NCBI RefSeq assembly: GCF_030651185.1
Contig: NZ_JAUSCJ010000013.1
Coordinates: 62,001 to 126,000 of the forward strand
From: Phenylobacterium sp.
GTDB taxonomy: Bacteria > Pseudomonadota > Alphaproteobacteria > Caulobacterales > Caulobacteraceae
Direction of reading: 5' to 3'
Length of the DNA stretch: 64,000 bases
The notes below the pieces were generated by a model. That model did not search any database, was not told where the DNA came from, and was given only the letters and a program-made list of their open reading frames with translations. Below, in pieces: positions 1 through 64,000 of this stretch. Within the stretch, counting starts at the first letter, position 1. Each line of letters starts with the position of its first letter. Made by a program: the position numbers and the translations under genes.

Positions 1-46
1 CTTGAAGGGTCATTCCCGTCTCGATGGTCATGAAGGGTCGGCGCAT
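1..46 (-). CDS. 5' end of an unidentified gene (cut by window edge)
   Basis: On the minus strand an ATG at 46-44 follows a strong ribosome binding site (AAGGAGAG, about 51-58). The frame stays open to the window edge and encodes only about 15 residues (MRRPFMTIETGMTLQ). That is too short to identify. It lies just downstream of the malic enzyme gene on the same strand with a gap of about 80 bases, so it may be its operon partner. Confidence 0.5.
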   Translation of the reverse strand, partial: MRRPFMTIETGMTLQ

Positions 47-123
47 GGGTCTCTCCTTGGGGCGGCTGCCTCAGAGAACAGTACAGCAGAACCCCGTTAT
101 GCGGGGCAAACGAAATGTCGGGG

Positions 124-2403
<2,280 letters not shown>

Positions 2404-2492
2404 GGCGGTCAGGTCTCCTGAAGAGACCTCTGGGACGATGCGGCGTCATCTTCAAGGCCATAGGGCCGAGAGCGCGTCATGATGTTCGGGAA

Positions 2493-2545
2493 GAAGTGGC
2501 GCCTGGGGGCGGATTCGAACCACCGCAGGTGTTTTTCGATCCGCA
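2493..2545 (-). pseudogene. Decayed partial copy of the tRNA-Phe gene (3' half)
   Basis: Positions 2493-2525 repeat 3182-3214 (end of tRNA-Phe, T arm and encoded CCA flank) with a single mismatch in 33 bases, in the same orientation. Weaker similarity continues to about 2545 through the anticodon region, where a GAA anticodon loop can still be recognised. The 5' half of the cloverleaf is missing, so it cannot be a working tRNA. A second tRNA 3' end in direct repeat is what integration at a tRNA leaves behind, so this may be an old attachment-site scar. A simple partial duplication is also possible. Confidence 0.7.
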
Positions 2546-2878
2546 AGATTGCTCGAAGAACGCGCCCGGTTTTCGAAAATTGGCGCGAGCGCGTATCAGC
2601 CAACCTCCCTTCGGGGTGGAGCTTCACCGGCGGACGTGTTCTCGTTATTCATGCTTGAGCTCGTTTCGCCGCTATCTCCCAGCGAGAGCCTGGCCCGACT
2701 GCGGCAAGAAGTGGACCCTCAATGGAATCTTCTCGGCTCGAAACCCGTGATGGGTTCGACGGGTCGGTCAAATTTCAGAGGTTGCAAGCGCATCTTCTAC
2801 GGCAACGCGTTCCGCACATTTGTATTCGCTGAGTTTCAAGAGTTTGGCTCAGGGAGCCGCATCTCCCTGCGATTTGGG

Positions 2879-3154
2879 ATGAGCACCTTTACGACGATCT
2901 TCCTCACCCTTTGGTTCGCGATGGCGGCGCTGATCGGCGGCGCGATGACCATCTACGCCGTTACCGCCTATTTCCGGGGCGAGGCGCAGCCCGAGACCTG
3001 GGTCTTCATTGCCGGCCCACTGACAATTGCCGGATTTGGAATCGGGATTGTAAAATTTGGACGCTGGCTAGGCCGCAACGAGAGTGGTTTTCTCGCCGCG
3101 TTTCTCCAGACCAAACTCGAAGCGACCGAAGCTCCGGCCTCTCACCGAGGGTGA
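2879..3154 (+). CDS. Small predicted membrane protein, unknown function
   Basis: 91 aa from the ATG at 2879. Residues about 4-33 (TIFLTLWFAMAALIGGAMTI) and 42-60 are hydrophobic, giving two likely membrane spans, followed by a basic tail. I do not recognise a family. The frame is open further upstream, but that part reads like non-coding sequence, so I start at MSTFTTIF. It is the only plausible gene between the tRNA-Phe fragment at 2.5 kb and the intact tRNA-Phe. If the fragment is an integration scar, this gene would be cargo left from the lost element. Confidence 0.5.
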   Translation: MSTFTTIFLTLWFAMAALIGGAMTIYAVTAYFRGEAQPETWVFIAGPLTIAGFGIGIVKFGRWLGRNESGFLAAFLQTKLEATEAPASHRG

Positions 3155-3185
3155 GGCTGCTCTCTACTGGTCTGGAACGAGGAAG

Positions 3186-3261
3186 TGGTGCCTGGGGGCG
3201 GATTCGAACCACCGACACGTGGATTTTCAATCCACTGCTCTACCAACTGAGCTACCCAGGC
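3186..3261 (-). tRNA. tRNA-Phe (anticodon GAA)
   Basis: The minus strand folds into a full cloverleaf of 76 bases including an encoded CCA. The acceptor stem is GCCTGGG/CCCAGGC, the D arm contains GCTCAGTTGGTAGAGC, the anticodon loop is TTGAAAA (GAA) and the T loop TTCGAAT. It lies downstream of yacG on the same strand, the usual alphaproteobacterial arrangement. Its 3' half is duplicated at 2493-2525. Confidence 0.97.
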
Positions 3262-3264
3262 CCG

Positions 3265-3288
3265 GAGCCTTTTCCGGAGAAAAGGCTC
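3265..3288 (-). other. Perfect hairpin between yacG and tRNA-Phe
   Basis: A 10-bp perfect inverted repeat (GAGCCTTTTC / GAAAAGGCTC) with a 4-base loop lies just upstream of tRNA-Phe and downstream of yacG. There is no clear run of T on either strand, so it may be an RNA processing or weak termination structure. Confidence 0.45.
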
Positions 3289-3415
3289 GGAATTCTTCGT
3301 TGGAGCGCGACGGTCGCCTGAACCGGTATCCACTTCAGGCTGTCACGCTCCGTGCCCCGCCTTCGCGGGAGCCGCGTCTATAAAAGAGGGTCGGGGCGGT
3401 GTCCAGCGAGGAGCT

Positions 3416-3589
3416 TCAATTCCCGTCATCCTCGTCGTGGAGGCTGTCGGCTTCGTCCGGCTCCACCGGAATCGCATAGCTCCCCACCAGCCAGCGCTGC
3501 AAATCGACGTCGGAACAGCGGCGTGAACAGAAGGGCCGGTATTCCACCGAGCCGGGCTTCCTGCAGATCGGACAGGGGGCGGTGGTCAT
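3416..3589 (-). CDS. yacG: DNA gyrase inhibitor YacG, zinc-finger protein
   Basis: 57 aa. It shows the YacG zinc signature: CPIC at residues 6-9 and FC..RC at 20-25, followed by DLQRWLVGSYAIP, which is characteristic of the family. YacG binds gyrase B and inhibits its activity. The acidic tail (DEADSLHDEDD) is common in alphaproteobacterial versions. The start ATG overlaps the stop of the RNase E/G gene by four bases (ATGA), so the two are translationally coupled, and maf and infA lie upstream in the same block. Confidence 0.93.
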   Translation of the reverse strand: MTTAPCPICRKPGSVEYRPFCSRRCSDVDLQRWLVGSYAIPVEPDEADSLHDEDDGN

Positions 3590-4617
3590 CGGACGTCGAG
3601 GCGGTCGCGGGGCCAGTCGGGGTTGGTCTCGATAACAAACCGCGCGCCGATCCGCGCCGCAAGGGTTTCGCCGTAGGGCTTGGCCGCCTGGGCCACTGAG
3701 GGCGCGCAGGTGGCGACCAGGCGTCCGCCGGGATCGCTGGCGGCGGCGGCCTCCAGGCGGCGGATCAGGCGCAGGGCCAGGGTGAGGTCCGACAGGCCCC
3801 CTGCCCCATCCCCAAGGATGTCGCGGAGCGCGCGACCGCGGCGCGGCACGGTCATCTCCATGGTGCCGAAGCGGCCCACGGGGCCGATGGCGACGCCGGG
3901 ATTGTCGGGGGAAAAGGCGGTGCGGGCCGCCGTCAGCAGGGCGTTGCCGTCATGGCCACGCCCCACCAGGTCGATCACCACGATCCCCCCCAGGCCCTTC
4001 AGCCTCAGCAGACGGGCGGATTCGGCCAGCGCCGTGTGATTGGCCTGGCGGGTGACGCGCTTGACGTCCTGGCCCTTGCGCTCGCCCACATCGACGTCGA
4101 TGGCCACCAGGGCGCGGGTCGGCTCGATGGCTAGGTCGCCGCCGCCGGGCAGCGGATGGATCGTCTCCAGGGCCTCGGCCTCGGCCGCGTCGGCCATGGC
4201 GCGGGCCTGACGGCCCTCAATGATCGGGGTGTCCTTGGCGAAGAAGGCGAGGTGTTCGGCGATGTCCGGCGCCGCGGTCAGCAGGCGTGGCTTGCCCTCG
4301 GCCGGGCCGATCAGGCGCACGGTGGCCAGCTTGCCGTCGCGCGGCTCGCTGCGGATCTCCACCTCGATGGCCTGGCCCTCGACGGGACGGGCGTCCGGCT
4401 TGAAGGCCATCAGGGCTTCGACACCGCCCAGATCGACGAAGGCCGAGGCGAAGGCCGGCTCCACCTTGCGCACCCGTCCCACCAGCCGGGCGCCGAGCTG
4501 GGTCAGCGGACCGTCGCCGTCACGGACGATCAGCATACGCTCCGGCGCGCCGTCCAGGGTTACCACCCCGCGGGTCTCACCGATTCCCCGGTCCAGATAG
4601 AGTTTCCGCACGCTCAT
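3586..4617 (-). CDS. Ribonuclease E/G family protein (short form)
   Basis: 343 aa, clearly shorter than RNase G (about 490) or RNase E. The N-terminal part carries an S1-like RNA-binding segment (about 35-75, GRVRKVEPAFASAFVDLG). The catalytic DNase I-like part keeps two acidic motifs where RNase E has its metal-binding aspartates: VAIDVDVGE (Asp174) and IVVIDLVGR (Asp216). Members of this compact family are regularly found between maf and yacG in alphaproteobacteria. The frame is open further upstream, but the ATG at 4617 matches family starts and forms an ATGA overlap with maf. The zinc-link and small domain of RNase E appear to be absent, so activity and substrate are uncertain. Confidence 0.85.
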   Translation of the reverse strand: MSVRKLYLDRGIGETRGVVTLDGAPERMLIVRDGDGPLTQLGARLVGRVRKVEPAFASAFVDLGGVEALMAFKPDARPVEGQAIEVEIRSEPRDGKLATVRLIGPAEGKPRLLTAAPDIAEHLAFFAKDTPIIEGRQARAMADAAEAEALETIHPLPGGGDLAIEPTRALVAIDVDVGERKGQDVKRVTRQANHTALAESARLLRLKGLGGIVVIDLVGRGHDGNALLTAARTAFSPDNPGVAIGPVGRFGTMEMTVPRRGRALRDILGDGAGGLSDLTLALRLIRRLEAAAASDPGGRLVATCAPSVAQAAKPYGETLAARIGARFVIETNPDWPRDRLDVR

Positions 4618-5195
4618 GGCCGCACGTATCCCAGGCCGTTCAGCAGGTTGAGCGTCTCGTAGAGCGGCAGGCCGACCACGGCGGGATAGGAGCCCTGCAG
4701 GGACATCACGAAGCCGCCGGCCCGGCCCTGGATGGCGTAGCCGCCGGCCTTGCCGATCCCTTCGCCCGTCGCGAGGTAGGCGGTGATCTCGGCGGCGTTC
4801 AGGCGCTTGACGTGCAGGCGGCTCTCCACCAGCCGGCTGACCGCACGGCCATCCGGCGCGCGCACGGCCACGGCGGTCAGCACCTTGTGGGCGCGGCCCG
4901 ACAGCAGTTCGAGGCACTTGCGGCCCTCAGCCTCTGTCTCCACCTTGGGCAGCACGCGGCGACCCACGGCCACCACCGTGTCGGCGGCCAGGACATAGGC
5001 GTCCGGTTGCTCGGCGGCGACCTTGGCCGCCTTGGCCACGGCCAGCCGCAGCGCCAGCAGGCGCGGCGTCTCGTTGGGAAGTGGGGTTTCGTCGATCTCG
5101 GCGGCCACCACGGCGTCCGGCACAAGATCGATCTGGGCCAGGAGATCGAGCCGCCTGGGGCTCGCGGAGGCCAGCACCAGGCGCGGCGTCGTCAT
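4614..5195 (-). CDS. maf: Maf-type nucleotide pyrophosphatase
   Basis: 193 aa, normal for the family. It begins with the signature LVLASASPRRLDLLAQI and carries the later motif LAADTVVAVGRRVLPK and the ...GRAGGFV segment near residue 160. Maf proteins hydrolyse non-canonical or modified nucleoside triphosphates, or dTTP/UTP, to monophosphates and have been linked to septum arrest. It lies 18 bases downstream of infA and overlaps the RNase gene by ATGA. The tight packing of infA-maf-RNase-yacG indicates one transcript. Confidence 0.93.
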   Translation of the reverse strand: MTTPRLVLASASPRRLDLLAQIDLVPDAVVAAEIDETPLPNETPRLLALRLAVAKAAKVAAEQPDAYVLAADTVVAVGRRVLPKVETEAEGRKCLELLSGRAHKVLTAVAVRAPDGRAVSRLVESRLHVKRLNAAEITAYLATGEGIGKAGGYAIQGRAGGFVMSLQGSYPAVVGLPLYETLNLLNGLGYVRP

Positions 5196-5213
5196 CGGGG
5201 GGCCGTGCGCCCG

Positions 5214-5432
5214 CTAGCGGACGCGGAAGGTGATGCGGCCCTTGGACAGGTCGTAGGGGGTCATCTCCACCAGGACCTTGTCGCCGGCCGAAACCCGGAT
5301 GCGGTTCTTGCGCATCTTGCCGGCGGTGTGGGCGATGATCTCGTGATCGTTCTCGAGCTTCACGCGGAAGGTCGCGTTGGGCAGGACTTCACTGACCGTG
5401 CCCGGAAACTCCAAAAGTTCTTCTTTAGCCAT
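5214..5432 (-). CDS. infA: Translation initiation factor IF-1
   Basis: 72 aa, exactly the usual size. It has the S1/OB-fold sequence of IF-1 ([20 protein letters not shown], then [23 protein letters not shown]). It binds the A site of the 30S subunit during initiation. Start at MAKEELLEF. The open frame upstream of this ATG is not family sequence. It is the first gene of the infA-maf-RNase-yacG block. In most relatives the phosphatase gene would directly precede it; here a plus-strand gene starts 135 bases away and is divergent, so the infA promoter must lie in 5433-5566. Confidence 0.97.
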
Positions 5433-5566
5433 GCAGGCTCCAAATAGACGCCGATAAAAGTCGAACGGCCCACGCCTGAATCGAGGGGCGCGAGCCGTGG
5501 GAGAGGCCTCTATCATAACGCGGAGCCCGCCGCACGGTCGAATGCCACGGCTGGAAAGGGAGAGAA

Positions 5567-6313
5567 TTGCGCCAGGACCCGGACGAACGGCCCCGATACT
5601 TCGATCTGCTGGACCTGGCGGAGCGTGATCCCGACGTGCTGGCCTTCTGGCTGACAGGGTCGCGCGGCAAGGGCCGGGAGACCGCGGCGTCGGACTATGA
5701 CTGCGTGCTGATCGTGCGCGACGAGGTGTTCGACGCATGGAGCACGCGCCATGCCGGCAGGGCGCGGGCAAGGACCGATTGTTCGGTGATGACCTTGGAG
5801 GGCCTGCGCGCCCACGCCGCATGGGGACGGCCGGATGCCTGGGATCGGTACAGTTATGCTCATGTCCGCGTGCTGGTGGACCGAACTGACGGGCTCTGCC
5901 AGGAAGTGATCGACGAGAAGGCGCGCGTTCCGGCTCGCGAGATCCCGGGCTTCATCGACCAGCGCCTCGACCACTACCTCAACCAGACCTATCGGGCCCT
6001 GAAGTGCCTGTGCGATGGCCTGCCCTCGGCGGCGCGGCTGGAGGCGGCCGATGGAATCGCGCCGCTGCTGGATGCCCTCTTCGCCCTCAATGGCGGAAGA
6101 CTGCGGCCATTCTACAAATATCTGGCGTGGGAGATGGCGGTCCATCCGCTCTCCTCGGGGCAAGCCTTGGCGCTCGCGGTCCCTTCTCTGCTCGGTCCGG
6201 ACGCGGAGATTCTGAGAAACTTGGTGTGCGACACCGAGGCGCTGTTCCGCCCCGCAGGCCACGGCGAGGTCTTCGACGGCTGGGGCGGCGATCTCGCCTG
6301 GATGCGCGGCTAG
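5567..6313 (+). CDS. Nucleotidyltransferase-domain protein, unknown substrate
   Basis: 248 aa. The N-terminal region holds the polymerase-beta-type nucleotidyltransferase motif: GSRGKGRE (near residue 31) followed by SDYD, giving the G-S-x(n)-D-x-D arrangement seen in kanamycin/streptomycin adenylyltransferases and in DUF4037-like proteins. The remainder is helical with conserved aromatics ([10 protein letters not shown]). The best start is TTG at 5567, preceded by AAGGGAGAG; no ATG is suitably placed. It runs opposite to the conserved operon and overlaps the 3' end of the phosphatase gene by four bases. The target (an antibiotic, a protein or another small molecule) cannot be told from sequence. 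Confidence 0.75.
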
Positions 6314-6762
6314 CGCGCAAACCGCCGGGCGATATGTGCGGCGAGCGCGTCGCGCACCTCGCGATAGGCCGCCAGCCGCGCTTCGCGCGAGCCCTCCACC
6401 AGGGTGGGGTCGAAGGTCGGCCAGTACTCGATCTCGGCGGCCCGGCCCCGGGTCATCTCGACGGCCCGATGCTGGGACTCCGGCGTCAGCGAAACCACCA
6501 GGTCGAAGGAGGCGTCCTCCAGGTCATCGAAGGTCTTGGGTTTGTGATCGGCCAGGTCGACACTGAGTTCGGCCATCACCGCCTCGACGAAGGGATCCAC
6601 GCCATCGGCCTCGTCCCGCTTCAGGCCGCAGCTGTCGACATAGACCCGGTCGCCCAGGGCGCGCTTCATCAGCGCCTCGGCCATGGGCGAGCGCACGCGA
6701 TTGAAATTGCAGGCGAAGAGCACCGCGCCGGGCAGCGGCGAGGCGGACGGGTCAGCGGCCAT
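6310..6762 (-). CDS. Low-molecular-weight protein-tyrosine-phosphatase family protein
   Basis: 150 aa. The P-loop CNFNRVRS (Cys18 to Arg24) near the N-terminus matches the C-x5-R-S signature of low-molecular-weight phosphatases, which also includes arsenate reductases. A distal acidic segment (FDPTLVEG) could supply the general acid. In alphaproteobacteria this gene stands between UPF0262 and infA, as here except for the inserted plus-strand gene. It starts six bases after the UPF0262 stop. No arsenic-related genes are nearby, so protein phosphatase is the more likely role. Confidence 0.85.
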   Translation of the reverse strand: MAADPSASPLPGAVLFACNFNRVRSPMAEALMKRALGDRVYVDSCGLKRDEADGVDPFVEAVMAELSVDLADHKPKTFDDLEDASFDLVVSLTPESQHRAVEMTRGRAAEIEYWPTFDPTLVEGSREARLAAYREVRDALAAHIARRFAR

Positions 6763-6768
6763 GAAACC

Positions 6769-7248
6769 CTAGCCCCGCCAATGCAGGGCGCACATCAGGG
6801 TGAACAGCCGCCGCGCGGTGTCGAGATCGGTCTCGATCTTGCCCGCCAGCCGGGTGCGCAACAGGGTCGAGGCCTCGTTGTGCAGGCCGCGCCGGCCCAT
6901 GTCCAAGGCCTCGATCTGCGAGGGCGTTGAGTTGCGAATCGCCTGGTAATAGCTCTCGCAGATCAGAAAATAGTCCTTGATCAACGGTCGGAACGGCGAC
7001 AGCGACAGGATGTGGCGGCGCTCATAGCTGGGGCCCCGCACATCGAGGACCAGCCGGTTCTCCACCAGCCCCATCTTCAGGTCATAGGGACCGCCTTCGG
7101 CGCCCTCCGGATGGAAATAGTTCTCCTCCAGCAGATCGAAGATGGCGATCTGCCGCTCCTGTTCCTGGTCGCGCGAGACCGCGGCGAGGGATTCCTCGTC
7201 GATCTCCACGGTCTGCAGGCGGTGCTTGGTGCGGTCTTCGTCGGCCAT
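6769..7248 (-). CDS. UPF0262 family protein
   Basis: 159 aa. The sequence matches the alphaproteobacteria-specific UPF0262 family (central [25 protein letters not shown] split by variable positions, C-terminal [16 protein letters not shown]). Function is unknown. The family is nearly always found between hisD and a low-molecular-weight phosphatase upstream of infA, which is the order here apart from the SH3 gene inserted between it and hisD. No strong minus-strand ribosome binding site is seen before the ATG at 7248. Confidence 0.88.
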
Positions 7249-7327
7249 GGCGGTCGAAAGGAGGAACAGGATGAGCGAGGTTTATTGCAAACCAACCCCT
7301 AACGTCATCCTCCCGATCGCGGGTGAT

Positions 7328-7361
7328 AAAAAATCGCCCGGCGCTGGGGAGCGTCGGGCGA
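7328..7361 (-). terminator. Rho-independent terminator of the SH3-domain gene
   Basis: On the minus strand a GC-rich stem (TCGCCCG...CGGGCGA, about 12 bp with one mismatch, loop of four) is followed by a run of six T. It lies about 30 bases past the stop at 7392, so it ends the SH3/glycine-zipper transcript before UPF0262. Confidence 0.8.
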
Positions 7362-7391
7362 AGTCGGTTCGGGGAGGAACCTCAGGAAACC

Positions 7392-8018
7392 TTAGTAGCC
7401 GTAGGACGCGTACTGCTGGCCGACGGGCCTGGCGTAGCGGCCGCTGACATAGCCGACGCCCACGCCGTCCTGACCCACCAGGATCCAGTCGGTCCCGCGC
7501 ACCCGGGCCAGGGCCTGGAAGCGCTCACCGGCGCGCAGGGAGCCGACCTTGCGGGCCGAGGTGGACGGGGCGCCGCGCAGGTTCAGATTGCTGCTGGCGG
7601 CGAAGTTCCCCCCATCCCGGACATAGGTCGCCGGGGAGATGTCCCCCGACAGGCGATAGCCGGAGTGACTGTAGGTGGACGGCTGCTGGTACGCGGGCTG
7701 CTGGCCGTAGCCGTAGGCGTTCTGGGCCTGATCGGTCCGCTGCATCTTGCAGCCGACATAGGAGCCGGTGGCCCCGCCGACCACGGCGCCGATGGCCGTG
7801 CCCGTGCCGCGGTCGTTCTTGGCCAGGTTCGAACCGGCCACCGCGCCCAGCAGGGCGCCGATCAGCGCGCCGCCGACCTGCTTGTTGCCCGGCGCGTCGC
7901 AGCCCACCACCGGGCTGAGGCGGGTCTGGGCCGAGGCGCCCGAGGCGGCGCCAACCGAGAGAGCGGCGGCCATCGTCGCAACGGCCGCGCTGCGGATCAG
8001 CTTGGAAGAGGTTTGCAT
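7392..8018 (-). CDS. Exported SH3-domain protein with glycine-zipper region
   Basis: 208 aa. Residues 1-31 are a signal peptide (basic MQTSSKLIR, hydrophobic core, ASA-Q cleavage). Next comes a glycine-zipper stretch (about 45-90, GGALIGALLGAVAGSN and GTAIGAVVGGATGSYVGC split by NLAKNDRGT) of the kind found in outer-membrane-associated proteins, then a Q/Y-rich linker. The C-terminal half is a bacterial SH3-like domain (ASSNLNLRGAPSTSARKVGSL...), which often binds cell wall. The start at 8018 is preceded by GGAGACC and places the signal peptide correctly. It has its own terminator and interrupts the usual hisD-UPF0262 neighbourhood. Likely periplasmic or envelope-associated; precise role unknown. 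Confidence 0.85.
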   Translation of the reverse strand: MQTSSKLIRSAAVATMAAALSVGAASGASAQTRLSPVVGCDAPGNKQVGGALIGALLGAVAGSNLAKNDRGTGTAIGAVVGGATGSYVGCKMQRTDQAQNAYGYGQQPAYQQPSTYSHSGYRLSGDISPATYVRDGGNFAASSNLNLRGAPSTSARKVGSLRAGERFQALARVRGTDWILVGQDGVGVGYVSGRYARPVGQQYASYGY

Positions 8019-8149
8019 GGCTTGGTCTCCGTCTTTGAATGTGTCCGAAGCCTCGTCGGCTCCGATGACCACACCCTAGAGCGTCGACCCTGAACGGGCG
8101 CCGGGACGCCCCTGTTAGCTACCGTTCAGCTTCCCGCCGCGGTCGGATC

Positions 8150-9433
8150 CTAGCCCTGACCTAGTCGGATCGCCGCCGAACGGGCGTGCGCCGGCAGCCC
8201 CTCGGCGTCGGCCAGGGCCACCGTCGGCGGCCCCAGGATCGCGAATGCCGCCTCATCGCACTTCACGATCGAGGTGCGCTTGATGAAGTCGTACAGCGAC
8301 AGCCCCGACGAGAACCGCGCCGCCCGGCTGGTGGGCAGAACGTGGTTGGAGCCGGCCACATAGTCGCCGATCGCCTCCGGCGCGTGCCGTCCCAGGAAGA
8401 TGGCGCCGGCGTGCCGCACGCGGTCGGCCAGGCGTTCCGGTTCGTCCAGGGCGAATTCGACGTGCTCTGGCGCGATCAGGTTCACCAGGCGCGGGGACTC
8501 TTCCAGCGGCGCGATGATCACCGCGCCGTGGTTCTTCAGCGAGACCCTCGCGTCCTCGTTGGTCTCCAGGCTCTTCAGCTGCTCTTCGATCTGCGCCATG
8601 ACGGCGTCGGCGAAGGCTTCGTCGTCGGTGATCAGGATCGACTGCGCCGCCGGGTCGTGCTCGGCCTGCGACAGCAGGTCGGCGGCGATCCAGTCGGGCC
8701 GGCTGCCGGCGTCCGACACCACCACGATCTCCGACGGCCCGGCCAGGGCGTCGATACCCACCGTGCCGTAGACCCGGCGCTTGGCGGCGGTGACGAAGGC
8801 GTTGCCCGGTCCCACGATCTTGTCCACCGGCAGGATCGGCCCCGCGCCATAGGCCAGGGCGGCGACGGCCTGAGCCCCGCCGACCCGCCAGATCTCGGTG
8901 ATCCCGGCATCCTTGGCCGCGGCCAGCACCGCCGGCTGCAGGCGCCCCGGCGGCGTCACCATGGCGATCCGCTCCACCCCTGCGGCGGCGGCCGGCACGG
9001 CGTTCATCAGCACGGTCGACGGATAGGCCGCGCGTCCGCCGGGCACGTAGATTCCCACAGCCTCCAGCGGCGTCCAGCGCCAACCCAGCTCCACCCCGGC
9101 CTCGTCCTTGAACCACTGGTCGGCGGGCCGCTGGCGCTCGTGATAGGCGCGGATACGCTTGGCGGCGAAGGCGATGGCCTCGCGCACCTCGGGCGAGCAC
9201 TGGGCCGCGCCTTCCTCGATCTCCTCGGGCGTCACCCGGATGTTCTCGGCGCTGACATTGGCCCGGTCGAACTGACGGCCAAAGCGCAGCACGGCGTCCA
9301 ACCCCTCGGCCCGGACCGCCAGGAGGATGTCGCGCACCAGGGTATCGACCTCTTCGGGGGTCTCACGGCGTTCGTCCACGAAGGCGGCGAAGGCGGCTTC
9401 GAAGCCGGGATCTGAAAAACGGAAACGGCGCAT
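8150..9433 (-). CDS. hisD: Histidinol dehydrogenase
   Basis: 427 aa, the normal length. It catalyses the last two steps of histidine synthesis, L-histidinol to L-histidine with two NAD+, and is zinc dependent. Diagnostic segments are present: GGRAAYPSTVLMN, the family signature IDALAGPSEIVVV, SQAEHDP and the APEHVEF catalytic/zinc region. It follows DUF2948 with a 42-base gap on the same strand, the usual class order. No other his genes are in the window. Confidence 0.97.
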   Translation of the reverse strand: MRRFRFSDPGFEAAFAAFVDERRETPEEVDTLVRDILLAVRAEGLDAVLRFGRQFDRANVSAENIRVTPEEIEEGAAQCSPEVREAIAFAAKRIRAYHERQRPADQWFKDEAGVELGWRWTPLEAVGIYVPGGRAAYPSTVLMNAVPAAAAGVERIAMVTPPGRLQPAVLAAAKDAGITEIWRVGGAQAVAALAYGAGPILPVDKIVGPGNAFVTAAKRRVYGTVGIDALAGPSEIVVVSDAGSRPDWIAADLLSQAEHDPAAQSILITDDEAFADAVMAQIEEQLKSLETNEDARVSLKNHGAVIIAPLEESPRLVNLIAPEHVEFALDEPERLADRVRHAGAIFLGRHAPEAIGDYVAGSNHVLPTSRAARFSSGLSLYDFIKRTSIVKCDEAAFAILGPPTVALADAEGLPAHARSAAIRLGQG

Positions 9434-9475
9434 GGGCGCTCTTTAGCGGCGCCAGCGCCTCCGCGCTACGCCTTG

Positions 9476-9895
9476 TCAGGCGTCGTGGGCGGGAGTCCGC
9501 GGCGTCGGCCAGGGCGCGGAGATATCGGCCAGCACCGCGTCGATGCATTCCACGGCGATCCGCAGGTCGCCGCCGCCGGCGAAACTCAGGGTGATCGTGC
9601 CCCCTGGCGCCTCGCCGGGCTCGAAGTCCAGGGTCAGCAGTTCGATCACCGCCGACTTGGCGCCGCGCCGCAGGTTGCGCGCCTGCACCCCCAGCACCGA
9701 GCCGATCTGCAGGGCCGAACGCACGCGCTCGCCCCCCTTGCCTTCCCAGCGATACCGATTGAAGGCCACGGTGACTCGGCGCCCCCGCGCCTCCACCGCG
9801 ATGTCGCCGATCTTGGCCACCGCATCCTGCAGGGCCGCGGAAATGACCGCCAGGTCCTCCGCATCTTCCGCCAGCAGGTGAAGCAGGTCGCTCAT
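9476..9895 (-). CDS. DUF2948 family protein
   Basis: 139 aa. The N-terminus (LHLLAEDAEDLAVISAALQD) and FNRYRWEGK are typical of DUF2948, a small alphaproteobacterial family of unknown function found directly upstream of hisD. It is predicted soluble. In relatives murA often lies on its other side; here that place is taken by a 42-residue protein gene and tRNA-Thr. Confidence 0.88.
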   Translation of the reverse strand: MSDLLHLLAEDAEDLAVISAALQDAVAKIGDIAVEARGRRVTVAFNRYRWEGKGGERVRSALQIGSVLGVQARNLRRGAKSAVIELLTLDFEPGEAPGGTITLSFAGGGDLRIAVECIDAVLADISAPWPTPRTPAHDA

Positions 9896-9992
9896 CTCAA
9901 TTCCTTAGGGTCGCCCCGACGCCATCACGACGCGCCGCGGCTGAGCTCGTTCTCTAGCGGGCGGGCGGTCCGGACGGAAGGCGCGCGGCGAC

Positions 9993-10121
9993 TTATTCCT
10001 CGTCAGCCTTGGCGGGCGCTGGCGCGCGGTCGGGAACCTTGCGCCGCCGCAGGTTGGCGCGCAGGGCCTTGGCCAGTTGCGCCTCCCGCTCGGCCGCCTT
10101 CGGTTTGCCGGATTTGTCCAT
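9993..10121 (-). CDS. Small basic conserved-type protein (42 aa)
   Basis: 42 aa from the ATG at 10121 to TAA at 9993: a lysine/arginine-rich helix (KAAEREAQLAKALRANLRRR) with an acidic end (KADEE). I recognise the style of short basic proteins that occur next to DUF2948/murA in alphaproteobacteria but cannot name a function. The upstream base run CCTTGGGATAT gives only a weak ribosome binding site. It is too short for standard ORF cut-offs and easily missed. Confidence 0.6.
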   Translation of the reverse strand: MDKSGKPKAAEREAQLAKALRANLRRRKVPDRAPAPAKADEE

Positions 10122-10226
10122 ATCCCAAGGGGTGCGGCGACCGGTCCGAGCCGTCAAGTTCTCTTCCGGCGCATTTAAGGCTTCACGCGGCCCTCGACGT
10201 TGGCTATAGCCCGCCCTCGCCTTTTC

Positions 10227-10301
10227 GCCGTTGTAGCTCAGAGGTAGAGCGCATCCTTGGTAAGGCTGAGGTCCAGGGTTCGAATCCCTGCAACGGCACC
10301 A
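10227..10301 (+). tRNA. tRNA-Thr (anticodon GGT)
   Basis: Complete cloverleaf of 75 bases with encoded CCA: acceptor GCCGTTG/CAACGGC, D arm GCTCAGAGGTAGAGC, anticodon loop TTGGTAA (GGT), T loop TTCGAAT. It stands at the left edge of the phage-derived region. No second copy of its 3' end was found in the window. Confidence 0.96.
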
Positions 10302-10332
10302 CTACAAACCCTTGCGGTGCAAGGGCTTCAGG

Positions 10333-10370
10333 GGGACGGAACGCACCAGCGCTCCGTCCCTTTGTCGTTT
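10333..10370 (+). terminator. Terminator downstream of tRNA-Thr
   Basis: Stem GGGACGGA/TCCGTCCC with a further CGC/GCG extension, loop ACCA, then TTTGTCGTTT. It lies about 30 bases after the tRNA-Thr 3' end on the same strand. Confidence 0.75.
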
Positions 10371-10464
10371 GGCGATCACCGTGACGGTTGCGATCGAACC
10401 CCTCCAAGCTATATATCCGGGTAATATTCTGACGCCTTGAGGCGCTCAGGTCGCCGAGGGGCCG

Positions 10465-11034
10465 ATGGACGAAGCCGCCACCTTCACCGCTTTCGCCGGG
10501 CAACGGGGCCTCGCCGCGGGCTCGCTCCAGACGGTCGCCGCCGCCGCGAAAGCCGCGCACGACCAAGGCCATGAGCCCATCCTGGTCTTCGACGACGCCA
10601 CCGGCCGCACGGTCGAGCTGGACTTCCGGGGCGCGCCCGCAGACGTCCTGGCGCGGCTGCCGACCCTCGACACCCCGCCCAAACCAGCCCGCGGACGTCC
10701 CAAGCTCGGCGTCACCCCTCGCGAGGTGACCCTCCTGCCCCGCCATTGGGACTGGCTGGCCCGTCAGCCCGGCGGCGCGTCGGCCGTCCTGCGCCGCCTG
10801 GTGGAACAGGCGCTCCGCGAGGGCGCCGATGACGCGCGGATGGCCCAGGAGGCCGCCCACCGCGCCATGACCACCCTGGCCGGCGACCTGCCTGACTACG
10901 AGGAGGCGATGCGGGCCTTCTACGCCAAGGACGACGCGAAGTTCGGGGCCTTGACCTCGTCGTGGCCTCAGGACGTCGGCGACTATATCCGTCGCCTGGT
11001 GGCCAGGGTGGCCGAACGCCAGGGCGCCGCCTAG
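10465..11034 (+). CDS. DUF2239 family protein
   Basis: 189 aa. The sequence (TAFAGQRGLAAGSL, then LVFDDATGRTVELDFRG, a proline-rich PARGRPKLGV linker and a helical C-terminal half) fits the DUF2239 family, common in Gram-negative soil bacteria and of unknown function. The RGRPKLGVTPREVTLLPRHW segment resembles the basic stretch of small DNA-binding proteins, but this is only suggestive. An AT-rich TAATATT lies about 40 bases upstream and may be the -10. Stops converge on the phage cassette with a 4-base overlap. Probably a host gene rather than phage. Confidence 0.78.
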   Translation: MDEAATFTAFAGQRGLAAGSLQTVAAAAKAAHDQGHEPILVFDDATGRTVELDFRGAPADVLARLPTLDTPPKPARGRPKLGVTPREVTLLPRHWDWLARQPGGASAVLRRLVEQALREGADDARMAQEAAHRAMTTLAGDLPDYEEAMRAFYAKDDAKFGALTSSWPQDVGDYIRRLVARVAERQGAA

Positions 11035-11411
11035 CGTCCGTCCAGGGACTTCAGCCCGATCCCGGCCACGAACGCCGAGATGCCGGCCGCCAGCCACGGC
11101 GCGCTCTTCACGACCCAGTTCCAGAGGGCCGCCGCGCCCTCGATCTTGTTGCGCGCCGCCTCCAGCAGATCGACCCTGCCGACCGCGGCCTTCAGGTCCG
11201 ACCGCAGGGCCTCCACCAGCTTGCCGGCCTCCTGCGCCTCGAGCCGCACCAGGCGCTCGCGCACATCATCCACCTTGGCCGTCAGGCCCTCCAGCCGGCG
11301 CGTCTGGGCGGCGACGTTTTCGCCGATTTGACGGAGGGTGAGTATCTGGGCGTTCTGCAACGCGTCGAGGGTTTGCAGACGGGACACATCCTCGCCCGTC
11401 ACACCAGCCAA
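11031..11411 (-). CDS. Phage protein with coiled coil and C-terminal membrane anchor
   Basis: 126 aa if started at TTG 11411, which has AGGAGG five bases upstream; a longer frame from TTG 11444 has no such site. Residues about 10-80 form a heptad-rich coiled coil (QTRRLEGLTAKVDDVRERLV), and the last 30 residues a hydrophobic anchor (APWLAAGISAFVAGIGL). It is the last gene of the leftward phage cassette. Such small coiled-coil/transmembrane proteins at the end of tail operons are sometimes lysis-associated, but there is no specific evidence for that here. Confidence 0.65.
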   Translation of the reverse strand: MAGVTGEDVSRLQTLDALQNAQILTLRQIGENVAAQTRRLEGLTAKVDDVRERLVRLEAQEAGKLVEALRSDLKAAVGRVDLLEAARNKIEGAAALWNWVVKSAPWLAAGISAFVAGIGLKSLDGR

Positions 11412-11440
11412 TGCGGCCTCCTGGCCCTCAGATTGGCGGG

Positions 11441-12337
11441 TCAATTTCGGAAACTGCTGATGGCTTGAACCAGCTGAGCGATCTCGCCCAGGCTCGCCCC
11501 CGTCTCCCGCGTGGTCCTGTTGCTCGTCCCCGTCCCGTCCTCCACCTGTCCCTTGAACAGCGCCAGGGGCAGGCCCGAGAACATGTCGATCTGCGACGCC
11601 AGCGTGGTGATCGGCGCCTTGCGCATCTGATCGTCCACGCCCCGGATCTGAGCCCCCAGGGCGGCCTGGGTGGTGATGTCGGCCCGGTTGCTGTTGGCGC
11701 GGTCTTGGGCGGCCTGCAGCTTCATCTGGCTGTCCTGCAGGGCCAGTTGCGCATTGGCCGCCGACGCCTGCTGGCGGCGATCGGCGTCCTGGCCCGCCAG
11801 GCTGGCGCTGGTGGTGAACATCTCCGACAGCATCTGGGCCAGTCCGCTGCTGCGGGCCCGCGCCAGTTCGCCCTCGGTCTGCGACCTGGCGAGGGCCGCG
11901 CCGGAGCCGCCAAAGGCCCCCTGCCCGGCGATGGCCAGGTCCTGCGCCGCCCGCGTCCGCCCCGCATTGGCGTCGAAGTCGACGCTGGCGGCGTCGATCA
12001 CCTGCTCGCGGTAGGGATTGTAGTAGGCCGACAGGTTGTCCAGCAGGCTCGCCGACCCGACGCTGGGCGCGCCACCGCTCAGCAGGCTGGAGAACCAGGC
12101 GTCGCTGCCCACCGTCTGGGCGTTCCCGCCGCGCAGCCCGCTGAGGCCCGCCGCCCCGCCCTCGGCCTGGCGCTCCAGGGCCGACACCGGCGCCACATAG
12201 TCATAGGGACTGGCGCCGCCGATCCTCTGGATCCCGAGATCCAGGCTCTGGGCCATGTTCGTCACCCATTCGGGGTTCGTGGGCGCCGTCACGGTGTGGT
12301 TCCTCGTGGTCTCGTTCGTCTTGGTCTTCTTGCCCAT
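11441..12337 (-). CDS. Phage structural protein, possible DNA-ejection protein
   Basis: 298 aa, start ATG at 12337 inside a TGATG overlap with the preceding gene. After a basic N-terminus (MGKKTKTNETT) it is rich in Ala, Gln and Ser with long helices (SGAALARSQTEGELARARSS, then QDADRRQQASAANAQLALQD). This composition is typical of podovirus internal-virion or ejection proteins (P22 gp7/gp20 type), and the position after the tail hub agrees. I see no sequence motif that proves it. No membrane segment or signal peptide. Confidence 0.6.
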   Translation of the reverse strand: MGKKTKTNETTRNHTVTAPTNPEWVTNMAQSLDLGIQRIGGASPYDYVAPVSALERQAEGGAAGLSGLRGGNAQTVGSDAWFSSLLSGGAPSVGSASLLDNLSAYYNPYREQVIDAASVDFDANAGRTRAAQDLAIAGQGAFGGSGAALARSQTEGELARARSSGLAQMLSEMFTTSASLAGQDADRRQQASAANAQLALQDSQMKLQAAQDRANSNRADITTQAALGAQIRGVDDQMRKAPITTLASQIDMFSGLPLALFKGQVEDGTGTSNRTTRETGASLGEIAQLVQAISSFRN

Positions 12338-12714
12338 CAGAGCGTCCTTTGCAGTTGATGTCCGACGGCTGAGTAACCCAGCCTGCGCAGCACGCGGCTC
12401 CAGCCGGCGCGCCCGTCGATGGTGATGTGGCGGCAGCCCTGCCCTCGGGCCCAGGCCTCGAGGCCGGGCCGCAGGCTCAGGATCTCGGCCAGGTCGCCGC
12501 CCGCCAGCCAGATGTGCAGGCGGAGGACGCCGTCCTCCCAAACCCGCTGGGTGACCACGGCCGACGCCTCGCCGGCCCAGAGCTGGACCCGGCCTGAGAG
12601 GATGTCCTCCAGCAGTTGCGCCTCCGTGGCGCACTCGCCCCGCAGCGCCGGCAGCAGCCAGGCGCGGTACCGCGCCCAGCCCACCGCCCCCTCAGCGGCT
12701 TCCGGCCGCGACAA
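12337..12714 (-). CDS. Small phage protein with GNAT-like C-terminal part
   Basis: 125 aa. The C-terminal half (ARGQGCRHITIDGRAGWSRV, then LRRLGYS) resembles the GNAT-fold-like small proteins that many phages carry among virion genes; the acetyl-CoA P-loop (Q/RxxGxG/A) is not convincing, so catalysis is doubtful. It overlaps the hub gene by 23 bases and is followed by a TGATG junction, so it belongs to the same translationally coupled block. Confidence 0.6.
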   Translation of the reverse strand: MSRPEAAEGAVGWARYRAWLLPALRGECATEAQLLEDILSGRVQLWAGEASAVVTQRVWEDGVLRLHIWLAGGDLAEILSLRPGLEAWARGQGCRHITIDGRAGWSRVLRRLGYSAVGHQLQRTL

Positions 12715-14200
12715 TGTCGAACACCGGGCGGCCGATGCGGCAGGCGGTCGGCGCCGAGCCGCCGGAGAACCGCACGCGGAACATCCGCCCGGTGGTCCTC
12801 AGGTCCACCCGGTCGGCGCCGGGGGCCATGCTGTAGGCGCCGTTCGAGGTCTCTTCCCCCTGCGGCGTGAACCGGCTGATGACCGAGACCGAGACCGGCC
12901 CGACCTGATCGGCCATGTCGGGCCACAGGCCGCGCACCATCGCCGTGGCGTTCTCGTCAAGGCACTGGTCGGCGCTCTCCACGAACCAGGAGAAGGCGCC
13001 GCCGTCGGCGCTCTGCCCGCGCTCATGCCAATGGGCCGCGCCATTGGGGTCGACCCCGATCGGATACTGCGACGGCCCGGCGTCGACCATCGCGGTGCGC
13101 GCCATGATCCCCCGCGACCAGGCCCCATCCATCAGTGACATCAGCAGGTAGCGGCTGTTCTCCGAACCCTCGCGGGCGTCGGGGTAATCGAACCGGATCT
13201 CGCTGAACGACGAGGATGACGAGGCGACGATCTTGTCGCCTTGCGACGCCGCCAGATTGTCGGCCAGGGCCTCGCGGATCGCGCACGGCAGCGGCTCCAC
13301 CGACCCGCCCAGCCCGTAGCGGTAGAACTGCAGGTCGGGGCCTAGCCAATAGGCCTGCTGCCCCACGACGACCGCGGCGTTGGGGCCGATCAGACCGCAC
13401 TTCTCCCCCACCCGGTCGAACCGCCAGGGCTGGGCCAGGGACCCCACGAAGTATCCCAGGAACAGCGCGTGGCTGGTCCAGATCAGCAGGTTGGGCCCGA
13501 TCACCCGGCCAGCCACGATCCGCCCGCCGCCCGGCAGGATGTACTCCCGCGCGGTGGTCGAGGGCCCGGTGATCCACTCGGTGTTGTTGCGCACCGACGA
13601 ATGCCGCAGGCACAGCGGGTTGAAGGTCCCCGAGACCTCCTCGTCGCACCCCAGCGCGAACACCTGGTCGGTGAGCGCCACCAGCATATGCGTCACCCGG
13701 GCCGGCGCGTTGCTCAGCGGGGCCGCCGGGGCGCCGGTGTTGTTGGTCCAGGCATGGATCGCGCCCCCGCGCGGACAGGCGATGAGATTCTCCCCCCACG
13801 CCCCCAGCGACCAGGTGCGCGGGAAATAGTCCCCCGACGACGGCTCCGACCAGGCGCCGGTCGAATAGGCCCCGGTCCCGTACCCCTGCCCGCCGGTTCC
13901 ATCCACGAGGCCGGCGGTCAGGCCGGCGGGAGTGATGTCGTAGAGACCGCCGCCGAGGAACACCTGCAGCCGGCTGTGGGTGCCGAAGGCGACGTTCAGC
14001 ACCGCGGCCTTGTCGGTCCAGGGCAGGACGTCCCGGCAGACGCCGGTCAACGGCGCGTCCACCAGCCGCTCCCAGCCGCCGATCACCTGGGGTCGGCCCC
14101 GCCAGAACCTAACATTGGACCCATCCGCCCAACGGCCCGCAGCCGCAAAACGGGTGTCGTCCGCCGAGAGCCCCGGCGGGATGTCGAGGGGTATGCGCAT
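12692..14200 (-). CDS. P22 gp10-like tail hub / packaged-DNA stabilisation protein
   Basis: 502 aa, close to P22 gp10 (about 470). Repeated beta-rich segments with W and G (RFAAAGRWADGSNVRFWRG, LNVAFGTHSRLQVFLGGGLY, WSLGAWGENLIACPRGG, QQAYWLGPDLQFYRYGL) indicate a propeller-like fold as in phage packaged-DNA stabilisation proteins. These close the portal after packaging and join the tail. Start ATG at 14200. It is the first gene left of the methyltransferase insertion and lies four structural genes from the gp4-like adaptor. Confidence 0.75.
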   Translation of the reverse strand: MRIPLDIPPGLSADDTRFAAAGRWADGSNVRFWRGRPQVIGGWERLVDAPLTGVCRDVLPWTDKAAVLNVAFGTHSRLQVFLGGGLYDITPAGLTAGLVDGTGGQGYGTGAYSTGAWSEPSSGDYFPRTWSLGAWGENLIACPRGGAIHAWTNNTGAPAAPLSNAPARVTHMLVALTDQVFALGCDEEVSGTFNPLCLRHSSVRNNTEWITGPSTTAREYILPGGGRIVAGRVIGPNLLIWTSHALFLGYFVGSLAQPWRFDRVGEKCGLIGPNAAVVVGQQAYWLGPDLQFYRYGLGGSVEPLPCAIREALADNLAASQGDKIVASSSSSFSEIRFDYPDAREGSENSRYLLMSLMDGAWSRGIMARTAMVDAGPSQYPIGVDPNGAAHWHERGQSADGGAFSWFVESADQCLDENATAMVRGLWPDMADQVGPVSVSVISRFTPQGEETSNGAYSMAPGADRVDLRTTGRMFRVRFSGGSAPTACRIGRPVFDIVAAGSR

Positions 14201-14264
14201 GGGTTGGTATCGCTTTCCTCGCGGTCGGGTTGAGCGGCGTGGTGCGGAGCCGTAAGCTGCGGCA

Positions 14265-15032
14265 ATGAAGGTCTCTGCGCCGGTTCGGCCCTACTATTCG
14301 GAAAAGGGCGCCTCTACGGCGTTCTATGATTTGGTCACGGCGGGTGACGCCTCGCTCGCTGGGGACACAGACCTCTATGCGAGCCTTGCTCCGGCTGGAG
14401 GTTCGATCCTCGAACTCGGGGCAGGAACTGGCCGAGTTGCTATCGCGCTCGCAGAACGCGGCTTCCACGTTACGGGTCTCGACCTGGCGCCAGCGATGCT
14501 GGCCCAGGCCAACGCCAAGCGCGCGGCTTGCAATCCCGATGTTGCGTCGAGGGTCCGCTTCGTCCAAGGCGACATGACCTCGTTCGCGCTTCAGGAGCGG
14601 TTCGACTCCGTGATCTGCACCTTTTACGCTCTGGCCCATCTCCCGGTCGGAGCGGCGTGGGCGAACACGTTCAAGGCGGTCGCACTTCACCTGGCTCCAG
14701 GAGGAACTGCGGCGTTTCATTTGCCCGTAGCGGCGAAGATGGGCTCTGCGCCCCCACCTCCAAACATGCCGGTCTTTAGCCAGCCGACCGCCGATGGTGG
14801 GACCCTTACCCTCTTCGTAGCCAAGCAAACGATGATGGAGCGCGTCGGTCGGATGGACCTCGTCCTGCGCTATGTGGTCACCGGCCCCAAGGGCGTCCGA
14901 GAAACCCTGGAACGTCTGACTTTGTATTCAGGCGACCCGGAACCCTACGCGGCGGCTTGCGGTCTGAGCAGACAGCAGGACCCGGTCAGCCTGGGCGATG
15001 ACGGGTTCGTCCACCTGTTCGTGCGGGATTAG
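14265..15032 (+). CDS. Class I SAM-dependent methyltransferase (moron in phage cassette)
   Basis: 255 aa. The SAM-binding motif I is clear (ILELGAGTGRVAIALAERGF, about 45-64), followed by acidic motif II (VTGLDLAP) and motif IV-like DSVICTFYALAHL; the C-terminal half is beta-rich. Substrate unknown. It is on the plus strand while all surrounding tail genes run leftward, it splits them, and its codon use looks less GC-biased than its neighbours (many TTG, TTC, CTT, TCG). It therefore looks like an independently acquired moron. It overlaps the end of the glycine-rich gene by four bases. Confidence 0.85.
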   Translation: MKVSAPVRPYYSEKGASTAFYDLVTAGDASLAGDTDLYASLAPAGGSILELGAGTGRVAIALAERGFHVTGLDLAPAMLAQANAKRAACNPDVASRVRFVQGDMTSFALQERFDSVICTFYALAHLPVGAAWANTFKAVALHLAPGGTAAFHLPVAAKMGSAPPPPNMPVFSQPTADGGTLTLFVAKQTMMERVGRMDLVLRYVVTGPKGVRETLERLTLYSGDPEPYAAACGLSRQQDPVSLGDDGFVHLFVRD

Positions 15033-15613
15033 CCCCCCTCACGAACAATTACGAGGTAGCCCGCCGCTCCCCCAAATCCGACACCTGACACGCCACCACC
15101 ACCGCCCGGGCTAGTCGGCGGCGCACTTGGCGGCGTGCCGCCACCACTGAACAGGCCGCTGGATCCAGACGCGCCACCGTTCACTCCAATCCTATTTCCA
15201 CCGCTCACATTTATGTCGCCGCCGATCGCCGTTCCGCCTGCGCCCCCATCTTCGCCCTTCACACCACCACCAGCAGACACGACCCCCGAGGCGAGGGTGA
15301 CCGTCGTTGCTGCGCCGGTGTCGTTGGCGAGCGTCGGGCCGCCAACCGTTACCGAAACGATCTCTCCAGACCGGACTGGCGCAACCTTCTGCGCGTGAGC
15401 GCCGCCCCCGCCGCCTCGGTTCATTGAGCCGAAACCCCCACCCCCAGAGCCCCAAAGCACAAACCGGTACCGCCCGGTCTTCGGGCACTGCCAGTTGTAG
15501 CTCCCCGCCGCATAGGTCCGGACGTAGTTGGAAACGACGGGGGCCGAGGCCGCCTTGCGCGGCGGGTTCATCGCGGCGGCGGGGCTCTGAAGCCCCTTCA
15601 GGCCCGGACGCAT
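15029..15613 (-). CDS. Glycine-rich phage tail-type protein
   Basis: 194 aa from the ATG at 15613 (TGATG junction). Residues about 40-190 are dominated by Gly, Ser, Thr and Val in a repetitive pattern (FVLWGSGGGGFGSMNRGGGG, VTVGGPTLANDTG, ending GGAAGYLVIVREGG). This resembles glycine-rich receptor-binding or tail-tip domains of phages, which form polyglycine-II bundles. It is a good candidate for the host-recognition component, but the function is inferred from composition and position only. Confidence 0.65.
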   Translation of the reverse strand: MRPGLKGLQSPAAAMNPPRKAASAPVVSNYVRTYAAGSYNWQCPKTGRYRFVLWGSGGGGFGSMNRGGGGGAHAQKVAPVRSGEIVSVTVGGPTLANDTGAATTVTLASGVVSAGGGVKGEDGGAGGTAIGGDINVSGGNRIGVNGGASGSSGLFSGGGTPPSAPPTSPGGGGGVSGVGFGGAAGYLVIVREGG

Positions 15614-16023
15614 CAGTAGTCGCCCCACTCGGCGGCGAAGACGACGCCGGTGTTGCTGACCCCGATGGCGACATAGAGCTCGGCGCCGGCCAGCAGCACC
15701 ATCGGCAAGTCTTCGCTGTAGCCGAAGTCGGTCGCGATCTGCCCCGTCGTCTGGGCCACCGTATAGGCGGCCATCAGCACCGAATTGATCAGCTTCTTCG
15801 TCGTCCCGGCGTCATACGAGACATAGAGCTGCAGCTCGGTGGCGGTGTTGGTCGCCCGCGCCATCGCGGTGATCTTGGTGACCCGCGCGCCGTTCGGCCC
15901 CGCGGTCAGCAGCTTCTGGGTATTGGCCGGCGTGTCGGAATAGGTCGAGTTCGCCGTCGTGCAGACCGCGACGCCGGACTTCGGCGTCTGGGGCGTGATG
16001 ACGTAGTTGCCGGTGACGGCCAT
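15613..16023 (-). CDS. Phage virion-associated protein, unknown function
   Basis: 136 aa, Thr/Ala/Val-rich, beta-type sequence (TKITAMARATNTATELQLYV, LAGAELYVAIGVSNTGVVF). Such proteins accompany tail-fibre genes in small phages. No catalytic motif seen. Start ATG 16023; 12-base gap to the preceding gene. Confidence 0.6.
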   Translation of the reverse strand: MAVTGNYVITPQTPKSGVAVCTTANSTYSDTPANTQKLLTAGPNGARVTKITAMARATNTATELQLYVSYDAGTTKKLINSVLMAAYTVAQTTGQIATDFGYSEDLPMVLLAGAELYVAIGVSNTGVVFAAEWGDY

Positions 16024-16035
16024 GGCTTGGCTTCC

Positions 16036-16620
16036 TTAGAACAGCAGTGAGAAGGCGATCGCCCGCGCGTTGGTCGCCGGGGAATAGTCGGAGATGTCGG
16101 CGACGGTCGGCGCCTTCGGGGCCCAGGCGACGCCGTCGCAGAACAGCGCCTTGCCGGCGTTGCCGGTCACGGCCGGCAGCGAGCCGGTGGCCGCCAGGAC
16201 GGCGGTGTCGATGTAGCCCTTCAGTCCGTACCCGGCGTAGCCAAGTTCGGCGGCCTGGGCGCCGTCGCAGAACACCACCACCCGGGCCCCGGCGTCGACG
16301 ACCACCCCCGCCCCGACCCCGGTCGTCACGGTCACGGCGGCGGAGCAGGCGTTCCAGATCAGATAGGTCTTGCTGACCGACGGGATCGTCACCGCGAACG
16401 GTCCGGCGCCGGTGAACTTCAGCAGGGCGGCGCGGGCCTCGTCGTCGCCGTTGGAACTGGTCAGCGCATGGTCGCCGGTCAGGGCGATCACCGTCAGGCC
16501 GGCGATCGCCGTGTCGATCCGGCTCAGCACGTTGTTCAGCTTCGGCGCCCCCCAGGTGTTGAGGTTCTCGCCGGCCGCCTGCAGCTCCAGGCGCAGGCGC
16601 GGGGTGTAGGAGGAAGGCAT
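16036..16620 (-). CDS. Phage tail-fibre-like structural protein
   Basis: 194 aa. The N-terminus (YTPRLRLELQAAGENLNTWG, then NNVLSRIDTAIAG) is the familiar start of short tail-fibre/base proteins in prophages of Alphaproteobacteria; the remainder is beta-rich (ALLKFTGAGPFAVTIPSVSK, AVTVTTGVGAGVVVDAGARV). The ATG follows the preceding stop with a one-base overlap. Inferred to be part of the tail tip, together with the glycine-rich protein. Confidence 0.7.
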   Translation of the reverse strand: MPSSYTPRLRLELQAAGENLNTWGAPKLNNVLSRIDTAIAGLTVIALTGDHALTSSNGDDEARAALLKFTGAGPFAVTIPSVSKTYLIWNACSAAVTVTTGVGAGVVVDAGARVVVFCDGAQAAELGYAGYGLKGYIDTAVLAATGSLPAVTGNAGKALFCDGVAWAPKAPTVADISDYSPATNARAIAFSLLF

Positions 16621-16859
16621 CAGAGGGTCGCTCCCGTGTCTTGCCGGATCCAGTGGACCCCGTCGGAATGGGCCAGGATGTTCAGGTCGCTCACCAGCAG
16701 CACCGTGCGCGGCCAGTTCGCCGCGGGCGGCAGGGCCGCCTGGGCGCAGGCATAGATCGGCGTCGGCGCCTCGGGCGCGCGCCAGGCGCGGACCGCCGCC
16801 AGCAGGTCGTTCAGCACCGGCCGCAGGTTGGCCGGCGCATCCGGCGGCAGGGGAGTCAT
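16620..16859 (-). CDS. Small phage protein, unknown
   Basis: 79 aa. Proline/alanine-rich N-terminus followed by a short beta segment ending HSDGVHWIRQDTGATL. It overlaps both neighbours by a few bases, so it is translationally coupled to the adaptor gene. I do not recognise the family. Confidence 0.6.
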   Translation of the reverse strand: MTPLPPDAPANLRPVLNDLLAAVRAWRAPEAPTPIYACAQAALPPAANWPRTVLLVSDLNILAHSDGVHWIRQDTGATL

Positions 16860-17476
16860 GCGCCGCTGGCCAGCAGCAGGGGTTCGACCCCCAGGGTCGC
16901 CAGCGCCTTGCCCCGCGCCTCCTTGGCGCGGGCCTCGGCCAGGGCGGCCTCGAACCGCGCCATGAACAGCGACAGCAGCTCGGCGTCCCGCAGATAGGGC
17001 GCGGCCTCCACCAGGGCTCCGAACAGGTAGAGGTCCGGATAGTCCGTCAGCACGGCGTTGCTGGGCTGGGCCTCGGACAGGGCCAGCCGGCCCACCATCC
17101 GCAGGGTCAGGCCATAGGCCCGGTCGCAGGGTCGGTCGAAGGCGATGGCCCCGGCGTTCAGCGTCCAGGCCTGGGGGGCGCCGGCGGTGGCGCTGATCGT
17201 CAGCGAGGCCGGGTCCATGAAGCGCAGCGGCGTCCGCCCGCCGGAATCCAGGATCCAGAGCGCGATGGGCTCCCGGAACGCCGCCGGCAGGCTCACCGTC
17301 CGGAGGCCGACCCCGGCGGTCAGCGCTTCCTCTGCCTCCATCATCCGTAGACGGAGCACACGGTTCAGCCGCGACTCCGCCAGGGCGATGAAGTCCCCTG
17401 TCCGGTCGGCCAGGTCGCCGCGCTCCAGCCAGTCGGCGATCGCGGCCTTCAGGTCGGCATAGGTCGAGAGCGCCAT
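16856..17476 (-). CDS. P22 gp4-like head-completion / adaptor protein
   Basis: 206 aa. The opening (MALSTYADLKAAIADWLERG, DLADRTGDFIALAESRLNR) and the later YPDLYLFGALVEAAPYLRD are characteristic of the phage adaptor family that includes P22 gp4, which binds the portal after packaging. P22 gp4 also has muramidase activity; no such activity can be claimed here. Helical, soluble. Position between coat and hub genes agrees with the role. Confidence 0.75.
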   Translation of the reverse strand: MALSTYADLKAAIADWLERGDLADRTGDFIALAESRLNRVLRLRMMEAEEALTAGVGLRTVSLPAAFREPIALWILDSGGRTPLRFMDPASLTISATAGAPQAWTLNAGAIAFDRPCDRAYGLTLRMVGRLALSEAQPSNAVLTDYPDLYLFGALVEAAPYLRDAELLSLFMARFEAALAEARAKEARGKALATLGVEPLLLASGA

Positions 17477-17549
17477 GCGCGGGTCCCTCCTCAGTGGAAT
17501 TTCAGGATTTCGGCGGGCGGCGGCCCGCGTGGCCGGCCCGCAAGACGAC

Positions 17550-17571
17550 GGGGCCGCCGCGGGGCGGCCCC
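17550..17571 (-). terminator. GC hairpin after the coat gene (possible weak terminator)
   Basis: A perfect 9-bp stem (GGGGCCGCC/GGCGGCCCC) lies 8 bases beyond the coat stop on the minus strand. There is no T run, so it may attenuate transcription or protect the coat mRNA 3' end rather than fully terminate. Confidence 0.4.
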
Positions 17572-17578
17572 GCGCGCC

Positions 17579-18775
17579 CTAGTTGTTGGCCAGGCGGCAG
17601 GCCAGCTGCGGCCGCAGGGTCTTGAAGCCGTACAGGACGTCCAGCCGGCACGGGAACTTGTCGTTGTTGATGTCGTACTGGCGCACGATCCGCATCGAGA
17701 TCCCGTCGAAGGCCTCGCGCGCGGCGAAGTCCACGCCGCGCGGCATCACCATGTCGGCGGTGGCGAAGGCGAAGGCGCTCTGGTGGTAGGCCATGGACAG
17801 TCCGTGAGGGGTCGAGGCCGTGCCGGCCACGGTCAGCAGGGCTGCGGCCGCCGGCGAGTTCGAGACGTTCTGACCCGCCCCGCTGGTGATGATCGCCGGG
17901 CTGATCTGCAGGGTCGACAGTCCCGAGCCGTTGGAACTGGCGTCGGCGGTGACCACGAAGCTCTGGAGCACCCCCGTGGGCTGCTTGGTCTCCGGGTGCA
18001 CGCGGAACACGCCCGCGATGGTGAACACGTCGCCGGCCTTCAGCACCGCCTGCGAGGCGGTCCAGCCGCTGGTGGCCAGGCTCGATCCCGTCTGGCTGGC
18101 GGTGCTCACCGCCGGCGTGCCCGGACGCGCGCCGGGCGTGTGCGACGGCCACAGGGTGTTCTCCATGAAGTCGAACCCGGCGGTCCGGCCCATGAAGCCC
18201 TCGCGGTATTGCTTGGTCAGGTTGGTCTTGTCGTTGAACAGGCCCTTCAGCGCGTCCACCAGGTCGACATTGTCCTGGGTGTTGAGGTTGCAGGTGCGGC
18301 TGGCCAGGGGCGCCAGGTTGTCCACCAGGATCTTCCGGCCCTGCAGGATCTTGGCGAAGGTCGCCGGCGCGCCGGGACTGCTCACCTGATTGTAGACGTC
18401 CTTGTACATCGACATGGCGTCGGCCTCGATATTGGCCGCCAGCACGCTCATGGCCGGCTCCAGAACCCGGTCGCTGAAGTCGTCCAGGCTCATGGTCAGG
18501 TCGACCGAGGTGAAGTTCAGGTCCACCCCCTTCTGGGTTTGGACCTTCAGGTCGACGCTGGTCTCGGTGGTGTCCTGGGCGGCGAGCGTCGAGCCCGTCC
18601 GCACGACGTACTGGTTGGGCAGGCGCACCTTCAGGGTGTCGCCCACCTTGGCGCCCTGGCGGGCGAAGCTGTCGTCGTACTCGCGGGTGATCGACCCCAC
18701 GAAGTTCAGTTTCTGATGCAGCACGCGCAGGGCTTCGCGCGTGACCGCGGTGGGGGAAAGCAGGGTGTTGGGCAA
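17579..18775 (-). CDS. Major capsid protein, P22 coat protein family
   Basis: 398 aa, close to P22 gp5 (430). The N-terminal pattern (ALRVLHQKLNFVGSITREYD, then GDTLKVRLPNQY, TVDLKVQ-like beta strands) and the long central insertion fit the P22 coat family with an HK97 fold. The C-terminus (RIVRQYDINNDKFPCRLDVL, YGFKTLRPQLACRL) also matches. It builds the procapsid with the scaffold gene product encoded upstream at 20.4 kb. The start at MPNTLLSP (18775) fits family starts. Confidence 0.85.
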   Translation of the reverse strand: MPNTLLSPTAVTREALRVLHQKLNFVGSITREYDDSFARQGAKVGDTLKVRLPNQYVVRTGSTLAAQDTTETSVDLKVQTQKGVDLNFTSVDLTMSLDDFSDRVLEPAMSVLAANIEADAMSMYKDVYNQVSSPGAPATFAKILQGRKILVDNLAPLASRTCNLNTQDNVDLVDALKGLFNDKTNLTKQYREGFMGRTAGFDFMENTLWPSHTPGARPGTPAVSTASQTGSSLATSGWTASQAVLKAGDVFTIAGVFRVHPETKQPTGVLQSFVVTADASSNGSGLSTLQISPAIITSGAGQNVSNSPAAAALLTVAGTASTPHGLSMAYHQSAFAFATADMVMPRGVDFAAREAFDGISMRIVRQYDINNDKFPCRLDVLYGFKTLRPQLACRLANN

Positions 18776-19409
18776 GGTCTGGCGTCCTTTTCAGATGGCG
18801 CAGCGGCCGTCGGGCGCGCTGCGCACAGGTTCATGGGAGGGCGGTCCGCGGCGGCGGTCCTGGCTGGGCCAGCGCGCGGTCGCGTCCAGGGGCGCTCACG
18901 GCGGAGCGCAATCTGTCAGGCGTGACTCTCGCAGGGAGTTGGTCACGCGGGTCCGGGAGAGGGAGAGAGCCGCCGACGCCCCACAAGCTCTGAGAGCGAC
19001 CGGAGGCACTGTCGGCGATCGCCAGGCTGGCGGTTGACGTTTGGCCTGTTCCCGTCAGCTTGGCCGCAACGAAAAGAGAACTTGATCGGTGAAATGGACA
19101 AGGAACCGGTTGGCCGCTCCATGAGCCGACGATTGCTGCGTCGATATGGAATTCCGGGCGCGCTGCTGGTGCTGGGATAGATTCCCACGCCGCTTTTCGT
19201 TGCGGCGCCCATCGCCGTGCTGTGTTCCGAGCGCCATCTCTTAATCTCGTTTTCTACCTGTTGAAGCAGGGTGGCGATAACGGCGAGGCTTTGGGGGTCA
19301 TCTTCATCTTGGTGGGTCCCAGGGTGGCCCTGCCGTTGGGGGCGGGGCTCGTCGCCCTGCCGGTGGCGCTCTTCCAAAAGCGCGCCCCGGGGCTGGAGCC
19401 GCCCGTTCC
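18776..19409. other. 634-base stretch without a supported gene inside the phage cassette
   Basis: This interval lies between the coat gene and the 54-residue protein gene. It is less GC-rich in its middle than the flanks. A plus-strand GTG frame (19222-19425, 67 codons) contains a hydrophobic run (LGVIFILVGPRVALPLGAG), and another plus-strand frame (19095-19178) reads like the start of a small membrane protein (RRLLRRYGIPGALLVLG) before a TAG. Together they suggest a decayed small membrane-protein gene, but neither frame is convincing alone. A leader or promoter for the coat gene may also lie here. Confidence 0.4.
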
Positions 19410-19574
19410 TCAGTACCCGGAGTAGCCGGGCAGCATGGGTATCTGGGTCGCATTGCCCAGGCCGACTGACAGGCGGGAGAGCAACCGTCCTGGGGCGGTG
19501 GAGGCCTTGGCCCTTTTCGGCGCATCCGCCAACGAGGTCCGGTTTCGAAGGATCAGCTTGTCGACGCTCGCCAT
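19410..19574 (-). CDS. Small phage protein (54 aa) between scaffold and coat genes
   Basis: 54 aa. The ATG at 19574 is two bases after the scaffold stop (TAGGGATG), so translation is coupled. Basic sequence with KLILRNRTSLADAPKRAK and a hydrophobic, glycine-rich end (GLGNATQIPMLPGYSGY). No family recognised. It lies between scaffold and coat genes, a place where small head-assembly accessory proteins are common. Confidence 0.65.
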   Translation of the reverse strand: MASVDKLILRNRTSLADAPKRAKASTAPGRLLSRLSVGLGNATQIPMLPGYSGY

Positions 19575-19576
19575 CC

Positions 19577-20398
19577 CTATCGCCCCTTCAGCGCCTGTTC
19601 GTTGCGCCGGCGGATCCATTCCCCCGTCGCCATCTCGTCGCGCACGCCGCCGCCGGGGACCGCCGCCCCGGTGACCGAGATCGCCGGCCGCACGGCCTGG
19701 GTCTGGGCCAGGGTCCTGGCCGAGGCCTGCTGCTTCTCCAGCTGCTCGCCCAGGTGGGCGCGGTGCAGGATCTTCCACAGCCTCGGATCGGCGATCTCCC
19801 GCAGCTCCTCCAGGGTCACCCCGAAGGCGCCGGCATATTCCACCAGCTTGGCGGCCACCTCGGGCGACCAGCCGTCGATCTCCTGGCTCAGCACCCGGCC
19901 CGTCTCGGCCAGTTGCGCCGCGGCTCGGCGCTGCGCCTCCAGCCGGCCCTGCTCGGTCCTGTGGGTCAGCGACCAGGCGAACTGCTCGCGTGCCTGCTGG
20001 GTCTGGGTGAACTCCGCCCAAGCCGCCTGGGCGCCCTGCGGGTCGGCCTGTCCGTACGCCTCCCAGTCGACGCCTTGATAGGCCTCGAGCTGCTGGTCCA
20101 GCAGGTGCAGCTGCGCCCGGTCGCCGATATCGGCCTGGGCCAGCTCCACCTCCTGTGCATGGGCCCGGCGCTGCGCCTCCAGTGAGCGGCGATGCTCCCC
20201 CAGTTCCTGGGTCTTCCGGGTATAGTCCCCGTGCATCAGGAACGCGCCCTTCAGGGCCCGCGGGATGCGGTAGACCTGCCCGTCGTGCTCCACCTCCTCA
20301 TGGTCGTCACCCTCGAGTTCGCCGGGCGCCTGGGCCCCGGCGACCTGCGCCAGGACGCCAGCGTCCACGGCCAGATCGGTCGCGTCTTCGTCTCTCAT
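19577..20398 (-). CDS. Phage scaffolding protein
   Basis: 273 aa from ATG 20398 (GAGGA seven bases upstream). Highly charged, Gln/Ala/Glu-rich and almost all helical (RRSLEAQRRAHAQEVELAQA, AAWAEFTQTQQAREQFAWSL), with an acidic N-terminal third and a basic C-terminal tail (EWIRRRNEQALKGR). This composition and the position between portal and coat genes are typical of P22-type scaffold proteins, which guide coat assembly and leave before packaging. It is the first gene behind the leftward promoter at 20565-20608. Confidence 0.78.
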   Translation of the reverse strand: MRDEDATDLAVDAGVLAQVAGAQAPGELEGDDHEEVEHDGQVYRIPRALKGAFLMHGDYTRKTQELGEHRRSLEAQRRAHAQEVELAQADIGDRAQLHLLDQQLEAYQGVDWEAYGQADPQGAQAAWAEFTQTQQAREQFAWSLTHRTEQGRLEAQRRAAAQLAETGRVLSQEIDGWSPEVAAKLVEYAGAFGVTLEELREIADPRLWKILHRAHLGEQLEKQQASARTLAQTQAVRPAISVTGAAVPGGGVRDEMATGEWIRRRNEQALKGR

Positions 20399-20564
20399 GA
20401 TGTCCTCAGGATGATCGGCCCACTCGGGCCGGTGATGACGCACGCGCAGAGCCGCTCACCGGCGGTCCCATCGCGTGGATCGATAGAAGCCGAGGCGCTC
20501 ACCGGACAGGCGGCGGCTCGCAAGCGGTTCGGAGGCTCAGGACGCACTCTCGACCAATGACGAA

Positions 20565-20608
20565 ATCATCGCAAAAACGCGCGAGCCCGTCAAGAACAAA
20601 TCAAGAAC
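20565..20608 (-). promoter_or_regulatory. LexA (SOS) box overlapping a promoter for scaffold-coat genes
   Basis: Plus strand 20594-20608 is GAAC-N7-GAAC, the exact alphaproteobacterial LexA box (GTTC-N7-GTTC on the minus strand). Directly adjoining it on the minus strand is a -35 TTGACG (20593-20588), a 17-base spacer and a -10-like GATGAT (20570-20565). The scaffold start is about 165 bases further on. The whole segment resembles 26725-26768, which has the same layout. LexA bound here would block the -35, so DNA damage should switch the promoter on. Confidence 0.75.
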
Positions 20609-20611
20609 AAT

Positions 20612-22504
20612 TCAGACCTGCTGACGCCCCTCCATCGCCCGCATCCTGTTGGTCTCAGCCTCGAAGGCCTCGATCTCCAGCTTGCGGGCCTCGTGGGCGC
20701 GGTCCTGTTCCAGGGCGGCGATCTTGGCGCCGGCGGCCTGCAGCGCCTGGGCGAGCTTGGCCATCTGCGCCTTGGCCGCCTCCACCTCTGGCGTCGCGCC
20801 ACGGGCCTCGCCCGGCACCATGGCCGCCAGCCGTCCGGCGATCTCGTCGGCGCCGGGCCAGTCGAGGTTGCGGGCCAGCAGGTCGCCGATCACCGGGGCG
20901 GCCGGCGGATAGGCGCGGATCAGCTCGATCATCTGGGTCGCCGCCTCCTCCCGGCGGCTGGTGAAGCTCGGCCCCGACTTGACGGTCAGGTCGTACTTGC
21001 CCGCAGCCAGGTCGTAGATGCGGGTGATCTTCCGCGCCTGGTCGGCCGGGTCGGGCGCCTGGAATTTTTGGTTCACCGGCGCCAGCCTGGCCTCCCCGCC
21101 CGGCCCCAGCACCCGCACCACACGCGGCGCGGAATAGACCTTGGGGATCAGGTCGATGAGGATGCGGCCGGCATGCCGGATCGCCCGGCTCAAGTTGTCG
21201 ATATAGTGGAAGGTGGAAACGTCGCCTTCCCGCTGCCGCGCCATGATCGCCCGCCCCGAGGTCTCATTGGACCGCGCCCCCAGGCTGGCGTCGTGCAGCC
21301 CCATGATCGACTTCATGTCGTCGCTGGCGTTCAGCGCCTCCTGCAGCGCGCCGGCCGGGACGCCGCTGAAGGGCTGGCGCATCGGCGGCTCGGAGCCGTC
21401 ATATTCGATATAGGCGTGGGTCTGCACATTGGCCGTCGCCCACTTCGACGCATCGGTCTCGAAGGCTCCCTTGCGACCGATGAACGGCGCCTTCGGGGCC
21501 AGCGCCACCAGCTCGGTCGACGTCGTGCGCCAGTAGTTGAACATCCGCTGCGGGTCCTTGGCGTCGCGCACCAGGCTGCGCAGCCGGCGCTTGCCGTCGA
21601 CGTGCAGTTCCTCGCCATAGACCGGCACGATGGGGATGAACCGGCCCGCCCAGTCGACAGTCTCCAGCACCTCGGCGCCGTTCATGATCGCCTGCACCAC
21701 CTTGCTGGAGGCCACGGCCCGCGGCCGCCCGATGACGCTCACCCCCAGGGCGTCGAACATCGCCTTCTGGGCCTCGTAGACGGAGCGCTCCACTACCTGG
21801 CCATCGGACAGCGCCAGCAGGGTCTTCATCACCGCCTCGCGCCGCCAGTACTCGGCCACCATCACCCGGTCGCCCTCCAGCCAGGGACCGCCCAGCCCGG
21901 CATAGGAGTCGGCGCTCCAGTCGACGGCGTCGGCCCCCTTCCAGCGCGCCTCGAAGGCGGCCTTGGGCAGGGTGTCCACCACGAAAGCGGTGTTCCAGTC
22001 GGACGAGTCGGCGGCCGTCGAATGGGGATCGCCATAGATGCTGAACGGGTTGGCCACCCGCTCAATCACCAGGTCCTGGTCGAAGCTGTCCTCGCCGGCA
22101 TAGCGGGTGTTGATCCGGAAGTATCCGAACCCGCCGGTCACCGCGAAATCCAGCGCGGTGTCATAGGCCACCTCGGCGTCGCTGGACTGCTCGATGTTGC
22201 GGATCAGGCCGTTGAAGATCTCGGCGGTCTCCGGGTCGGCGCCGTCGTCCACGGGATGGCAGCTGATCGCCGGCTTGTTCTGCCGCGCGTCGTTGACCAC
22301 CTGGCGGATGAAGGCCGGCAGCCGGTTGATGGTCAGGCAGGGCCGCCCGTCCAGCTCCCGGTCACGCCGCACCTTGTCGGGCCATTGTTCCCCCAGCCGG
22401 GCGAAGCGGATGTCGTCCAGCGCCTCGCGGCGGTTCTCTGACTCGTGCTCGCAAGCCAGGTCGAACGCCTCACGGGCGTCCTTCAGGATGTCTTCGGTTT
22501 TCAT
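20612..22504 (-). CDS. Phage portal protein (P22 gp1-like)
   Basis: 630 aa from ATG 22504 (AAGGA six bases upstream); P22 gp1 is 725. Features of the P22-type portal family are the N-terminal helical region with FARLGEQWPDKVRRDRELDG and RPCLTINRLPAFIRQVVNDA, followed by the stem/wing region and a long C-terminal helix rich in Ala, Gln and Glu (EAAKAQMAKLAQALQAAGAK) that would form the barrel. It forms the dodecameric DNA gate at the capsid vertex, docks the terminase, and later binds the gp4-like adaptor. Its stop is three bases from the SOS box that controls the next genes. Confidence 0.88.
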   Translation of the reverse strand: MKTEDILKDAREAFDLACEHESENRREALDDIRFARLGEQWPDKVRRDRELDGRPCLTINRLPAFIRQVVNDARQNKPAISCHPVDDGADPETAEIFNGLIRNIEQSSDAEVAYDTALDFAVTGGFGYFRINTRYAGEDSFDQDLVIERVANPFSIYGDPHSTAADSSDWNTAFVVDTLPKAAFEARWKGADAVDWSADSYAGLGGPWLEGDRVMVAEYWRREAVMKTLLALSDGQVVERSVYEAQKAMFDALGVSVIGRPRAVASSKVVQAIMNGAEVLETVDWAGRFIPIVPVYGEELHVDGKRRLRSLVRDAKDPQRMFNYWRTTSTELVALAPKAPFIGRKGAFETDASKWATANVQTHAYIEYDGSEPPMRQPFSGVPAGALQEALNASDDMKSIMGLHDASLGARSNETSGRAIMARQREGDVSTFHYIDNLSRAIRHAGRILIDLIPKVYSAPRVVRVLGPGGEARLAPVNQKFQAPDPADQARKITRIYDLAAGKYDLTVKSGPSFTSRREEAATQMIELIRAYPPAAPVIGDLLARNLDWPGADEIAGRLAAMVPGEARGATPEVEAAKAQMAKLAQALQAAGAKIAALEQDRAHEARKLEIEAFEAETNRMRAMEGRQQV

Positions 22505-22569
22505 GCAGGATCCTTCGGCCCGCGGCGCTCGGCCCACGGGTCGCTGAAGTGTCGGAAGGGAGGCGCGGC

Positions 22570-22908
22570 TCAGGCCGCGGGGTCGGCCGGCTTGACGCGC
22601 CGCGCCAGGATCAGGCCCGTCACCACGGCGAGCGCCGCGGCCGCCAGGCAACCGACCGCATACGGCATGTCCGGCGCGCCTCGATGGACGGCCAGGGGAA
22701 TGGCCACCTGGACGCCGGTCAACACGCCTCCGGCGATACAGACGTAGGGTGCGGCCGGAAGGCCGGCCAGCAGCGTGCCGAACGCCGCCAAGGTCGCGAA
22801 CATCGGCAAGGCCAGGCCGAACCCGTCGTCGAGCATGTGCACGCCCACATAGACCAGGATGTAGGCGCAGGACGCCAAGGCGAGATAGGTGGTCACGTCC
22901 TTGCGCAT
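22570..22908 (-). CDS. Small multi-span membrane protein in phage cassette
   Basis: 112 aa from ATG 22908 (GGGAGA upstream). Four hydrophobic segments (YLALASCAYILVYVGVHM, LPMFATLAAFGTLLAGL, VCIAGGVLTGVQVAIPLAV, AVGCLAAAALAVVTGLIL) and a basic C-terminus. No family recognised. The size and topology would be compatible with a holin-like or exclusion protein, but no endolysin gene is nearby. It overlaps no other supported gene. Confidence 0.6.
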   Translation of the reverse strand: MRKDVTTYLALASCAYILVYVGVHMLDDGFGLALPMFATLAAFGTLLAGLPAAPYVCIAGGVLTGVQVAIPLAVHRGAPDMPYAVGCLAAAALAVVTGLILARRVKPADPAA

Positions 22909-22976
22909 CTGATCTCCCGCCCTGGGCGCCGCCGCGAAGGTCGACGCCGCGATGCTATCCAGGTCATCCAAGGTCG

Positions 22977-23396
22977 TCACCAGTGTTTCGGACGCTGTTT
23001 GGGAGCCATGGACTCCATCGTCCTGTCCCCCACCACATAGGTCCCCGCTCCCAGGGTCACGCCATCGGCCGCGGTGAGTCCACCGCCCGTCACCCCGGTC
23101 ACGCCCCGCAAGGCGCCAAGCCCCTGTAGGCCGCCGCCGCCGATCGAGCTCGCGGCGATCAAGGCGAGGTCCCGGGCCACCCCGGGAAGGTTGATGTTCC
23201 GGGTCCAGCGGCCGAAGTCGAAGGCACCCGTCGTGGTCCACCCGGGAACGGGATGGAGCTTCCCATCAGGGCCCGGCTGAAAGACGTCGGTGCGTTGGGA
23301 ATCGAGGGGCCGCCGCTTCTGCGGCGCAGCAGCCAGGAGGGGGCGGTTGGAGGCGATCAGTTGGTTCGCGCGAACGCGGTGTGCGGGGGTCGGCAT
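22977..23396 (-). CDS. Hypothetical phage protein
   Basis: 139 aa from ATG 23396, with a strong AAGGAGACAG ribosome binding site. Basic N-terminus with Pro, then WTTTGAFDFGRWTRNINLPG and a glycine-rich, small-residue C-terminal half (SSIGGGGLQGLGALRGVTG). No known motif. Located between terminase and portal genes, so probably part of the morphogenesis transcript. Confidence 0.6.
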   Translation of the reverse strand: MPTPAHRVRANQLIASNRPLLAAAPQKRRPLDSQRTDVFQPGPDGKLHPVPGWTTTGAFDFGRWTRNINLPGVARDLALIAASSIGGGGLQGLGALRGVTGVTGGGLTAADGVTLGAGTYVVGDRTMESMAPKQRPKHW

Positions 23397-23421
23397 GGTC
23401 TGTCTCCTTGAGGAAAGGGCC

Positions 23422-24762
23422 TCACCCCATCCAGTTCAGCCCCTGCGCCCGCGCGCTCTTCGGCCGCGCCGCGCCCTGGCGGTTGACGGCGAACTCGCCA
23501 AAGGCGTCGGCCCCGTGGCTGGCGGCGTCGTGCAGCGGCCCGACGAAGCTGCGCGTCGCCGCGCTCCAGCGCTTGCGATAGGCGCCCAGCCGGTCCAGCC
23601 CCACGGCGCACTTCTCGGCGTCGAACCAGGTCAGCGGGATCATCAGCCGCGCGGCGTTGATCCGCTCGTCCGGCCCTTGCGCCGTGCCCACGCAGATCGG
23701 CCAGACCCCGAGCCCACCCAGGGTCTCCAGCCGCGAGCGACCGCCGGCCCCCAGCTCACGAACCATCACGTCGTGCGGCAGGTGGTGGGTCCCGTAGACA
23801 TAGGGCTTGCCCGACAGCGCCTGGGCGACGATGGCGTCCAGCCCCTCGCCGGAGGTCTCGAAATAGTCGATGGCGCGCACCTCGCGCCCCACCTGCTGGA
23901 AGAACCAGATGGCCGTATAGTCGTCGATCCCCAGGTCCCAGGCGGTGTCCACCTTCAGCGCCGGGTCGTGCGGCACGCGCCCGATCCGCCCGGCCGCCTC
24001 GGCTTCCCGCAGCGCCGCGCCGTAATAGGCGCCGGGCGCGGCGGCGTCGAAGGCCACCAGGTACTCGGTGTCGAACTTCGCCTGTCCCTCCGCCTCCGAT
24101 CCCGCCTCGGCGATCAGCTCGGTCCGCTCCACCGCCAGCTGCGCGGGCGTGAACACGTCGGTCTCCGTGGCCGGCGATTTCAGCGTGAACCAGGCCGGAT
24201 CGGCGGCGCGCACCTCGAAGGCCCGCGTCGCATGCCCCCGCCCCCGCGGCGTCCAGATGAACAGCGCCCAGCCATCGCTCTCCACCAGGATCGGCCGGAT
24301 GTAGGTCCAGGCCTCCGGCTTGGCGAGCGCCCACTCGGAGAACACCACCCCGCGCACCGAGGCCCCCACCAGCCGGTCGTAATTGTCCGAGCCCAACACC
24401 TGCCAGACCGCCCCATTGCGGAACTCGATCTTCATCTCCGCGTCGACGGTCCTGGCGCGGAACCCCCTGGGAAAGGCCTCGTCGATCCGCTTGGCGCCGG
24501 TGTGCGGGTTGACCGCGTCCCAGATCGCCTTGCGCCCCTGGGAGGCCTCCGGCAGCAGGTGCCAGTAGGTCCCGGGGTTCCTCACCACCTGGGTGGCGGT
24601 CCAGTGCAGGGCCACCTCGTCCTTGCCCCACCGCCGGTGCGCCACCACGTCGGCCCGCTTGCCGCCCTTCTGCAGGTAACGGGTCAGCGGCTTTTGATAC
24701 TCGCGCGGCTCCCAGCCGCCCGGCACCCGCAGGTTAAGCTCAGAACTCGACCACCTCGACAT
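23422..24762 (-). CDS. Terminase large subunit
   Basis: 446 aa, a normal size. The ATPase half has a Walker A variant (HRRWGKDE, 42-49), Walker B (GVVFSEWA) and a coupling motif (FIWTPRGRGH). The nuclease half begins at VDTAWDLGIDDYTAIWFFQQ with the acidic residues of the RNase H-like fold. It cuts phage concatemers and drives DNA into the procapsid through the portal. The ATG at 24762 overlaps the small-subunit gene by 23 bases. All motifs appear intact, so the cassette should be able to package DNA if expressed. Confidence 0.92.
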   Translation of the reverse strand: MSRWSSSELNLRVPGGWEPREYQKPLTRYLQKGGKRADVVAHRRWGKDEVALHWTATQVVRNPGTYWHLLPEASQGRKAIWDAVNPHTGAKRIDEAFPRGFRARTVDAEMKIEFRNGAVWQVLGSDNYDRLVGASVRGVVFSEWALAKPEAWTYIRPILVESDGWALFIWTPRGRGHATRAFEVRAADPAWFTLKSPATETDVFTPAQLAVERTELIAEAGSEAEGQAKFDTEYLVAFDAAAPGAYYGAALREAEAAGRIGRVPHDPALKVDTAWDLGIDDYTAIWFFQQVGREVRAIDYFETSGEGLDAIVAQALSGKPYVYGTHHLPHDVMVRELGAGGRSRLETLGGLGVWPICVGTAQGPDERINAARLMIPLTWFDAEKCAVGLDRLGAYRKRWSAATRSFVGPLHDAASHGADAFGEFAVNRQGAARPKSARAQGLNWMG

Positions 24763-25351
24763 TGATCACCACCGCGTCCGGATGTTCCTGGTTGATGCGC
24801 GCGCCATAGGATCGCGGCGCCAGCTTGGCGGCCTGCCACTGGCGGCTGGCGATGCGCGTCTTGTCGACGGCCAGGGTTTCGGGCGTCGCGCTGTCGGCGA
24901 TCTCCCGGACTTCCTCGAACAGTCGGTCGGCCTGGATCTCCCGGGCGTTAGCGTACAGGGCAACGAACTCAGGATGTCGTTTCAGCCAGTGATAGATGGT
25001 CGAGACCACCGGCATGTCCTCATCCTCGCAGATGCGGATCAGGGCGCGGCCCTCCGCCAGCCTGCGGCAGAACTCCACGGCGGTGTCGAGGTTGTAGTGG
25101 CTAGGCTCCCCGCCCTTGTGCGGGCCGCCGCCGGCCGCCAGGGCCAGGGCGTAGCTCTCGGCGAAGTCGGCCCGGCGCTTGAGCCACTTGAGCACCCCCG
25201 ACTGCGACGGCATCCCGCGCCGCCGACAGATGGCGGCTAGGCTGTGGCCCTGGGCGGTGAGATCGCAGATCGCCTCGGCGATCTCCTGCGAATAGGCGAC
25301 GGCCAGCGCCGCGGGCACGGCGTCGCGCCCCGGCTCCGGGGGATCGGTCAT
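24740..25351 (-). CDS. Terminase small subunit
   Basis: 203 aa from ATG 25351. Two related helix-turn-helix units can be seen: AEAICDLTAQGHSLAAICRR...SGVLKWLKRRADFAESYALA and DTAVEFCRRLAEGRALIRIC...TIYHWLKRHPEFVALYANA. This is the layout of Sf6/P22-like small terminases that recognise the packaging site. The C-terminal tail (DAVVINVEVVEF) probably contacts the large subunit. Upstream, 25352-25507 holds a repeat-like GC hairpin region rather than a promoter that I can recognise. Confidence 0.82.
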   Translation of the reverse strand: MTDPPEPGRDAVPAALAVAYSQEIAEAICDLTAQGHSLAAICRRRGMPSQSGVLKWLKRRADFAESYALALAAGGGPHKGGEPSHYNLDTAVEFCRRLAEGRALIRICEDEDMPVVSTIYHWLKRHPEFVALYANAREIQADRLFEEVREIADSATPETLAVDKTRIASRQWQAAKLAPRSYGARINQEHPDAVVINVEVVEF

Positions 25352-25364
25352 GTCGGATAATCCT

Positions 25365-25500
25365 GATGTTGAACGCCCTCCCCGACCTGGGGAGGGGCAG
25401 ACCGCGACAGCGGTCGGGGTGGGAAATACTTGCCGCACTCCCCCAGCCGTCCGGCGTTCCGCCGTCCACCCTACTCATGAAGGGGAAGGAGAAAGCTCAG
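25365..25500. repeat. Intergenic GC-rich palindromic repeat (probable)
   Basis: Contains CCTCCCC...GGGGAGGGGC and ACCGC-GACA-GCGGT inverted pairs, followed by a segment that reads like the reverse arrangement (CACTCCCCCAGCC ... GAAGGGGAAGGAG). Such paired CTCCCC/GGGGAG elements are frequent between genes in Caulobacterales and relatives. It separates the toxin-antitoxin pair from the terminase genes and could weaken read-through between them. Confidence 0.45.
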
Positions 25501-25507
25501 TCGGCGC

Positions 25508-25774
25508 TCAGTAGTGATACCGGCACTGGGCGATCTCCAGCTGCTGCGTGGCGCCCGCGCCCGTCACCCGATAGACCAGCCGGTCCTCCAGCGTGATCCG
25601 CCGCGACCACCAGCCTTGAAGTTCGCCGCGCAGCGGCTCCGGCTTGCCCGTCCCCTTGAAGGGGGAGCGCGTGCATTCCTTGATCAGGCCGTTCAGCCGC
25701 TCCAGCGTATTGGCGTCGGCCGCCTGCCAATGGAGATAGTCCTCCCAGGCCCGGTCGGCGAAGACCAGCCTCAC
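25508..25774 (-). CDS. yoeB: YoeB-type mRNA interferase toxin
   Basis: 88 aa. Close match to the Txe/YoeB family: DYLHWQAAD, GTGKPEPLRGELQGWWSRRI, RLVYRV and the terminal CRYHY. The catalytic set of E. coli YoeB (Glu46, Arg65, a C-terminal His-Tyr) is conserved as Glu46, Arg65, His87 and Tyr88. It cleaves mRNA on the ribosome when free of YefM. The start is GTG at 25774, overlapping the antitoxin stop (GTGA), the normal coupling of the pair. No truncation, so the toxin should be active. Confidence 0.93.
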   Translation of the reverse strand: MRLVFADRAWEDYLHWQAADANTLERLNGLIKECTRSPFKGTGKPEPLRGELQGWWSRRITLEDRLVYRVTGAGATQQLEIAQCRYHY

Positions 25775-26025
25775 GGCGCGATGAGCTCGCGCTCCGATCC
25801 CTCGCCGGCCTCCAGCTGACGCACCGCCTCGGCCAGACGCTGTGCATTGGCCGGGCTCGACATCAGATGAAGCGTCTCCTCCATCGCGTTCCAGTCGGCC
25901 AGCGACACCATCACCACCGACTCCCCGCGCTTGCGGGTGACGACGACCGGCGCCCGGTCCGCGACGACGCGATCCATCACCTCCTTGAGGTTGGCGCGGG
26001 TGTCTGAGTAGCTGAGCACGTCCAT
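25771..26025 (-). CDS. yefM: YefM/Phd-family antitoxin
   Basis: 84 aa. The N-terminal half (YSDTRANLKEVMDRVVADRA, PVVVTRKRGESVVMVSLADW) is the Phd/YefM DNA-binding fold; the acidic, disordered C-terminal part (EAVRQLEAGEGSERELIAP) would wrap around YoeB. It neutralises the toxin and represses its own operon. A TGTACA-containing operator lies just upstream (26042-26061). The ATG at 26025 is preceded by GGAGG. Confidence 0.92.
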   Translation of the reverse strand: MDVLSYSDTRANLKEVMDRVVADRAPVVVTRKRGESVVMVSLADWNAMEETLHLMSSPANAQRLAEAVRQLEAGEGSERELIAP

Positions 26026-26041
26026 GAGGGCCTCCGGTATA

Positions 26042-26061
26042 TGTACAATATCGCGTACAAT
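26042..26061 (-). promoter_or_regulatory. Putative YefM operator/promoter
   Basis: TGTACA at 26042-26047 and CGTACA at 26054-26059 are spaced 12 bases apart about 20 bases before the yefM start. YefM of E. coli binds palindromes with a TGTACA core. The AT-rich TATTGT on the minus strand could serve as -10. Inference from motif and position. Confidence 0.6.
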
Positions 26062-26085
26062 AGAAGTTAGGGCAAGATCAGCCTC

Positions 26086-26611
26086 CTAGGAGGACTCCAT
26101 TGGCGCCCGAGGACACTTGTCGAGATCCGGATCGATGGCGCGTCGCCAATCCTCTGGCCAACCCTCCCTGATCGAACGGTCACTATCGGCGAGTAGCAGC
26201 AAGAACCTCCCCAAGGAGGAACCGACGGCCCACCGGGGTTGATGGAAGCCATATTCGTGATCGAAGAAATAGACGGCGGGCGTCGCATCGCCGGACGACG
26301 GATCAAGCGCGTAGACGTTGCCGCATCCGTCGCTGAAAAGCGGCGCGGCCTCGGCTGGGAATAGATCGAGGACGATCGTCAGGTCGGATTCCCAACGGCT
26401 CATCCAGGCGTTCCACCACGGATTGTAGCTCGGGAATTCCCCGATTTCGGCGATGTTCTCCCGGTAGAAATCTTCGAGACCCGACGGAAGCGGCCGGCCC
26501 AGCAATTGGCTGACAAAGACAATGACCTGGTCCGACTGGTCGAGCTTCAGCCGCTTCAGCCCGCCGGCCTCTTCGAACCTGCCGAGCGGCCTCCCGGACG
26601 GATACTTTCAT
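26086..26611 (-). pseudogene. SMI1/KNR4 (SUKH) family gene, apparently frameshifted near its start
   Basis: Codons up to the stop at 26086 read as a SUKH protein: RPLPSGLEDFYRENIAEIGE, NPWWNAWMSRWESDLTIVLD, FFDHEYGF. The longest in-frame start is a TTG at 26505 (139 aa), which would cut into the domain. Upstream of it the same frame keeps good coding sense (GRFEEAGGLKRLKLDQSDQV, IVFVSQ) back to about 26605 but has no start codon. An ATG at 26611 lies one base out of frame, and removing one A of its AAA would give MKYPSGRPLGRFEE and a protein of about 174 aa. So a single-base frameshift, or a TTG start, must be assumed. SUKH proteins are often immunity proteins of polymorphic toxins. Confidence 0.6.
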
Positions 26612-26724
26612 ATCGGGCCCTCATTCCGCCCTTCGGCCGAGAAGGTGGCCCACCCGGAGCGCGGCGGCGTCGCGGGGCCGGAAGCCCGTCCCGCGCCTCA
26701 GACGCAGAAACAACCAATGACGAG

Positions 26725-26768
26725 AATGTAGCGAAACTGCGCGACGTCGTCAAGAACAAAACAGGAAC
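26725..26768 (-). promoter_or_regulatory. LexA (SOS) box overlapping a leftward promoter at the right end of the cassette
   Basis: Plus strand 26754-26768 is GAAC-N7-GAAC, the alphaproteobacterial LexA box. On the minus strand it abuts -35 TTGACG (26753-26748), then a 17-base spacer and -10 TACATT (26730-26725). It would transcribe the SUKH gene and possibly onward to yefM-yoeB and terminase. The segment is homologous to 20565-20608, with shared CCAATGACGA beyond the -10. Confidence 0.78.
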
Positions 26769-26770
26769 TT

Positions 26771-27556
26771 TTAGAGCCGCCGCGCCATGTGCAGATGCGC
26801 GGGCATCTCCATCTCGATGGCCCCGCCGCCCTCCCGCACCGCCTGGACCACCGCCGCCAACAGGGCCTCCAGCCGCTCGGGCCCAAGCGCGCGGTAGTCC
26901 GACCGGGTCCGCAGGTAGTCCGCAAAGCCATCGGCCGTGTAGGCCCGCGTCGCGCGATAGACCCGGTGCTCGGCCGGCCCGAACAGTCCGCTCGCCGCCA
27001 GGCCTTGCGCGAACGCCCCGTCCGGCCAGTACCACCGCTCCGGCGGATCGACCCAGAGTTCGGGCGCCAGACGCGCATAGATCGGTTCTAGGACCCCGAG
27101 GTACGCCGCCGGCGGCGGCTCCGGCACATGGGCGAAGCAGGCCAGCACCCCGCCCGGGGCCATCACAGCGGCCGCCTTGGGCAGGGCCACCATCGGGTCG
27201 ATCCAGTGGAAGGCCTGGGCCGAGACGATCAGCCGGTAGGCCGACAAACGGGGCGCCCAGTCCTCGAAACTCGTTGTCGCGAAATGCACATGGGGGAAGG
27301 CCGCCAGCCGGCGCCGCGCCACCTCCACCAGATCCGGTCCCGGATCGAGGGCCAGCACCCGGCGACCATAGAGCGCGAGCCCCCGCGTCGCCTGCCCTGT
27401 GCCACACCCCAGCTCCAGGATCGCGTCCTCCGGCCCCAGCCGCGCCTGCGCCATCAGATCGACGAACAGCGCCTCAGGATAGCCCGGCCGGTGGGCCTCA
27501 TAGAGCTCAGCCACCTCGTCGAAGGACCGGGCCAAGTGCAGGGGAATATCGCTCAT
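26771..27556 (-). CDS. Class I SAM-dependent methyltransferase
   Basis: 261 aa from ATG 27556. SAM motif I is clear (ILELGCGTGQATRGLA, about 42-57), followed by VLALDPGPDLVEVARRR and the post-motif FHWIDPMVALPKAAAVMAPG typical of the Methyltransf_11 type. Substrate unknown. A longer frame exists upstream but lacks a ribosome binding site. It ends three bases before the SOS box at 26754, so it is outside the phage transcripts. Confidence 0.85.
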   Translation of the reverse strand: MSDIPLHLARSFDEVAELYEAHRPGYPEALFVDLMAQARLGPEDAILELGCGTGQATRGLALYGRRVLALDPGPDLVEVARRRLAAFPHVHFATTSFEDWAPRLSAYRLIVSAQAFHWIDPMVALPKAAAVMAPGGVLACFAHVPEPPPAAYLGVLEPIYARLAPELWVDPPERWYWPDGAFAQGLAASGLFGPAEHRVYRATRAYTADGFADYLRTRSDYRALGPERLEALLAAVVQAVREGGGAIEMEMPAHLHMARRL

Positions 27557-27686
27557 GTCGCGGACGATCCGGGATCGAGCCCGGTCAATCAAACGACATC
27601 TCGCACGCATTCTTGTGAGCTGAACTCACAATTCTCCACCCGGCGCAGCCGGCCACGTTTCACATTAAGCCCCTGGAAGCGCCCCC

Positions 27687-27783
27687 GTTCGTGGGGTTCG
27701 TGTGGTTCGTGGTTCCAAGTCTTCACGCCGCGACGCCGCAAGGCCGACCAAGATTGTCCACGAACCACACGAACCACACGAAC
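27687..27783. repeat. 97-bp palindromic repeat with GTTCGTGNG units, copy 1
   Basis: Left arm 27687-27712 consists of three GTTCGTG units at nine-base period; the right arm 27758-27783 is its inverted copy (CCACGAACCACACGAACC...). The same element, also 97 bp, occurs in opposite orientation at 33143-33239. Between copies the arms differ by paired changes (T:A here, A:T there), which keeps the hairpin. It lies between two divergently transcribed genes. Confidence 0.85.
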
Positions 27784-27859
27784 AGGTTCGCCCCATTGCC
27801 TTCACCAGTCCCCCGCCCTACCCCTGCCCGCAACAAGGCACACGGGACGGAGACGAGAC

Positions 27860-28648
27860 ATGGACGTTCGGGGCAAGATCGTTGTGGTGACCGGTGCCGC
27901 CGAGGGCATCGGCGCGGCGCTCGCCCGCCGCTTCGCACATGAGGGCGCGGCCCACGTCGCCGTCGTGGACCGCAACGAAGCCGGCGCGAAGGCTGTCGCC
28001 GCCGAGATCGGCGGGAGCGCCTACACCGTCGACGTCTCCGATGGCGCCCAGGTGGCCAACCTTGTCGCCGCCGTCGAGGCCGCCCACGGACGCATCGACC
28101 TCTTCTGCGCAAACGCCGGGGTCGGCGACGGTGACCCGGACCGCGAGAACGCGGTCTCCTCCCCCGACGCCGTCTGGGCCCGCGCCTGGGGGGTCAATGT
28201 CATGGCCCACGTCCACGCCGCCCGCGCCGTCCTGCCCGGTATGATCGCCCGTGGCGAAGGCTACCTGCTCAACACCGTCTCGGCCGCGGGCCTGCTGTCG
28301 CAGATCGGCGGCGCCGTCTACTCGACCACCAAACACGCCGCCGTGGGTCTCGCCGAAAGTATCGCCATCACCCACGGCGACCAGGGCATCAAGGTCTCCA
28401 TCCTCTGCCCGCAGGGGGTCGACACCGCCATGCTGCGGGCCGGCGGCTCCGGCTCGCCCCAGAGCCTGGACGGGGTGCTCACCCCCGACGAGGTGGCCGG
28501 CCACGTCATCGAGGGCCTGGCTGCCGAACGCTTCCTGATCCTGCCGCACCCCGAGGTGCTCACCTACATGCAGCGCAAGACCGCCGACTACGACCGCTGG
28601 CTGGGCGGCATGCGCCGCCTGCGGGCCAAGGTGATGGGAACGGCGTAG
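27860..28648 (+). CDS. Short-chain dehydrogenase/reductase (SDR)
   Basis: 262 aa. Classical SDR: the coenzyme motif TGAAEGIG (residues 12-19), an Asp after the second strand (VVDRNE) suggesting NAD(H) preference, the NAG motif (CANAGVG), catalytic Ser in NTVSAAG and YSTTKHA with the Tyr-x3-Lys pair. It oxidises or reduces an unknown alcohol/ketone. Start ATG 27860 with GGAGACG upstream; the frame is open further back but without SDR sequence. Confidence 0.9.
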   Translation: MDVRGKIVVVTGAAEGIGAALARRFAHEGAAHVAVVDRNEAGAKAVAAEIGGSAYTVDVSDGAQVANLVAAVEAAHGRIDLFCANAGVGDGDPDRENAVSSPDAVWARAWGVNVMAHVHAARAVLPGMIARGEGYLLNTVSAAGLLSQIGGAVYSTTKHAAVGLAESIAITHGDQGIKVSILCPQGVDTAMLRAGGSGSPQSLDGVLTPDEVAGHVIEGLAAERFLILPHPEVLTYMQRKTADYDRWLGGMRRLRAKVMGTA

Positions 28649-28681
28649 GGGCCCCAAAGCGAACCGTCGCCTGCTCCGGCC

Positions 28682-29938
28682 TCACCGTGTGGTGAGCGCC
28701 TCCACGGGCACATTCAGCCGGTAGACAAACCCGCCTGGCCTGTAGTCGAGTTCGACCTGGCCCTTCAGCTGTTGACCCAGGGACGTGATCATTCGCGTTC
28801 CGAAACTCTTGCGCGTCGGTTCAGTCACCGGCGGCCCGCCGAACTCCGCCCATTCCAGCTGAAGGCGCGCGTCCTCGACGTGCCAGTCCAGACGGACCTG
28901 TCCCGATGGAAGCGAGAGGGCGCCGAACTTCGTCGTGTTGGTGCAGAGCTCGTTCAAGGTCATGGCGAAGGCGATCACCGAGCTGGACGTGATCCGGATG
29001 TTCTCGCCGGAAATGACGAAGCGGCCGCCCCCTTGGTCAAAGGGTTCGACGGCGCTGCGGACCGTGCTCTCGATGGTCGCGTTATCCCAGCTCGCGCGGG
29101 TGAGAAGATCATGCGCCCGCGCCAGGGCCGCGAAGCGTCCGTCGATGGCCGACCGGGCGTGGGCCATGCTGGTGGCCGTCCGCAGGCTCTGGTCGGTAAT
29201 CGCGCCCACGGTCGCCAGCATGTTCTTGATCCGGTGGTGCAGCTCGGCGTGAATGAGGTCCTGCAGCTTCCCCGCCGCATCACGCTCCTCGGCCTCGATC
29301 CCCGCCTGGACCAACAGGGCGGTGGCGTCGATTCCGGCCTGTTCCAGGGCCAGCTTCAGACTGTCGTTTTCGGTGGTCAGGGCGTCCTGAAGCGGCTGGT
29401 TCTCATTGATGATCAGCTGCTGCTTTTCGGTATCCAGAACGGTCTTCAAGAGCAAAGCCTTGGCGTGGGCCCCGGCCTGCTGAAGCTGATAGCGAAGCTC
29501 CTTGTTCTCCTTGGTCAGGGAGCCGTTCTCGGCCGAAAGCGTCGGCAACACCTTCAGGGCGCCGCTGCCGATCATCGCCTGGAGCTCCAGGACCATCTGA
29601 TGGATCTCAAGCGGCTTGGGGAAGAACTTGCTGTCCTGCGGCTTGTCGGAGTCATCAACCGCGATCTGGCCAGAAACCAGGATGATCTTGATATGGGGCC
29701 AGCGGGTATGCACCAGGTGGGCAAGTCTTAGCCCGTCCATGCTTCCCGGCATTTGAATGTCGGTGAACAACACCGCTACGTCATCGCGCGACTCAAGGAC
29801 CCGAATCGCCTCGTCAGCATTGACGGCTTCTATGGGAATGAACCCGGCGTCCTCAACGATGTCCACGGCGCGCATCCGGAGCATCAGCTCGTCTTCCACA
29901 ACCAAGACGACGAACGGAGGAATGGCTTTTTTCATCAT
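28682..29938 (-). CDS. Receiver-HWE histidine kinase (response regulator domain first)
   Basis: 418 aa from ATG 29938. Residues 5-125 are a receiver domain with acidic pocket (VVEDE), phospho-acceptor Asp60 (FTDIQMPG) and Lys in FFPKPLE. A helical linker (130-225) follows, then an HWE-type kinase: H-box LHHRIKNML (His235), N-box LNELCTNTTKFG, the WAE triad and FGTRMI. HWE kinases occur mainly in Alphaproteobacteria and act in light or general stress responses. There is no membrane span, so it is cytoplasmic. Its partner regulator is not in the window. The frame is open upstream but without RBS. Confidence 0.88.
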   Translation of the reverse strand: MMKKAIPPFVVLVVEDELMLRMRAVDIVEDAGFIPIEAVNADEAIRVLESRDDVAVLFTDIQMPGSMDGLRLAHLVHTRWPHIKIILVSGQIAVDDSDKPQDSKFFPKPLEIHQMVLELQAMIGSGALKVLPTLSAENGSLTKENKELRYQLQQAGAHAKALLLKTVLDTEKQQLIINENQPLQDALTTENDSLKLALEQAGIDATALLVQAGIEAEERDAAGKLQDLIHAELHHRIKNMLATVGAITDQSLRTATSMAHARSAIDGRFAALARAHDLLTRASWDNATIESTVRSAVEPFDQGGGRFVISGENIRITSSSVIAFAMTLNELCTNTTKFGALSLPSGQVRLDWHVEDARLQLEWAEFGGPPVTEPTRKSFGTRMITSLGQQLKGQVELDYRPGGFVYRLNVPVEALTTR

Positions 29939-30262
29939 GAATCCAAAGCGTGGCTGAGGCGTCGCAAGCGCTGGCCGCATCGAGACACCGCGCAGCCATG
30001 CGCCTCTTCCCGGGGAATAGCGCGCTGTTTGTGCCCCGACCTCCGCCCGCACCGGGCCGTCGTGGAGCTTGGCGCCCTGCGCCATGAAGTGAGCGCGGGG
30101 CGGGGCTGAGACATCGGCCGCCCAATCCCCACGGTCGTTGTGCTAACGAGACGCGGCCCTCGACGACTTGCTCAAGTCGTGGATCACCATCCCGACCCCG
30201 TCACGGACGTCTGCGCCTGCCGCCGGCGTCCTCCCCGAAACCGAGCCGAGTGACCCATCGCT

Positions 30263-30736
30263 ATGGATAAAGTGCCTATGACGGTTCAGGGCTATCGCGC
30301 CCTGGACGAAGACTTGAAGCGGCTCAAGACCATCGATCGGCCCGCCGTGACCGTCGCGATCGGCGAGGCGCGCCTCCACGGCGACCTGAAGGAGAACGCC
30401 GAGTACCATTCCGCAAAGGATCGGCAGGGGTGGATCGAAGGACAGATTGTTCAGATTGGCGACATGATCGCGCGCGCGCAGGTCATCGACGTCACCAAGC
30501 TCTCCGGAACCCAGATCAAGTTCGGCGCCACCGTCTCGGTGATCGACCAGGATACAGACGACCAGGCCCGCTACCAGATCGTGGGTGAGCATGAGGCGGA
30601 CGTGAAAGAGGGCCGCATCTCGATCACCTCCCCCATCGCCCGCGCCATGATCGGCAAGGAGAGCGGTGACGTCGTCGAGGTGCGAATTCCCGGTGGCTTG
30701 AAGGCGTACGAGATCACCAAGGTGGAGTGGGTTTGA
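30263..30736 (+). CDS. greA: Transcription elongation factor GreA
   Basis: 157 aa, the normal length. N-terminal coiled coil with the functional acidic tip (Asp41, Glu44 in [18 protein letters not shown]), and the C-terminal FKBP-like domain ([23 protein letters not shown]). It enters the RNA polymerase secondary channel and stimulates transcript cleavage of backtracked complexes. Standing alone in an accessory region between an HWE kinase and an Excalibur protein, it may be a second copy in the genome; whether another greA exists cannot be seen here. Confidence 0.92.
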
Positions 30737-30846
30737 GCCGCGAAGCCTCCGAACGGAGATGCATCACGAACGGTCGAACCGCTGAGTCCTTGATGCGCCA
30801 GCGGCGGAAGTTGGCGTTCGGCTCACAGGCGGACATTCAAAACAGC

Positions 30847-31251
30847 CTAGAAATTCCTGTACCCGCGTGGAGGCTCGCAGGCCTTCCCGTCACCGTCGCC
30901 GTCTTGCTCGGACGTGTAGCCAGGCGACCAGATCGGGATGTTGTAGACGCCCGCCGCATGGGCCGCGCGACAGCTCGGGAAAGGCTGGTCGACCTTGGGG
31001 CCAGGCAGCACCCGCTGCACCCTTGGCCAGAGGTCGGGATAGATCCTGTTCACGCCGACTGCGATGACCACAACGCAGCCCAGCCAGTAGACAATCAGAA
31101 GGCTTCGCCCCAGATCACCAAGCCTCCCGCGCGCCTGGGGCCAAAGGCGCGCTCTGGGCGCAGCCGCGCGGAATCTGCTCCGCAGCCGGATCAGCCGTTC
31201 CTCGCTGCCATGACCTTCGAGCCGGCGCGTGCTGTTGTGGTGAGCCGCCAT
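30847..31251 (-). CDS. Membrane-anchored Excalibur calcium-binding domain protein
   Basis: 134 aa from ATG 31251 (AGGA seven bases upstream). A basic N-terminal region, one membrane span (SLLIVYWLGCVVVIAVGV), then the C-terminal Excalibur domain: CRAAHAAGVYNIPIWSPGY followed by the calcium loop DGDGDGKACE. Such proteins are membrane-bound with the calcium-binding domain outside. The region upstream of the chosen start does not look coding. Role unknown. Confidence 0.8.
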   Translation of the reverse strand: MAAHHNSTRRLEGHGSEERLIRLRSRFRAAAPRARLWPQARGRLGDLGRSLLIVYWLGCVVVIAVGVNRIYPDLWPRVQRVLPGPKVDQPFPSCRAAHAAGVYNIPIWSPGYTSEQDGDGDGKACEPPRGYRNF

Positions 31252-31570
31252 GCGCCCATCCTGTCCGGCAATCACCAACCCGGACTGAACAGAGAAGGTT
31301 AGCGCCGCGCGCAGGGGAATTGGGCGGCTTTGCGCCAGGAGCGGAAGTTGGCGCGGCGCCAAGAAGCGGACGATCACCGTGGGCCACCGCCGATTCCAAT
31401 TCATCGGTGAACGCTGCTGGGCGGAAGTAGGTAGCTCTTGATCGCTGGAAACGAATCAAAGCACGTTAACAGCTCACATTTACCCTCTCGCCGCCCCCAT
31501 GGGTGGAGACCACGAGGGGCGAAAAATTGTGCCTGCATGCCTGCTCGCTGCGAAAATCGTAGGAGCTGGA

Positions 31571-31741
31571 ATGGCGGACCAAAGACCCTCTAAAGCGAAC
31601 ACCCTCCGGGTGAAGATTGCACGTTTCATCGATGCTGAGGCGTCAGGGCCATGGGGCATCCTGGGCGTGGTGGTTATCATCGCGCTGATGGCGGCGCTGG
31701 CCTACTCGCCGGTCGCGGGTGGTCTCTTCGGGCTGTTCTGA
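31571..31741 (+). CDS. Small single-span membrane protein (56 aa)
   Basis: 56 aa from ATG 31571, with GGAG at proper distance. A basic N-terminus (MADQRPSKANTLRVKIARF) is followed by a hydrophobic segment (WGILGVVVIIALMAALAYSP). No family recognised. Confidence 0.55.
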   Translation: MADQRPSKANTLRVKIARFIDAEASGPWGILGVVVIIALMAALAYSPVAGGLFGLF

Positions 31742-31913
31742 TGACGCCGGCAAACCATTTTGGTCCGTCGTGCGCCAGGAGCGGACGTCGGGATTACGTC
31801 GGGAAGCGGACAATCCCCGCCGGATCGCCTGTGGACAAGACCGATGACGGCGCTGTGTAGAGCGGAGAGCACAACTTATATGCGGAGAGTGTCCGCAATC
31901 GCCGGGGTCGAAA

Positions 31914-32996
31914 TTGTCGAGAGTCCTCCCTTCGAAGGTGCATGCTCACCTCCGCCATCTCGAAGCGCTCTACAGGCGCACGGGCAGAACAGCCCTGGCC
32001 GGCATCATCGGCTCCTCCACCTACTACGTGGAAGAAGATGCCGAGTACGACAACTGGAACGGCGGTACGTACGGTCATGCGGTCAAGCTCTACCTGCCAC
32101 CGGACCGTTTCCTCGAGGTTGACCTCGATGAAGCCTCCGCACTGGGCGAGCAGATCCGCGACGACCTCAACAAGCTGGCGAAGTCCGCAACCAACGAGTG
32201 GTACTGCGCCGTCTACTTGGAACTGCAAGACGAGGGCGACGTCGAGTTCCAGATGGCAACCCCGTTCTCCGGACGGCGCTCCGTAGATCCGTCGAGCGTC
32301 GCCTTCTGGAGACCCGGTCACGCCCGTGTTTTTATCAGTCACCGCGATCAGCATAAGGCGGCGGCCCGCGGGCTGTCAGATGCCCTCGAGCCCTACGGCG
32401 TCTCCTGCTTCGTCGCACACGATACGATCAAGCCGATGACCGAGTGGCGGGCCGAGATCATGAAGGGCTTGCAGACCATGGAGGTCATGCTGGTCTTCCT
32501 CACCGACGACTTCGACGAAAGCGTTTGGACGAACCAGGAAGTCGGCTACGCGCTCGGCACGCAGATCCCGATCGTCAGCTTCAAGCTCGGCCGCAAAGAC
32601 CCTCCCGGGTTCGTCTCCAATCAGCAGGCGCTGAAGGGCAGCCTCGACAGTCCCGCAGCGTCTGCCGCGGATCTGTTCCGCCTCATCGCAGATGCGCTGG
32701 GCCGTCGGGAGCGCCTCCAGGAGATCACCATCCAGAGCTTCTTTGAAGCTCCGTCCTTCTACGATGCGAAGGCCCGCTTCGATCGGATGGCGGAAATCGT
32801 CGACAAGCTGACGGACGCGCAGCTGGCGGCGATCACCGACGCATTCCGGCGCAACGATCAGCTGCACGGCGCCATCTATCTGGTGAACCACAACAACAGG
32901 CTGCTGAAGTTCCTGGAGCGGGCCACGGGGAGAAGGTTCGAGTTCGCAGGCCGGGAGATTCAGGAGCAAGGCGCGACCAGAGAGGTCGCATTCTGA
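31914..32996 (+). CDS. TIR-domain protein, candidate NADase defence effector
   Basis: 360 aa if started at TTG 31914; GTG 31938 (eight codons in) is an alternative. The central part (about 137-250) is a TIR domain: ARVFISHRDQHKAAARGLSD, CFVAHDTIKP, and WTNQEVGYAL with Glu209 at the catalytic position of NAD-cleaving TIR enzymes. The N-terminal 130 residues (TYYVEEDAEYDNWNGG...) and the C-terminal helices (DRMAEIVDKLTDAQLAAITD) are unknown and may sense the trigger. Bacterial TIR proteins often kill infected cells by depleting NAD+. It stands alone without an obvious partner gene, close to a repeat copy at 33.1 kb. Confidence 0.8.
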   Translation: MSRVLPSKVHAHLRHLEALYRRTGRTALAGIIGSSTYYVEEDAEYDNWNGGTYGHAVKLYLPPDRFLEVDLDEASALGEQIRDDLNKLAKSATNEWYCAVYLELQDEGDVEFQMATPFSGRRSVDPSSVAFWRPGHARVFISHRDQHKAAARGLSDALEPYGVSCFVAHDTIKPMTEWRAEIMKGLQTMEVMLVFLTDDFDESVWTNQEVGYALGTQIPIVSFKLGRKDPPGFVSNQQALKGSLDSPAASAADLFRLIADALGRRERLQEITIQSFFEAPSFYDAKARFDRMAEIVDKLTDAQLAAITDAFRRNDQLHGAIYLVNHNNRLLKFLERATGRRFEFAGREIQEQGATREVAF

Positions 32997-33142
32997 CGGC
33001 GGTCAGGGAATTACGGTGACACTGCATGAAATAGGTCGTCCGCCGCACGTCCTCGCGCCTAGCCAGCGCGGCCCCTGAGGACGATCGGACTGAGTTTCTT
33101 AAAACAGCGCCACCGAAACTCCCGATGCGCGGTGTCGAACCC

Positions 33143-33239
33143 GTTCGTGAGGTTCGTGAGGTTCGTGGACAATCTTATCAAACCTGCCGGCTACGCAGCT
33201 TCAAGAATTGGAACCACGAACCTCACGAACCCCACGAAC
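33143..33239. repeat. 97-bp palindromic repeat with GTTCGTGNG units, copy 2 (inverted)
   Basis: Arms 33143-33168 and 33214-33239 are inverted copies of each other, each with three GTTCGTG units. The reverse complement aligns over all 97 bases with 27687-27783. The loop is less conserved than the arms. It lies between the TIR gene and the enoyl-CoA hydratase gene. Confidence 0.85.
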
Positions 33240-33338
33240 CGATCCGATCCCCACTCCCGCGCCATTGCGGTGACGCCGCCTGAAATAGAGCGCGCCCTGA
33301 CGGGCGATCAGATCGAGCTATCTCATACGCCCCGCCCC

Positions 33339-34094
33339 CTACCCCGGCATCGCGACCGCCGCCGTACGTCCCCGGATCATCTGGATCTGCCCCCGCTCCT
33401 CCAGCTCCAACGCCGCGTCGAAGCTCATCCCCTCCAGGGTCGCATCGAAGGTGCGCTTGGAGATGCGCAGGGCGTCCGGCCCCGCCTTCAGCATGGCGGT
33501 CGCCAGGCGCTCGCCCTCGGCGGCCAGGGCCTGATCGGGGATCACCTTGGAGACCAGGCCCACGCGATGCGCCTCCTCGGCGTTCATCGGCTCGCCGGTC
33601 AGCAGCATCTCGCGGGTCCGCGAAATCCCCATGGTCCGCTGCAGGCGCCAGCTCACCGCCAGCTCCGAGCCCGACAGCCCGATCTTGATGAAGGCCGGAT
33701 GGAAGGCCGCGCTGGCCCCGGCCACGATCACGTCGGCGGCCAAGGCTATGGCCAGGCCGCCCCCGGCCGCCGCGCCGTGCACCAGGGCGATGATCGGCTG
33801 CGGGCAAGCGCGCATGGCCTTCAAGGTGTCGCGCAGCATCCAGTCGCCATTGGGCCCGTCGCGCAGCCGGTCGGGCTGGCCGCCGGCCTTGAGGTCCGCG
33901 CCGGAGGAGAAGGCGCGGCCCGCCCCGGCCAGCACGATGACCCGGCACTCGGTGTCGCGCCGCCGGGCCTCGAAATAGGCCAGCAGGGCGTCCGACAGCG
34001 GCTGGTTCAGGGCGTTCAGCCGGTCGGGCCGGTTCAGCGTCACAAAGTCGGTCTCGCCCCGACGTTCCACGAGCAACACATCTTGATCCGCCAT
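33339..34094 (-). CDS. Enoyl-CoA hydratase/isomerase family protein
   Basis: 251 aa from ATG 34094 (GGGAGG upstream). Crotonase fold with the first oxyanion element RAFSSGADLKAGG and second oxyanion element HGAAAGGGLAIALAADVIVA, followed by FIKIGLSGSELAVSWRLQRT and MLLTGEP. At the usual catalytic glutamate positions of classical hydratases I read less clear residues (GSELAVSW could hold one). It may therefore be a hydratase or an isomerase acting on CoA esters. No fatty-acid operon adjoins it. Confidence 0.88.
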   Translation of the reverse strand: MADQDVLLVERRGETDFVTLNRPDRLNALNQPLSDALLAYFEARRRDTECRVIVLAGAGRAFSSGADLKAGGQPDRLRDGPNGDWMLRDTLKAMRACPQPIIALVHGAAAGGGLAIALAADVIVAGASAAFHPAFIKIGLSGSELAVSWRLQRTMGISRTREMLLTGEPMNAEEAHRVGLVSKVIPDQALAAEGERLATAMLKAGPDALRISKRTFDATLEGMSFDAALELEERGQIQMIRGRTAAVAMPG

Positions 34095-34193
34095 GCCGGC
34101 CTCCCTGCCCTGTTCCGCCCGAGTGGCCCGGGCCTTTGCGCGATCAGGCACGGGAGTCCTAACGGAAGTCACCTTGAATATCAGGGGGCCGGG

Positions 34194-34766
34194 TCACGCC
34201 CCCGGCGCGCCGCCCTCGTCGGCCAGCAGGTCGAGCGCCACCTCCAGCACCGCCTCCAACCGCCCGGCCTCGCGGTCGGTGCGGGCGGCCTCCCGCGGGG
34301 TCAGCTCTTGGCCGCACACCAGGTCGCAGGCGGCCAGCAGGGTCGGATGCTGGTGCAACCGGCGGCGATAGAGGGCGAGCTTGGCGGCGGCCACGGCCCG
34401 CGCCTCGGCCTGGGCCAGCACCTCGGTGAGCGGGGTCCCCTGCGGATTGTCGCCCTGCTTGATGTCCAGGCTCGACCCCAGGGCCGCCCCGGCCCCCGCC
34501 CGGCGGTAATAGGTCCCATAGCGCTCGCCCGCCCGCTTCTGCTGATCGTTCAGCCGCCCTTGCCGGACCAGCCACTCCAGCCCGGCCTGCCGGCGATGCG
34601 GTTTGCGCGGGGGCGCCTCGATGGCCGCGCCGCGCGCCGCCGAAAGGGCCACGCTCTCGGCGATCCCCTGACGGACGGCCAGGGCCTCGGCGCGGGCCCT
34701 GCCCCGCCGCTCCAGGGCCAGCAGACGCTCGCGCTCCAGACGCGCCAGATGGGCCGTGCGGCTCAT
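34194..34766 (-). CDS. DUF6456-like helical protein of the phage-type control module
   Basis: 190 aa from ATG 34766, ATGA overlap with the gene before it. The central segment RRQAGLEWLVRQGRLNDQQK, RAGERYGTYYRRAG is the DUF6456-type pattern found in alphaproteobacterial phage-related regulators. N- and C-termini are Arg/Ala-rich helices. It is transcribed divergently from the S24 repressor gene and would be controlled from the operator pair at 35082-35133. A role as DNA-binding activator is possible but unproven. Confidence 0.7.
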   Translation of the reverse strand: MSRTAHLARLERERLLALERRGRARAEALAVRQGIAESVALSAARGAAIEAPPRKPHRRQAGLEWLVRQGRLNDQQKRAGERYGTYYRRAGAGAALGSSLDIKQGDNPQGTPLTEVLAQAEARAVAAAKLALYRRRLHQHPTLLAACDLVCGQELTPREAARTDREAGRLEAVLEVALDLLADEGGAPGA

Positions 34767-35074
34767 GGGCGCGGCCCGATCATCGGCAGGCAGACCGCCA
34801 CCCCGTCGCGGCCGATCCGCCGCTCGGAGAAGGCCCAGAAGCCCCCCGCCGCCAGCACCGCCGCCACATGGGCCTCGTGCCGCGCGAACTTCGGCAGCTG
34901 GTTGTCCCCGCAGCCCCGCGCCGTGCGGGCCCGGAACAGCTTCTCGAACCGTCTGGCCTGCCAATCCTCGAGACCCAGCTGTGTCCTGGCGCGGAGGGGA
35001 GACGTCCCACTTTGACGTAGGGCCGCGTAATCTTGCCCGTCGGCGGGCCTTGGTATGGCGTTTTCCCGTTGCAT
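34763..35074 (-). CDS. Hypothetical protein, first gene of leftward early-type operon
   Basis: 103 aa from ATG 35074. Basic, helical (DWQARRFEKLFRARTARGCG), no known motif. The start is only eight bases from operator O1, so repressor binding would block its promoter. Next to a repressor-like gene, it resembles the first early gene of a lambdoid-type control region. Confidence 0.65.
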   Translation of the reverse strand: MQRENAIPRPADGQDYAALRQSGTSPLRARTQLGLEDWQARRFEKLFRARTARGCGDNQLPKFARHEAHVAAVLAAGGFWAFSERRIGRDGVAVCLPMIGPRP

Positions 35075-35081
35075 TCAGAAA

Positions 35082-35098
35082 CTGTATAGAACATACAG
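35082..35098. promoter_or_regulatory. Operator O1: perfect 17-bp dyad
   Basis: CTGTATAGAACATACAG is a perfect dyad of two 6-base arms with a 5-base centre. It lies in the divergent promoter region between the 103-residue gene and the S24 repressor gene, 35 bases (centre to centre) from O2. Confidence 0.8.
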
Positions 35099-35116
35099 GG
35101 AACGAGCAAGATGAAC

Positions 35117-35133
35117 CTGTATTTTCTGTACAG
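35117..35133. promoter_or_regulatory. Operator O2: near-perfect copy of the 17-bp dyad
   Basis: CTGTATTTTCTGTACAG has the same arms as O1 with one change (GTACAG for ATACAG) and the same 5-base centre. It is 25 bases before the repressor ATG. Confidence 0.78.
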
Positions 35134-35157
35134 ACTTTCCACTTTAGGTTTCAGGGC

Positions 35158-35799
35158 ATGGACGAACGCTGCCAACGCCTCCGCGCCGCCCGCACCGAAA
35201 AGGGCTTCGACACCGCCGCGGCGGCGGCCGAGGCCTTCGGCTGGAACCGCAACACCTACGCCTCCAACGAGAACGGCAACGCCGCCTTCTCCTACCGCAA
35301 GGCCAAGGAGTACGCCGCCGCCTTCGGGGTCCGCCCCGAATGGCTCTATGACGCCTCGGGCGCCATGCGGCCGGGCGCGGGGCCGGGCCTGGTCAAGGTG
35401 ATCGGCATGGTGGGCGCCAACCCCGAGGGGACCATCCTCTACGCCACCGGCCAGGAGGCTGACGACCTGGCCCCGATCCCGCCTGGGGGCACGGAAAACG
35501 CCGTCGCCGTCCAGGTCTCCGGCCACTCCATGCGCGGTCTCGCCGACGATGGCGCGCTGATTTATTTTGAAGACCAACGCACGCCCCCCACCCCCGACAT
35601 GCTGGGTCACGTCGTGGTGGTGGAGACCGACACCGACGAGGTCCTGGTCAAGCGCCTGCTGCGCGGCAGCGAGCCCGGCCGCTTCGACCTGGAGAGCCTG
35701 GCCGGCCCCACCCGCCACGACGCCCGGCTGCGATGGGCCGCCCACATCACCGCGATCATCCCGCCCTACCAGGCGCGCCGGATCATCATCCGCGGCTAG
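35158..35799 (+). CDS. Xre-family S24 (LexA/CI-like) repressor
   Basis: 213 aa. The N-terminal helix-turn-helix (RLRAARTEKGFDTAAAAAEA, then NRNTYASNENG, 7-60) is followed by an S24 peptidase-like domain with catalytic Ser124 (SGHSMRGLADDG) and Lys165 (EVLVKRLLRG). A possible self-cleavage site (Ala-Gly within RPGAGPG) lies in the linker near residue 74. CI-type repressors of this kind cleave themselves when RecA filaments form. Three matching dyads in and near its promoter suggest autoregulation. It is 8 kb from the phage cassette, so a link to it is not shown. Confidence 0.88.
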   Translation: MDERCQRLRAARTEKGFDTAAAAAEAFGWNRNTYASNENGNAAFSYRKAKEYAAAFGVRPEWLYDASGAMRPGAGPGLVKVIGMVGANPEGTILYATGQEADDLAPIPPGGTENAVAVQVSGHSMRGLADDGALIYFEDQRTPPTPDMLGHVVVVETDTDEVLVKRLLRGSEPGRFDLESLAGPTRHDARLRWAAHITAIIPPYQARRIIIRG

Positions 35800-35855
35800 C
35801 TCGCCCCCAGGTGGTCCGCCTGGGCAAGAAATCTCAGATTCGCCTTGGCGAAAAA

Positions 35856-35872
35856 CTGTAGTTTTTATACAT
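35856..35872. promoter_or_regulatory. Operator O3: third copy of the dyad, downstream of the repressor gene
   Basis: CTGTAG-TTTTT-ATACAT keeps the CTGTA...ATACA core and the 5-base centre of O1/O2 with two changes. It lies just upstream of the 142-residue gene, making that gene part of the same regulon. Confidence 0.62.
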
Positions 35873-35879
35873 CTTCACG

Positions 35880-36308
35880 ATGGAAGATCACCATCCCGAG
35901 TTCATCAACCTGCTGATCGCCGAGCGCGCCCTGGATCGGACGCGGTGTGACGGGAGCGCGCGGGAGGCGCGGCGCGCCAGCGGCGTCGCCTGGTCGGGCC
36001 TGGCCCCGGCGCCCTCCGACCGCCGCACGGAGGCCGATCTCCTGACCGCCGCCCGCGCCAAGCTCGCGGCGCGACGCCAGTGGCGCGACAGCGCCCAGGG
36101 CCGCTTCGTCAGCGCGGTTGCTCAGGTCCAGACGGCGGCGCGGAACCTCCATGCGGGCGGCGAACGCGCCCGCCAAGCCGCCGCCCGGGGTTTTCAGGAT
36201 GAAGCTGAGACCTGCGAGGCCATCGCGCGCGACCTGCGCCGCCAGGCCCTGGCCCTGATCGCCGGTGTCCGCGCCGCGCGGCGCGCGGTTCGGGATCTGC
36301 CGCCTTGA
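35880..36308 (+). CDS. Hypothetical helical protein downstream of the S24 repressor
   Basis: 142 aa from ATG 35880. Arg/Ala-rich, helical (AARAKLAARRQWRDSAQGRF, GERARQAAARGFQDEAETCE), with a conserved-looking acidic N-terminus (MEDHHPEFINLLIAERALDR). No known domain. Operator O3 is immediately upstream, so it should be regulated with the repressor. Confidence 0.65.
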   Translation: MEDHHPEFINLLIAERALDRTRCDGSAREARRASGVAWSGLAPAPSDRRTEADLLTAARAKLAARRQWRDSAQGRFVSAVAQVQTAARNLHAGGERARQAAARGFQDEAETCEAIARDLRRQALALIAGVRAARRAVRDLPP

Positions 36309-36327
36309 CCCCTCTACCGCCGGATTA

Positions 36328-36346
36328 TAGGTAGTTCGACAACCTA
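36328..36346. promoter_or_regulatory. Putative MarR operator
   Basis: TAGGTAGTTCGACAACCTA is a 19-bp near-palindrome ending eight bases before the ATG of the MarR gene. MarR-type repressors bind such dyads and repress their own operon, here with the adjoining exporter gene. Confidence 0.6.
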
Positions 36347-36353
36347 ACTATCC

Positions 36354-36806
36354 ATGCGGGACGCGATGCCCACCCTCACCGAAGACCCCGTCGCCCTGGC
36401 CGAAACCCTGCGGCCGGCCCTGCTGCGGGTCTCGCGCCGCCTGCGCCAGGAGGCTCAGAAGGCCGGCGTCTCGGCCCTCGACGCCCTGCTGCTCAACCAG
36501 ATCGCCCGCGACCCTGGCATCGGGGTCTGCGACTTGGCCGACCGCGAACAGCTGTCGCGCCCCACCATGAGCGGCCACATCAAGCGGCTGGAGGCGGCCG
36601 GCTGGATCGCCCGCGCCGACAGCGCCACCGATGGCCGCCGATCGGGTCTCGCCGTCACCTCCACCGGCCAGGCCCGGCTCGACGAGATCCGCCGGCGCCG
36701 CAACGACTGGCTGGCCGCCCGCCTAGCCCAGCTGCCGCCGCAAGCCCGGGCCCAGCTCGACGCCGCCGCCGGCCCCCTCCTCCAACTGCTGAGCCTTGAA
36801 GCATGA
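36354..36806 (+). CDS. MarR-family transcriptional regulator
   Basis: 150 aa. Winged helix-turn-helix: ALDALLLNQIARDPGIGVCD, LADREQLSRPTMSGHIKRLE and the wing ARADSATDGRRSGLAVTSTG. ATG 36354 or 36366 may be used; neither has a strong ribosome binding site, so a leaderless message is possible. It overlaps the MFS gene by ATGA. The usual role is repression of the linked exporter until a toxic compound binds. Confidence 0.9.
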   Translation: MRDAMPTLTEDPVALAETLRPALLRVSRRLRQEAQKAGVSALDALLLNQIARDPGIGVCDLADREQLSRPTMSGHIKRLEAAGWIARADSATDGRRSGLAVTSTGQARLDEIRRRRNDWLAARLAQLPPQARAQLDAAAGPLLQLLSLEA

Positions 36807-38248
36807 GCGAGATCGAGGGCCCCGTCGAAGCCCAGGCCGCCCCCCCGGCCACCACCGCGACGACCCGCGGCTGGATGATCCCGGCCATCATCGGCTCGGC
36901 CATGCTGATGCAGACCCTCAACGCCACGGTGATCTCCAACGCCCTGCCCACCATGGCCAAGGCCCTGGACGAGGACCCTCTGCGCCTGAACCTGGCCATC
37001 ACCATGTTCCTGCTGGCCTCGGCGGTCTTCCTGCCCATCAGCGGCTGGGTGGCCGACAAGTTCGGGGCCAAGCGCATCTTCATGATCGCCATGGTGCTCT
37101 TCGCCCTGTCCTCAGCCGCCTGCGGCTTCGCCCAGGACCTCAACCAGCTGGTCATCGCCCGCATCTTCCAGGGCATGGCCGGCGCCATGATGGGGCCCGT
37201 CGGGCGCCTGGTCCTGCTGCGCACGACGCCGAAGAACGAGCTGGTGGGCGCCATGTCAGTCCTGACCATGCCGGCCCTGCTGGGCCCGGTGATTGGCCCC
37301 GTGGTCGGCGGCGCCATCGTCACCTTCTTCGACTGGCGCTGGATCTTCTTCATGAACCTGCCCATCGCCGTCGCCGGCGTGCTGCTGGTCCGCGCCTATG
37401 TTCCCAATGTGAAGGAACAGGATGTCTCCCCCATCGACTGGATCGGCATCCTGCTCACGGGCCTGGGTCTGGCCGGCCTGATCTTCGGCTTTGAGAACAT
37501 CGGCCGCGACGCCCTGCCCCCCGGCGTGGTGGCCGCGCTTTTCCTGGGCAGCATAGCCGCCCTGGTGGCCTATCGCTTCCACGCCAAGGGTAATCCCCAC
37601 GCCATCATCGACCTCTCCATCTTCAACCTGGTGACCTTCCGGGCCTCGGTGATCGGCGGCGCCTTCATGCGGGTGGCCATGGGGGCGACCCCCTTCCTGC
37701 TGGCCATGTTGCTGCAGATCGGCTTTGGCCTCTCGGCCTTCCAGGCCGGCCTGATGACCTTCATCAGCGCCGCCGGCGCCCTGGTGATGAAGACCACCGC
37801 CCCGCCGATCCTGCGCCGCTACGGCTTCCGCACCGTGCTGCTGGTCAACGCCGTCATCGTCGGCGTCAGCTTCATGGCCTACGGCCTCTTCAAGCCCTCG
37901 ACCCCGCACTGGATCATGTTGGCGGTCCTGGCCATCGGCGGCTTCTTCCGGTCCCTGCAGTTCACCAGCCTCAACGGCCTGGCCTATGCCGAGATCGAGC
38001 AGCACCAGATGAGCCGGGCGTCGACCACCTCCTCCATGGCCCAGCAGCTGGTGCAGTCCATCGGCATCGGCCTGGCCGCCCTGCTGCTGCACATGCTGAT
38101 GGTCGCCCAGGGCCAGACCCAGATGACGGCGGCCACCATTGCGCCCGCCTTCGTGATCATCGGCGCCATCACCTTCATCTCGATCCTGTTCTTCATCCCC
38201 CTGCCGAAGAACGCCGGCGACGAGATGAACGGTCGGGCGAGTAGCTAA
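36803..38248 (+). CDS. MFS exporter, DHA2 (EmrB/QacA) family
   Basis: 481 aa with about 14 membrane spans. The DHA2 hallmarks are ATVISNALPTMAKAL after span 1, the loop GWVADKFGAKRIFM, and motif C-like ALLGPVIGPVVGGAIV. It should export a hydrophobic drug or signalling compound by proton antiport in the inner membrane. No EmrA-type adaptor gene adjoins. Translation is coupled with marR. Confidence 0.9.
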   Translation: MSEIEGPVEAQAAPPATTATTRGWMIPAIIGSAMLMQTLNATVISNALPTMAKALDEDPLRLNLAITMFLLASAVFLPISGWVADKFGAKRIFMIAMVLFALSSAACGFAQDLNQLVIARIFQGMAGAMMGPVGRLVLLRTTPKNELVGAMSVLTMPALLGPVIGPVVGGAIVTFFDWRWIFFMNLPIAVAGVLLVRAYVPNVKEQDVSPIDWIGILLTGLGLAGLIFGFENIGRDALPPGVVAALFLGSIAALVAYRFHAKGNPHAIIDLSIFNLVTFRASVIGGAFMRVAMGATPFLLAMLLQIGFGLSAFQAGLMTFISAAGALVMKTTAPPILRRYGFRTVLLVNAVIVGVSFMAYGLFKPSTPHWIMLAVLAIGGFFRSLQFTSLNGLAYAEIEQHQMSRASTTSSMAQQLVQSIGIGLAALLLHMLMVAQGQTQMTAATIAPAFVIIGAITFISILFFIPLPKNAGDEMNGRASS

Positions 38249-38309
38249 ACCCTCGACTTCCCCGGCGTGCGGTCGGCATCGTCTCTCCAACGAACAAGGG
38301 AGATGTCCG

Positions 38310-39332
38310 ATGCCGACCAACCGCCAGTGGATCCTGCGCCGCCGCCCGACCGGCGAGATCGGCCCGGAAGACCTCGAACTGATCGAGACCCAGACCCCGG
38401 AGCTCAAGGACGGCGAGGTCCTGGTCCGCACCACCTATCTCTCCCTCGACCCCACCAACCGCATCTGGATGAGCGACCAGGACCAGTACCTGCCGCCGGT
38501 CGAGATCGGCGACGTCATGCGCGGCGGCGTCATCGGCGTGGTGGAGCAATCCAACAGCCCCGACCTCCAGGTTGGCCAGATCGTCAATCCCGGCCTGGGC
38601 GGCTGGCAGGACTACACCGTCCTGCCAGCCGCCATGGCCCGCCCCAGTCTGCAGATCCCCGGCGTCCCGATGACCGCCTATATGAGCGTGCTCGGCGCCA
38701 CCGGCCTCACCGCCTGGTTCGGCCTGATGGACATCGGCAAGCCGCAGCCCGGTGAAACCGTCGTGGTCTCCGCCGCCGCCGGCGCGGTCGGCTCCATCGT
38801 CGGCCAGCTGGCCAAGCTGAAGGGCTGCCGGGTCATCGGCATCGCCGGCAGTCCTGAGAAGTGCCGCTGGCTCACCGAGGAGCTCGGCTTCGACGCGGCC
38901 ATCGACTACCGCAACGAGGACGTGGGCGCCGCCCTCGACCGTCACTGCCCCAATGGGATCGACATCGACTTCGAGAACGTCGGCGGCGAGATCATGGACG
39001 CCGTCATCGCCCGCATGAACAATTTCAGCCGCATGGCCCTGTGCGGCATGATCTCCACCTACAATATCGACGGCCAGATTCCCGGACCGAAGGACTTCGC
39101 CCGCGTCCTGATGCGCCGCATCCTCATCAAGGGCTTCATCGTCATCGACTACCTGCCCCGCGCCGCCGAGGCGATGGCCGAGCTGATCCCGCTGGTGGCG
39201 TCGGGCCAACTCAAGTGGAAGACCCACGCGGTCGACGGCCTGGAAAACGCCGCCGAGGCGGTGAAGCTGCTCTTCACCGGCGCCCACGACGGCAAGCTGC
39301 TGGTGCGGGTCAGCCCCGAGCCCAACACCTGA
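38310..39332 (+). CDS. CurA-like NADP-dependent oxidoreductase (zinc-free MDR family)
   Basis: 340 aa. Starts with NRQWILRRRPTGEIGPEDLE, the typical opening of the YncB/CurA/leukotriene-B4 reductase group. The nucleotide motif VVVSAAAGAVGSIVGQLAKL (about 152-171) and FENVGGEIMDAVIARM follow. There are no zinc ligands. It reduces the double bond of enones with NADPH. It is 82 bases upstream of the flavoprotein gene on the same strand, so the two may act on one compound. Confidence 0.9.
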   Translation: MPTNRQWILRRRPTGEIGPEDLELIETQTPELKDGEVLVRTTYLSLDPTNRIWMSDQDQYLPPVEIGDVMRGGVIGVVEQSNSPDLQVGQIVNPGLGGWQDYTVLPAAMARPSLQIPGVPMTAYMSVLGATGLTAWFGLMDIGKPQPGETVVVSAAAGAVGSIVGQLAKLKGCRVIGIAGSPEKCRWLTEELGFDAAIDYRNEDVGAALDRHCPNGIDIDFENVGGEIMDAVIARMNNFSRMALCGMISTYNIDGQIPGPKDFARVLMRRILIKGFIVIDYLPRAAEAMAELIPLVASGQLKWKTHAVDGLENAAEAVKLLFTGAHDGKLLVRVSPEPNT

Positions 39333-39414
39333 GGGGCGCGATGACGGCTTGCCTTACGTGGGGCAAGCCGTCGCCCAATCGGGTCAACAGGCCAGAGAGC
39401 CCAGGGAGAAGCGC

Positions 39415-41235
39415 ATGTCGGACACCACCCTCGCCCCGCCGGCCGGAGACCTCGGCTTCGATCCCGCCGCCCTGCGCGACAAGTACCGCGCCGAGCGCGA
39501 CAAGCGCCTGCGCGACGACGCCAACGCGCAGTATGTCGAGATCGCCGGCGACTACGCCCACTACCTCGAAGACCCCTATGTCGCCCCGGGCTTCACCCGC
39601 GCGCCGTTGACCGACGAGGTCGAGGTGGTGGTGATCGGCGGTGGCTTCGGCGGCCTGCTGGCCGGCGCCCGGCTGCGCGAGGCCGGGGTCCAGGACATCC
39701 GGGTCATCGAGAAGGGCGGCGACTTCGGCGGCACCTGGTACTGGAACCGCTATCCCGGCGCGGCCTGCGATATCGAGAGCTACATCTACCTGCCGCTGCT
39801 TGAGGAAGTCGGCTTCATGCCGCGGGAGAAGTACACCCGCGCGCCCGAGATCCTGGCCCACAGCCGCGCCATCGGAGAGAAGTTCGGCCTCTACGACAAC
39901 GCCTGCTTCCAGACCGAGGTCACCAACATGACCTGGGACGAGGCCTCGTCACGCTGGATCATCGAGACCAACCGCGGCGACCGCATGAAGGCCCGCTTCG
40001 TGGCCATGGCCAACGGGCCGCTGCATCGGCCCAAGCTGCCCGGCATCCCCGGCGTCGACACCTTCAAGGGCCACACCTTCCACACCAGCCGCTGGGACTA
40101 TGCCTATACCGGTGGCGACAGCTTCGGCGGCCTGACCGGCCTGGCCGGCAAGCGCGTCGGCATCATCGGCACCGGCGCCACGGCGGTGCAGTGCGTGCCC
40201 CACCTGGGGGAAGGCGCGGGCGAGCTGTTCGTCTTCCAGCGCACCCCCTCCTCCATCGACGTGCGCAACAACACCCCCACCGATCCGGAGTGGGCGGGGA
40301 GCCTGGAGCCGGGCTGGCAGCAGCGCCGGATGGACAACTTCAACATCCTGCTGTCGGGCGGCTACCAGGAAGAAGACCTGGTCAACGATGGCTGGACCGA
40401 CATCATCCGCAACCTGGGCCTCGTCGCCCGCCAGCGGGCCGAGAAATCCGGCGGCCCGGTTGATCCCTCCGAACTGATGCAACTGGCCGACTTCAAGAAG
40501 ATGGAGCAGATCCGCGCCCGCGTGGACTCCGTGGTCGGCGACCGTTCAACGGCCGAGGCGCTGAAGCCCTACTACAACCAGTTCTGCAAGCGCCCCTGCT
40601 TCCACGACGACTACCTGGCCACCTTCAACCGCCCCAACGTCCACCTGATCGACACCAACGGGATGGGCGTCGAACGCATCGACGAGACCGGGGTCTGGGC
40701 CAACGGCCGCCACTACGACCTCGACTGCCTGATCTATGCCACCGGCTTTGAGGTCGGCACCGACTACACCCGCCGCGCCGGCTACGAGGTCCACGGCAAG
40801 GACGGCCTGACCCTCACCGAGAAGTGGAGGGACGGCCTGTCCACCCTGCACGGGATGCACACCCGTGGCTTCCCCAACTGCTTCATCTTCTCCAATGCGC
40901 AGTCCGGCTTCACCGCCAACTTCCCGCACATGATGAACGAGCAGTCCAAGCACTTCGCCTACATCGTCAGCCACGCCCTCGACCACCAGGTGCGCACCGT
41001 CGAGGCCTCCCGGGAGGCCGAGGACAAGTGGGTGGAGACCATCCTGTCCCTGGCCATCATGCGCCAGAAGTTCCAGGAGGAATGCACCCCCGGCTACTAC
41101 AACAACGAGGGCAAGCCGTCGGACCTGGCCGTCCGCAACGGCTCCTACGGGGCGGGGCCGGCCGCCTTCATCAAGGTGCTGGAAGCGTGGCGCGCCGAAG
41201 GCGGACTCCAGGGCCTGGAGCTGAGCCGGAACTAA
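39415..41235 (+). CDS. Flavin-dependent Baeyer-Villiger-type monooxygenase
   Basis: 606 aa from ATG 39415 (GGGAGAAG upstream). The first Rossmann fold (VVVIGGGFGGLLAG, 71-84) would bind FAD, the second (VGIIGTGATAVQ, about 246-257) NADPH. Between them is the type I Baeyer-Villiger fingerprint FxGxxxHxxxW(D) at 217-228. N-terminal extension and length match steroid/cyclic-ketone monooxygenases. Such enzymes insert oxygen beside a carbonyl to make an ester or lactone. Downstream reading of the track fits use in steroid or cycloalkanone degradation with the neighbouring oxidoreductase. Confidence 0.92.
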   Translation: MSDTTLAPPAGDLGFDPAALRDKYRAERDKRLRDDANAQYVEIAGDYAHYLEDPYVAPGFTRAPLTDEVEVVVIGGGFGGLLAGARLREAGVQDIRVIEKGGDFGGTWYWNRYPGAACDIESYIYLPLLEEVGFMPREKYTRAPEILAHSRAIGEKFGLYDNACFQTEVTNMTWDEASSRWIIETNRGDRMKARFVAMANGPLHRPKLPGIPGVDTFKGHTFHTSRWDYAYTGGDSFGGLTGLAGKRVGIIGTGATAVQCVPHLGEGAGELFVFQRTPSSIDVRNNTPTDPEWAGSLEPGWQQRRMDNFNILLSGGYQEEDLVNDGWTDIIRNLGLVARQRAEKSGGPVDPSELMQLADFKKMEQIRARVDSVVGDRSTAEALKPYYNQFCKRPCFHDDYLATFNRPNVHLIDTNGMGVERIDETGVWANGRHYDLDCLIYATGFEVGTDYTRRAGYEVHGKDGLTLTEKWRDGLSTLHGMHTRGFPNCFIFSNAQSGFTANFPHMMNEQSKHFAYIVSHALDHQVRTVEASREAEDKWVETILSLAIMRQKFQEECTPGYYNNEGKPSDLAVRNGSYGAGPAAFIKVLEAWRAEGGLQGLELSRN

Positions 41236-41444
41236 GCCTTCTTCACGAACTCGGTCTTCAGGACCAGGTCCTTCACCTTCTCGGCGCGGCACTCGATCTG
41301 GGTCTCGTCGTCGGTCAGGCGGATGTTCTTGATCAGGGTTCCGCGCTTCAGGGTGACCGTGGTCCCCTTGACCTTCAGGTCCTTGATCAGGGTGACGGAG
41401 TCGCCTTCGACCAGGAGGGCGCCATTGGCGTCGCGAACGTTCAT
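41232..41444 (-). CDS. PhnA-domain protein (C-terminal type)
   Basis: 70 aa. It matches the PhnA C-terminal domain (VRDANGALLVEGDSVTLIKD, LKVKGTTVTLKRGTLIKNI). The zinc-ribbon part of full-length YjdM/PhnA is absent, as in many short alphaproteobacterial versions. Despite the name it is not needed for phosphonate use; function unknown. Its stop overlaps the flavoprotein stop by four bases in convergent orientation. Confidence 0.85.
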   Translation of the reverse strand: MNVRDANGALLVEGDSVTLIKDLKVKGTTVTLKRGTLIKNIRLTDDETQIECRAEKVKDLVLKTEFVKKA

Positions 41445-41523
41445 GGTCGGAATTCCTGCACAGCGAAGAGCTGTGCTTTAAGGGCTGGGCGGCCCGCCCA
41501 CAAGCCGGCCGCCCCGCAGAGCC

Positions 41524-42033
41524 CTAGCCGACGGCGCCCAGATAGTCGCGCTTGCCGACCTCGACGCCCTTGTGGCGCAGGATGCCGTGGGCGGTCACCA
41601 CGTGGAAATAGAAGTTCGGCAGGGCGAAGCCGAACAGGTAGTCCGCGCCGCTGAAGGTCGGCTTCACCGGCCCGAAGTTGAGGGTGATGGTGCGGCCTTC
41701 GCCGGCGTCCACATCCGCCACAGGCAGGCTTTCCAGATAGGCGATGGTCTTGGCGATGCGTTCCTGCAACTGCGGGAAGGTGGTCTCCTCGTCCGCCATC
41801 TTCGGGGACTCGATCCCGCTCAGGCGCTCGCCGGAGAGCTTGGCGGTGTCGCTGGTGCGCTGCACCTGGGCGGCCAGGGCCAGCATATCGGGGGCCAGCC
41901 GCGCCTCGATCAGTTCCGAGGGGTCGATCCCCTTTTCCGCCGCATGGGCCGCGCCCTTCTCCAGCAGGCTGGCGAGGTTCTTCAGGCCACGCACGAAGAG
42001 CGGGATCGAGGCTTGGTGGAGGGAGATCGACAT
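41524..42033 (-). CDS. DUF1993 family protein
   Basis: 169 aa from ATG 42033 (GGGAG upstream). Helical sequence with SISLHQASIPLFVRGLKNLA, APDMLALAAQVQRTSDTAKL, YLFGFALPNFYFHVVTAHGI: a DinB/DUF1993-like four-helix bundle with two conserved His. It may bind a metal. Function unknown. Confidence 0.85.
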   Translation of the reverse strand: MSISLHQASIPLFVRGLKNLASLLEKGAAHAAEKGIDPSELIEARLAPDMLALAAQVQRTSDTAKLSGERLSGIESPKMADEETTFPQLQERIAKTIAYLESLPVADVDAGEGRTITLNFGPVKPTFSGADYLFGFALPNFYFHVVTAHGILRHKGVEVGKRDYLGAVG

Positions 42034-42132
42034 GAGGCGTCCTTGGAACGGGGCTGGCCCACCGTGGGCCATCGCCGCTCATATGGGGTATGAAGGCGCC
42101 AAGCGCGACCATTGCCCGACGGTGACCCGACC

Positions 42133-42486
42133 ATGAGCCTTCAGATCCTCAACGGCGCCCGTATCTGGCTGTGCGACGCCCAGGGCGCGGCCCTCTCCAG
42201 CGCCCGCGACGCCACCGACATCATCGGCGACGCCTATGGGGCTGAGGTCGCGGTGATCGCCCTCCCCGCCGCCCGGCTGACCGACGAATTCTTCGACCTC
42301 AGCACCCGCCTGGCCGGCGAGTTCGTGCAGAAGTTCGTCAACTACGGCGCAGCCCTGGCCATCGTCGGCGACATCTCGGCCCACGTCGCCACCAGCACCG
42401 CCCTGCGCGACTTCGTCTACGAGTCCAACCGCGGCCGCCACCTTTGGTTCGTCGAGGACCTGGAGGCCCTGGCCGCCCGCCTCTGA
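42133..42486 (+). CDS. DUF4180 family protein
   Basis: 117 aa from ATG 42133. Pattern YGAEVAVIALPAARLTDEFF, then EFVQKFVNYGAALAIVGDIS and FVYESNRGRHLWFVEDL matches DUF4180, a small cytoplasmic family of unknown function. Divergent from the DUF1993 gene with a 99-base gap. Confidence 0.85.
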   Translation: MSLQILNGARIWLCDAQGAALSSARDATDIIGDAYGAEVAVIALPAARLTDEFFDLSTRLAGEFVQKFVNYGAALAIVGDISAHVATSTALRDFVYESNRGRHLWFVEDLEALAARL

Positions 42487-42565
42487 CGCCAGGGCAGGCT
42501 TGCGCCCTGCCCATGATCGGCCGACCTTCTCGCCCAACCAGAAAACCACAGGGCGGAGAGCGACC

Positions 42566-43801
42566 ATGTCCATCGACTTCGAGATTCCAGCAGACGCCAA
42601 GGCCATCCGCGCCAAGGTGCGCCAGTGGGTGCACGACGAATGCATCCCCGCCGAGAAGCGCCTGGTGGACAAGGAGTCCTTCAAGACCGTCCTGGCCGAA
42701 CTACGGACCAAGGCTCGCGCCGCCGGCCTCTGGCTGCCCTTCATCCCCAAGGAGTACGGCGGCATGGGCCTGGGCCCGCTCGCAAACGCCCTGGTGCAGA
42801 TGGAACTCGGTGAGAGCCACCTCGGCGCCCTGTCGATGAACAGCCAGGGCCCCGACGACGCCACCATGCTGACCCTGCTGGCCCACGGCACCGAGTTCCA
42901 GAAGGAGAAGTACCTCAAGCCGCTGCTGAACGGTGAGAAGCGCGTCTGCTACTCGATGACCGAGAAGGCCGCCGGCGCCGACGCCACCGGCATGCAGACC
43001 CGGGCCGTGAAAGACGGCAACGAGAACTACATCCTCAACGGCGAGAAGTGGTTCTCCTCGGCCGCCAGCGCCGCCGACATGGCGGTGGTCATGGCCATGA
43101 CCGACCCCGACGCCCCGCGTCACCAGCGCTATTCGACCTTCATCGTCGAGCTGCCGAACCCCGGCTACATCATCAAGCGCGACATCGGCACCATGGCCAA
43201 GGAAGGCCCGCTCAGCCACATCATGGGCGGCGGCCACTCCGAGATCGAGATCAAGGACCTGGTGATCCCGGCCGAGAACCTGCTGGGGGGTGAAGGCCAG
43301 GGGTTCAACATGGGCCAGCACCGCCTGGCCTATGGCCGCCTGCGCCACGGCATGCACAATGTCGCCATGGCCCAGCGGGCCCTGGACATGGCCGCGGCCC
43401 ACGTCACCCAGCGCGAGACCTTCGGCAAGAAGCTGTCGGAGCGCCAGGGCGTCCAGTGGATGCTCGCCGACTGCGCCAGCGAGCTCTACATGGCCCGCCT
43501 GATGCTGCTGCACATCGCCTACAAGGCCGAGCGCGGCATGGACCTGCGGCAGGAGAACTCCATCGCCAAGGTGTTCCTGGCCCACATGGTGCACAAGGTC
43601 GTCGACACCGCCATCCAGCTGCACGGCGCGCTCGGCTACTCCACCGACACGCCCCTGGCCGCCTGGTACACCCACATCCGCTCGCAGCGGCTGGTGGACG
43701 GGCCTGACGAGGTCCACCGCTGGACGGTCGGCCGCAATGTCATCAAGGCCTATGAACAGTTCGGCACCACCGCCTCGGCGGCCGGCGGCGACCTGCTCTA
43801 G
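42566..43801 (+). CDS. Acyl-CoA dehydrogenase
   Basis: 411 aa from ATG 42566 (GGCGGAGAG upstream). Typical order: N-terminal helices with PFIPKEYGGMGLG, beta domain CYSMTEKAAGADATGMQTRA, C-terminal helices with RETFGKKLSERQGVQWMLAD and HGALGYSTDTPLAAWYTHIR. It oxidises an acyl-CoA at the alpha-beta position and passes electrons to ETF. The distinct N-terminal length and QLHGALGYSTDTPL segment resemble the long branched or aromatic acyl-CoA group (ACAD10/11-like). Confidence 0.92.
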   Translation: MSIDFEIPADAKAIRAKVRQWVHDECIPAEKRLVDKESFKTVLAELRTKARAAGLWLPFIPKEYGGMGLGPLANALVQMELGESHLGALSMNSQGPDDATMLTLLAHGTEFQKEKYLKPLLNGEKRVCYSMTEKAAGADATGMQTRAVKDGNENYILNGEKWFSSAASAADMAVVMAMTDPDAPRHQRYSTFIVELPNPGYIIKRDIGTMAKEGPLSHIMGGGHSEIEIKDLVIPAENLLGGEGQGFNMGQHRLAYGRLRHGMHNVAMAQRALDMAAAHVTQRETFGKKLSERQGVQWMLADCASELYMARLMLLHIAYKAERGMDLRQENSIAKVFLAHMVHKVVDTAIQLHGALGYSTDTPLAAWYTHIRSQRLVDGPDEVHRWTVGRNVIKAYEQFGTTASAAGGDLL

Positions 43802-43860
43802 AGCCTGATCCGTTGAGGAGGAACCGCTTCGCGGTTCCTCCGATGCGGTGAATCAGGCTC
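43802..43860. repeat. Nested palindromic intergenic repeat (about 60 bp)
   Basis: Outer arms AGCCTGAT...ATCAGGCT enclose a perfect inner hairpin GGAGGAACCGC-TTC-GCGGTTCCTCC. It begins right after the acyl-CoA dehydrogenase stop. Elements with these arms are common in Caulobacterales genomes (recalled, not checked). It may serve as mRNA 3' end; no T run. Confidence 0.75.
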
Positions 43861-43943
43861 CAGATATATGCGAGAGCCGGCGCGCCGGAACCCTCTCCGC
43901 GCGCGCCGGGTTCCTCTGGACAGAACCAGAGGAGGACAGGCCC

Positions 43944-44129
43944 ATGGGCAAGATTCAAGGTGAAGGCGACTACGAGGCCGCGCGGCGCTTCCGCGAGGCC
44001 GAGGAAAAATTCGTGCGGACGGGCGCCGTCGAAGACAAGGCCCAGGAAGCCCGGGAGGCTCTGGACGGGCCCGAGGGCCCGGAGCTGGAAAAGGCCCGCC
44101 GCGACACCGCCAAGGGCGCGCCGGGCTAG
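43944..44129 (+). CDS. Small charged conserved-type protein (61 aa)
   Basis: 61 aa from ATG 43944 with a strong AGGAGGACAGG site. Highly charged (GDYEAARRFREAEEKFVRTG, AVEDKAQEAREALDGPEG); resembles the short hydrophilic proteins MGKIQGEGDYE...K of soil proteobacteria. Likely stress-related; function unknown. Confidence 0.8.
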   Translation: MGKIQGEGDYEAARRFREAEEKFVRTGAVEDKAQEAREALDGPEGPELEKARRDTAKGAPG

Positions 44130-44145
44130 CCAATAGCCGGACATG

Positions 44146-44172
44146 AAAAAACACCTGGGCCGAAGCCCGGTG
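44146..44172 (-). terminator. Rho-independent terminator of the cold-shock gene
   Basis: On the minus strand CACCGGGC-TTCG-GCCCAGGTG (one bulge) is followed by TTTTTT. It lies 65 bases after the cold-shock stop; in the other direction it may also halt the 61-residue gene's transcript. Confidence 0.8.
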
Positions 44173-44236
44173 GATCAGGTCGGTAGAGATCAAGAAGACG
44201 GGGCGCGCCGGAAGCCGGCGGCCCCGCCGTCGAGAA

Positions 44237-44446
44237 CTAGAGGATTTGCAGCTGAGCGGCAGAATCCTTGCCGCTCTTGCGGTCACGCTCGACTTCGAAG
44301 CTGACCTTGTCACCTTCGTTCAGTCCGCCGAGGCCCGCGCGTTCAACCGCCGAGATGTGGACGAAAACGTCGCCGCCACCGCCCTCAGGAGCGATGAAGC
44401 CATAACCCTTGGTTCCGTTGAACCACTTCACAGTACCAGTCGCCAT
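44237..44446 (-). CDS. Cold-shock domain protein (CspA family)
   Basis: 69 aa from ATG 44446. RNP1 motif [18 protein letters not shown] and RNP2 [10 protein letters not shown] are intact; [14 protein letters not shown] is the family signature. RNA chaperone of the cytoplasm. The start is preceded by AGGGACG and an AT-containing leader. Confidence 0.96.
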
Positions 44447-44547
44447 TGTCGTCCCTATCAAAGTGAGTGAATCCGCAGTGGCAGAGGACGGTCAAAGACG
44501 CAAGCGTGCAAAATTCCCGGCCCGTTCGGAATCCTGGGTTTCAGTGT

Positions 44548-44835
44548 TCAAAAAGTGGTGTCCGGGCGGTACTCGAAGCCCACCAGATAGACCTTTTCGC
44601 CGGCGCCATGCTTGGCGGTCTTCAGCAGGTCCACCACGCCATCGAACCCCGAGTCCCTCGCCAATTGTGGCGTGATATCAGACAGTTCAATCTGGCGCAG
44701 AGCGGTCACCTCCACCGCGCCCTCCCCCAGCCGGTAGCGTCCGCCGAGCTTCACGCGAGGGCTCCGCCAGATGCGCACGCTACAGGTGATCTCGCCGCGC
44801 ATGATCGGTTCGCGCAGCTTCTTGGTGAAGGTCAT
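44548..44835 (-). CDS. ASCH-domain-like protein
   Basis: 95 aa from ATG 44835. TFTKKLREPIMRGEITCSVR (start) and KLGGRYRLGEGAVEVTALRQ, IELSDIT are the pattern of small ASCH-like RNA-binding domains. Function unknown. The frame upstream is non-coding. Divergent from the ABC transporter genes. Confidence 0.75.
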   Translation of the reverse strand: MTFTKKLREPIMRGEITCSVRIWRSPRVKLGGRYRLGEGAVEVTALRQIELSDITPQLARDSGFDGVVDLLKTAKHGAGEKVYLVGFEYRPDTTF

Positions 44836-44962
44836 TCCGAGCCCTCTTTCCGGCCGTCGGCATCCTGGCGCCGGCGCGCGAAAACCGGAAGCCGCGCCAT
44901 TGACGTGGTTGAGACGGGCCCATAGCGTCCCGCCTCTTCTTTGAAATCGAAGGCGGCCCCCC

Positions 44963-45955
<993 letters not shown>

Positions 45956-45958
45956 TCG

Positions 45959-46792
45959 GTGGACGCGCTTCGCCCCTATGCCGCGGCCTTCAGCTCGCGC
46001 TTCCTGCTGATGATGCAGTACCGGGCCGCCGCGCTCGCGGGCTTCTTCACCCAGTGCTGGTTCGGGGCGGTCCACGTCATGGTGCTGGCCGCCTTCTACC
46101 TCGGCGCCCCTGAGGCGGCGGCGGAGAGCCCTCTCAGCCTCTCCCAGGCCATCACCTATACCTGGCTGGCCCAAGGGCTACTCGCCGTCCTGCCCTGGGT
46201 GGGAGACCCCGAGATCGCCGACGGCGTCCGCACCGGCGCCATCAGCTATGACCGGCTGCGCCCGGTGGACGCCTACACCCTGTGGTACGTCCGCGCCGCC
46301 GGCTGGATGACCGCCCGCCTGATCCCCCGCGTCGCGCTGATGATCCTGGCCGCGGGCATCGTCCTGCCCCTGATCGGCCAGGACCAATGGGCCTGGCAGC
46401 CCCCGGCCAGTCTGTCGGCGGCCCTGCTCTTCACGCTGTCGGAGACCCTGGCCATCGCCCTGGCCTGCGCCATCATCATGCTGATCAATATCGTCGTGGT
46501 GGCCACCCTGAACGCCCGCGGCGTCAACATCCTGATGCAGCCGCTGGTGGTCATATTCACCGGCAACCTGCTGCCCTTGTCGCTCTATCCGGACGCCATG
46601 CGCGTCGCTCTCCTCGTTCAGCCCTTCGCCGGGACCCTGGATATCCCCAACCGCATCTATTTCGCCGCCCTGGCCGGTCAGATGGCCTGGCTGGGCATCA
46701 GCCTGCAGGTGTTCTGGACGGTGCTGTTCATCGCGGTGGGGCGGTGGTGGCTCGGCCGCGTCATGGCCCGCCTCGAAGTGCAGGGAGGCTAG
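45959..46792 (+). CDS. ABC-2 permease subunit 1
   Basis: 277 aa, GTG start at 45959. Six likely spans (e.g. FTQCWFGAVHVMVLAAFYLG, LALACAIIMLINIVVVATLN, IVLPLIGQ). Member of the ABC-2 family with the EVxxxWxxP-like stretch replaced by the DUF990 pattern. Together with the next protein it would form the heterodimeric channel. Confidence 0.88.
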   Translation: MDALRPYAAAFSSRFLLMMQYRAAALAGFFTQCWFGAVHVMVLAAFYLGAPEAAAESPLSLSQAITYTWLAQGLLAVLPWVGDPEIADGVRTGAISYDRLRPVDAYTLWYVRAAGWMTARLIPRVALMILAAGIVLPLIGQDQWAWQPPASLSAALLFTLSETLAIALACAIIMLINIVVVATLNARGVNILMQPLVVIFTGNLLPLSLYPDAMRVALLVQPFAGTLDIPNRIYFAALAGQMAWLGISLQVFWTVLFIAVGRWWLGRVMARLEVQGG

Positions 46793-46796
46793 TCCG

Positions 46797-47600
46797 ATGA
46801 ACGCGCTCGCCCTGCTCGGCCGTTACTTCTCGGCCTCGATGCGCAGCCAGATGCAGTACCCGGCCTCGGCCATCATGCTGACCACCGGCCAGCTCGCCTC
46901 GACAGCCATCGAGATTGTCTCCATCTGGGCGCTCTTCGACCGTTTCGGGGCGGTGAAGGGCTGGTCCTTCGGTGAGGTGATGTTCTTCTACGCCCTGATC
47001 GGCATCAGTTTCTCCTTCGCCGACTTCCTGACCCGAGGCTTCGACGTCTTCGGGACGGACTTCGTGCGCACCGGCGCCTTCGACCGCCTGCTGCTGCGGC
47101 CCCGCTCGGCGGCCCTGCAGCTGGTGGGTCACGATTTCCGGATCAGCCGCTTCGGGCGCTTCTTCCAGGCCGCGATCATCCTGACCATCGCCACCTCCAC
47201 CCTGAACTTCGTCTGGACGCCCCAGGCCGCCCTCCTGGCGCTCTGGACGGTGGCGGGCGGGATCGCCTTCTTCAGCGCCCTCTTCGTCCTCCAGGCGGTC
47301 ATGGCCTTCTGGACCGTGGAGAGCCTCGAGGCGGTCAATGCGCTCACCTATGGCGGGGTCTATGCCGGCCAGTTCCCGCTGAGCCTCTACGCCCGCTGGT
47401 TCCGCACCTTCCTGATCTTCATCGTGCCCCTGGCCTGCGTCGCCTACTTCCCGGTCCTGGCGATCCTGGGCCGCAGCGATCCACTGGGCGCGCCAGACTG
47501 GTTCCTGCCGCTCGCGCCGGTCGCGGGCTTTGTCTTTCTGGGGCTGGCGTTCCTGGCCTGGCGGTTCGGGGTGTCGAAATATACCTCGACCGGCAGCTAG
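46797..47600 (+). CDS. ABC-2 permease subunit 2 (DUF990 type)
   Basis: 267 aa, ATG 46797. Six spans (e.g. FLIFIVPLACVAYFPVLAIL, GFVFLGLAFLAWRFGV) and the DUF990 segment GVYAGQFPLSLYARWFRTFL. Partner of the subunit encoded before. The export substrate cannot be inferred from sequence; homologous three-gene sets are widespread and poorly characterised. Confidence 0.9.
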   Translation: MNALALLGRYFSASMRSQMQYPASAIMLTTGQLASTAIEIVSIWALFDRFGAVKGWSFGEVMFFYALIGISFSFADFLTRGFDVFGTDFVRTGAFDRLLLRPRSAALQLVGHDFRISRFGRFFQAAIILTIATSTLNFVWTPQAALLALWTVAGGIAFFSALFVLQAVMAFWTVESLEAVNALTYGGVYAGQFPLSLYARWFRTFLIFIVPLACVAYFPVLAILGRSDPLGAPDWFLPLAPVAGFVFLGLAFLAWRFGVSKYTSTGS

Positions 47601-48625
47601 ATGACCTCGGCGGCCAATTCCCCCACCAGGCGCCAGGCGCGGCGCGTGGTGAGGTATTCGCGGTTGGGAAAGCCCTCCGGCTCTTGCCCCGCCATCACCC
47701 TGGCGATGTCGACGGAGACCGCCCGGCTGTTGATGTAATAGCTGTGCCGCGACAGGTCGTCGGCCCCGGCGGCGATGCTGCGGCAATCGACGACCACCAC
47801 CTTCTTCGGCAGCACATCGATCAGCCGCGGCCCGTCCGAGCCCAGCCGATCCGGATTGGTTTTGGTGGTGTCGGAGACCAGCAGGGCGCGGTCGAAGGGG
47901 TTGTGATAGACGGTCACCTGCCGTCCCAGACTGGGCAAGGCCTTCAACTTGTCCTCGCGCTCGAAGGCGTCGTCATCCTCATCCGGCGCCGCGAGCAGGA
48001 TCTGGTCGAACATGCGGGTCAGGCTGCGCGGTTCCTTGGCGAGAATGGCCTGCAGGCCCTGGCGTAGCGCGTAGCAGCCCATGCTGTGGGCCAGCAGGTG
48101 CAGGCGGCGCTGGCAGTACTCCTCCGGCTTGAGTTGGTCCTTCACGAAGTCCCGTAGCTTCAGGAAGGCCCGGGCGATGGCCGGCCCGGTGGCCCGCGCG
48201 TCTTCACGATCGCTGTAGTAGGCCATCAGCGGAACAGCCGAACCGTCCGAGGGCCAGCTGAACACCACGACATTCAGGGGACGCCCCTCGACGGTCACCT
48301 GACGCGCCAGATCGGCGCCGGCCGCCAGGGCGCCCATGAAGCTGACGTTGAAGCCGTGAATGAAGATCAGGGTGTCGGTGGCGCCGTTGGCCATGACCCC
48401 GTGCAGGCTCTTCAGGAAGCGCTCGCTTCCCAGAACCACCGCCTCCCCCGCCTTGATCTTCTCCGGATAGACCTCGACCTTGGGCGCTGCGGCGTCGGCG
48501 AAGTCCGCATGGCCGAACCGCAGGGCGGCGACCCCATCGGGATTGAAGGTCTTGCCGAAGACTCCGGCACGGTTGCCGGGCAGCAGGTCCCTGTTGGTCG
48601 CGAAGTAGACACGAGTAACCGCCAT
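47597..48625 (-). CDS. Alpha/beta hydrolase, DUF900 family
   Basis: 342 aa. VYFATNRDLLPGNR (start), LIFIHGFNVSFMGALAAGAD (oxyanion region), FSWPSDGSAVPLMAYYSDRE and the nucleophile elbow LLAHSMGCYALRQGL fit DUF900. The Ser of AHSMG should be the nucleophile. No signal peptide, so cytoplasmic. Substrate unknown. The stop overlaps the permease stop by four bases (convergent). Confidence 0.88.
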   Translation of the reverse strand: MAVTRVYFATNRDLLPGNRAGVFGKTFNPDGVAALRFGHADFADAAAPKVEVYPEKIKAGEAVVLGSERFLKSLHGVMANGATDTLIFIHGFNVSFMGALAAGADLARQVTVEGRPLNVVVFSWPSDGSAVPLMAYYSDREDARATGPAIARAFLKLRDFVKDQLKPEEYCQRRLHLLAHSMGCYALRQGLQAILAKEPRSLTRMFDQILLAAPDEDDDAFEREDKLKALPSLGRQVTVYHNPFDRALLVSDTTKTNPDRLGSDGPRLIDVLPKKVVVVDCRSIAAGADDLSRHSYYINSRAVSVDIARVMAGQEPEGFPNREYLTTRRAWRLVGELAAEVI

Positions 48626-48691
48626 GGCATTCCCCCTGATCCCTCAGGGAGAATGCAACTCATTGGCGAGCGATTTCAAGCCTGAGCTTGG

Positions 48692-49696
48692 CTATTCGGC
48701 GGCCATCAGCACCTTGCCGCTTGTCAGCGAGGTCTTGGCGGCGAGTTCCGCCTTGGCCTGCTCGTACTCGGCGGCCAGGCGGTCCACCAGTTCGCCGGCG
48801 GTGGGGATGGACTTCACCGCCCCGATGCCCTGGCCGCAGCCCCAGATGTCCTTCCAGGCCTTGGCTTCGGTGTTGCCGCCAGAGCCGAAGTTCATCTTCG
48901 AAGGATCGCCATGGGGCAGGTTGTCGGGATCGAGGCCGGCGCGGGCGATGGACGGACGCAGATAGTTGCCGTGCACCCCGGTGAACAGGCTGGAATAGAC
49001 GATGTCTTCCCCGCTGCTCTCGACGATCATGTCCTTGTAGCCCTGGACGGCGCGGGCCTCTTCCGTGGCGATGAAGGCCGAGCCGATATAGGCGAGGTCC
49101 GCGCCCATGGCCTGGGCGCCCAGGATGGCGCGGCCGTTGGCGATGGCGCCTGACAGCGCGATGGGGCCGTCGAACCACTCGCGCAGTTCCTGGATCAGGG
49201 CGAAGGGCGACAGGCCGCCCGCATGGCCGCCGGCGCCGGCGGCCACCGGGATCAGGCCGTCGGCGCCCTTTTCCACGGCCTTGCGGGCGAACTTGGCGTT
49301 GATGACGTCGTGCAGGACGATGCCGCCGTAGGAATGGATCGCGTCATTGACCGACTGCTGCGCGCCCAGCGAGGTGATGGTGATCGGCACGCGGTACTTC
49401 ACCGCCAGCTCCACGTCTTCCTCAAGCCGATTGTTGGACTTGTGCACGATCTGGTTCACGGCGAAGGGCGCCGACAGACGGTCCGGGTTCTTGCGGTCCC
49501 AGTCGGCCAGTTCCTCGGTGATCTGGGCCAGCCACTCGTCCAGCTGGCTCACCGGCCGCGCGTTCAGGGCGGGGAAGGAACCGACGATCCCGGCCTTGCA
49601 CTGGGCGATCACCAGCTCCGGGCCCGAGATGATGAACAGCGGCGAGGCGATCACCGGAATACGCAGACGCTCGGAGAGAATGGGCGGCAGGGCCAT
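48692..49696 (-). CDS. Nitronate monooxygenase-family flavoprotein
   Basis: 334 aa from ATG 49696 (GAGGAAAC upstream). TIM-barrel of the nitronate monooxygenase/2-nitropropane dioxygenase family with IPVIASPLFIISGPELVIAQ, VAAGAGGHAGGLSP (catalytic-type His158), and GAQAMGADLAYIGSAFIATE, which binds FMN. Oxidises alkyl nitronates or acts as a related oxidase. The longer upstream frame is antisense to the mutA gene. Confidence 0.92.
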   Translation of the reverse strand: MALPPILSERLRIPVIASPLFIISGPELVIAQCKAGIVGSFPALNARPVSQLDEWLAQITEELADWDRKNPDRLSAPFAVNQIVHKSNNRLEEDVELAVKYRVPITITSLGAQQSVNDAIHSYGGIVLHDVINAKFARKAVEKGADGLIPVAAGAGGHAGGLSPFALIQELREWFDGPIALSGAIANGRAILGAQAMGADLAYIGSAFIATEEARAVQGYKDMIVESSGEDIVYSSLFTGVHGNYLRPSIARAGLDPDNLPHGDPSKMNFGSGGNTEAKAWKDIWGCGQGIGAVKSIPTAGELVDRLAAEYEQAKAELAAKTSLTSGKVLMAAE

Positions 49697-49835
49697 GGAG
49701 ATGTTTCCTCTGATAATGCGTTTGGATCTTATTTTTACACCGTATACGCAAGACGCGGGATCGTGCAAGCCGGTCTCTCCACCTGCCCCGGCGTGAACTT
49801 GACGCGGGGCGCGCCGGGAGCACATCTGGGCCGCG

Positions 49836-51262
49836 ATGACTGATCTCGCCACCCTCACCGCCGCCTTCCCCCCCGCCACCGCCGCCGATTGGCGCGCCCT
49901 GGTGGAGAAGACCCTGAAGGACGCGCCCTTCGAGAGCCTCCAGCGCCAGACGGCCGAGGGCCTGCCCATCGCGCCCCTGTATGAGGGCTCCGACCAGGCG
50001 CCGGCCTTCACCCAGCGCCCCTTCGACGCTGATCGGCCCTGGGACATCCGCGGCCGCGTCACCCATCCTGACGCCGTCCAGGCCAATGCCGACCTGATGA
50101 CGGACCTGGAGGGCGGCGCGGCGTCGGCTCTGATCCGCATCGATCCCACCGGGCAGACCGGCGTCGCCGTGGGCTCAGCCCAGGGCCTGGCCCGTGTGCT
50201 CGACGGGGTCCTGCTGGAACTGGCCCCCGTGGCCCTGGACGCCGGGTTCCTGGGCCCTGCGGCCGCCGACTGGCTGGGCGCCGCCGCCAAGGGGTCGCCC
50301 ACCGCCAAGCTCTTTTTCCATCTTGACCCACTCAGCGCCTTCGCCCGCGCCGGCGAGAGTCCGGGGCCGATCGAGAGCCACATGGTCTCGGCCGCCACCG
50401 TCGCGCGCCGCCTGGCCAATGCCTATCCGGACGCCGGCCTGTTCCTGGCCTCAGGCCAGGTGGTCCATGAGGCGGGCGGCGGCGAGGCCGGCGAACTGGC
50501 CTTCGCCATCGCGTCGGCCCTCACCTACGCCAAGGCCCTGGTCCGCGCGGGCCTCGCCATGGAGGATTCTTTCGGGCGGATCGTCATCGGACTGGCCGCG
50601 GACGCCGACTATTTCGCCACCCTGGCCAAGCTGCGCGCCGCGCGCGCCGTCTGGTCGCGGGTGACCGCCGCCTGTGGCGTCACCGCCGCGCCGCGCATTG
50701 AGGCCCGCTCCTCCCACCGCATGCTGGCCGCCCACGATCCCTGGACCAACATGCTGCGCCTCACCGCCTCGGCGGTCGGCGCCAGCATCGGCGGGGCCGA
50801 CGCCGTAGTGCTGGGCAGCTTCACCGACGCGCTCGGCCTGCCCACCGCCTTCGCCCGCCGTCAGAGCCGCAACGCCCAGCTGGTGCTGATGGAAGAGGCC
50901 CATCTCGGCCGCGTCGCCGATCCGGGCGCCGGCTCCGGCTATGTCGAGGCGCTGACCGACGAGATCGCCCGCGCCGCCTGGGCCGCCTTCCAGGCCATCG
51001 AGGCCAAGGGCGGCCTGATCGCGGCCCTCTCCGACGGCCACATCGCCGCCGAGACCGCCAGGGTGCGCGAGGCGCGTATCGCGGCTGGCCCCTTGAAGAT
51101 CGTCGGCGTCACCGCCTTCCCGCAGCCCGATCAGGCGCCGGTCGAGGTGGAGCGGGCGGCCCCCAAGGCCGTCGAGGCCCCCTCGCCCCGCCTTCCCGGA
51201 CCCGACAGTCATTGTCCGGCCCTGACCCCTGTTCGTCTGGCCGAACCCTATGAGGTGAAGGC

Positions 51263-51266
<4 letters not shown>
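49836..51266 (+). CDS. mutA: Methylmalonyl-CoA mutase small subunit
   Basis: 476 aa. Similar to the barrel part of the mutase ([60 protein letters not shown]) but without a B12-binding domain and without the catalytic residues of the large subunit. It forms the inactive half of the heterodimer. It ends with an overlap (GTGA) with the large-subunit gene. ATG 49836; promoter must lie in the 139-base gap to the divergent nitronate monooxygenase gene. Confidence 0.93.
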
Positions 51267-53419
<2,153 letters not shown>

Positions 53420-53496
53420 CTGGCGGCGGCCTGTCGCCGCAGGCGGGTTGCGCCGCAAACCCATTTCGGTGATGGTTCCCTCGAACGTCGGAGGGA

Positions 53497-54225
53497 ATGG
53501 CCTTGGTCCACACGAAAGCGCTCGCGCTCGCCCTCATCGGGCTAGGCGGTCTTGCCCTGACCCAGGTCGCCAGCGCTACGGCTCCTGTCCGTGAACGCAC
53601 CCTCGCCGCTCCGGTTCCCCTGCGCGCGCCGGTTCCGATGGCCAGCAGCACGGTGACGCATCGCTACTGGCCGGTGGTCACCAGCCTCTCCCAGGCCACC
53701 GTGGCCCCCGCCCACCTGTTTGACGGCAAGGTCCAGGGCGCGCCGCTGCGCAGCTTCGACACTCGGCGCCCGGCCGACCCCTCCAAGCCCCAGACCCGCC
53801 GTCATGTCGGCGTCGACCTGACCGCCGCCGAGGGCGACGCGGTGGTGGCGATGGAGGACGGCAGGATCGTCAACTTCTACCCCTTCCTGGCCCGCGCCGC
53901 CTCCCTGGGCGGCGAGAAGACCTACGCCATCCTGATCCAGCACAAGGACTATGTGGCCCTCTACGGCGAGGTCCGCGCCAACAGCCTGGCCGCCCGCGGC
54001 CTGAAGGTGGGCGACCGCGTCGCCGGCGGCCAGCCGATCGGGGTGGTCAGCGGCACAGCCCAGCTTCACACCGAGACCTATGCCTCCGGCGTCACCCGCA
54101 ACATCCAGTGGCCGGTGGGATCGGCCCCGCCGCGCGAGATGCGCAATCCGACCCAGCTGCTGCTGGACACCGCCCTGACAGGCGAGCGGATCTACCCCAA
54201 GAACATCAGGCTCGCCGCGTCCTGA
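53497..54225 (+). CDS. Exported M23-like (LytM) domain protein, catalytic motifs degenerate
   Basis: 242 aa with GGAGGGA before ATG 53497. Residues 1-28 are a signal peptide (basic start, hydrophobic core, ASA). The domain about 100-215 is LytM-like: RRHVGVDL (His103, Asp107), GDAVVAMEDGRIV, GDRVAGGQPIGVV, LHTETY (His191). The usual second His of the HxH and the His in the middle motif are not seen at the expected places (LYGEV has Glu158, LHTE has Glu). It may bind but not cut peptidoglycan, like amidase activators. Its 3' end overlaps the SulP gene by 20 bases. Confidence 0.8.
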   Translation: MALVHTKALALALIGLGGLALTQVASATAPVRERTLAAPVPLRAPVPMASSTVTHRYWPVVTSLSQATVAPAHLFDGKVQGAPLRSFDTRRPADPSKPQTRRHVGVDLTAAEGDAVVAMEDGRIVNFYPFLARAASLGGEKTYAILIQHKDYVALYGEVRANSLAARGLKVGDRVAGGQPIGVVSGTAQLHTETYASGVTRNIQWPVGSAPPREMRNPTQLLLDTALTGERIYPKNIRLAAS

Positions 54226-55492
54226 ACCGCGCCTCCAGCGCGAACAGGGCCGCCAGGATGCAGCCGGCCGAAATGCCGGTGATCAGGTCCCGCGCCAGGG
54301 TCAGGCCAAAGGTGGCCAGCAGCACCGCGGCCGTCCGCCAGGACACCGAGACCAGCCGGGCGAACTCCGCCCTCTCGGCCATGTTCCACCCCACCACCAC
54401 CAGCATGCCGGCCAGGGCCGCCAGGGGCACATAGGCCGCCAGCGGCGCGGCCAGCATCATGAAGCCCAGCAGGAACAGGCTGTGCAGCATGCCCGCCACC
54501 GGCCCCCTGGCCCCGGCCCGTACATTGGTGGCGGTGCGCGCGATGGTGCCGGTGACGCAGATGCCGCCGAACAGGGCTGCGCCCATATTGCCGACACCCT
54601 GGGCCACCAGTTCGATATTGGACCGGTGCTGGTGGCCGCTCATGCCATCGGCGACCTTGGCCGAGAGCAGGCTCTCGATGCCCCCCAGCAGGGTGAAAGC
54701 CGCCGCCACCGGCATCACCGCCCACAGCTTGTCCAGCGTCATCGCTGGCAGATGGGGCATGGGCAGGCCGCTGGGGATCCCGCCGAACCGGCTGCCGATG
54801 GTTTCCACATCCAGGTGCAGGAGGGCCGCCGCCAGGGTGGCGATCACCACTCCGATCAGCAGGGCCGGCCAGGCGGGCCGCCAGCGGCGGACGGCGAAGG
54901 CGATGGCGATGCAGGCCACCCCCACCGCCAGGGCCTCGGCGTTGGTGCTCGGCAGGGCCTGGACGAGGGCGAGGACCTTGGGCCCGAACTCTCCCGGCTC
55001 GGCGCCGGGCAGCCGCAGGCCGAACAGGTCCTTGAGCTGGCTGGCGGTGATGACCGCGGCGATGGCGGTGGTGAAGCCCACCGTGACGGCGTGGGGCACG
55101 TAGCGGATCAGGGCGCCCAGGCGCAGGAGCCCGCCAAGCGTCAGCATCAGGCCCGACAGGAAGGTGGCCAGGATCAGGCCGTCGATCCCATGCAGGGCCA
55201 CCGTGGCCGCCACCAGGACGATGAAGGCGCCGGCCGGACCGCCGATCTGATAGCGGCTGCCGCCCAGGGCCGAAACCAGGAACCCGCCCACAATGGCGCT
55301 GTAGAGGCCCCGGTCCGGCGATACGCCCGAAGCGATGGCGATGCCCATGGAGAGCGGCAGGGCGACGATGGCCACCGTAAGGCCTGCCACGGCGTCGGCC
55401 CGCAGGTCCTTCAGGCCGTACCCCTCGGCGAAGATGGTGGCCAGCTTGGGGGTGAAGACGCCCGTGAACCGCGGCTGCGCTGCTTGCGTCAT
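54206..55492 (-). CDS. SulP-family anion transporter lacking a STAS domain
   Basis: 428 aa from ATG 55492. SulP membrane part complete: AVAGLTVAIVALPLSMGIAI (span 1-2), GLYSAIVGGFLVSALGGSRY, QIGGPAGAFIVLVAATV, and spans to ARDLITGISAGCILAALFAL. It stops after the last span, where most SulP proteins have an 80-100 residue cytoplasmic STAS domain. Probably sulfate, bicarbonate or dicarboxylate uptake in the inner membrane. cysD/cysN lie 7 kb away, which is only a loose hint for sulfate. Confidence 0.9.
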   Translation of the reverse strand: MTQAAQPRFTGVFTPKLATIFAEGYGLKDLRADAVAGLTVAIVALPLSMGIAIASGVSPDRGLYSAIVGGFLVSALGGSRYQIGGPAGAFIVLVAATVALHGIDGLILATFLSGLMLTLGGLLRLGALIRYVPHAVTVGFTTAIAAVITASQLKDLFGLRLPGAEPGEFGPKVLALVQALPSTNAEALAVGVACIAIAFAVRRWRPAWPALLIGVVIATLAAALLHLDVETIGSRFGGIPSGLPMPHLPAMTLDKLWAVMPVAAAFTLLGGIESLLSAKVADGMSGHQHRSNIELVAQGVGNMGAALFGGICVTGTIARTATNVRAGARGPVAGMLHSLFLLGFMMLAAPLAAYVPLAALAGMLVVVGWNMAERAEFARLVSVSWRTAAVLLATFGLTLARDLITGISAGCILAALFALEARFRTRRA

Positions 55493-55589
55493 GTCAGTTC
55501 CCAGACTCTCCCAGGCGGGATGCGCGGGGCTGAAGGATACCCCAACCGCCGGACGCGCGCCTTGCGGCAGATCAAGCGCGGCCCCGACC

Positions 55590-56018
55590 CTATCGCGGTG
55601 TGATGTTCCGCAGCTTGCCCTTGGGCGCCTTCTTCCGGCCGCCCCAGCCCAGCGGCATCTCCGCCGGGCCATGCCGCTTCTCAATGTCCTTCTGCAGGGC
55701 CTTGGCCGCCATCAGGTGGGCGGGGAACAGGGTGTCGATGGCCCAGCCCGCGATCGGCACGGTGGACGACACCGAGTCCGCCGCCAGATAGGCGCCCATC
55801 CGCAGCAAGGTGGCCAGCGAGGCGCCGCCGGTGACGCCGGAGAGGATCAGGAGGCCGCCGGCCGCCAGGCTGTAGGCGGTCCCCAGGCCCGGCACCCAGG
55901 CCAGCACCCCATCGAGACCGATCCCGAACGGACCGACCCCGATCAAGCGGTCCGACAGGCCCTTCACGCGCTCGGCGGCGCGCCAGGACTGGTGAGCTCG
56001 ATCTCGTGAAACCGCCAT
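55590..56018 (-). CDS. DUF4112 membrane protein
   Basis: 142 aa. DUF4112 pattern: LSDRLIGVGPFGIGLDGVLA, WVPGLGTAYSLAAGGLLILS and VPIAGWAIDTLFPAHL, with two or three membrane segments and a basic C-terminus. Paralogue of the next gene (shared IGPFG.GLDG...PG.G..YSL.AG). Function unknown. Confidence 0.85.
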   Translation of the reverse strand: MAVSRDRAHQSWRAAERVKGLSDRLIGVGPFGIGLDGVLAWVPGLGTAYSLAAGGLLILSGVTGGASLATLLRMGAYLAADSVSSTVPIAGWAIDTLFPAHLMAAKALQKDIEKRHGPAEMPLGWGGRKKAPKGKLRNITPR

Positions 56019-56053
56019 CCGCGCTCAACGCGCTCCTTTACGGAAAGCTGCAC

Positions 56054-56515
56054 CTAGCCCAGGAACACGACCCGGCGCTTTTCCTTGCCCGCGCGGATGC
56101 GCGACAGAACATCCTTGTATTCCGGACTGTTGGCGGCGTCTTTTCGCGTGCCCTCGAAGTAGATGGTGTCCTCCATGTGCTTGAGCAGCATGTCGGCCGA
56201 CCACTTGTGGCCGGTGAACAGGATGTCGGCGATTTTCCCAGCCACAGGGACTTCACCCACAAGCGTGTCGATGGCGATGATGGCGAACATCTGCAGCAGG
56301 ACGGTCGGCTCGGCCCGCGCCCGCACCCCGTCGAAGATCATGATGGCGCCGGCCCCCAGGCTGTAGAGGGCGCCGGCCCCGGGAATCCAGGTCAGCAGGC
56401 CGTCCAGACCCACGCCGAACGGCCCGATCCCCACGACGTTGTCGGAAAGCTTCTTCGTCCGCTCGATGCTGTTGCGGATGTTGTGCAGGTCGATGTGCGA
56501 CTGCGCGAAAAGCAT
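56054..56515 (-). CDS. DUF4112 membrane protein (paralogue)
   Basis: 153 aa from 56515. Contains LSDNVVGIGPFGVGLDGLLT, WIPGAGALYSLGAGAIMIFD and VPVAGKIADILFTGHKWSAD. The gap to the sister gene is 35 bases on the same strand. The tandem arose by duplication and the pair may work as a heteromer. Confidence 0.85.
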   Translation of the reverse strand: MLFAQSHIDLHNIRNSIERTKKLSDNVVGIGPFGVGLDGLLTWIPGAGALYSLGAGAIMIFDGVRARAEPTVLLQMFAIIAIDTLVGEVPVAGKIADILFTGHKWSADMLLKHMEDTIYFEGTRKDAANSPEYKDVLSRIRAGKEKRRVVFLG

Positions 56516-56678
56516 TCACCGCTCCTAGGGACTAGACCGGATCACTGTGCCGCATGCGGGCCCCGCCTCAAAGCCCGCGCGGGGTGTTTTCGCCCAACAG
56601 GCTAAACCAGGGGCGGCCTTTGCGCTTATCGCGGGAGGGCGCCTCCCGATGGCGCCCGTTTCACCCTATATTTGCACC

Positions 56679-57017
56679 ATGGCCAAGAACGAACCGCCTC
56701 TGCTGATCGTCACCACCCATTTCATCGAGGGCCGTCCCGTGCGTCAGCATCTGGGCATGGTGTCGTCCCAGGCCATCCTGGGGGCCAATGTGGTGCTGGA
56801 CCTGATGAACGCGATCCGCGACTTCATCGGCGGCCGCTCCAAGGGCTATGAACGCGTCCTGGCCCAGGCCCGCGCCGAGGCGCTGAAGAACCTGGAGGCC
56901 GAGGCCCGCGCCCTGGGCGCCAACGCCATCGTCGGCGTCGACCTCGACTACAACACCGTCGGCCCCAACGGTTCGATGCTGATGGTCTCGGTCAACGGCT
57001 CGGCGGTGATTTTGTAG
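56679..57017 (+). CDS. YbjQ/UPF0145 family protein
   Basis: 112 aa from ATG 56679. PLLIVTTHFIEGRPVRQHLG, MNAIRDFIGGRSKGYERVLA and EARALGANAIVGVDLDYNTV are the YbjQ family signature. Forms a ring-like oligomer in homologues; function unknown, linked to envelope stress. Confidence 0.9.
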   Translation: MAKNEPPLLIVTTHFIEGRPVRQHLGMVSSQAILGANVVLDLMNAIRDFIGGRSKGYERVLAQARAEALKNLEAEARALGANAIVGVDLDYNTVGPNGSMLMVSVNGSAVIL

Positions 57018-57077
57018 CGAGGCCCTTCTCCCCTTTGGGGGGCCTGGGTTCGCTGACCTCGCCGAAACCCCCATCAC

Positions 57078-57170
57078 GTCATCCCGGCCGCAGCGAAGCG
57101 GAGAGCCGGGACCCAGGAGCCCGGCCCCGTCACCTGGGTCGCGGATCGCCTATCGGCGTCCGGGATGACG
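57078..57170. repeat. Palindromic CGTCATCCCGG repeat, copy 1
   Basis: The outer ends CGTCATCCCGG...CCGGGATGACG form an imperfect palindrome around GAGCCGGGACCCAG segments. The same sequence in opposite orientation lies at 60429-60525. Located between the YbjQ gene and the 3' end of tipN. Confidence 0.85.
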
Positions 57171-57222
57171 GAGTTGTGGTTCTGAGAGCGGAGCGCGACC
57201 CCGCATGGGGAGAGGGAAAGGC

Positions 57223-59838
57223 TTAGACCAGATCCCCGGCCGCGGCGTCGAACAGCAGGTAGGTGCGGCCGGCGTCGCTGGCCAGCAGTTGCCCCACCTC
57301 GAAGCCCTGAGGGTCGCGGGCCGCGGCGTCGTCCAGCATGTCCTGGAAGCCGTTGAGATAGGTCACCACCTGGCGGCGCAGGGTTTCGTCGGTGAACAGG
57401 CGGCGCGCCAGACGCCGCGTGGCGGCCGGCGCCAGCTTGCGGACCACCTCACGGGCGCCGTCGACATCCTCCACCTGGATGGCGGCGCTGATCTCGTCGA
57501 TGCGGCCCCGGGGCAGCAGGGCGACGGGATCGATCCCCATGGCCGCGACCTCGGCGGCCAACACCTGTTCCAGGCCGGGTTTGCGGGCCGGACCGCCCTC
57601 GTCGATGGAGGACAGCAGGTCCTTCCAGGTCCATTCGTCCGCCGCATCCTCGACGGCCGGGGCGGGCTCACGCGCGGCCGGCGGACGGCCGGCGGCCTGT
57701 TCGAAGACGTTGGAGAATTCTTCGTCCGTCGCGGTCGGGGTCAGGCGCAGCCGACGCCGGGCGGGCGGCTCCGGCTCCGGCAGGGGCTCGGGGGCGCGCG
57801 ACCGGAGAGCGGCGGGCTCGACCGGCAGGGTCAGCTCCAGGGCCTCGTCGTCCTCATCGTCCTCGATGTCGGCGAACAGGGTCTCCGGGTCGGGCTCGGG
57901 CTCCCGGCGGCGGCTTGAGCGCGGCGGCGGCGGGGCGGTGATGCGTTCGCGCATCTGGGCCGGCTGGGGCGGAGCCACGCTGCCGGCGCCGCCGGCCACC
58001 GTGCCCATCAGCCGCACGGCCTCGCTGAGCATCTCGTAATTGCGGCGCACGCGCTCCTGGAAGGCCGCGTCGATGGCCTGGGTCTCGTCGGAGGTGCGGC
58101 GCGCCTGCTCCATCAGGTCATCGATGCTGTCGGCCACGGCCTGCCGCACCTCCTCGGCCTGACCGCGGGCGGCGGCCGGCAGGCGGGTGGCGCGGGCCTC
58201 GATGTCGGCCATCATGCCGGCCAATTCGTCCAGGGTGGCGCGGGCGGCGACCGCCCCCTCCTCCAGCTTGCGCGCGGTGGCGGCGCCGGCCTGTTCGACC
58301 ATCTGGGCGGAGCGTTCGATCAGGTCGCGGGCCTCGGCCAGACGCTGTTCGAAGACCTGGTTGGCCTTCTGGCCGGCGCTGAAGGCCGCCTCGGAAAGCT
58401 GGTCCACCTGCTCGCGGGCGGTGATGGCATGGGCCTCGGCGGCCTTGCGGGTCTCCTCGGCCGCCTGCCCCAGGCCCTCGATCGAGGCCCGGGTCTGTTC
58501 CTCCAGCTTGCGGCGCTCCTCGGCGGCGGCCTGGGAGACCGCCTCCATGGAGTGCAGGGTCGACTGGCCGAACTCATCGCGCTCGGCCTTGGCCGACTCC
58601 GCCAGCTCCCGGAACTGCTCGGCGGCCTCGGCGATCAGCTCGCGCAGGGCCTCGCCGCCCTTGACGGCGCGGTCGCCCATCTCGGCGGTGGACAGCCTCG
58701 CCTGGCTGATGAACTCCGACAGCTGGGCCGCGTGGGTCTCCGACTGGGCTCCGAAAGCCTCCTGGTCGGCCCGCAGGGCGTGGGCCACGGTGACCAGGCC
58801 GGCGCGCTGTTCGGTCAGGCCCTGTTCGACGCCGCGGATCTGGTCGCTGACCCCGACCCCGGCGGTCTCCAGGCGGGAGATGTGGCGCGTCAGGTCCTCC
58901 CCGGCGGTGCGGGCGGCGTCGCTGGCCTCCCCGGCCGCGGCGGCCAGGTCGGCGGCGCGGGCGGCCAGCGCGGCCTCGGCCTCGCGAAGTTGGGTCTCGG
59001 CGAGATCCGACGCCTCGGCCACCATGCGGGCCTGCTTGGTGATCGCGTCGGCCACGGCGCCGGCCTGGGCGTCCAGGGCCTGGGTCAGGCTCAGCATCTG
59101 GGTGCGCTCCTGGCCGAGCACGCCGGTCAGCTCGCCGGCGGAGCGGGCGCTGGTGGAGGTGGCCTCGATCAGGTGTTCACTTTCCGAGGCCAGGGCCTGG
59201 CGCAGGGCCAGCAGGGTCTCCCGGGCTTCGTCGGCGGCGGTTCCGGCCCGGACGATCTCCTCGCGCACCGCCTGGACCACGTCGCTGGCCCTCGCACCGG
59301 CGGACATGGCGGGGCTGACCATCTCATCAGCCAGTTGCTTGGCGCGGCGGGCCTCGGCGCCCAGCTTCTGACCCTGGCGGATCATGTAGGCCGCGATCCA
59401 GACAAAGGCCGCGGGCCCGACGGCCATGGCCGCCAGCACTGTCAGCGCGAAGGGGTCGAAATCAAAGGGCGACACGGCCCGACGATAGCCGAAAGCAAAG
59501 GCGATGGGCGCCAGGGCCCACAGGACCGAGACCACCAGGGCGGCCAGATAGATGGGCCAGGGCGACGGCAGGTCGGCGCGGATCGTCCGGGCCGGCGCAG
59601 GCTCGGGACGCGGCGCGGGAATCTGCACGTTGGCGGGGGTGAGGTCGGCGACGGGCGGGATCGGCGACAGCGGCGCCGAGCCCTGCGGCTCGGCCTCCGG
59701 GGCGGTGATTGGAGGCACGGCGGCGGCAAGATCAAGGTCAGGGCTGGCCTCAGGCGCGGCGGCGCTCAGGCGCTGTGTGGCGTCCTCGTCGGTCAGGCTC
59801 TGGAAATCTACCGGCGGATGCCGCTTCTTGATCTTCAT
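57223..59838 (-). CDS. tipN: TipN-like polar membrane protein with long coiled coil
   Basis: 871 aa. A disordered, Pro/Ala-rich N-terminus (1-90) is followed by two membrane spans (about 95-117 and 130-152), then an Ala/Glu/Gln-rich coiled coil of some 450 residues (about 160-620), an acidic/proline-rich linker (630-720) and a helical C-terminal domain (720-871, EWTWKDLLSSIDEGGPARKP, LARRLFTDETLRRQVVTYLN). This layout and length correspond to TipN of Caulobacter, which marks the new pole and directs polarity, flagellum placement and ParA-driven segregation. The sequence identity cannot be measured here. Confidence 0.75.
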   Translation of the reverse strand: MKIKKRHPPVDFQSLTDEDATQRLSAAAPEASPDLDLAAAVPPITAPEAEPQGSAPLSPIPPVADLTPANVQIPAPRPEPAPARTIRADLPSPWPIYLAALVVSVLWALAPIAFAFGYRRAVSPFDFDPFALTVLAAMAVGPAAFVWIAAYMIRQGQKLGAEARRAKQLADEMVSPAMSAGARASDVVQAVREEIVRAGTAADEARETLLALRQALASESEHLIEATSTSARSAGELTGVLGQERTQMLSLTQALDAQAGAVADAITKQARMVAEASDLAETQLREAEAALAARAADLAAAAGEASDAARTAGEDLTRHISRLETAGVGVSDQIRGVEQGLTEQRAGLVTVAHALRADQEAFGAQSETHAAQLSEFISQARLSTAEMGDRAVKGGEALRELIAEAAEQFRELAESAKAERDEFGQSTLHSMEAVSQAAAEERRKLEEQTRASIEGLGQAAEETRKAAEAHAITAREQVDQLSEAAFSAGQKANQVFEQRLAEARDLIERSAQMVEQAGAATARKLEEGAVAARATLDELAGMMADIEARATRLPAAARGQAEEVRQAVADSIDDLMEQARRTSDETQAIDAAFQERVRRNYEMLSEAVRLMGTVAGGAGSVAPPQPAQMRERITAPPPPRSSRRREPEPDPETLFADIEDDEDDEALELTLPVEPAALRSRAPEPLPEPEPPARRRLRLTPTATDEEFSNVFEQAAGRPPAAREPAPAVEDAADEWTWKDLLSSIDEGGPARKPGLEQVLAAEVAAMGIDPVALLPRGRIDEISAAIQVEDVDGAREVVRKLAPAATRRLARRLFTDETLRRQVVTYLNGFQDMLDDAAARDPQGFEVGQLLASDAGRTYLLFDAAAGDLV

Positions 59839-60013
59839 TCGCGGCCTGTCTCAAGCGCCTTCAACCCGCGACCGGGCCGGCGCGAAACTCCGCGCGGCCC
59901 GAAATTCGCGCCCCAACCGAAAGGATTACCGGCGAACAGGGCGCGCGGAAAGCGTCATTGGACGGAATCAGGCCCGTTGAAGACCGATTGTCGCGGAGTC
60001 CCAAAATGGGGCG

Positions 60014-60241
60014 TCAGGTTTTGACGACCTGGGCCTTCTGGGTGGGGCAGTCCGACGCCTTCTGGACCCGCTCCAGCACCTTCACGGCGGCGCGCCGGGG
60101 CGCGGCGGTGCGGGCGATGGTGCGTTCGGCGGGGATGGGGTGCTCGATCTTCGGAGACTCGATGGCCACCCCGAAGTGCGAGTAGGCGACAGCGGAGGAA
60201 TGAACCACCACGGCCGCAACGATTTCGGTCAATGTCTGCAC
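60014..60241 (-). CDS. Small protein upstream of tipN
   Basis: 75 aa if started at GTG 60241, eight bases after a strong GGGGAGG. A hydrophobic N-terminus (TEIVAAVVVHSSAVAYSHFG) is followed by a basic, Ala-rich tail ending CPTQKAQVVKT. No known family. The gap to tipN is 175 bases. Could be a small membrane-associated protein. Confidence 0.5.
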   Translation of the reverse strand: MQTLTEIVAAVVVHSSAVAYSHFGVAIESPKIEHPIPAERTIARTAAPRRAAVKVLERVQKASDCPTQKAQVVKT

Positions 60242-60428
60242 GTCGAACACCTCCCCGAGCCCGATGCGATTCCGTCTATCGCCGATATACGGCAAGCGCC
60301 GCCGTGGTGCGACGCCATGTAACGTGAAATTTTCGTCATGTAACAGGGAGGCGGGGCGGATCGGCCCTGAAACCTGGGGATTGAGGCGACAGATGTGCCG
60401 GCAACCCTCATCTCTCCGAACAATCCTC

Positions 60429-60525
60429 CGTCATCCCGGACGGCCGATAGGCCGATCCGGGACCCAGGGGCGGCAGGCTGGCCCCCTGGGTCCCGGCTCT
60501 CCGCTTCGCTGCGGCCGGGATGACG
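60429..60525. repeat. Palindromic CGTCATCCCGG repeat, copy 2 (inverted)
   Basis: Reverse complement matches 57078-57170 closely, including GCAGCGAAGCGGAGAGCCGG and GGATCGGCCTATCGGCCGTC-type segments. It lies downstream of ogt. Together the copies bracket tipN. Confidence 0.85.
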
Positions 60526-60545
60526 TCGTGGGTATTCCGGACACC

Positions 60546-61085
60546 TCACGCCGCCGCCGCGTCCTTGAACGCCGCGCCCTCGTGGGAGAGCAGCCACTTC
60601 TTGCGGGGCAAGCCGCCGCCGTAGCCGGTCAGCGACCCGTTCGCGCCGATCACCCGGTGGCAGGGCACCACGATGGCCACCGGGTTGGAGCCGTTGGCCA
60701 GGCCCACGGCGCGCATGGCGCTGGGCTTGCCGATCCGCTCGGCCAGGCCCTTGTAGCTGAGGGTCTGCCCGGCCGGGATGGTGCAGAGCGCGTCCCAGAC
60801 CTGGCGCTGGAAGGCCGTGCCGTTGGTGGCCCAGGCGACGCCGTCGAAGGCGGCGAGATCCCCCTCGAAATAGCGGGTCACCGCCGCCCGCAGGGCCTCG
60901 GGCGCGCGGCCGGGGGTGAGGTCCATGCCGGGATAGTGGCGGCCCATAAGCCGGCGCATGCGGGCTTCGTAGTCGGCGAAGTCGAAGGCGCGCAGGACGC
61001 CCGCCTCATCAACGACGATCAGGGCCACGCCGACCGGGGTCTCCACGCGGTCGAGGATCAGGGCGTCAGGCAGCGACTTGGTCAT
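60546..61085 (-). CDS. ogt: Methylated-DNA--protein-cysteine methyltransferase
   Basis: 179 aa from ATG 61085. Active-site PCHRV with Cys142, preceded by the recognition helix TAFQRQVWDALCTIPAGQTL, SYKGLAERIGKPSAMRAVGL. A suicide enzyme that moves alkyl groups from O6-guanine to its cysteine. Its start lies within the last 20 bases of the Ada-AlkA fusion gene, so the two repair genes are co-expressed. Confidence 0.95.
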   Translation of the reverse strand: MTKSLPDALILDRVETPVGVALIVVDEAGVLRAFDFADYEARMRRLMGRHYPGMDLTPGRAPEALRAAVTRYFEGDLAAFDGVAWATNGTAFQRQVWDALCTIPAGQTLSYKGLAERIGKPSAMRAVGLANGSNPVAIVVPCHRVIGANGSLTGYGGGLPRKKWLLSHEGAAFKDAAAA

Positions 61086-62577
61086 GGGTCTTGTCCTTGG
61101 TGATCTTGGGATCAAGCGCCGCGTCGGACGCCCAGAGATGGGAGGCGGCATAGGCGCGCCAGGGACGCCAGCGTTCGGCGCGGGTCAGCAGTTCGGCCGG
61201 CGTCGGCCTCTGTCCGGTTTCATCCTCGAGCGCGCGGAGCAGGCCGAGGTCGGCGTGGGGGAAGGCGTCGGGTTCCCGCAGAGCCCGCATGGCGATGTAT
61301 TGCGCCGTCCACTCCCCGATGCCCGGCAGGGCGCGAAGTTGGGCCACGGCCGCCTCCAGGCTGCGCTTGATGCCGAACAGGTCGGGATCGGCGGCGGCGG
61401 CCTCGGCCAGGGAGACCAGCGACCGTCCCCGAGCCCGAGGCATGCCGAGCGCCTCCACATCGGCCTGGGCCAGTTGATCCGGCGTCGGGAACAGGTGGGT
61501 GAGGCCCAGCGTATTGGCGGCCTCGTCCTGGATCGGGGCGCCATAGGCCGCCGTGATCTTGCCGGCCAGATTGCGGGCCGCCACCACGGAGATCTGCTGA
61601 CCCAGCACCGCGCGGACCGCAAGCTCGAAGCCATCCCAGGCGCCCGGCGCGCGCAGCCCCGGCCGCCGGGCCACCAGGGCGGCCAGTTCCGGGTCCTCCG
61701 ACAGGTGTCCGTTGATCAGGGCCGGGTCGGCCGCGAGGTCGAACACCCGGCGCAGCTTGGCGATGACGGCGGGCCAGGCCTGGACCTTCGGGAAGCGCAG
61801 GGTGACCTCCAGCCAGTCGCCGCTCCCCTGCCCCACGATCACCAGGCCATGGGCGTCGCCCACCTGCAGCAGGCGGGCGTAGCGACGGCCGATCACGGTC
61901 TCGACGCCGGGAATGGCGCGCAGGGTCCAGAAGGCCAGCATGGCGTCCCAGTCATAGGGCGCGCGGTACGGCAGCCGGATCGTGGTCCCCGCGCCGTCGC
62001 TGGCGGCGACATCGGCGCCGCCGGAGCGCCGCAGGGCGCCGGGCGGGCGGTCGAACAGTTGCTGGAAGGTCTCGTTGAACCGCCGCACGCTGCCGAACCC
62101 CGACGCCATCGCCACCTCGGCCATCGGCAGGCGGGTCTGGTGGATCAGTTGCTTGGCCAGCAGCACCCGGCGGGTCTGGGCCACCGCCACCGGCGAGGCG
62201 CCCAGGTGCTGGCGGAACAGCCGCCGAAGCTGGCGCTCCCCCACCCCGAGCCGCTCGGCCAGGCCGTCCACATCGCCCTCGTCCAGCGCCCCCTGCTCGA
62301 TCAGCGAGAGCGCCCGCGACACGGTGTTGGAGGTGCCCTTCCAGGAGCCGAGATCGGGAGACGTCTCCGGACGGCAGCGCAGGCAGGGCCGGAAGCCGGC
62401 GTCTTGCGCGGCGGCCGCGGAGGGGTAGAAGGCGATGTTCTCGCGCTTGGGCGTGCGGGCGGGGCAGACCGGACGGCAATAGATGCCGGTGGTTTTCACC
62501 GCGCCGAAGATGCGGCCGTCGAAACGGGCGTCTCGCATCGAGAAGGCGCGATAGCAGGCGTCGTCGTTCATATCCAT
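61066..62577 (-). CDS. Ada-AlkA fusion: methyl-responsive regulator with 3-methyladenine glycosylase
   Basis: 503 aa. Order: Ada zinc domain (5-75; Cys34, Cys38, Cys65, Cys68), AraC-type helix-turn-helix (about 85-180; VGERQLRRLFRQHLGASP), AlkA N-terminal domain (200-290), HhH-GPD glycosylase (300-480; LRALPGIGEWTAQYIAMRAL, catalytic-type Asp443 in PHADLG). The O6-MeG transferase domain of E. coli Ada is missing and supplied by the neighbouring ogt. The zinc domain senses methyl phosphotriesters and activates the regulon, probably including itself. Confidence 0.94.
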   Translation of the reverse strand: MDMNDDACYRAFSMRDARFDGRIFGAVKTTGIYCRPVCPARTPKRENIAFYPSAAAAQDAGFRPCLRCRPETSPDLGSWKGTSNTVSRALSLIEQGALDEGDVDGLAERLGVGERQLRRLFRQHLGASPVAVAQTRRVLLAKQLIHQTRLPMAEVAMASGFGSVRRFNETFQQLFDRPPGALRRSGGADVAASDGAGTTIRLPYRAPYDWDAMLAFWTLRAIPGVETVIGRRYARLLQVGDAHGLVIVGQGSGDWLEVTLRFPKVQAWPAVIAKLRRVFDLAADPALINGHLSEDPELAALVARRPGLRAPGAWDGFELAVRAVLGQQISVVAARNLAGKITAAYGAPIQDEAANTLGLTHLFPTPDQLAQADVEALGMPRARGRSLVSLAEAAAADPDLFGIKRSLEAAVAQLRALPGIGEWTAQYIAMRALREPDAFPHADLGLLRALEDETGQRPTPAELLTRAERWRPWRAYAASHLWASDAALDPKITKDKTHDQVAA

Positions 62578-62779
62578 GAGCTGATAGTCTGCCGCTCACG
62601 GGATGAAGTCTCGCGGTTTTCGGACATCGCCCCCAGGTCGGTGGCGGTTTTCGGACACCGAAGGCGCTGGCCCTTTCCTCGACGCGCTGTCAGGAATTCT
62701 CTGTCGTAACCCAGGCGGGGCTCTCGTAAGTCACCCGCCTGGCCAAGGTCTGGCCGATGTTGAACTGCAAGGTTTCCTG

Positions 62780-63718
62780 ATGGCGGTCGCCGCTCTCGCA
62801 TCCAAGCCGGGGATCTCCCCGGCCACCCTCACCCACCTCCAGCGCCTGGAGGCCGAGAGCATCCACATCTTCCGGGAGGTGGTGGCCGAGTGTGAGAACC
62901 CGGTGATGCTCTATTCGGTGGGCAAGGATAGCGCGGTGATGCTGCGCCTGGCGCAGAAGGCCTTCTTCCCCGGCAAGCTGCCCTTCCCGCTCCTGCACGT
63001 GGATACGACCTGGAAGTTCCAGGCCATGTACGAGATGCGCGCGCGGATGGCCGCCGAGCTGGGCGCCGACCTGCTGGTCTACCAGAACCCCGAAGCGCTC
63101 GAGCGGGGGATCAATCCCTTCGACCACGGCTCCCTGCATACCGACATGTGGAAGACCGAGGGCCTGAAGCAGGCGCTCGACAAGTACGGGTTCGACGCGG
63201 CCTTCGGCGGCGGCCGGCGCGACGAGGAGAAGAGCCGCGCCAAGGAGCGGGTGCTGTCCTTCCGCTCGGCCCAGCACCGCTGGGACCCCAAGAACCAGCG
63301 CCCCGAGCTCTGGCGCCTCTACAATACGCGCAAGGCGACGGGAGAGAACTTCCGCGCCTTCCCGATCTCCAACTGGACCGAGCTGGACATCTGGCAATAC
63401 ATCCACCTGGAGAACATCCCCATCGTGCCGCTCTACTTCTCCCAGGTGCGCCCGGTGGTGGAGCGCGACGGCATGCTGATCATGGTCGATGACGACCGCA
63501 TGCCCCTGCGCGACGGCGAGACCCCGATGATGAAGTCGGTGCGGTTCCGCACGCTCGGCTGCTACCCGCTCACCGGCGCCGTCGAGAGCACCGCGGCCAC
63601 CCTGCCGGCCATCATCCAGGAGATGCTGCTCACCACCACATCGGAGCGCCAGGGCCGGGCGATCGACCACGACCAGGCCGCCTCGATGGAGAAGAAGAAG
63701 CAGGAAGGATACTTCTGA
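62780..63718 (+). CDS. cysD: Sulfate adenylyltransferase subunit 2
   Basis: 312 aa from ATG 62780. It makes adenosine 5'-phosphosulfate with CysN. PP-loop [20 protein letters not shown], then [57 protein letters not shown]. The longer upstream frame (to 62603) is not homologous. The TGATG junction couples it to cysN. The 200-base region before it is shared with the divergent Ada-AlkA gene. Confidence 0.95.
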
Positions 63719-64000
63719 TGACTGCCCAGGTTTCCAGCAAGGCCGGGGCCCATCAGTCGGACCTCATCGCCCAGGACATCGACGCCTACCTGCAGGCCCA
63801 CGAGCACAAGAGCCTGCTGCGCTTCATCACCTGCGGCTCGGTGGACGACGGCAAGTCGACCCTGATCGGGCGGCTGCTCTACGACTCCAAGATGATCCTG
63901 GACGACCAGATGGCCGCCCTCGAAGCCGACTCCAAGCGGGTCGGCACCCAGGGCGGCGACATAGACTTCGCCCTGCTGGTGGACGGCCTGGCCGCCGAGC
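63718..64000 (+). CDS. cysN: Sulfate adenylyltransferase subunit 1 (CysN), 5' part
   Basis: The first 94 residues are visible; the gene runs off the window. G1 motif [10 protein letters not shown] (residues about 38-47) of a translational-type GTPase and [20 protein letters not shown] are diagnostic. CysN hydrolyses GTP to drive APS formation by CysD. A C-terminal APS kinase fusion (NodQ type), frequent in alphaproteobacteria, cannot be judged here. Confidence 0.93.

Follow-up and report, generated by a model that had tools for sequence, protein, structure and literature searches.

The window, the whole stretch of DNA analysed here, comprises the 64,000 nucleotides from 62,001 to 126,000 (forward strand) of contig NZ_JAUSCJ010000013.1 in the 4.1-Mb genome of Phenylobacterium sp. 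GCF_030651185.1 (G000 below). It contains a minus-strand cluster of phage particle genes with two predicted LexA boxes and promoters (Table 1). The particle proteins are derived from caudoviricetes (P22 portal, coat and scaffold, Sf6-like TerS, SU10 adaptor), as is expected of a gene transfer agent (GTA) according to the available part of PMC9662315. The cluster is ∼12 kb long in G050 and longer elsewhere. Among 114 cargo proteins, three had an HTH_3 match and only one had a PADLOC match; a reading of the cargo as a defence island was rejected on the latter count.

Table 1. Features of the particle gene cluster and its predicted promoters (window coordinates)
Feature	Position	Strand	Basis or remark
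LexA box 1 (predicted operator), GTTCCTGTTTTGTTC	26754..26768	-	matches Caulobacter motif GTTCN7GTTC
Promoter 1 (predicted)	26725..26753	-	-35 TTGACG 26748-26753, 17-nt spacer, -10 TACATT 26725-26730
SUKH-family (SMI1/KNR4) protein, first gene past promoter 1	26086..26505	-	E 2.5e-5, just under curated cut-off
Phd/YefM antitoxin	25771..26025	-	E 8.9e-24
YoeB-like toxin	25508..25774	-	E 4.1e-34
Small terminase TerS, Sf6-like	24740..25438	-	profile match; two HTH repeats by eye
Large terminase TerL	23422..24762	-	profile match and conserved motifs
P22-like portal	20612..22651	-	longest ORF; conservation starts near residue 45
LexA box 2 (predicted operator), GTTCTTGATTTGTTC	20594..20608	-	read from sequence
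Promoter 2 (predicted)	20565..20593	-	-35 TTGACG 20588-20593, 17-nt spacer, -10 GATGAT 20565-20570
Head scaffolding protein, first gene past promoter 2	19577..20443	-	phrog_3927 E 5.8e-32
P22-like coat protein	17579..18775	-	profile match
SU10-like head-tail adaptor	16856..17476	-	E 2.6e-30
Small core protein	16620..16859	-	conserved in 26/38 loci
Core protein	16036..16620	-	weak tail-fibre match
Core protein	15613..16023	-	conserved in 21/38 loci
Glycine-rich protein, perhaps tail tip	15029..15628	-	name inferred from sequence; no PHROG match
Methyltransferase-like inserted cargo gene	14265..15032	+	by eye from translation
Virion structural protein	12692..14200	-	phrog_3287 E 2.3e-47
Core protein, no role assigned	11441..12634	-	conservation among loci
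Last core gene, perhaps holin-like	11031..11444	-	coiled-coil-like, hydrophobic C-terminus (by eye)
DUF2239 gene at cluster border	10465..11034	+	profile match
tRNA-Thr, marks fixed locus	10227..10301	+	tRNA call

A preliminary description of this DNA had reported two perfect GAAC-N7-GAAC repeats, each directly against a minus-strand promoter; on re-reading the sequence, both the repeats and the arrangement of −35 element, 17-base spacer and −10 element were confirmed. Because the repeats read GAAC-N7-GAAC on the forward strand, both are GTTC-N7-GTTC on the minus strand. Box 1 begins 2 nt past the stop codon of a neighbouring methyltransferase gene and box 2 begins 3 nt past that of the portal. 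The likeness of the two promoter segments, previously put at about 75 bases, is also real, extending over 68 nt at 74% identity (repeat family D3).

The same description had proposed a whole-genome scan for the box to judge chance occurrence, and the outcome depended on whether the bare box (GTTC-N7-GTTC) or the composite site (GTTC-N7-GTTC-TTGAC) was counted, with the reversed pattern as control. Bare boxes are common: there are three in the window against 0.99 expected, a number reached in 6 of 100 shuffles and so not rare, and 109 genome-wide against 45 for the control, a difference of weak significance. Composite sites are rare, with five in the genome, two of them in the promoters described here, and none for the control. 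Across 101 genomes of the genus there were 259 composites against three control matches; these counts include sites from related genomes, which are not independent observations. In 20 related stretches, 23 composites lay on the strand of the structural genes and none on the other; these are 23 of the 71 composites in the same whole genomes, of whose 80 Mb the stretches make up 0.70 Mb. For loci from viral collections (n = 80), 64 class I sites were sense and one was antisense. Chance occurrence of the boxes is thus refuted by their conservation, and we give it practically no weight.

Comparison of the promoter segments across genomes, also put forward in the preliminary description, showed that box, promoter layout and downstream leader are all conserved. 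Built from 105 distinct class I sites, the consensus consists of the box, TTGAC, 17 bp and tAGagT, followed just 3′ of the promoter by the leader sequence TCAgcGTtGAt..TGCGCC; promoter 1 has this same layout. The boxes stay perfect even among relatives with differing heptamers. In G050, G061, G067 and G084 the class I boxes are followed by TTG but not TTGAC, and the stretches read in G015, G012 and G098 contain boxes but no class I promoter. Several relatives have boxes right behind the portal (TTGAC-GTTC..GTTCTGATGG) that were recognised by eye as its last codons, and sites of this pattern were taken out before the class II logo was made (125 to 107 sites). Beneath the class II boxes, the score for a −35/−10 pattern hardly exceeded that of a shifted control. 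A structured RNA leader 3′ of the promoters was unsupported (mean z −0.73 for 86 leaders, 38% below −1, no consensus structure).

The repeat is identical to the LexA motif published for Caulobacter, GTTCN7GTTC, and it stands at promoters, as expected of a LexA regulon in Caulobacterales (PMC12700426, in part). The box of relative L061 at 11930 even has a heptamer identical to the published Caulobacter GTTCttgttatGTTC (same source). An alternative would be that the boxes bind a dedicated activator, either element-encoded or GafYZ-like, on a direct repeat beside the −35 element. The fixed distance and orientation of the box against the −35 element, a trait of class II activator sites, would suit such a factor, as would the extreme orientation bias. 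Against it, identical composites occur elsewhere in G000 (L208, L210, L215). They also occur in members of the genus that lack a portal match, so that the factor is probably host-encoded. Another box precedes a DNA/RNA nuclease gene, and lexA has one whose distance upstream of the matched domain is 48 nt; its orientation opposite to the gene and the missing T-rich core count against LexA control. Boxes elsewhere in G000 are also mostly aimed at the downstream gene (by eye), with lexA as an exception, and no conserved regulator gene was recognised in the gene lists of compact relatives. An activator is therefore improbable. Direct LexA control of both promoters is a prediction well supported by the identical motif, the layout of the promoters, their preference for one strand and their conservation across dozens of related loci, and to this extent the preliminary description, which placed both halves of the cluster under LexA, appears correct.

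Its further claim, that LexA acts instead of a phage repressor–antiterminator cascade, misses the main point, as the cluster behaves like a fixed, inherited gene set rather than a prophage. The core genes were found in the same order, beside tRNA-Thr/DUF2948/hisD, in all 20 fetched genomes, which had been selected for portal and flank on one contig (fetched stretch G010, L330, was left out). No tyrosine integrase (PF00589) was among the best-scoring matches listed for the 20 stretches, and a search for att repeats at the tRNA-Thr of G000 gave nothing beyond 13–15-base chance-like repeats. The locus thus lacks the integrase and attachment sites of a temperate prophage, as far as tyrosine integrases among the matches listed and att repeats in G000 are concerned, and its fixed position corresponds to the full endogenization in the host genome that characterises GTAs (PMC9662315, in part). 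Reading the gene lists of compact relatives brought up no recognisable dedicated repressor or replication genes. For 17 genomes, the element and rpoB trees had 10 of 14 splits in common, and none of 5000 label shuffles did as well; G012 (divergent, portal 40%) was omitted, and G061, G031 and G040 had no rpoB match. Mantel correlations of element with host were 0.38–0.71, again leaving out G012. The coat tree had the poorest host fit (Spearman 0.38, reached by 10 of 999 shuffles), suggesting exchange. The element therefore shows the mostly vertical inheritance and co-diversification expected of a GTA (PMC9662315, in part), with the coat alone fitting less well. For portal and coat, all matched phage records were below 60% identity (245 and 104 records, respectively). 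The HWE kinase gene, tried as a host flank marker for the empty site, was full-length in G000 only and hence useless.

These data bear on whether the locus is instead a normal temperate prophage of the P22 type that has integrated at tRNA-Thr repeatedly and happens to use LexA boxes. The tRNA does adjoin the cluster, and relatives occur in viral collections. In G043, moreover, DUF2239 and the tRNA are ∼14 kb apart, portal and flank are ∼64, 83 and 282 kb apart on the same contig in G037, G017 and G054, and the latter two have integrase matches 12–15 kb from the portal; other elements may therefore use the same spot. The agreement with rpoB, the absence of integrase and att matches noted above, deletion scars (G008, G009, G038), ordinary chromosomal-type genes inserted between the structural genes and a distribution almost limited to one genus (of 398 genomes of the order, 16 have it, and 13 of these are Phenylobacterium) all speak against a prophage, a reading already disfavoured and, in our estimate, unlikely to be right.

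We give slightly more weight, while still thinking it doubtful, to the cluster being a decaying relic whose promoters are leftovers without present function. Part or whole of it is lost in many genomes, and 53 of the 101 genomes of the genus lack the portal. The deletion scars, of which that in G008 is the 3′ end of the last core gene (homologue of 11031..11444), and the portal-less remnants in G003, G041, G044 and G099 also support an old, inherited gene set. An endolysin match was found at 10 of 21 loci, in G014 (C46) together with portal and coat, but was absent from the locus in G000 and from the G066 stretches examined. The only M15 match in G000 is inside another phage-like cassette; it has no box nearby and was therefore rejected as a further cluster locus. 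Particle release from G000 is therefore doubtful. Decay is harder to reconcile with dN/dS values of 0.07–0.63 over 30 gene pairs, with purifying selection in most, or with the perfect boxes. Of 52 matched portal places, 37 had no inner stop and 15 were flagged with one or two; in the four flagged plus-strand places inspected, the stops were at residues 3–16, before the likely start.

The reading we prefer, and consider likely, is of a vertically inherited, phage-derived (P22-like) particle cluster of Phenylobacterium whose minus-strand transcription starts at two promoters under LexA repression. The SUKH, toxin–antitoxin, terminase and portal genes would depend on promoter 1 and the scaffold, coat and tail genes on promoter 2; LexA, bound to the direct repeat next to the −35 element, would block RNA polymerase. 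DNA damage leads to RecA-stimulated self-cleavage of LexA. Both promoters would then be freed together and particle proteins made, with no prophage-type repressor; the switch, the host's own LexA, appears very simple. As a possible new GTA triggered by DNA damage, the cluster is a good candidate. More tentatively, it is quite possible that this GTA was independently domesticated from a P22-like phage and wired into the SOS response, so that damaged cells share chromosomal DNA as a repair template when LexA falls. The sequences themselves show the motif, the geometry of the promoters, their conservation and strand, the fixed locus, host co-diversification and purifying selection; we infer that LexA binds, that damage induces the cluster and that the terminase packages host DNA as in a GTA.

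To our knowledge, the genes of the Bacillus thuringiensis phage GIL01 are unrelated to this cluster. In that phage, host LexA replaces a dedicated phage repressor, late promoter included, but GIL01 is a true temperate phage in which LexA works together with the phage protein gp7, and gp6, likewise from the phage, is required at the late promoter (PMC6182141, in part). The SOS regulon of Caulobacter has the same box, whereas phage particle genes are not mentioned as targets in the available part of PMC12700426. RcGTA-like GTAs (Rhodogtaviriformidae, including that of Caulobacter crescentus) are likewise alphaproteobacterial, phage-derived head–tail clusters, chromosomally fixed and vertically inherited, but come from other phage stock than the P22-like portal and coat found here. 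In Caulobacter, GTAs help cells to survive DNA damage and are controlled by RogA and GafYZ, direct SOS control not being mentioned in the available part of PMC9632790. BhGTA/VSH-1 of Brachyspira, an unrelated host, is likewise a fixed cluster and, at 16.3 kb, of comparable size, and its particles are induced by DNA-damaging agents (PMC9662315, in part); LexA occurs 0 times in the main text of that paper. By the criteria of PMC9662315, a GTA also packages host DNA at random, is unable to package its complete gene set and delivers DNA into other cells. Transfer has been shown for the Caulobacter and Brachyspira agents and is hypothetical for the Phenylobacterium cluster. Three independently exapted GTA groups with known genetic basis were evaluated in PMC9662315 (in part), and the P22-derived, vertically inherited cluster, if a GTA, would be a further one. 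Direct SOS control of a GTA would let a single inducer test the repair-template idea for GTA maintenance.

P22/Sf6-type podoviruses share the portal, coat, scaffold and Sf6-like small terminase families with the cluster, which differs in having no integrase among the matches listed. Caulobacter relatives have a TerL whose N-terminal part is of the GGRGSGKS type, unlike that of the cluster TerL. In the latter, the motifs HRRWGKD and SEW and, in the C-terminal part, several acidic residues were invariant among 18 aligned sequences.

The preliminary description had proposed that two homologous LexA-box promoters switch on the phage particle genes. Its positions for both boxes and for the −35 and −10 elements were all correct on re-reading, and the two promoter segments are 74% identical across 68 nt. 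A genome scan, suggested there as a gauge of chance occurrence, showed the box followed by TTGAC to be rare and the bare box to be common. The window contains three bare boxes against 0.99 expected (at least three in 6/100 shuffles), and the whole genome (G000) has 109 against 45 with the reversed pattern as a control; the bare box alone is a weak signal. Box plus TTGAC (the composite site) is a strong one, with only five sites in G000, two of them in the window cluster, and 259 against three control matches across 101 genomes of the genus. The third box in the window is not part of the cluster; a TIR-domain ORF lies some kb away from it.

Coordinates of the cluster features, further boxes and related loci (L, individual loci read; C, contigs of G000)
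Feature	Coordinates	Strand	Remarks
Promoter 1 box	window 26754-26768	minus	downstream, in order: SUKH-like, YefM/YoeB pair, Sf6-like TerS, TerL, P22 portal
TerL, window lineage	window 23422-24762	minus	N-terminal HRRWGKD
Promoter 2 box	window 20594-20608	minus	downstream: scaffold, P22 coat, SU10 adaptor, tail/structural genes to ~11.0 kb
Last core gene	window 11031-11444		
Third box	window 35089-35103	minus	GTTCCCTGTATGTTC
TIR-domain ORF	window 31914-32996		
TerL, compared locus	L083 8121-9374		
Class II boxes, examples	L067 11998; L076 12549		
Deletions in three relatives	L205 ~7174-7221; L206 ~2192-2228; L186 ~3681-3712		
Two-protein locus	L208 1526-2970 (C8:196025)		
Solitary TerS-like genes	C4:22547 (L005); C11:167202 (L210)		
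RecA match	C32:140695-141480		

In the proposed comparison of the promoter segments across relatives, 105 distinct class I sites (those with TTG immediately after the box) gave a single consensus that extends from the box to ~20 nt beyond the start. On the portal strand of L061–L098 and the window slice there were 38 class I and 49 other boxes, and on the opposite strand of L061–L098 only five boxes. The 20 genome stretches fetched contain 23 composite sites in the sense orientation and none antisense, out of 71 in the same whole genomes, and make up 0.70 of 80 Mb (binomial p ∼9e-30, ignoring shared descent). Among the best 80 of 191 loci in a viral collection, 156 boxes were sense and 24 antisense (control pattern, 16 and 10), and 64 class I boxes were sense and one antisense. 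The 57 of these 80 loci with portal identity of at least 70% gave 152 sense and three antisense boxes; the more divergent 23 gave four and 21. These mostly antisense relatives (L295–L319 without L305 and L312) may be true prophages whose early genes are under LexA control. The putative LexA promoters are a property of the window lineage. In the compact relative G050 one class I box, followed by TTGCGC, precedes all the genes between TerL and an endolysin-like gene, both included; the stretches read of G098, G015 and G012 had no class I site.

A leader segment (TCAgcGTtGAt..TGCGCC, box +48 to +67) is conserved beyond the class I promoter, and no consensus RNA structure was found in the leader. 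We also noted 107 further distinct sense-strand boxes (class II; GTTCnnn-A/T-rich-GTTC) without an adjacent −35.

The box is the LexA motif published for Caulobacter (PMC12700426). In G000 a box also lies upstream of lexA, in the opposite orientation, and two solitary TerS-like genes and one gene for a DNA/RNA nuclease have boxes as well. The orientation bias of the boxes could suggest a dedicated activator acting at them, but boxes elsewhere in G000 mostly point the same way, as judged by eye. Composite sites are also present in genomes without a portal match, which speaks against a regulator encoded by the element. LexA is the putative regulator of the cluster promoters, with predicted binding and damage induction. 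The only full RecA match in G000 has AT-rich upstream sequence, and an integrase match lies ∼1–2 kb away; perhaps the assembly lacks the host recA, or C32 is a mixed contig.

The cluster behaves as a fixed locus and is probably not an ordinary prophage. Of the 101 genomes of the genus, 48 contain a relative of the portal. In the 20 fetched genomes the core genes found have the same order and adjoin tRNA-Thr–DUF2948–hisD, a result that is partly by construction, as genomes were picked for portal and flank on one contig; the contig starts at the portal in G006 and G040, and in the divergent G012 portal and coat were the only core genes matched. Counted by eye across the 48 portal-bearing genomes, portal and DUF2948 flank share a contig at a distance of at most ∼40 kb in 26 and of ∼64, 83 and 282 kb in G037, G017 and G054, respectively; in 19 the flank was unmatched or on a different contig. 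No integrase was found in the 20 stretches among the stronger matches, which were those listed. Inserted genes mostly belong to ordinary chromosomal types (the 114 proteins fall into 68 Pfam families, of which 25 were inspected), with a PADLOC match for one of the 114, and every matched phage record was <60% identical.

The cluster appears to be vertically inherited: over 17 genomes, 10 of 14 splits are common to the rpoB tree and to trees built from five core proteins, against a mean of 0.23 and a maximum of 3 in 5000 label shuffles. With G012 left out, distances correlated with those of rpoB for portal (0.71), adaptor (0.69), the 12692 gene (0.64), the 16036 gene (0.60) and TerL (0.56), each reached by 0/999 shuffles, and for coat (0.38; 10/999). 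dN/dS was 0.07–0.63 (five pairs by six genes, best-matching segments), in line with purifying selection. Coat matches at E 1e-40 occurred in 16 of 398 order genomes, 13 of them, our own included, in the window's genus. Our search of the literature, without most subscription papers, found no published work describing an element of this kind in Phenylobacterium or a GTA under LexA control.

Portal-less genomes reveal how the cluster was lost. Position 11138 of the window is fused directly to 26721–26772 in G008, and ∼10744 to 26732 in G038, with a junction of similar kind in G009; all three retain box and −35. TerL and the LexA promoters are kept without a portal match in G003, G041, G044 and G099, and no cluster genes were found in the ∼20 kb read of G053, G051, G018 and G032. 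In three relatives (L205, L206 and L186) the deletions that removed the cluster always have one end inside the LexA promoter, within ∼12 bp, leaving the box perfect; the other end varies.

TerL had no naming match among PHROG or Pfam models and was assigned because it adjoins TerS, has a weak PDB match (phage terminase large subunit) and shows C-terminal homology, namely to GGRGSGKS-motif proteins encoded ahead of the portal in relatives, those in Caulobacter among them. Its motif-like residues are invariant across 18 aligned sequences. The N-terminal motif differs between the window lineage (HRRWGKD) and the Caulobacter relatives (GGRGSGKS), whose portals are 63–65% identical; with the homologous C-terminal part, this suggests a domain replacement.

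Endolysin matches were present at 10 of 21 loci and absent from the G000 and G066 stretches read; the sole match of G000 lies elsewhere in the genome with no box nearby. The G061 counterpart of the endolysin-like gene of G050 is a Peptidase_M15_3 endolysin. The last core gene may be holin-like, judging by eye.

At L208 a class I LexA promoter precedes two proteins: a small one containing an EIHHTIPL motif, and another that, judged by eye, is similar to a cargo protein adjoining the portal in L097. Neither had a PHROG match; they look like a predicted SOS-controlled toxin–immunity pair. The two solitary Sf6 small-terminase-family proteins of G000, each with a LexA box just upstream and on contigs other than that of its only portal match, are possible dispersed partners of the cluster.
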